Below are positions 1-21,774 of a stretch of DNA of 21,774 bases, piece by piece (the stretch's first letter is position 1; each line of letters opens with the position of its first letter). The stretch covers positions 1 to 21,774 of the forward strand of contig PIVW01000036.1 of the NCBI GenBank assembly GCA_003353825.1. The letters are read 5' to 3'. The notes under the pieces are model-generated. The model did no database searches and was not told the DNA's origin. It saw only the letters and a program-made list of their open reading frames with translations. Position numbers and translations under genes: made by a program. Source of the stretch: Chloroflexota bacterium (GTDB taxonomy: Bacteria > Chloroflexota > Anaerolineae > J102).

Positions 1-180
1 CAGCACCAGGCATCCGTGTTCAGTAAAATGTTCGAGCCTTGCACGGTTCTTGGTGAATGAGCCCGGCGCCCATTGTCTGACCCCTTGATCCCAAAGCCAG
101 GCGCCGACTTCTTCCAATAACAGGATGAAGACGTCTAGCGATGCGACGGTCGCTTCGACAATAGTATAGTTTTCTGGCAA
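1..180 (-). CDS. GNAT-family N-acetyltransferase, N-terminal part (runs off the left edge)
   Basis: Only the first 60 residues are in the window; the gene continues beyond base 1. The minus-strand frame from TTG at 180-178 reads LPENYTIVEATVASLDVF, then LLLEEVGAWLWDQGVRQW and PGSFTKNRARLEHF. This is the usual opening of small GNAT acetyltransferases (first beta strand, then helix alpha1 with a 'W.wdqGi.QW' block). GNAT enzymes move an acetyl group from acetyl-CoA to an amine; the acetyl-CoA loop is not in view, so the substrate cannot be guessed. The start is placed at TTG because an AAGGGAT ribosome-binding site lies six bases upstream and the same frame has a stop four codons before it. It lies 46 bp downstream of the MOSC gene in the same direction and is probably co-transcribed with it. 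A different frame gives a 66-residue open frame here with no family resemblance. Confidence 0.72.
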   Translation of the reverse strand, partial: MPENYTIVEATVASLDVFILLLEEVGAWLWDQGVRQWAPGSFTKNRARLEHFTEHGCLVL

Positions 181-226
181 ACGACGATCCCTTTATTTGA
201 GCACGGCTAGATAGGTACATGTGACA

Positions 227-790
227 CTATTCTTCGACGATTGTGGCGAGATCGCCAACCCGAATCGCACCGGGTTGAACGATTATCGCGTTCACGCCAC
301 GCAATCGCAGCTCTCTTCCCTCTTGAGAATTGACGAATTTCGTCGCATCGACGCCAAATCGCTCCACGAACAGTTTACATCCCCTATGCGGAACAGGGGT
401 TATTTGCACAACGGCTGAACCCAGCGCGATCTGGGTACCGGCGGGCAGATTATCTTCACTCAGGTTCATGTCGATGTATAGCTGATCACCGGCCAGTTGC
501 CACCTTTTCTTATTCAGAGCGATCAGGGCAATAAGGCGAGAATTCATCATGGTGATCTGCATTTCGGGGTGGGCGCTTCCATCTTTCGTGCCAGAACTAC
601 CACGGGCTTTCCAATTGTCCCCCACCAGTCCTTCCACCAAATCTAGTTCCCCCTGCTCAATGACTTCTCGCTCGCCAATCTTGGGGCGCCGCACAATCAT
701 ATCTAAACTACCGTTGTTTACAGGCGACTGCCTGATTGTTTCCAAACCAGCTTCCAGCGCTACCATTGTCAGTTGTGTAACCTCTGTCAT
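227..790 (-). CDS. MOSC domain-containing protein
   Basis: A 187-residue protein resembling stand-alone MOSC (molybdenum cofactor sulfurase C-terminal) proteins. Seen in order: ELDLVEGLVGDNW (about residues 48-60, the 'GL.GD.w' opening), PEMQITMMNSRLI, AGDQLYIDMNLSEDNLPAGT (about 100-119), and PHRGCKLFVERFG with Cys138, the conserved cysteine proposed to carry sulfur in this fold. It ends with RLRGVNAIIVQPGAIRVGD. The family is thought to transfer sulfur to metal centres; MOSC-only proteins mostly have no proven substrate. ATG at 790 is preferred over ATG at 796 because GAGG sits six bases before it and directly abuts the first ATG. The gene follows the ancestral stop of the APH-like gene (824) by about 30 bp, so the two probably formed one transcription unit before the MITE insertion, with the GNAT gene downstream. 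Confidence 0.85.
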   Translation of the reverse strand: MTEVTQLTMVALEAGLETIRQSPVNNGSLDMIVRRPKIGEREVIEQGELDLVEGLVGDNWKARGSSGTKDGSAHPEMQITMMNSRLIALIALNKKRWQLAGDQLYIDMNLSEDNLPAGTQIALGSAVVQITPVPHRGCKLFVERFGVDATKFVNSQEGRELRLRGVNAIIVQPGAIRVGDLATIVEE

Positions 791-823
791 AGTCATCCTC
801 TTTCAGTCATGTTTGATGTACTG

Positions 824-995
824 CTACTCAGTGTTAATCAACTTCTCCAATACCTGATTGACAAACCATCTGTGTTCTCCCCGCATTGCTTTTTCGGTGC
901 TCGGGGTAAGTCCCCACTGGCCGATTTTCGAGGCGGGACGCAAAGCAGCACATAGATCCCAATAAGGGAGATTGGTGAGATCGATGTCCGTCATA
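824..995 (-). pseudogene. Displaced 3' end of the APH-like kinase gene, cut off by the MITE
   Basis: Seen: reading minus from 995 in the frame that continues the APH gene once the MITE and one target duplicate are removed gives an open frame ending at TAG 824-826. It contains NLPYWDLCAALRPASKIGQW and later EKAMRGEHRWFVNQVLEKL. This matches the way APH-family kinases close (LPYWDL.AALRP..., then a 'R.RWFV.QA...L' helix). Known: proteins of this type are usually about 300 residues; adding the 57 residues encoded across the junction to 247 upstream gives about 304. In the present sequence the stretch has no start of its own and is not expected to be translated. Confidence 0.85.
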
Positions 996-1002
996 GATTG
1001 AT

Positions 1003-1125
1003 CTGAGAACTCTGGAAAACTTTTTTGAGCGTTTTTTTGCCCCCGTTTACACAGGTGCGAACGAACAACCCCCCCCTGTATACAGGGGGGCGAACAGCCG
1101 TTTTAGATTTTTCCAGAGTTCTCAG
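1003..1125. mobile_element. 123-bp MITE-like element inserted in the APH-like gene
   Basis: The element starts CTGAGAACTCTGGAAAA (1003-1019) and ends with its exact inverse complement (1109-1125): 17-bp perfect terminal inverted repeats. It is flanked by identical 7-bp copies of GATTGAT at 996-1002 and 1126-1132, a target-site duplication. It is too short to code for a transposase, so it must have been moved by an enzyme encoded elsewhere. The interior carries homopolymer runs and a 20-bp perfect palindrome. The insertion replaces the last 57 codons of the host gene by one codon and a TGA that lies inside the repeat end. I cannot assign the IS family from the ends; the transposase relics at 17.4-18.2 kb show no visible link to it. 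Confidence 0.88.
1071..1090. repeat. 20-bp perfect palindrome inside the MITE
   Basis: CCCCCCTGTATACAGGGGGG reads the same on both strands, with one further C on the left (1070). Either strand can fold into a very stable GC hairpin. No T-tract follows directly, so it is not a classic intrinsic terminator, but it sits between the shortened kinase gene and the MOSC gene and could reduce read-through into the latter. Confidence 0.85.
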
Positions 1126-1868
1126 GATTGATAGTGATCAGTGAATCGATGCATGGCATCTTTTCCGAAAGCCCACAGGATCTCGAGCCTGCTGTTTGCA
1201 ACATCCGCAAGTGGATCTCCTACACTGGCATCCTCCCAGTCGATTACGGCAGCGAGCCGACCCTCTACCCATAACACGTTGCCAGGCCAAAAATCGCCAT
1301 GACGTAATACCGATTCGTTGATCTGAGCTAAGGGCCACATAGCTGTCAATGTCTTTCGAATACGTCCTTCGTGCAATGATACGTCAAGCTTATCAGGGAG
1401 TTCGCCAAAACCATTGCCTTGCTTGGGAAGAAAAGATAGGTCAAACTGCGACTCACGTACATGATGAAACTTGGCCAGGTGTGTGGCTAGTTGATAGGTA
1501 GTGTCGGCCAAATTGCTTGGGAAAAAATCGGTCTCGCCCTTGATGTATTCAATGACAAGGTACGGGATGGAGAATATCTCACAAGACTGATCGAGATAAT
1601 AAGGCTCCGGTACCGCTAATCCTTGGGATCGCAATAATTGCAAGAGCTTGAATTCGCCTGCCGCGATCAGTGGATTCTGCTTGCGGTCCACCTCTCCGTG
1701 GCGGCGGACGATCATTTTCTGCCTGTGACCATCAGGTTGCTCGATCTCAAGCGCTGTCACCTGAGCGGAGACACCACCCGTCAGTTGCCATGTTCGCAGC
1801 AGCCTGTATCGAGGGTTGATACGGCGCACCAAAGCATCAAGCTTCTCATTATAGTCTGAATCTGACAT
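1122..1868 (-). CDS. APH-family phosphotransferase, C-terminally truncated by a MITE
   Basis: A 248-residue protein of the aminoglycoside phosphotransferase/choline-kinase fold. These enzymes transfer the gamma-phosphate of ATP to hydroxyls of small molecules; many environmental members are not antibiotic resistance enzymes. Motifs: IVRRHG (about 53-58, the beta3 strand that normally carries the nucleotide-contacting residue), YLVIEYIKGE (103-112, hinge), LRHGDFWPGNVLW (188-200, the Brenner motif with His190, Asp192 and Asn197), and VIDWEDASVGDPLADVAN (208-225, with metal-binding Asp210). All core catalytic residues remain. The protein stops at TGA 1122-1124, which lies in the MITE end, so the last helical part found in homologues is missing; the lost part is still present at 824-995. 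No convincing ribosome-binding site precedes ATG 1868. It could be partly active or a gene beginning to decay. The substrate is unknown. Confidence 0.85.
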   Translation of the reverse strand: MSDSDYNEKLDALVRRINPRYRLLRTWQLTGGVSAQVTALEIEQPDGHRQKMIVRRHGEVDRKQNPLIAAGEFKLLQLLRSQGLAVPEPYYLDQSCEIFSIPYLVIEYIKGETDFFPSNLADTTYQLATHLAKFHHVRESQFDLSFLPKQGNGFGELPDKLDVSLHEGRIRKTLTAMWPLAQINESVLRHGDFWPGNVLWVEGRLAAVIDWEDASVGDPLADVANSRLEILWAFGKDAMHRFTDHYQS

Positions 1869-2092
1869 TTGCTAAAGGCGACGATTAGGTGATATCTGTC
1901 AAGACATTTTTGGAGACTTTGCAGACCATCGTGTAAGCGGGATCAAAGATGTTGCCGACGTGAGTGGAGGATGTCGCCGTAGAGATCGCCTGCCCGCGCG
2001 CAAGCGCCACCCCAAAGCACCCAACCATGGGATTGATACGGGTCAATCTTGATGCCAGCGTAGTCGTCAGCGGCCACATCTCGCTGGCGGAT

Positions 2093-4867
2093 TCACCGGC
2101 TAAGATCCTGATACATTGTGGCCTCTTTGCTCGTCGTCGGTGCGGTGAACATGCCAACGGCGCGCTCCTCATCCGCGTTCATGTAGATCTGCAGCAACCG
2201 CCCGCCTGTACTCACGGCCACGTCGATCACTTGCACGACATCGGCAAGATGGTCGAATTCGGGCAGCAGGTCGGGGAGAAGGTTAGCCGATTCGGTCAGA
2301 AAACGTTCGTCGAAGTGAGAGAACGGATCATCGGGATAGACGGGTAGGTAGCGAATGGCCGATTCTACCAGATCCAGGAAAAAGTGGGTGCCGAAGGAGA
2401 GTTCAGGCATGAAGTCGCCACTGCTGTCGGCAACTTCTACGAGCATGGCGGCGTTGTCGATGTCGGAAAAGGTGACACTGACGCCCAGTTTTATATCGCC
2501 TCGGCTACCCCAGCGCCCCGGCCCGATCAGAGTGAACCGGCGGGGAGGCAACATCTGATTGAGCTGACCCACCACCCGGCCAACCGCCAGCAGATCAGCG
2601 CGTTCGGAAAGCGTCTGATAGCGCTGTGGGTTGACGTAGACGACATGGGTGATGTCTGAGGTCGTGCCGTTCGAGACAAAACGATGGGTGGAGAACAGTA
2701 CGTCGGCGGGGTCAGGATTCTGGGGGATCGTGGCCGGAGCGCTCTCGATGGCATAGGTTTGCGGGCGGCACTGCAGCAGATAGAAATGCTCGCCATCATG
2801 GGCGAATTCGATGTCTACGGGCGTTTCCAGCCGCTCTTGCAAGACCTGCAGCATGGTGTGAATCTGCTCGACAAAGGGTGTGTGTTTGATTAGCCCTTCG
2901 CCGGTGACGACCAGTGAGTCTCGCGCCGAGTCCAGGCCCATGGGCGAGGCCATTTGTAAGCGATCCTGCTGCAGCACAGACGCCAATTGATGCAGCAGGG
3001 GATAGTCGTGGCCGTGTTGCCGCAGCAACTCCTGAATCTCGATGGTCTGGAATGTGTTGGCATTGAGATCGATTACATCGATCATTTTGGGCGAATACCG
3101 CACTTTCTCGGCCAGCGTGGCATTCACACGCAGCCCCGGCCGGCCGGGGGCCAGTAAGAGGGGATAGTCGTTGGCCACGCGGTCGACGGCGCGTGTACCC
3201 AGGCCCGGCACCAGCCGTACCACACCATCTTCGCGCTTGATGCGAGGAGACCAGCGAAATTCGTTGTTGCTGAAGGCGACGCCGGCAAAAGCAGGCAGGT
3301 AGTACTGCCCCACGCGTGTCCCTACCACCTCCTGAATGAGCACACCCATTTCCTCGTGCAGGTCGGTGAGCTGGTGGCGGATGCGGTATTCGATGGGGTC
3401 CGGCCCGAAAGTGGAGGCATAGACCTCGGCAACGGCGTCGACCAGAGCTTCCAGGCGCTCCTCTTTGGTGCCCTGGTTGGCGATGAACACACTCTTGTAT
3501 TTGCCCGCGAAAGCGGCACCCAGACGGTCTTCCAGCAGGCTGGAGCTACGGGCGATCAGGGGGACATCGCCCAGGCTGTCAAGCGCCACCGCAAGGCCAC
3601 GCAAAATATCAGACGGCATAGGCGAATTCTTGAACAACTGCACCACGTGGGGATATTCCTGGCGCACCTGGCCGATTTCCTTGTACTTCTGCGCAAGGAT
3701 GTCTTCCAAATTGTTGAAATGGACGAAATGTCGAACGCCGCCCGAGGCCAGATACCACGTGCGCGGTGTGCGAATACCCTGCAAAATTGGGTAATCACCG
3801 CAGGCATGCAACAGGATCGACTCAGCCAGCACCATGCCCGCGGCCTTGCCACCCAGTTTGCCGTGGCTGTCCGAGGGTATGATCAGGCGCTGAGCCAGAT
3901 CGGCGTAATCATCTAGCGTGACATAGTGCTTGGCGATGCGAATAAAATCGGGCTGGTCGCTGAAAAACCGCCGCCCCAACGAGACCTTAAACGCCGTCTC
4001 TCGCTGCGGCGATAATTCCAGGCCGCGCGGCACAAGATGCTGGAAACGTTGCAGGGCCGACACCACTTCTTGCAATGATGCACCGGGAATTTCGAGGACA
4101 TTGGCCAGGATATCTGAGCGATCTTCGCTGATCCATTTCTGGATGTTGCCGGTGATCTCCTCATCGCTGAGATTGTCATCAGCTATCTCCAATATGGCTT
4201 TGGTCGCATCCAGAAAGTCGCCTGAGATAGGGTGATGGGTGGGAGCATTTGCAGAAGAAAAGAGGGCATTCTCTGCGCTGCGATAGGCTGGGCCGAAGCT
4301 TTCCAGCAGGCGTTCAGCCTCTGGCACGCCGCTCCAACACAGCATGTTGAGCATTTTGCGGGTGACAGCCATGAGCAGGCGTGGATTGGTGCGCCTGAGC
4401 ATATCGGTGATCACCTGCCACTGCCTGGTCTTGTTCTGCTTCTCGAACACCCTTGTCAATTTTTGGATGAGCAAATGGCGAGCAAAGCGATCAGCGATGC
4501 TTTCGATAAGTTCCTGCTCTTCCTGCAAAAAGGGGCCTTCGTCGGCGTTGGGCGTTTGCGCGAGGTACGAGACCTCGATCATGCCGATCTCCTGGCCCTG
4601 CACGACAATGGCCGCCCGTTGCACCCAGGGTGTGTCGACAAAGTTGGGCGAGCTGTAGATGTCTTCGCCCAGACGGATCAGCACCTGACAGATATCAGGA
4701 TACTGCCAGCCCGGGGGAATCACACTCAACAAGCCCCGGCAGATATCGGCAACTGCCTGATCGGGACAATTGAAGACTTTCTCGACGCGGTAGATGCAGT
4801 TCAATTCCTTGGCCCGCTCGTTGAGCTTGACGATAAGGCGATCGATTGAGGGATCAGTTGCGTTCAT
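2093..4867 (-). CDS. GAF-like sensor domain + PEP/pyruvate-binding (PEP-synthase N-terminal-like) protein
   Basis: A 924-residue protein. Residues 1 to about 145 look like the GAF-type sensor domain found on many signalling proteins (ERAKELNCIYRVEKV, then IPPGWQYPDICQVLIRLGE and DEGPFLQEEQELIESIADR). A linker of about 180 residues follows. Then comes a PPDK_N/ATP-grasp domain: KLGGKAAGMVLAES (GGK near 337), IARSSSLLEDRLGAAFAGKY (near 440), MGVLIQEVVG, and VDIEFAHDGEHFYLLQCRPQ (about 683-703, with the Glu and Gln-x-Arg-Pro typical of the nucleotide site). The C-terminal part has LIGPGRWGSRGD (near 785) and SFGTHFFLDL (near 825), shared with the upstream paralogue. The phosphohistidine swivel domain and TIM barrel of PEP synthase are absent, so ordinary PEP synthesis is not expected. 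ATG 4867 overlaps the end of the upstream paralogue by 14 bp, so translation is probably coupled. Reaction unknown. Confidence 0.85.
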   Translation of the reverse strand: MNATDPSIDRLIVKLNERAKELNCIYRVEKVFNCPDQAVADICRGLLSVIPPGWQYPDICQVLIRLGEDIYSSPNFVDTPWVQRAAIVVQGQEIGMIEVSYLAQTPNADEGPFLQEEQELIESIADRFARHLLIQKLTRVFEKQNKTRQWQVITDMLRRTNPRLLMAVTRKMLNMLCWSGVPEAERLLESFGPAYRSAENALFSSANAPTHHPISGDFLDATKAILEIADDNLSDEEITGNIQKWISEDRSDILANVLEIPGASLQEVVSALQRFQHLVPRGLELSPQRETAFKVSLGRRFFSDQPDFIRIAKHYVTLDDYADLAQRLIIPSDSHGKLGGKAAGMVLAESILLHACGDYPILQGIRTPRTWYLASGGVRHFVHFNNLEDILAQKYKEIGQVRQEYPHVVQLFKNSPMPSDILRGLAVALDSLGDVPLIARSSSLLEDRLGAAFAGKYKSVFIANQGTKEERLEALVDAVAEVYASTFGPDPIEYRIRHQLTDLHEEMGVLIQEVVGTRVGQYYLPAFAGVAFSNNEFRWSPRIKREDGVVRLVPGLGTRAVDRVANDYPLLLAPGRPGLRVNATLAEKVRYSPKMIDVIDLNANTFQTIEIQELLRQHGHDYPLLHQLASVLQQDRLQMASPMGLDSARDSLVVTGEGLIKHTPFVEQIHTMLQVLQERLETPVDIEFAHDGEHFYLLQCRPQTYAIESAPATIPQNPDPADVLFSTHRFVSNGTTSDITHVVYVNPQRYQTLSERADLLAVGRVVGQLNQMLPPRRFTLIGPGRWGSRGDIKLGVSVTFSDIDNAAMLVEVADSSGDFMPELSFGTHFFLDLVESAIRYLPVYPDDPFSHFDERFLTESANLLPDLLPEFDHLADVVQVIDVAVSTGGRLLQIYMNADEERAVGMFTAPTTSKEATMYQDLSR

Positions 4868-6635
4868 ACACAGCGACCTCTATTGCTGACTTGAGAATAC
4901 ATCCGCGACCGCTGCGCCCGTCCACCTTGACCAACAGCGGTTCAGGAAGTGCTACATGATTGACAAACTCACCTTCTTCGCTCCCGGCCAATCCCGCCAA
5001 CCACGCCCAATCAATGGCGAAATGACTGCTATAGTTCACTGCAAAGTAGCTGACTTGCAAACTGGTGAGGTTGTGAAAAAAGTGCGATCCCTGGCTCAAC
5101 TCCACGGTAAAGCCGGGGCGTGTGGCCTCGACGATGACTTTTGCGCCGGAAACCTGACCCCAAACCACAGGAATGCCCAGCCATGGATCCGAACTGCCCC
5201 AGCGCCCGAAACCGATGAGCAAATAGGGCAGGCCCTCCGCCAGCAAACGGCGATTGACCCGCGCTAATTCCAGGGCGATACGGCGGCAGTACGTAGTGTC
5301 AAAACGCTCCGGTGGGATGTAGACGATGTCGCAGATGCTATTGTTGATGCCATTACCCAGGACGCTGTCTGAGGCCAGCAGCACAGCCTGTCCCGTCATA
5401 TCGGTAGGGGTGATCTCGACCTGTTCGGATGACACTACCATGGGGCGGGCCTGGAGAAAGCCAAAACGATGCCGGGCACGGGCTTGGGACGGGCGCGTGC
5501 CGGGGTCATCCAGGACCATGGCAAACTCGATCTCGACCGGGGCGTTGTGGGCCTGCTCACTCAGGGCCAGCAGGCGCTTGAGTAGGCGGTTGAGCGGGGC
5601 TTCTTTCCACACCAGCAGCGGCGCGAAAGTGAGCAATCTTGGCCCTGGTCGGCCCATGCCCGGTGTGATCCGGTCTGATTGTGGATCAAAGGTCGAGGCA
5701 AGATAGCGGAGCACGCCATCCCGCTCGGCCTCTGCCAACCCCGCTGTAATCAGATATTCGGTCTCGCGGATCGGGTCGTAGGCTGGGGGCTTGCCCATGT
5801 TCACGGCCCAAAACGTGGTCTGGGTGAGTTTGAACAACTCGGCAGGCGAGCCGACAGGCGGATTCACCTGGGGTCGGACGGGCGAGTACATCCAACTGAC
5901 GCCGCCGTCGACGATGGTTTTGCCCAGTCCCAGGGCCAGGTGCACGACCCCATCCTCCGGTCTGGCCCGACCCCTGGCGTAATAGTTGTATGAGTGGGCA
6001 ACGCCGGAGAGGTGGGGATAGAAGCGGTCGCCATGTCGTTGCCCCAGCACTTCCTGGATGATCACGGCCATTTCCTCTGCCACGACCCTCCGTCTTGTGG
6101 CCTTCAGATAGTCCTTAGCCGCGCCGAAAAAGGTGGAGGCGTAAAGAAATTTGATGGCTTCAACCAGTTTCTGGAAGCGGACATCTGGGCTGGGCTGGTT
6201 GTTGGGGATCATCTTGGTGGCGTAGACGCCGGCAAAAGGCTCGTGCAGGGCGTCCTCCAGCAAGCTGGATGAGCGCACGGCCAGCGGAGAGTGCACATCG
6301 ACGATCAGGGCTCGTAGGTCGCCCAAGATCTCGACGGGTAAATGTGCCTGCTGAAAAATATGGGCGAGATGATCATCGGGCAGGCCGTCGTGGGTGATGG
6401 CGTGCAAATCGTTGCGCACCATGAAAGCATTGAAGGCATCGGTTCCGATCACGACCAATCGCGGTACATCGACCTCGATCTCGGCGAATTCGGTGGGGTC
6501 AAAATCTTGTTGCAGGGTTTCGTAAACGCGCGCCAATCCCGTGGCCTTGCCGCCGGCGCTGCCGCCGCCGATCATGTTAAAGCGCTGGTCGGGATCGAAA
6601 AATCGGCGGGTGAAGGGGGGGATAGCGGATATCAT
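4854..6635 (-). CDS. PEP/pyruvate-binding domain protein, shorter paralogue
   Basis: A 593-residue protein. Motifs of the PEP-synthase/PPDK nucleotide-binding domain: IGGGSAGGKATGLARVYE (Lys30), LAVRSSSLLEDALHEPFAG (near 122), EEMAVIIQEVLG, PVEIEFAM (near 367) and FGFLQARPMV (near 394). After that comes the region it shares with its neighbour: LIGFGRWGSSDPWLGIPVVW (near 478) and ELSQGSHFFHNLTS (near 517). It has no GAF-like domain, no phosphohistidine domain and no TIM barrel. The frame is open further upstream, but those codons overlap the dehydrogenase gene; ATG 6635 gives MISAIPPFTRRFFDPDQRFN, which fits the family's N-terminus. A weak GAGG lies 13 bases upstream. It starts 34 bp after the dehydrogenase stop and ends inside the start of the longer paralogue, which points to one operon and perhaps a hetero-oligomer. 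Confidence 0.85.
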   Translation of the reverse strand: MISAIPPFTRRFFDPDQRFNMIGGGSAGGKATGLARVYETLQQDFDPTEFAEIEVDVPRLVVIGTDAFNAFMVRNDLHAITHDGLPDDHLAHIFQQAHLPVEILGDLRALIVDVHSPLAVRSSSLLEDALHEPFAGVYATKMIPNNQPSPDVRFQKLVEAIKFLYASTFFGAAKDYLKATRRRVVAEEMAVIIQEVLGQRHGDRFYPHLSGVAHSYNYYARGRARPEDGVVHLALGLGKTIVDGGVSWMYSPVRPQVNPPVGSPAELFKLTQTTFWAVNMGKPPAYDPIRETEYLITAGLAEAERDGVLRYLASTFDPQSDRITPGMGRPGPRLLTFAPLLVWKEAPLNRLLKRLLALSEQAHNAPVEIEFAMVLDDPGTRPSQARARHRFGFLQARPMVVSSEQVEITPTDMTGQAVLLASDSVLGNGINNSICDIVYIPPERFDTTYCRRIALELARVNRRLLAEGLPYLLIGFGRWGSSDPWLGIPVVWGQVSGAKVIVEATRPGFTVELSQGSHFFHNLTSLQVSYFAVNYSSHFAIDWAWLAGLAGSEEGEFVNHVALPEPLLVKVDGRSGRGCILKSAIEVAVYERN

Positions 6636-6669
6636 GGTGTTGCGTGTTGCCTCGAGACTATCGCACGCT

Positions 6670-7956
6670 TCATACCCAGCCACGATCGCGGCAGGCTTGG
6701 GCCACGCGACTGATGGCGATAACATGGGCGGCGTCGCGCATGGGCAGCTTATGACGTCTCGCCAGCTCGCTGACGGCAATGTAGGTGGATGTCACCTGTA
6801 CATCGAGCTTGCCCAACACCTCATCCAACGTCCAGTAATAGTTCATATTGCTCTGCACCTGCTCGAAATAGCTGCATGTGACGCCACCGGCGTTGGCCAA
6901 AAAATCGGGTATGATAAAGATTCCGCGCTCGTTCAGCACGGCATCGGCATCGGCGGTGGTAGGGCCGTTGGCCCCTTCGGCGATGAGCTTGAGGCGCGGG
7001 CTGATCCGCTCCACCGTCGTCGCCGTGATCTGGTTCTCCAGAGCGGCGGGGATGAGGATATCCACCTCCTGCTCGATCCAGGCATCTCCGGGCAGAGTCT
7101 CATAACCTAAATCTTTGGCCTGATCAGTGTCGATATCCCCGAACACGTTGGTGATGCCTAGCAACTCATCCAGATCGATGCCATCACGCCGGCGATAGCT
7201 GAAGGCCGCCTCTTCGGTCTGGTTCCAGGATGAAACGCAGGTCACGGTCCCACCCAATTGAAGGTAGAGGCGGATGGCGTGCTGGGCGACATTGCCGAAG
7301 CCCTGGACGCTGGCCGTGGTGTTGTCCGCTCGCAGGTTCAATTCTTTTAAAGCCTCGCGCACGGTGAAGATCACGCCGTAGCCGGTGGCTTCTTTGCGCC
7401 CCTGCGAGCCGCCGGCATTGAGGGGCTTGCCGGTGACAAAACCGGGATGATGGCCGCCGTGGAGAGCTTCGAATTCGTCCAGCATCCACAGCATGTGTTG
7501 AGGGCTGGTCATAACATCGGGTGCGGGCACATCCACGGTTGGGCCAACATTGCGGGCGATCTGCCGCACCCAGCCCCGGCAAATCCCCTCCAATTCCCGC
7601 TCACTAAGCTGGTGGGGGTCGCAAACCACGCCACCTTTGCTGCCGCCCAGGGGGATATCGACCAGCGCGCATTTCCAACTCATCCACATCGCCATCGCCC
7701 GCACGGTGTCGATGGTTTCCAAGGGATGAAAGCGTACGCCACCCTTGCCGGGGCCGCGGGCGTCGTTATGGTGGATGCGAAAGCCGCGGAACACCCGAAT
7801 CCTGCCATCATCCATGCGCACGGGAACGCTAAAATGATACTCGCGCAGGGGCACGCGCAGCAGGTCGCGGGCGGGGGCATCCAGTTCAAGCAAGTCAGCG
7901 ACGCGGTCGAACTGCACTTGGGCGGCATGAAAGGGATTATATGACTTATCTGCCAT
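6670..7956 (-). CDS. gdhA: Glu/Leu/Phe/Val dehydrogenase (glutamate dehydrogenase)
   Basis: A 428-residue cytoplasmic enzyme that interconverts glutamate and 2-oxoglutarate plus ammonia with NAD(P). The dimerisation domain has GPGKGGVRFHP (Lys71), WMSWKCALVDIPLGGSKGGV (Lys95 and Lys107) and VPAPDVMT (Asp147). The spacings 24, 12 and 40 are those of Lys89, Lys113, catalytic Lys125 and Asp165 in the Clostridium symbiosum enzyme, so the active site looks complete. The cofactor domain shows TASVQGFGNVAQHA (GxGxxA at 219-224) and EGANGPTTADAD. It closes with PDFLANAGGVTCSYFEQVQ. NAD versus NADP preference cannot be read; the end of the second Rossmann strand is VSSWNQTE. ATG 7956 is chosen over an ATG 17 codons upstream because GAGGAAAT lies just before it and MADKSYNPFHAAQVQFD is the normal N-terminus. 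It heads an operon with two PEP-binding proteins. An inverted repeat abuts its ribosome-binding site. Confidence 0.93.
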   Translation of the reverse strand: MADKSYNPFHAAQVQFDRVADLLELDAPARDLLRVPLREYHFSVPVRMDDGRIRVFRGFRIHHNDARGPGKGGVRFHPLETIDTVRAMAMWMSWKCALVDIPLGGSKGGVVCDPHQLSERELEGICRGWVRQIARNVGPTVDVPAPDVMTSPQHMLWMLDEFEALHGGHHPGFVTGKPLNAGGSQGRKEATGYGVIFTVREALKELNLRADNTTASVQGFGNVAQHAIRLYLQLGGTVTCVSSWNQTEEAAFSYRRRDGIDLDELLGITNVFGDIDTDQAKDLGYETLPGDAWIEQEVDILIPAALENQITATTVERISPRLKLIAEGANGPTTADADAVLNERGIFIIPDFLANAGGVTCSYFEQVQSNMNYYWTLDEVLGKLDVQVTSTYIAVSELARRHKLPMRDAAHVIAISRVAQACRDRGWV

Positions 7957-7969
7957 TGTGATTTCCTCG

Positions 7970-8003
7970 TTTGCGATACAGAGGGTATCTGCTGTATCGC
8001 AAA
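7970..8003 (-). promoter_or_regulatory. 12-bp inverted repeat in the leader of the dehydrogenase gene
   Basis: TTTGCGATACAG (7970-7981) and its exact complement CTGTATCGCAAA (7992-8003) are separated by 10 bases. The repeat ends directly beside the GAGGAAAT ribosome-binding site of the dehydrogenase gene (ATG 7956). It could be an operator for a dimeric repressor or a hairpin in the mRNA leader that affects ribosome access. No T-run follows, so it is not a terminator for this gene. Confidence 0.6.
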
Positions 8004-8394
8004 ACAATACAAGAAACGCCTGCGCAATTCACGCAGGTAACGAGGAGTGGACCACAGTCTCTCGAAACGTCGGCATTGACGCGCAGAGCATTGAGAATTC
8101 GCACAGATTCGTAATCACATGCGAACCGATTAGCGTTAGCTTAACACAGGGCGCGCCAGATCGCTATGATGGCCGTCATATTACGCTAACCTGCCGGTGA
8201 AACATCACCTCACAAATTGCCATGCGAGCGTTAGTAGCAAGGTAGCAGATGACAGGTCGTGTCGGATTTCCCGCTTGCTGTTTGAGCGTGCCGTTTTTTG
8301 AAAACTTGCTCTGCTTGTTAAGGTTATTATTACCTTAAAGATCCTGACAACAGCAGCTGTGTGGCAATGCTCTACACTGCAAGTACCCCCATAT
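8004..8394. promoter_or_regulatory. Divergent non-coding region with several inverted repeats
   Basis: I see no credible gene between the dehydrogenase (minus) and secG (plus). Inverted repeats: CCTGCG...CGCAGG (8019-8037); TTAGCGT (8130-8136) with ACGCTAA (8183-8189) enclosing the near-perfect palindrome TATGATGGCCGTCATA (8165-8180); and TTAAGGT-TATTATT-ACCTTAA (8318-8338), which lies 57 bp before the secG -35 box. The 8130-8189 set can fold as one nested cruciform or hairpin. I could not pick out a convincing promoter for the dehydrogenase operon on the minus strand. Open frames here have no family resemblance. Confidence 0.5.
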
Positions 8395-8423
8395 TTGTAC
8401 CCTCCCATCACCAATGCTATAAT
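8395..8423 (+). promoter_or_regulatory. Sigma-70-type promoter of secG
   Basis: TTGTAC (8395-8400), a 17-bp spacer and TATAAT (8418-8423), with the extended -10 bases TGC directly before the -10 box. Transcription would begin near 8430, about 27 bases upstream of the secG TTG, leaving room for the GAGGAG ribosome-binding site. Confidence 0.8.
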
Positions 8424-8456
8424 CGTGCGCTGACCCATCTAGAGGAGATATTAACC

Positions 8457-8678
8457 TTGGAAGCATTTACCCTCATTGCCCAAATCATTATAGGCGTTGT
8501 CCTCACCGTACTGGTCGTGCTTGGCACCCAGAATAGTGGCGCGGGCAGCATGTTTGGTAGTGACACGACCGTGTACCGCACGCGCCGTGGCCTGGAAAAA
8601 ACCATCTACCAGGCGACGGTCATCGTCACCGCCCTTTTCTTCATCGTATCGATCATCGCAGCCTACGTCATCGGCTAA
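8457..8678 (+). CDS. secG: Protein-export membrane protein SecG
   Basis: A 73-residue inner-membrane protein, accessory subunit of the SecYEG translocon. It has the SecG pattern of two membrane helices joined by a short Gly/Ser-rich loop: helix 1 about residues 4-23 (LIAQIIIGVVLTVLVVLG), the loop TQNSGAGSMFGSDTTVYRTR with the typical 'Q....G.G..FG', a 'RGLEK' stretch before helix 2, and helix 2 about residues 51-71 (VIVTALFFIVSIIAAYV). TTG 8457 is chosen because GAGGAG sits nine bases upstream; the frame stays open to an ATG at 8361, but this would add 32 atypical residues and would begin upstream of the promoter. It is followed after 30 bp by a solute-binding protein gene, probably in the same transcript. 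Confidence 0.9.
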   Translation: MEAFTLIAQIIIGVVLTVLVVLGTQNSGAGSMFGSDTTVYRTRRGLEKTIYQATVIVTALFFIVSIIAAYVIG

Positions 8679-8708
8679 CGGCCTGCGACCCCAAGTCCCG
8701 CTGATACC

Positions 8709-10397
8709 TTGAGTCGTCACGTACGCTGGCAGGCGGTTTTGGCCCTCCTGGGCCTGTTGCTAGTCGTCGCCCTGCTTAGCTACGCAACTTACACTTATAC
8801 GTCTGAATTCGTCCCCGCACGCGGGGGCGTCTTTGTGGAAGGGGTAGCAGGCAATCCCCAATACATCAATCCGGTTCTCTGCCAGTACAATGAGGTGGAC
8901 CGGGATCTTTGCGCGCTCATCTTCAACGGTCTCTTACGCTTCGACCAGCGCGGGGAACTACAGCCAGACCTGGCCGAAAGCTGGGAGGTCAGCCCGGCCA
9001 GCGATGTCTTCACCTTCACTTTGCGGCCCGACGCCCGTTGGCACGACGGTTTGCGCCTCACAGCCGACGATGTGATCTTCACTGTCGAACTGATGCAGGA
9101 CCCTGACCTTCAGGTGTTGCCCGACCTGGCCGTACTCTGGCGTTCGGTGATAGCCAGAAAGATCGATGATCGTACAGTTGTCTTCCAACTGTCTGAGCCA
9201 TACGCTGCATTTCCTGACTACACAACGGTGCGATGGTTCGGCGTCTTGCCCAAACATTACTGGCAGCGTTACAAACCGCGAGAGTTGGCACGGGCCCAAC
9301 TTAACACCCAACCCATCGGTAGCGGACCCTTCCGAGTCACCGAGATCGATAGCCAACATATACGGCTGGAACCGATATCCCGCGAGTTCGAACAACCCCC
9401 CTATCTTGATGCACTCGAATTCCGATTCTACCCGGACTATCAAAGCATTCTGGCGGCAGCTGAACAGGGTGAAGTGCACGGCGTCAGCCGCATCTTACCA
9501 GAATACATAGGCCAGGCCGAGGCAATGACCGATTTGCAGCTCTTTACCTCGCCCATGCCCGGCTTTACTCTCCTTCTTTTTAATCTTGAATCAGCCAATG
9601 CCCCCTTCCTGGCCGATCCGACCATCCGCCAGGCCATCGCCCATGGTATCGACAAAGAGCGCCTGCTGCAAGATGTCATCCCCGGCGTCGGCATGCTGGC
9701 AGATAGCCCCATGCTACCAGAAAGTTGGGCACATAACCCCGACACACCCAGTTACGAATATGACCCGGAAAAAGCTCAGGCACTGTTGGAACAAGCCGGT
9801 TGGGTAGATACAGACAATGATGGCATACGCGAACTGGATGGTCAACCCTTGGAGTTCATCCTCCTCAGCGACGATGCACCCCACTCGCTGCTGGTCAACC
9901 AGGCTATCGCCAGCGATTTGGCCCGGATCGGCGTGCGCGCTATCGCACAGCCCGTTTCCTTTACCGGCCTGGTGAGTGATTTCTTGGTGCCGCGTAACTT
10001 CTCGGCTGCCCTGGTCAACTGGGAACTGATCGGCGATCCTGATCCCTACCCGCTGTGGCATTCCAGCCAGATCAGCCCGCCCGGCCAGAGTTATAGCGGC
10101 TGGAATAACCGCCAGGCTGATATCGCCATGGAACAAGCGCGCATCACCACAGACCGGGACAACCGCCGAGATCTCTACTACGAATTCCAAAAGCTTTTCT
10201 CCCAAGATCTTCCCGCCATTTTGCTTTTCTATCCCCTTTACACCTATGGCGTCTCTACAGCCGTGAATGATGTGGAGGTAGGCCGAATCAACGAACCGGC
10301 TGAACGCTTCCGCACCTTTGCAGACTGGTACACCCAGCTGAGAAAAGTCACGCTATCTGAGCGCCGCACATTGGAGTTTGACAATCTAGAAAGGTAG
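8709..10397 (+). CDS. ABC transporter extracellular solute-binding protein, family 5 (peptide/nickel type)
   Basis: A 562-residue SBP_bac_5 protein. Such proteins bind oligopeptides (or nickel, or opines) outside the membrane and hand them to an ABC permease. Residues 8-28 form a single hydrophobic helix (AVLALLGLLLVVALLSYATY) with no lipobox cysteine, so it is anchored or cleaved rather than lipid-modified. Family landmarks: GVAGNPQYINPVLCQYNEVD (after about 43), LIFNGLLRFDQRGELQPDLA, SWEVSPASDVFTFTLRPDARWHDG (the family signature block), ADDVIFTVELMQDP, IGSGPFRV, IRQAIAHGIDKERLLQDVIPG and YDPEKAQALLEQAGW. The start is TTG 8709, 30 bp after secG; no good ribosome-binding site is visible, so coupling to secG is likely. 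No permease or ATPase gene is adjacent, so its partner must be elsewhere. The substrate cannot be told. Confidence 0.9.
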   Translation: MSRHVRWQAVLALLGLLLVVALLSYATYTYTSEFVPARGGVFVEGVAGNPQYINPVLCQYNEVDRDLCALIFNGLLRFDQRGELQPDLAESWEVSPASDVFTFTLRPDARWHDGLRLTADDVIFTVELMQDPDLQVLPDLAVLWRSVIARKIDDRTVVFQLSEPYAAFPDYTTVRWFGVLPKHYWQRYKPRELARAQLNTQPIGSGPFRVTEIDSQHIRLEPISREFEQPPYLDALEFRFYPDYQSILAAAEQGEVHGVSRILPEYIGQAEAMTDLQLFTSPMPGFTLLLFNLESANAPFLADPTIRQAIAHGIDKERLLQDVIPGVGMLADSPMLPESWAHNPDTPSYEYDPEKAQALLEQAGWVDTDNDGIRELDGQPLEFILLSDDAPHSLLVNQAIASDLARIGVRAIAQPVSFTGLVSDFLVPRNFSAALVNWELIGDPDPYPLWHSSQISPPGQSYSGWNNRQADIAMEQARITTDRDNRRDLYYEFQKLFSQDLPAILLFYPLYTYGVSTAVNDVEVGRINEPAERFRTFADWYTQLRKVTLSERRTLEFDNLER

Positions 10398-10405
10398 TGT
10401 AGAAT
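10378..10405 (+). promoter_or_regulatory. Promoter of the tRNA-Leu gene
   Basis: TTGACA (10378-10383), a 16-bp spacer and TAGAAT (10400-10405). It straddles the end of the solute-binding protein gene (stop 10395-10397) and would start RNA near 10412, about 36 bases before the mature tRNA end. Confidence 0.72.
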
Positions 10406-10447
10406 TCGGGTTATGGTGTTCAAGTACGCACCAACAAAAATTGATAG

Positions 10448-10532
10448 GCCGATGTGGCGGAACTGGCAGACGCGCTGCGTTCAGGGCGCAGTGGGCATTT
10501 GGCTCGTGGGGGTTCGAATCCCTCCATCGGCA
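10448..10532 (+). tRNA. tRNA-Leu (anticodon CAG)
   Basis: An 85-nt class II tRNA. The acceptor stem GCCGATG (10448-10454) pairs with CATCGGC (10525-10531), with discriminator A10532. The anticodon stem CTGCG/CGCAG (10475-10479, 10487-10491) encloses loop TTCAGGG with anticodon CAG at 10482-10484, reading CUG leucine codons. The long variable arm (10492-10507) can form a four-pair stem (GGGC with GCTC). The T arm is GGGGG-TTCGAAT-CCCTC, including one G-T pair. The 3' CCA is not encoded. The gene has its own promoter and terminator. Confidence 0.95.
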
Positions 10533-10543
10533 CTCCATTCAAG

Positions 10544-10573
10544 AAATCCTCGCCAGGCTTTGCGAGGATTTTC
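10544..10573 (+). terminator. Intrinsic terminator after tRNA-Leu
   Basis: AATCCTCGC (10545-10553) pairs perfectly with GCGAGGATT (10562-10570) around an 8-base loop, followed by TTC; with the flanking A and T bases the hairpin ends in an A/T-rich base. It lies 12 bp past the tRNA end. Confidence 0.75.
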
Positions 10574-10713
10574 TGCACTGATCACCGCTTGGTAGCCAGG
10601 AACGAGGATCGGATAAAATCCGAAAACCCTAGGCCGGCCGATTCGTAGTAGTGGCGTAGTTCAATAAAACTTCGTTCTCTAGCCCCCACGGCACACCCCC
10701 GTCGAGAAAACCT

Positions 10714-11181
10714 ATGGGACGCCAGTCACTCCCCCAACGACAGTTATTGACAGTGCGACAGATCCTCATCGCACTGAGCATTGTGGCGTGTCTGTCCTTT
10801 ATCATCAGCTACAGCGGGCGCATTGTCCTGAACAGCAAAGTCCAGTCCCAGCAAGAATACGTCGCAACGCGAGTACAAGAAGAAGAGGCCGTAAAAGCAC
10901 AGATTTTGGAGTGGCTGACTGATGCGGATAAATCGGTGCAGGCGGAGGCCTTCGCTCGCAATGAGTTGAACTGGGCGCGCGAGGGTGATCAAACAGTGGC
11001 GACACTTAATTCAGGTACTGAGGCCGGCATAGAGCCTGCCACCCTCCTCGAGGTTGATCTCGGACTGGAAGCAGCCCCCACCCCAGAGAATTGGGAACTG
11101 TGGTTGGATTTGGTCCTCAGCGGCCATGCGCAACCTGAGATCGAATTTGAAGTGCCTGAAGCCGGAACCAACACACCCTGA
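10714..11181 (+). CDS. Septum formation initiator (FtsB/DivIC-like) protein
   Basis: A 155-residue single-pass membrane protein. Residues 1-14 are polar and basic (cytoplasmic), about 15-35 form the membrane helix (ILIALSIVACLSFIISYSG), and 38-72 are a Glu/Gln-rich stretch likely to form a coiled coil (KVQSQQEYVATRVQEEEAVK). Next comes EAFARNELNWAREGDQTVAT (about 77-96), which corresponds to the family's conserved 'A R.el.w...gE.v' block after the coiled coil. FtsB/DivIC proteins bridge FtsL and FtsQ-type proteins in the divisome. The Asp/Glu-rich C-terminal tail (about 100-155) is not conserved and may be extracytoplasmic. ATG 10714 has only a weak ribosome-binding site (GAGAA). It lies about 140 bp after the tRNA terminator, and a lipoprotein gene follows after 56 bp. 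Confidence 0.78.
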   Translation: MGRQSLPQRQLLTVRQILIALSIVACLSFIISYSGRIVLNSKVQSQQEYVATRVQEEEAVKAQILEWLTDADKSVQAEAFARNELNWAREGDQTVATLNSGTEAGIEPATLLEVDLGLEAAPTPENWELWLDLVLSGHAQPEIEFEVPEAGTNTP

Positions 11182-11237
11182 AAGTCGTCCCTATAGCACT
11201 AAACAACCTTTGCATCCCCCCCCCAAAGGAAGCAGAT

Positions 11238-11927
11238 ATGATGGCCAGATTTGGTGTTAAGTTCATACCGGTAGTGACATGCCTGATTCTCCTGGCGCTA
11301 GCCGCTTGCCAAGGACTCAGCCCAGGTAGCAGTGACAGTGAAGCAGGGCAGATGACGTTCAGCGGCCCAAACAAGGAGACTGTGCCGGTAGGTGGGATGA
11401 TGCCAGGCACCGGGGTGCAATACATCAGGTCGGACGAGGAAAAAGGCGCCGAACTACGTATCGATGGCCAACTCGCATATAAAAAGAGCGCGGACAGCGT
11501 CAAATGGCAAGGTGCACCTGTGGCAGGGACCGAACTTAGCGTCAATCAGCGGGTGCTCTGGCACAATGATGAATCCCTCGGCCTGGGCGGAACCGTGACG
11601 ATCATCGTCGAGGGTGTCGATCCAAAAGCACTACCCTCAGTACCCGATGCGCCCGTGCGTTACAGCCTGCCTGCCACCTACAACGTTGTTGTTGGGGAAG
11701 CTGTTCCAGGTACCCACCTGATGCTCGATGATATCATTCCCGAAAAAGGTGCGGAGTTCTCTGGTTGGTATGAAGATCAATATGGTCTGCGCCAGATCGC
11801 CGATTCAGTCGGATGGGATGGCTCGCTACGCGATGGGGTGCAGATCTCGCAACGATTGCGCGTGGCCTGGATCGGGGATGATGCTGTGCGCTTGGCCGGC
11901 ATCGTGCATATTTTATTGGCGCCGTAG
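11238..11927 (+). CDS. Lipoprotein with two tandem copies of one domain
   Basis: A 229-residue secreted lipoprotein. The signal peptide ends in the lipobox LALAAC, with Cys24 as lipidation site. The rest is an internal duplication: residues about 46-125 and 144-229 align with each other. Matched blocks are PGTGVQYIRSDEEKGAELR versus PGTHLMLDDIIPEKGAEFSG, ADSVKWQGAPVAGTELSVNQ versus ADSVGWDGSLRDGVQISQ, and RVLWHNDESLGLGGTVTIIV versus RVAWIGDDAVRLAGIVHILL. Each copy looks all-beta. I do not recognise the domain and give no function. AAAGGAAG lies five bases before ATG 11238; a second ATG follows directly. It sits 56 bp after the FtsB-like gene, so a shared transcript and an envelope role are plausible but unproven. 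Confidence 0.8.
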   Translation: MMARFGVKFIPVVTCLILLALAACQGLSPGSSDSEAGQMTFSGPNKETVPVGGMMPGTGVQYIRSDEEKGAELRIDGQLAYKKSADSVKWQGAPVAGTELSVNQRVLWHNDESLGLGGTVTIIVEGVDPKALPSVPDAPVRYSLPATYNVVVGEAVPGTHLMLDDIIPEKGAEFSGWYEDQYGLRQIADSVGWDGSLRDGVQISQRLRVAWIGDDAVRLAGIVHILLAP

Positions 11928-12455
11928 CCTTTCTCATGCTCCCGCAAGGCGACGTTCAAGTGTCTGGCTTGTGCCTGAAGGCGTTTTGTAGCGCTCTGAA
12001 CCTAGATCGTCTTCAGCCATCGATTGTATCCCGTTGGCATGGCGTCAGAATGATTCGAACTGATTTTCCGTAATCTCAGCAGATCCAATATGTGTCTTGT
12101 TGATGCGTTTGTAGACCGGGTGCCAGTAGGACAGTAGACCGGGATACACCGCCCAAACGCATATCAAGGCGTAATCTACCCGGAATACCTGTATTCCCGT
12201 TTTTCGGTATTCAGGTTTCCCGTTTTACGGTATGGAGAAGCATCTTATGTGGAATTTGGATCTACTGAATCCGTAAATGGACCCTCCCAGAATGTCGAAT
12301 GAGAACGTCAGCCGGATGTCAGAACATCGTCATCGTTAGGAGAGGATAGAAGAGCGTCATCACGATACAATGAGTACACATAATTGGCGCAACCATTGAT
12401 TCCATTTGTACGTAGTATGATCAGGTGCGATTGTATTCCCCTAGTCCGCCGCATA
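11928..12455. other. Non-coding stretch with short direct and inverted repeats
   Basis: I see no gene here. GTAGACCGGG occurs twice (12111-12120 and 12134-12143), and the pair lies inside the inverted repeat ATGCGTTTG (12103-12111) / CAAACGCAT (12154-12162). Next to it is GAATAC-CT-GTATTC (12183-12196), then TTCCCGTTTTTCGGTATTC and TTTCCCGTTTTACGGTATG, two imperfect copies of one 19-mer (from 12194 and from 12216). This could be a protein-binding array or the scar of a lost element. No terminator for the lipoprotein gene is obvious. Confidence 0.45.
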
Positions 12456-12464
12456 TGCTAGAAT
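12456..12464 (+). promoter_or_regulatory. Extended -10 promoter before the DUF2207 gene
   Basis: TGC-TAGAAT: the extended -10 TG at 12456-12457 and the hexamer TAGAAT at 12459-12464. No good -35 box lies 16-18 bp upstream (only ATTCCC-like sequence), as is usual for extended -10 promoters. The start would be near 12471, about 38 bases before ATG 12509. Confidence 0.5.
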
Positions 12465-12508
12465 ATAAATGGTTTTCTATCTCGACACTTTTCAGGTGGA
12501 GCAAACCT

Positions 12509-14446
12509 ATGCTTAATCGTTCGTTTCGCTGGCTACTCCTATCTTTTGTACTTGTAGCTTTGCTCATAGTACCTGCCACGGCACAGAGCAAAACCTTATA
12601 CTGGGACCATTTCGACGTCGATATCACAGTCAACGACGATGGCAGTTTTGATGTCGTCGAACTGCAGGATATCGAATTCACCAGCGGCTCCTTTACCTTT
12701 GGGTCTCGCAGCATTCCCACAGATCTGGTGACAGGCATCCGCGACATAAAGGTGTGGGACGAACAGGGAGAATACACCCAAAGCAACAGCCAGGCGCCCG
12801 GCACCTTTAGCGTCGATGACGACGGCTCGACGGTTACCATTCGCTGGTATTTTGAAGAGGCGCAAGACGAGAACCGGGCATTCTCTATAGGCTATACGGT
12901 GGATGGGGGGGTGCGCTATTATGACGGGGATGATCAGATATGGTGGAAGGCGGTTTATCCCGACCGATCTTTCCCGGCTAATAACAGTACCGTCATCGTG
13001 CATGTACCGGCTCCTGCCGAAGTCCAGAACATGGACAGCTATTTCACCACATCCGAGATGACGCTACTTGATCCGCAGACATCGCAGTTTGTAGCCACAG
13101 AACGCATCTCACCCGGCCAAACCTTTGAAGTACGTGTGGAATTTACACCTGGTGTGGTCGCAGGCGCCCCTGCACCCTGGCAGCAATCAGAGGATGCCCG
13201 CGCCGTCGAATTGGAGTCGCAAGTCGCATTCGACCGTAACTGGCGGCCGATCATCAATCTCATTGTCGGCGCGTTTTCGCTGCTCTTCGTTGTCTTAGCT
13301 CCGCTGCTGCTATACCTGATCTGGTACACGCGTGGTCGGGATGCGGAAGCTGATTTTGTCGCCGAGTATCTGCCCGAACCCCCCTCTGATATGCCTCCTG
13401 GCATGGTCGGCACCCTGCTCGACGAGAAAGCTGACATGGAAGATATCCTTGCCACCCTGGTCGACCTGGGGCACAAGGGGTACATCCGTATGGAAGAACT
13501 GGAACCCAAGAAAAAAGGGCTATTTGGTCGTGGAGAGGCCGACTTCAGCTATACGCTTGAGAAGCAGGCGGATGGACAATTGAGGACCTATGAAAGGCAA
13601 TTGATCACCTCGCTGTTCGGATCGAGTAAGACCGAAAGGAAACTATCCGATCTCAAGACCAAATTCTACAAACATTTACCCAAGATACGTTCCGAGTTGT
13701 ATGAGGAGGTTGTCGAAGAGGGGCTTTTCGTTTCGCACCCCGAGAAAACCCGGAGCCGTTGGGTGATTCTTGGTATAGCAGCATTGTTGGCTGCCGTGGT
13801 TTTCGGCTGCACCATCAACATTGTGCTGGTCTCTTTTAGCGACTTTGCTTTATGCCTTCCCCTGGGATTCGGCTTGTTCGCCTTTGGGATGATCTTCCTG
13901 GCGCGCTGGATGCCCCGAAAGACACAGGAAGGCGCCGAACAGGCCGCTCGCTGGCAAGCCTTCCGCACTTATCTTGAAGATATCGATACCTATACCGATC
14001 TGGAGCGTGCCACCGAGTTATTTGACCGCTATCTGCCCTACGCCATCGCCTTCGGCCTGGAAAGCAAATACATCAAAAAATGGTCTAAGGTCGAATCGGC
14101 GCCCATTCCTGGTTGGTACATACCCTATCCCCGACCCATCTATGGCAGTTATGGCATGCCCGGTTATGGCGGCAGTGTAGCCGGTGGTGGAGCGCCCTCA
14201 TCTTCTTCGCCAGAAACAGGCGGTGGCATGCCCAGTTTGGGTGATGCCAGCGGCGGCATGAGCGCCGGTCTTGCCGGTATGAGCGCCGGCCTTACCACCA
14301 TGTTGTCCAGTGCCTCATCTACCATGGCCAGCAGACCCCAGCCCAGCGGTGGCAGTGGCGGCGGTGGCTGGTCGGGCGGTGGTTTCAGTGGTGGTGGCAG
14401 CTTCGGCGGCGGTGGCGGCGGCGGTGGCGGCGGTGGATTTGGTTGA
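12509..14446 (+). CDS. DUF2207 membrane protein with Gly-rich tail
   Basis: A 645-residue protein. It has a signal peptide or first helix at residues 1-26 (RWLLLSFVLVALLIVPATAQ). An extracytoplasmic beta-rich domain follows, about 27-235, with YWDHFDVDITVNDDGSFDVV as typical DUF2207 opening. The first membrane helix is near 247-272, then a cytoplasmic section with DILATLVDLGHKGYIRME (winged-helix-like, common in the family), two more helices near 419-467, the family block ARWQAFRTYLEDID...DRYLPYAIAFGLE, and a tail of about 110 residues ending almost purely in Gly and Ser. ATG 12509 is preferred over an ATG 28 codons upstream because GGTGGAG precedes it and the signal peptide begins there. Family function is not established. 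It is first in a four-gene cluster with zinc-ribbon and SPFH proteins, which suggests a membrane-stress role. Confidence 0.87.
   Translation: MLNRSFRWLLLSFVLVALLIVPATAQSKTLYWDHFDVDITVNDDGSFDVVELQDIEFTSGSFTFGSRSIPTDLVTGIRDIKVWDEQGEYTQSNSQAPGTFSVDDDGSTVTIRWYFEEAQDENRAFSIGYTVDGGVRYYDGDDQIWWKAVYPDRSFPANNSTVIVHVPAPAEVQNMDSYFTTSEMTLLDPQTSQFVATERISPGQTFEVRVEFTPGVVAGAPAPWQQSEDARAVELESQVAFDRNWRPIINLIVGAFSLLFVVLAPLLLYLIWYTRGRDAEADFVAEYLPEPPSDMPPGMVGTLLDEKADMEDILATLVDLGHKGYIRMEELEPKKKGLFGRGEADFSYTLEKQADGQLRTYERQLITSLFGSSKTERKLSDLKTKFYKHLPKIRSELYEEVVEEGLFVSHPEKTRSRWVILGIAALLAAVVFGCTINIVLVSFSDFALCLPLGFGLFAFGMIFLARWMPRKTQEGAEQAARWQAFRTYLEDIDTYTDLERATELFDRYLPYAIAFGLESKYIKKWSKVESAPIPGWYIPYPRPIYGSYGMPGYGGSVAGGGAPSSSSPETGGGMPSLGDASGGMSAGLAGMSAGLTTMLSSASSTMASRPQPSGGSGGGGWSGGGFSGGGSFGGGGGGGGGGGFG
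14345..14446 (+). repeat. GGC/GGT codon repeat tract encoding the Gly-rich tail
   Basis: About 100 bp of mostly GGC and GGT codons (with some AGC, TTC and TGG) at the 3' end of the DUF2207 gene. Such tracts can change length by slippage; any change of a multiple of three keeps the frame. The poly-Gly end is also usual for this protein family, so the tract is likely selected. Confidence 0.8.
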
Positions 14447-14586
14447 TACCAGAACCCTGTCGCTCCACATCCTATGTTGAACCCGCCACCTTACCAGCTC
14501 GACCATATGACGGCATCCCAACACTCATCTTTCGACCATCAACATTAGCTCCCTCAACCCCTTGACCACACCTGGAAATAACAATC

Positions 14587-15117
14587 ATGAATGTTGGACG
14601 CATCTCTGGAATTATTCTTATCCTCGTCAGCCTGGTGATCTGTCTGGCATCCGCCGCTCTTTTGAGCACACAGCTTTTCAGCGAAGAAAGCGCTAGCATC
14701 GGTGGTCAAGTCCTGGGCTTTGTCAGCGTGCTGATCTTCGTGATCGTGCCCATCGCCGCCATCGGCGCCTATTTGCTGTTGAAAGGTCGAGGCGAAGAGG
14801 CCAAAATGGCCAAAGCCAAACAACAGCGCCAGATCCTCAATAGGGTGCTCGCCCAGGGTAAGGTTACCTTCAGTGAGATCGCCTTGGATCTGAATATCCC
14901 CCGCGCCGAAGTAGAGGACTTGATACGCGATCTGGTGGGGAAACAGCTCTTTACCGGAGCGATCAACTGGAATGATGGCATCCTTTACTCGAAGGAGGCC
15001 TCACAACTCAAGGAAGATCATCGTTGCCCCAACTGCGGCGGCGAACTGGAACTGGCCGGCAAAGGCGTGATCGAATGCCCCTGGTGCGGTTCGGAGGTGT
15101 TTTTACATCTGGATTGA
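14587..15117 (+). CDS. Two-helix membrane protein with winged-helix-like region and C-terminal zinc ribbon
   Basis: A 176-residue protein. Membrane helices lie at about 7-27 (SGIILILVSLVICLASAALL) and 43-65 (VLGFVSVLIFVIVPIAAIGA). A basic stretch follows, then a helical region, about 78-130, that resembles a small winged helix or PCI-like fold (ILNRVLAQGKVTFSEIALDL, then PRAEVEDLIRDLVGKQLFTG). Last is a zinc ribbon with Cys147, Cys150, Cys164 and Cys167 (CPNCGG...CPWCG). The soluble part should face the cytoplasm. I do not know a name for it. It follows the DUF2207 gene by 140 bp and precedes the helical-protein and SPFH genes. Zinc-ribbon membrane proteins next to SPFH proteins occur in the YdjG/YdjI pair of Bacillus subtilis, where they anchor the SPFH protein. 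No strong ribosome-binding site precedes ATG 14587. Confidence 0.78.
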   Translation: MNVGRISGIILILVSLVICLASAALLSTQLFSEESASIGGQVLGFVSVLIFVIVPIAAIGAYLLLKGRGEEAKMAKAKQQRQILNRVLAQGKVTFSEIALDLNIPRAEVEDLIRDLVGKQLFTGAINWNDGILYSKEASQLKEDHRCPNCGGELELAGKGVIECPWCGSEVFLHLD

Positions 15118-15203
15118 ACGTGGTCCGTGTTGCGTGAACGCCAGTCTGCACGAGTTCCGAGCGAGGCACGATTAGCTGATAACCAACAGCTTGCGGCTCG
15201 CGA

Positions 15204-15274
15204 CTTGAAACTTGAAACTCATCAAATACCCATATCCCACACACTTTACTGACCCAAATCTCCAATCTCTCAAA
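15204..15274. repeat. Short-word repeats between the zinc-ribbon and helical-protein genes
   Basis: CTTGAAA twice in tandem followed by CTC (15204-15220), then CCAAATCTCCAATCTCTCAA (15253-15272). The 11-mer TCTCCAATCTC (15259-15269) recurs exactly at 20191-20201, inside the radical SAM gene. These look like remains of the short-word repeat tracts scattered through this genome. Confidence 0.55.
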
Positions 15275-15289
15275 CAAGGAGGTCTCTAC

Positions 15290-15856
15290 ATGAGTCTATA
15301 CGACCGAGCCAAGGAAGGTATGACCAAGATCGAAGGCGCTATCACGGGCTTGCCGGTCATCAAAGATTATCGCGGCAAGGATATGCGCCGTGATGCGGAC
15401 AAACGCTTGCGTGAACGCATCTCCCAAGAACTGGAAAACTACCGGCGCAAGCTCAGTGCCCTGCAACTGGACATGGTATCCTCCGGCAATCTGCGTGTTC
15501 TTCCAGAGATGGAACGTGCCGTGGGACGACTTCAACTATTGATAGATCGCATCCGCACGGCAGCTTATGGCTACGCCCCCTTCTTTGATATCGAAGAAAT
15601 CCGTGAAGATGAACTCGATCGTCTCGCTGCGTTCGACCAACAGATGGCGGCGACCATTCCCGTGATCGACCAGCGCATCGATGCACTCGGAGATGCCATT
15701 CAGAGCGGTGAAGGCTTCGGCGAAGCGATGGATGCGCTCATGGGCGCGCTCGCCCGCCTGCACGAACAATTCGACAAACGTGAGCAAGTCATCAGCTTTG
15801 TAACGGGCGATGCCGATACGATGCCGGCGCTTGATGAGCCCGACATCACCATGTAG
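15290..15856 (+). CDS. Helical cytoplasmic protein of unknown function
   Basis: A 188-residue protein with no signal peptide or membrane helix. Composition and heptad-like spacing suggest long helices: RDADKRLRERISQELENYRR (about 34-53), then RVLPEMERAVGRLQLLIDRI, a short hydrophobic turn YGYAPFFDIEEIREDELDRL, and two further helices. Asp and Glu are abundant toward the end. I do not recognise the family by name; it is not an obvious PspA homologue although it is a helical soluble protein in the place where a PspA-like partner might stand. AAGGAGG lies eight bases before ATG 15290, a near-perfect ribosome-binding site, whereas an in-frame ATG at 15212 has none. It is followed by the SPFH gene after 106 bp. 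Confidence 0.75.
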   Translation: MSLYDRAKEGMTKIEGAITGLPVIKDYRGKDMRRDADKRLRERISQELENYRRKLSALQLDMVSSGNLRVLPEMERAVGRLQLLIDRIRTAAYGYAPFFDIEEIREDELDRLAAFDQQMAATIPVIDQRIDALGDAIQSGEGFGEAMDALMGALARLHEQFDKREQVISFVTGDADTMPALDEPDITM

Positions 15857-15896
15857 GGGCGACTCTTGCGGTCGCTCTTTTGCGGCCGACCACCAA

Positions 15897-15917
15897 GGGC
15901 GGGAGCAAGCTCCGCCC
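15897..15917. repeat. REP-like hairpin between the helical-protein and SPFH genes
   Basis: GGGCGGGAGC followed by AAGCTCCGCCC folds into a GC hairpin with one bulge. Upstream, GCGACTCTTGCGGTCGC (15859-15875) forms a second small inverted repeat. They lie in the 106-bp gap before the SPFH gene, with no T-tract. An mRNA-stabilising or attenuating role is possible. Confidence 0.5.
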
Positions 15918-15962
15918 CCACGAATCACAATTCTATCATTACCACAAACAGGAGAAACCACC

Positions 15963-17012
15963 ATGCCTCGTATTTTCGATATTATTGAAGCACCCGACCA
16001 GCGTCCCGAAGACCTGGTTCTGCGCGTACCCCAACAGGGCTGGGGCGATATCCGTCTGGGATCGCAACTGATCGTCGGCGAGAGCCAGAGTGGCGTCTTT
16101 TTCCGCGATGGTAAAGCCCTGGACACCATGGGCCCCGGCCGCCACACCCTGACTACGGCCAACGTTCCTCTGCTCATCAACCTGCTCGGCCTTGCCTTCG
16201 ACGGCCAGTCTCCCTTCAAGGCCTCGGTCTACTTTGTGAATAGGGTAGATATGCTGGATCTGAAGTGGGGAACCCCGCAACCGGTGGCCGTACGTGACAA
16301 GGATCTGGGCATGGTGCGGTTGCGCGCTTTTGGCTCGTACTCGATGAAGGTCTCCGACGCCCAACGTTTTGTGGCGCAGGTCGTGGGACAGCGGGGCATG
16401 TATAGCACTCGCGAGATCAGCGACTGGCTCAGGGGTCAAATGGTGGCCGGGTTCACCGACCTGCTGGGGGAGACGAAGGCCGGTCTTTTCGACCTGCCAG
16501 CGCTCATGGACGAGTTGGGAGTGGCACTACGCGTCAAACTCTCCGAGTCCTTCGAGCAGTCAGGCATCACCCTTAAACAGGTCTTTGTACAGTCGATCTC
16601 TGCCACCGAAGAGACGTTGCAGGCAATCGACGAACGCGCCGCTATGGGCGCCATCGGCGACATGAACGCCTATCTGCGCTTCAAAGCGGCTCGAGCTATC
16701 GGCGACGCAGCTGTTGCTGCAGGTGAAGGCGGCGGCGGTGGTGAAGGAGGAGGCCTTGCTGCAGGGGTGGGGTTGGGTGCAGGCATCGGCATGGGTGCGG
16801 GTTTGGGTGGCATGATCGCCCAGGCCATGCAGCCGGCCATGCAGCCACAGCAACAACAGGCCGCTCCTCAGTCCGCTGCACCGCAGACCAAGGGCGAAGT
16901 GCAGGGGCTGATCGACAGCCTGGACATGCGTCTGGCCAACGGCGAGATCAGCGAATCCACCTATGACCGTCTTATCGGTAAGTGGGAAAAACGTCTAGAC
17001 GAGATGGATTGA
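15963..17012 (+). CDS. SPFH-domain protein with SHOCT-like C-terminus (YdjI-like)
   Basis: A 350-residue protein. Residues 1-35 are MPRIFDIIEAPDQRPEDLVL and onward, the N-terminus of the bacterial SPFH group long annotated as 'virion core protein-like'. The SPFH/band-7 domain spans about 30-230: VGESQSGVFFRDGKALDTMG, GRHTLTTANVPLL, then VRDKDLGMVRLRAFGSYSMK. A stretch rich in Ala, Gly and Gln follows (about 258-312), and last a small helical SHOCT-like end (VQGLIDSLDMRLANGEISES...LIGKWEKRL). There is no membrane helix; such proteins are recruited to membranes by partners. In Bacillus subtilis YdjI is held by YdjG and YdjH and recruits PspA. Here a zinc-ribbon protein and a DUF2207 protein stand upstream. 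AGGAGA precedes ATG 15963. A strong terminator follows at 17036. Confidence 0.87.
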   Translation: MPRIFDIIEAPDQRPEDLVLRVPQQGWGDIRLGSQLIVGESQSGVFFRDGKALDTMGPGRHTLTTANVPLLINLLGLAFDGQSPFKASVYFVNRVDMLDLKWGTPQPVAVRDKDLGMVRLRAFGSYSMKVSDAQRFVAQVVGQRGMYSTREISDWLRGQMVAGFTDLLGETKAGLFDLPALMDELGVALRVKLSESFEQSGITLKQVFVQSISATEETLQAIDERAAMGAIGDMNAYLRFKAARAIGDAAVAAGEGGGGGEGGGLAAGVGLGAGIGMGAGLGGMIAQAMQPAMQPQQQQAAPQSAAPQTKGEVQGLIDSLDMRLANGEISESTYDRLIGKWEKRLDEMD

Positions 17013-17035
17013 TTACCAAACTCGACACATTACGG

Positions 17036-17067
17036 GGGACGTGTTGGTTCACGTCCCTTTTTTATTT
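17036..17067 (+). terminator. Intrinsic terminator of the DUF2207-SPFH cluster
   Basis: GGGACGTG (17036-17043) and CACGTCCC (17050-17057) form a perfect 8-bp stem with a 6-base loop, followed by TTTTTTATTT. It lies 23 bp after the SPFH stop and closes the cluster. Confidence 0.9.
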
Positions 17068-17129
17068 GCCCAAATCAGATCGATAATCCTCACCCGCAGT
17101 CATTCTCCCTCGCCTAACACAGCCCTTCA

Positions 17130-17330
17130 TCATTCAACCATGTTCGGTATCAGCAGGATCACTGTAGCCAGTGTCACAACGCAGAAATAGAGTGAATCGA
17201 GCAGTCCCCAGCCCTCGACCCGATGGTAAAAGAGGGTACCGGCGACCAGTAGAAGCCCCATCCAATACAGGATGGCACGGTATTAGGGCGATTTGAACAG
17301 ATCGTACAATTCGCGGATGAAGGCCCACAT
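17130..17330 (-). pseudogene. Two-helix potassium-channel pseudogene
   Basis: Minus-strand reading from ATG 17330 gives MWAFIRELYDLFKSP, then TAA (17283-17285), then in the same frame YRAILYWMGLLLVAGTLFYH and RVEGWGLLDSLYFCVVTLA. This is the first helix and pore helix of small bacterial K+ channels ('GTLFYH.vEGW..lDaLYFsvvTl'). The selectivity filter should follow; instead it is found in another frame as GYSDPADTEHG, so there is a frameshift, apparently with loss of the TTV before GYxD. The second helix is gone. The TAA probably arose from a GAA codon, since homologues tend to have a residue such as Glu there. The gene is clearly dead. Its 5' end abuts the transposase relic that starts near 17360. 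Confidence 0.75.
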
Positions 17331-17359
17331 CAGCACAAAGGGCGCCAGTTGTTCCAGAT

Positions 17360-17865
17360 TTGTTGAGGCAGTCGCTGGGGAAGAATGCCGTGCAATTGAT
17401 GGTAGGGGAAGATGCAAAGGATGTGGAGGCATACTACGAACAAAAAGCGACCCCAGATGTCCAAAAAGAGGGGGCAATCATGGTGGTACAGGTAGATGGC
17501 AAGGGAGTGCCCCTGGTGAAGGAGACAGAGGCAGCGCACAAAGTGCGTTTGGGGAAAGGTGAAAAACGCAGCAAAAAGAAAGAGGCGATCGTGACCAGCG
17601 TCTACACCATTGAGCCAAGTAAACGTCGGCCAGAAGAGATGGTGGCCAGCCTATTTCGTAAAGAAAAGCCCGATGCCAACATAAAAAAGGCGTCAGAATG
17701 GGCAAAGCCCCAAAATAAAGAGGTTTGGGCCACGCTGGATCGCAAAGATGCCACCCTTGCACGTTTTGCTTCTCGTATCAGCAAACGCCAAGGTGCTCAC
17801 ATCACAGAGCGGGTGGCCTTGACGGATGGCGCCGGGGTTTTGCAGAAGCGGGTATTACTGCAACA
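17360..17865 (+). pseudogene. ISKra4-like transposase fragment
   Basis: A frame open from TTG 17360 reads LRQSLGKNAVQLMVGEDAKD, VEAYYEQKATPDVQKEGAIM, VVQVDGKGVPLVKET, then KVRLGKGEKRSKKKEAIVTS and VYTIEPSKRRPEEMVASLF. The 'VQVDGKGVP...RLGKGEKR.KKEAvVT.vYTI.P..R.PE' string matches the middle part of ISKra4-type DDE transposases, including the first catalytic Asp in VDGKG. After ALTDGAGVLQKRVLL the similarity stops and an IS66-like sequence begins in another frame. The N-terminal third and the catalytic C-terminal part are missing, and no terminal repeats are visible. It cannot be active. Confidence 0.68.
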
Positions 17866-18227
17866 CAGTCCTGCGGCGTGTTCATGTATTGGAACGCCGT
17901 CTTGACAAGCTCATCGACGAGCGACGTCCCTTCACTGACCCTGACAACAAACGTTTCGCCAAGCAGTTGCGCAAGCAGCGACCTCATCTTCTTCGTTTCC
18001 TCTACATTGATGAACTTGATACCACCAACAATCAGCCGGAACGCATGCTACGACCTGCCATCATTACACGCAAAACCGACGGTTGCAATCGCACCGAACA
18101 AGGCGCTGATACGCATGCTATTTTGAGCAGCATCCTCGTCACCTGTCGCCAGCAATCAATTCCTATCATTGATTTCTTGGTTGAATTACAAAGAGCCGAT
18201 GTTCCTCCTTCTCTCGTCCCACCTTAG
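17866..18227 (+). pseudogene. IS66-like transposase C-terminal fragment
   Basis: The frame ending at TAG 18225 reads VLRRVHVLERRLDKLIDERR, DPDNKRFAKQLRKQRPHLLR, FLYIDELDTTNNQPERMLRP, AIITRKTDGCNRTEQGADTH and AILSSILVTCRQQS. The 'FLy....TNN..ER.LRP....RK..GcnRt..GA.tha.l.Si..TcrqQ' run is the C-terminal part of IS66-type DDE transposases, including the catalytic Glu of the TNNxxER motif. The N-terminal two thirds are absent. It is joined directly to the ISKra4-like fragment, so at least two different elements were lost here by deletion. Confidence 0.72.
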
Positions 18228-18711
18228 CGAGTTACTTCTCTACTTGACGCTAAACAAGTACGTTGCCGCTTATACTTTTGGGTAGGACAGAATATCTCGC
18301 TGAATCGCTCCTCTAGTTCTTAGTTTCCAAATTTCCAGCAGGGCTCACGAAACCGATCATCGCTAACAATAAGAGTGTATTTGGTTAATGTACATCGTCA
18401 AATGGGTTCGGACAAATCTGGTCGGAAATCGTGGAGTGATTCCGTCACCGTAGCGGCCACAGTGCCTCTGAGACATCCTTGACCTCTTATTTCTGGGGGC
18501 TCTGACTTCACTGTACTTGCACTCTACTCTACCAACTCCGTCTTGTTCGAGCGAGTTTCTTAAGCAACTTGGTGCATCCGTTTTTTCGGGGGAGCCATCC
18601 GTTAATCTCAAAGATATGCTGTACCAGTTCACGGTCGGTTGTGCTGGCAATGGGTTTATACTATAACCTTTCCGACAAGCTGACGCCTGACGCAATATTT
18701 ATGGTAACTAC
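18228..18711. other. Gene-free stretch, possibly with a membrane-protein remnant
   Basis: No intact gene. One plus-strand frame is open from about 18475 to TAA 18664-18666 without a usual start. It reads ILDLLFLGALTSLYLHSTLP and later VFSGEPSVNLKDMLYQFTVG. The first string resembles the opening helix of large multi-helix membrane proteins (perhaps DUF1616-like), and the second could follow it after a deletion. This is a weak resemblance. A minus-strand frame at 18363-18695 has no family look. The promoter for the following pseudogene is not obvious. Confidence 0.3.
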
Positions 18712-19658
18712 ATGAAACGAAGCACAACAGCGGTCGCCTCAGGGCCTGGAGCCAATGAGGGCGGTTTCGAAGAGGCTGTGGTAAGCACAGTTGCCTACGC
18801 CGATGTATTCGATTACCCATTGACCCCGGCTGAGGTCCATCGCTATCTCATGGCGCGGCGCGCTTCCTCTGAACACGTTGAGCGTGTACTGGGCAATGGC
18901 CATCTCGTGCCGGACAGGCTCTCCCAACGGTGGGGATACTTCATGCTGCCCGGCCGCGAACAGACAGCCGATCTACGCAGAGCGCGATCACAACGTGCCG
19001 AACAATTGTGACAAAAGGCCCATCACTGGGGAAAATTGATCGCCTATTTGCCCTTTGTACGCATGGTAGCAGTGACCGGTTCGCTGGCCGTGAACAATGC
19101 CGATGAGCAAGCAGATATCGACTATCTGGTCGTTACGGTTTCGGAACGTTTATGGTTGTGCAGGGCGATGATGATTCTACTGGTTCGCTACGCAGAGCGA
19201 TCTGGTGATATCCTTTGTCCCAACTACATTCTATCAGCGCAAGCCCTGTCAATGGACCGCCAGGATCTTTTTATGGCGCGTGAACTGGTACAGATGGTTC
19301 CACTCTATGGCATCGAAACCTATCAGCAGATGCGTGAAATCAATGCATGGAGCGATCTCTATTTACCCAACGCCCAAGGTCCACCACCGAACCTCGATGC
19401 ACCAGATGTGGTAACGATTCCGAAGTTGTGGAGGCCATTGCGTGCTACCCTTGAAGCCATACTAAAAACACGCCTTGGTACAAAACTCGAGCAATGGGAA
19501 ATGGATCGGAAGATTCGTGAATTTAAGCAGTTAAACCCGACCATTCTGAGGCTGGTTTCTCAAAACATTGGTGTAAAGGCCATTTCGAAGGACACGGGAG
19601 GCGCATCATGTCAGCCTTTACTGATAGGCTACAATCTGTCGACGAGGAAACCTTTTGA
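18712..19658 (+). pseudogene. Nucleotidyltransferase-fold gene broken by an in-frame TGA and a frameshift
   Basis: From ATG 18712 the first 99 residues contain VAYADVFDYPLTPAEVHRYL, a winged-helix-like N-terminus of this protein type. Translation then meets TGA (19009-19011), and the same frame continues with KAHHWGKLIAYLPFVRMVAV, TGSLAVNNADEQADIDYLVV (the GS...D-x-D nucleotidyltransferase motif) and ILCPNYILSAQAL. The TGA stands where homologues carry Trp or another residue after 'AEQL', so TGG to TGA is likely. Near 19520-19550 a second lesion shifts the frame: the typical ending [20 protein letters not shown] is found two bases over and stops at TGA 19656-19658, which overlaps the TTG start of the radical SAM gene. 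The intact gene was about 315 codons and sat in an operon with that gene. Confidence 0.8.
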
Positions 19659-21286
19659 GCGACGTACTGCTGGGCCAATCCTATTATCTACATTTTGACC
19701 CTAAACTCTACGAGGCAATGCAGCCCTACCCACCATTGGGTACCATGTATGTTGCCGCCTACCTTCGAGAGCAAGGCTATGACGTTGCCTTATTTGACGC
19801 CATGCTGGCGCAGTCAGAAGAGGAGTGGGCAAATGCACTCGATTGTGAACAGCCTGATTTTGCCATCATCTATGAAGACAACTTCAATTATCTGTCGAAG
19901 ATGTGCCTATTAAGAATGCGTCAAGCCGCGTTTACCATGGTAGATATGGCCAAACAACGTGGCTGTATCGCCATTGTTGCTGGATCAGATGCTACTGATC
20001 GCGCTGAACTCTATCTTGCAGCGGGCGCTGATTATGTTTTACTTGGAGAGGGCGACTATACGTTGCTCGAACTGTTGGGCCATCTCACAAGCGGCAGCGA
20101 CGGCAAGTTACAGGATATTTTAGGCCTTGCGTATGTTTCGGACCCTACCACAAAAGTGAAAAACGTTCCCCTGGAATCCCCAATCTCTAGTCTCCAATCT
20201 CAATTCTCACCCAACCACTCTTCGATCTCGATCAACCCTCGTCGCCCTGATATCAAGCATGTGAACGACCTTCCATTTCCAGCTTGGGATCTAATTGACG
20301 TACAACACTATAAAGATATCTGGTATGAGCGACATGGTTATTTCTCGATGAACATGGTGACGACGCGTGGCTGTCCCTATCATTGCAACTGGTGCGCCAA
20401 ACCACTTTGGGGCCAGCGCTATAATGCGCGCAGTCCTGAAAATGTCGTTGCTGAACTGAAATGGCTCAAGGAAACCTACCGGCCTGATCACATTTGGTTC
20501 GCCGATGATATCGTTGGGATCAAGCCAACATGGTGGAGCCGATTTGCGGAGTTGGTGGAGCAAGAAGACGCCCGGGTGCCATTCAAATGTCTGAGTCGCG
20601 TCGATCTGCTGCTACGCCAGGGTGAAGTGGATGCGATGAAACGAGCGGGATGCGATATCGTTTGGGTAGGGGCCGAATCAGGATCACAGAATATCCTGTA
20701 TGCGATGGAGAAGGGGACGACTGTGGAACAGATCTATAAAGCGGCCGATCTCTTGCACAGATATGGTATTAAGATCGCATTCTTCCTACAATTTGGCTAC
20801 CCGAGCGAGACACGTGAGGATATCGAAAAAACACTGCAAATGGTACGTGATTGCCGGCCAGATGATGTCGGGATGTCGGTTTCATATCCTCTGCCTGGGA
20901 CCCAATTCTATGATCGGGTGAAGGATCAGCTGGGCGATCAGCATAATTGGAAAGATTCCGAAGATATGGTAATGCTGTATAATGGGCCTTATGCTACCGA
21001 ATTTTACCGGCAGTTGCACACAGTTTTACACAAAGAGTACAGAGCCAGGAAGTACCGCCATGAACTCGGCCATGTGGCGAGACATCCAGGACAGTTTAAG
21101 AGCCGGCATGTACGTCAGGCTGCTACCATGACCTATCATACGCTCACACTCTCTAGCGCCAGACGCAAACTTGATCGATTGCAGCAGGCTCCACATAGAG
21201 GCATCGATGCCCCGGCGCCAACTCTCACTTATAGGGCCGCCGCTACCCCAACCCCTCAACACGATGAACACAAAACGGAGACATGA
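19655..21286 (+). CDS. B12-binding domain radical SAM protein
   Basis: A 543-residue protein. Residues 1 to about 160 form a cobalamin-binding-like Rossmann domain: [20 protein letters not shown], then [20 protein letters not shown] and [17 protein letters not shown]. The radical SAM core starts near 230 with [20 protein letters not shown]; Cys240, Cys244 and Cys247 bind the 4Fe-4S cluster (CxxxCxxC). Then [27 protein letters not shown] and [20 protein letters not shown] (typical beta strands of the barrel) and [20 protein letters not shown]. Members methylate or rearrange varied substrates; the substrate here is unknown. Residues about 170-194 are an insertion made of nucleotide repeats. Start: TTG 19655 with GAGGAAA seven bases upstream, overlapping the stop of the ancestral upstream gene. 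It overlaps or abuts the PPOX gene (ATGA at 21283). Confidence 0.87.
20178..20212 (+). repeat. Short-word repeat inside the radical SAM gene
   Basis: CCCCAATCTCTAGTCTCCAA and following bases are made of CAATCTC-like words. The tract is in frame and encodes a Ser/Gln-rich loop between the B12-binding and radical SAM domains. The 11-mer TCTCCAATCTC at 20191-20201 is identical to one in the intergenic tract at 15259-15269. Confidence 0.6.
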
Positions 21287-21288
21287 CC

Positions 21289-21684
21289 ATGTGTAATATC
21301 CCAGAGAACTTTATGGATCTAATGGAGAAGAAGGCATTCGCTCATCTGGCCACAACTATGGCCGACGGCAGCCCCCAGGTATCGCCGGTGTGGTTCGAAT
21401 ATGACGGCACACATATTGTGATCAACAGTGCGTTTGGGCGTGTCAAGGACCGCAACATGCGACGTAATCCGCGAGTGGCCGTCGCCATTTCTGACCCTGA
21501 TAATCCCTACCGCTATCTGCAAGTGCGTGGATCCGTGGTCGAGATCACAACAGAAGGCGGAGATGAAGGCATCGACCGTTTAGCCAACAAATACATGGGC
21601 GTCGATGTTTATCCCGGCCACAGTCCAGATGAAACCCGCGTAAGCTACAAAATCATCCCCGAGCATGTCTCCAGTATGGGCTAG
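21289..21684 (+). CDS. PPOX-class F420/FMN-dependent oxidoreductase
   Basis: A 131-residue split-barrel flavin-fold protein. Landmarks: FMDLMEKKAFAHLATTMADG (the family opening 'l..k.~aHLATl..DG'), SPQVSPVWFEYDGTHIVINS, GRVKDRNMRRNPRVAVAISD (positions about 52-71), YRYLQVRGSVVEITTEGG and DRLANKYMGVDVYPGH. These match PPOX-class proteins of the type that use F420H2 or FMN to reduce small organic molecules; which cofactor is used cannot be read from sequence alone. ATG 21289 is eight bases from GGAG; ATG 21283 overlaps the radical SAM stop as ATGA but stands only two bases from GGAG. Either way translation is coupled to the upstream gene. It is the last gene in the window. Confidence 0.88.
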   Translation: MCNIPENFMDLMEKKAFAHLATTMADGSPQVSPVWFEYDGTHIVINSAFGRVKDRNMRRNPRVAVAISDPDNPYRYLQVRGSVVEITTEGGDEGIDRLANKYMGVDVYPGHSPDETRVSYKIIPEHVSSMG

Positions 21685-21703
21685 CATGGGAGGGTGGCAA
21701 AAC

Positions 21704-21774
21704 CTCGTGGCAAGGTGACAGGGTGACAAGGTGCTGATAAATTTCCAACCAACCACCCGACCAAGCGACCAACC
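21704..21774. repeat. Short-word tandem repeats at the right edge
   Basis: GGTGACAGGGTGACAAGGTG (21714-21733) consists of repeats of the word GGTGACA. It is followed by CCAACCAACCACCCGACCAA and further CCAA/CGACC words (21745-21774). No coding sense; probably degenerate minisatellite-like tracts. The tract continues to the window end. Confidence 0.6.

Follow-up and report, generated by a model that had tools for sequence, protein, structure and literature searches.

The window, the 21,774-nucleotide stretch of Chloroflexota DNA analysed here, carries a kinase-like gene in two pieces, between which lies a short mobile element of the MITE type. The features of the locus are:

824..994, minus strand: displaced 3′ end of the kinase gene, 56 codons plus stop, without an internal stop and matched by 119 of 119 listed homologues
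996..1002, plus strand: left copy of the target site duplication (TSD), GATTGAT; a single GACTGAT in the sister genome
1003..1125, unstranded: 123-bp MITE with terminal inverted repeats (TIRs), TSD and related copies in the sister genome Bse_26
1003..1019, plus strand: left TIR, CTGAGAACTCTGGAAAA, 17 bp
1109..1125, minus strand: right TIR, 17 bp, exact complement of the left
1122..1868, minus strand: truncated kinase-like ORF of the APH family (PF01636), 248 aa, with its stop TGA at 1124-1122 inside the element
1126..1132, plus strand: right copy of the TSD, GATTGAT; a single GACTGAT in the sister genome

The truncated frame (the head) belongs to the APH family by its Pfam score, 90.9 bits against PF01636 with a cut-off of 23.2, and it is closed by the element's own TGA, bases 2–4 of the element. 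Because the element also supplies one base of codon 248, the C-terminus of the head reads ...TDHYQS. The displaced end (the tail) runs on the minus strand from ATG 994 to TAG 824, its 56 residues carrying NLPYWDLCAALRP and EHRWFVNQVLEKL. An earlier note, made from the letters of this DNA, had proposed that a MITE cut the tail off an APH-family kinase and that the displaced end is intact. Both points hold, and the tail does restore the gene, although the note placed the head end at TDHYQ and counted 57 codons, where 56 follow residue 248. Its figure of about 304 residues for the full product also stands (248 + 56 = 304), for which a naturally intact gene, and no artificial joining of the two parts, served as the check.

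The APH fold (PF01636) is common to aminoglycoside, macrolide, choline and thiamine kinases. Against the best NCBIfam resistance model, APH_3p (cut-off 205), the head reaches 33.1 bits and the intact orthologue 42, and the latter lies well under the cut-offs of all NCBIfam models that it touches, resistance kinases among them; the substrate therefore cannot be named. The identity of a resistance gene was considered and rejected, since the scores of both head and intact orthologue fall far short of those set for the resistance kinases.

The anatomy of the element is as the earlier note described it, a 123-bp unit with exactly complementary ends between 7-bp GATTGAT repeats. Its 17-bp TIRs are 100% complementary and form the sole inverted-repeat pair reported for window positions 600-2200, and a search of the window for the TIR at up to 3 mismatches finds two places, both ends of the element, against a shuffle mean of 0.03. 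The strand folds strongly relative to shuffles both as DNA together with its flanking repeats (z −7.3) and as RNA (z −8.6). A chance inverted repeat was rejected on the shuffle comparison of the TIR search and on these z-scores. No ORF of 80 aa lies inside the element, whose 123 bp amount to at most 41 codons, leaving it without a transposase gene of its own. As for a reading as structured RNA, only one of 45 pairs is changed on both sides across 12 chosen copies, and that pair lies within the TIR; a conserved RNA beyond the TIR stem is therefore unsupported.

The uninterrupted form of the locus is present in the Chloroflexota MAG Bse_26 (G001). Searching it with the 248-residue head returns a single place with 90% identity, lying in a 305-codon open frame; the kinase orthologue there (contig C331) is uninterrupted, with an ORF product of 304 aa, and we took P0002 (304 aa, 90% identical, from a protein search) to be the sister's orthologue protein. 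At the DNA level, window positions 1126-1961 and 838-1002 match adjoining sister stretches at 92% and 93% identity, and these two BLAST pieces share exactly 7 sister bases, GACTGAT, which are the single target copy, without a footprint. An empty site with a single 7-bp target, sought at the suggestion of the earlier note, thus exists. Much of window 1-17349 is collinear with the same sister contig at 92-95% DNA identity, with gaps, and the comparison is therefore orthologous.

The two genomes differ elsewhere along this alignment. Among the genes of window 2037-8388 (about 6.3 kb) are those for a PPDK_N-type protein and a glutamate dehydrogenase, together with one more long ORF. At the DNA level this stretch is unmatched at the corresponding place of the sister, where about 0.64 kb is found instead; in the other direction, about 3.3 kb of sister sequence separate the end of the kinase from the stretch matching window position 803. 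Adjoining the kinase at 1885-2036 is a remnant of an acetamidase/formamidase-like gene, the sister version of which encodes 311 aa (L104:549-1484, PF03069); the remnant lacks its first part as well as about 348 bp of its interior, a gap bounded by two 13-bp stretches that are nearly identical. At 12067-12276 lies a second, different MITE-like insertion of about 196 bp (12074-12269), with ends resembling TCAGTAGATCC and a 7-bp TCCGTAA repeat on either side, the sister flanks joining at a single TCCGTAA (L114); similar stretches occur elsewhere in Bse_26, and no ORF of 80 aa spans the insertion. A fragment of an IS66-type transposase (PF03050) is found at 17826-18227.

The element is one of a numerous family. 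The earlier note had called for a search for further copies, and Bse_26 yields at least 40 matches (all 40 scored of 62 candidates), some of them partial, the best full-length copy being 93% identical to the window element. A scan of this genome for the TIR pattern returns 83 hits, and the reversed control pattern returns 0. We count 28 pairs with a span of 121-124 bp, one pair that is 272 bp across and 25 unpaired TIRs, the last often close to contig ends. Twenty-nine loci were surveyed for target duplications; four had insufficient flank, and 19 of the 25 testable copies carry a perfect TSD of 6 bp (n = 3), 7 bp (n = 11) or 8 bp (n = 5), the TSD being absent in the other six. Short, bounded by TIRs, flanked by a TSD, dispersed in multiple copies and without a transposase gene, the element is a MITE.

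Within the family of Bse_26 (20 genomes), Bse_26 alone has a match to the element. The TIR is present in MAGs titled Chloroflexi or Anaerolineae and occurs as a single TIR in many other organisms. These single TIRs in other phyla, which account for many of 62 contig stretches, are probably chance; a phage link was set aside, seven viral-contig stretches each having one TIR and no pair. No plasmid sequence matched window 900-1868. A contig (L031) binned as the Halieaceae MAG Bse_31, from the same series of isolates, also carries this MITE (5081-5203) with a TSD of 7 bp, which may reflect misbinning or transfer.

The kinase gene is probably not the only one interrupted by this MITE, since in Bse_26 open frames, some of them bearing domains, enter copies of the element. 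Such frames of at least 100 codons occur at 8 of the 29 loci, and a Pfam run on five of the eight found domains in three and none in two. The C-terminal domain of a hydroxyisobutyrate-dehydrogenase-like protein is broken by the MITE after position 90 of 122; in an Oxidored_q6 subunit the break falls at position 92 of 128; an AAA_14/DUF4143 protein enters the element with both domains whole. In the same genome, two genes with Pfam domains (at L073 and L091) enter the MITE with frames staying open inside it for 30 and 39 codons, so that the MITE may add a C-terminal tail to their products.

Not all TIRs in Bse_26 belong to the short element. Of the 25 unpaired TIRs, 12 distinct places were inspected, and seven of these run into a different, longer element, as five right ends and two left ends; of the remaining five, four belong to the MITE or derive from it and the fifth is of another kind. 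The ends of the longer element, CTGAAAACTCTGGAAAA, share 16 of 17 bases with the window TIR. Its ends alone were recovered in Bse_26, without the body, and the peptides that they encode are transposase-like by distant homology, Pfam returning no transposase domain in any of the end fragments. Left ends of the same type are also present in a second genome (G002). A third (G003) has a TIR-bounded remnant of 359 bp, its TIRs identical to those of the window, and peptides from the longer-element ends match both ends of the frame remnant inside it with scores of 92 and 66, neither of which is reached in 1000 shuffles.

A chain of weaker similarities leads from these ends to a complete protein: an end fragment matches locus L106 (38%, E 1.2e-11), and L106 matches a full-length protein at locus L109 (35%, E 5e-5), which contains a YREK motif and just passes the DDE_Tnp_1 cut-off (24.3 bits against 23). 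The L109 element measures 1485 bp and has CTGACA ends; the flanks of two L109-type copies show one 6-bp TSD and none, respectively. When 15 loci were scanned for CTG-type ends, a pair with a TSD appeared in L109 alone, and L201 has a 14-bp CTGGTG pair without a TSD. The end-fragment search gave matches in 3 of 298 genomes and the L106-piece search in 3 of 400, all of them fragments or distant relatives, and the L109 protein search gave matches in 20 of 396. Within Bse_26, a query with the transposase-like fragment found no match, and PF01609 has eight matches, one of them a 75-aa fragment that adjoins a MITE copy and is related to L109. A complete autonomous mother element was not recovered by the fragment, L106-piece, L109 or PF01609 searches. 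We infer that the end fragments are the termini of a transposase, and an IS4-type, ISPepr1-like parentage of the MITE is plausible; because the complete element was not recovered, the assignment is a lead.

How much of the enzyme has been lost can be gauged from its homologues. A total of 2433 proteins match the head at E ≤ 0.001, of which 120 were listed for comparison; one is the window's own protein, leaving 119, with lengths of 286-402 aa (median 307). Searched separately, head and tail both match 119 of these 119, and the tail starts directly after the head end in 118 and one residue off in the other. That the short form might be the norm was rejected, since all 119 extend past the break; proteins ending at the truncation point, which the earlier note had named as one observation that would speak against its proposal, are absent from this set. 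In an alignment of 40 of the 119, tail residues L257 and L262 are invariant and D253, P258, Y259, W260, D261, A264, A265, L266, R267, W275, E282, M285, R286, F292 and Q295 are at least 90% invariant; these conserved positions take in much of what the earlier note had regarded as closing motifs. The same note had found the catalytic motifs ahead of the insertion intact, and H190, D192, N197 and D210, which we take to fill catalytic and metal-site roles in the APH fold, are indeed invariant across the 41 rows of an alignment to which the truncated protein belongs. In the P0002 model (mean pLDDT 77), whose best structural matches include Mph, APH(4), APH(3′) and choline kinases (TM-scores of about 0.4-0.6), residue 248 lies at the end of helix 236-249, and the missing part comprises two helices, 254-269 and 279-303, the last two of the APH-type fold. 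The 248-residue protein is probably unstable and residual activity unlikely; the earlier note's suggestion that the shortened protein may keep some activity is the one part of its reading that finds no support, two conserved helices being gone.

Substitution patterns bear on the age of the insertion. Between window and sister, the head has a dS of 0.186 and a dN/dS of 0.27 (247 codons), and the tail a dS of 0.195 and a dN/dS of 0.17, the latter with little power (52 codons, only 10 changes). In eight of nine chosen neighbouring ORFs dN/dS is 0.03-0.44, and in the ninth, a short SecG-like ORF with 8 changes, it is 1.1. Since dN/dS gives no signal of decay in head or tail, we infer loss of function from the missing sequence. 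These values are compatible with an insertion that came after most of the substitutions separating window and sister. The earlier note's impression of a recent event is well founded relative to the sister split (92-95% DNA identity), with identical TSDs and TIRs, a stop-free tail and dN/dS values inside the range of eight of the nine neighbours.

The most likely reading is that a MITE inserted here recently and that the gene lost its function as a result. We are highly confident that the element entered a chromosomal gene for an APH-fold, kinase-like protein at codon 248, after the split from Bse_26, leaving a shortened product that is probably non-functional. The host is a Chloroflexota bacterium of the same class as an Anaerolineae MAG. 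A transposase, probably supplied by a longer relative of the element whose ends are almost the same, would have acted in trans on the 17-bp ends, and a staggered 7-bp cut at the target would have preceded insertion of the element. The TGA at element bases 2–4 would then stop translation at 248 residues, so that the two C-terminal helices are not made; with a product that is probably non-functional, the kinase gene would be a fresh pseudogene. The population may be mixed at this locus, with and without the insertion.

Could the 248-residue protein still be a working enzyme, the element having trimmed only a dispensable tail? The catalytic-loop residues H190, D192, N197 and D210 are kept, and the head dN/dS of 0.27 might be read in the same direction, but this ratio mostly reflects time before the insertion, the lost tail of 56 residues includes two helices with invariant and nearly invariant positions, and no homologue among the 119 others listed is shorter than 286 aa; we consider a working short form improbable. 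Still less credible is a kinase split into two translated parts, the head to residue 248 and the tail from ATG 994, that assemble into a two-piece enzyme; this ATG is the methionine after residue 248 in the intact orthologue and lies 127 bases further on from the head stop.

Two other alternatives concern the history of the site. Contigs of the sister MAG often start or finish in copies of the element, so these repeats break assemblies, and one might suspect a repeat wrongly stitched into the window contig. A false join through a repeat would, however, pair unlike flanks, whereas here the sister has the two flanks side by side at 92-93% identity and the 7-bp TSD is perfect, which makes an assembly artefact exceedingly unlikely. 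An ancestral insertion that the sister lost by precise excision deserves hardly more credence: the MITE family is present in both lineages, but all 119 listed homologues, the sister's among them, are uninterrupted at this point, and the sister site is a single target without a footprint.

A 123-bp family with the TIR CTGARAACTCTGGAAAA was not met among the open-licence papers listed on bacterial MITEs; judged by titles and opening lines of abstracts, those listed for Chloroflexi describe no MITE of this phylum, broader results being mostly general or about other organisms. The kinase itself resembles the APH family (PF01636) in its Pfam score and in the likeness of the intact orthologue model to Mph, APH and choline kinases, and it differs from the NCBIfam resistance kinases, far below whose cut-offs the intact orthologue scores. 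In a review (PMC10969869), bacterial MITEs are described as short, with terminal inverted repeats, a target duplication and many copies, sometimes in genes, and the window element, which is short, TIR-bounded, flanked by a TSD, multi-copy and inside a gene, is like them. The same review reports that the Chunjie MITE disrupts a gene and that other MITEs make in-frame fusions; unlike the latter, the window element ends the kinase frame and does not extend it. For the ISPepr1 subgroup of IS4, PMC2266710 reports 5′-CT ends, direct repeats of 7-8 bp and insertion preferentially at AT-rich sites. The 5′-CT ends and TSD length of the window MITE fit Table 1 of that paper, and the YREK motif is seen in the distant L109 protein only, whereas CTGAGAACTC is a poor match to the consensus end YT-AA-YTT as given in that source. 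A gene broken by a mobile element is a well-known kind of event, and as such the case is a clear yet ordinary one: it shows a MITE most likely inactivating a Chloroflexota gene, leaves general ideas unchanged, and documents, in an uncultured Chloroflexota lineage, a multi-copy MITE family with a natural pair of before and after alleles.
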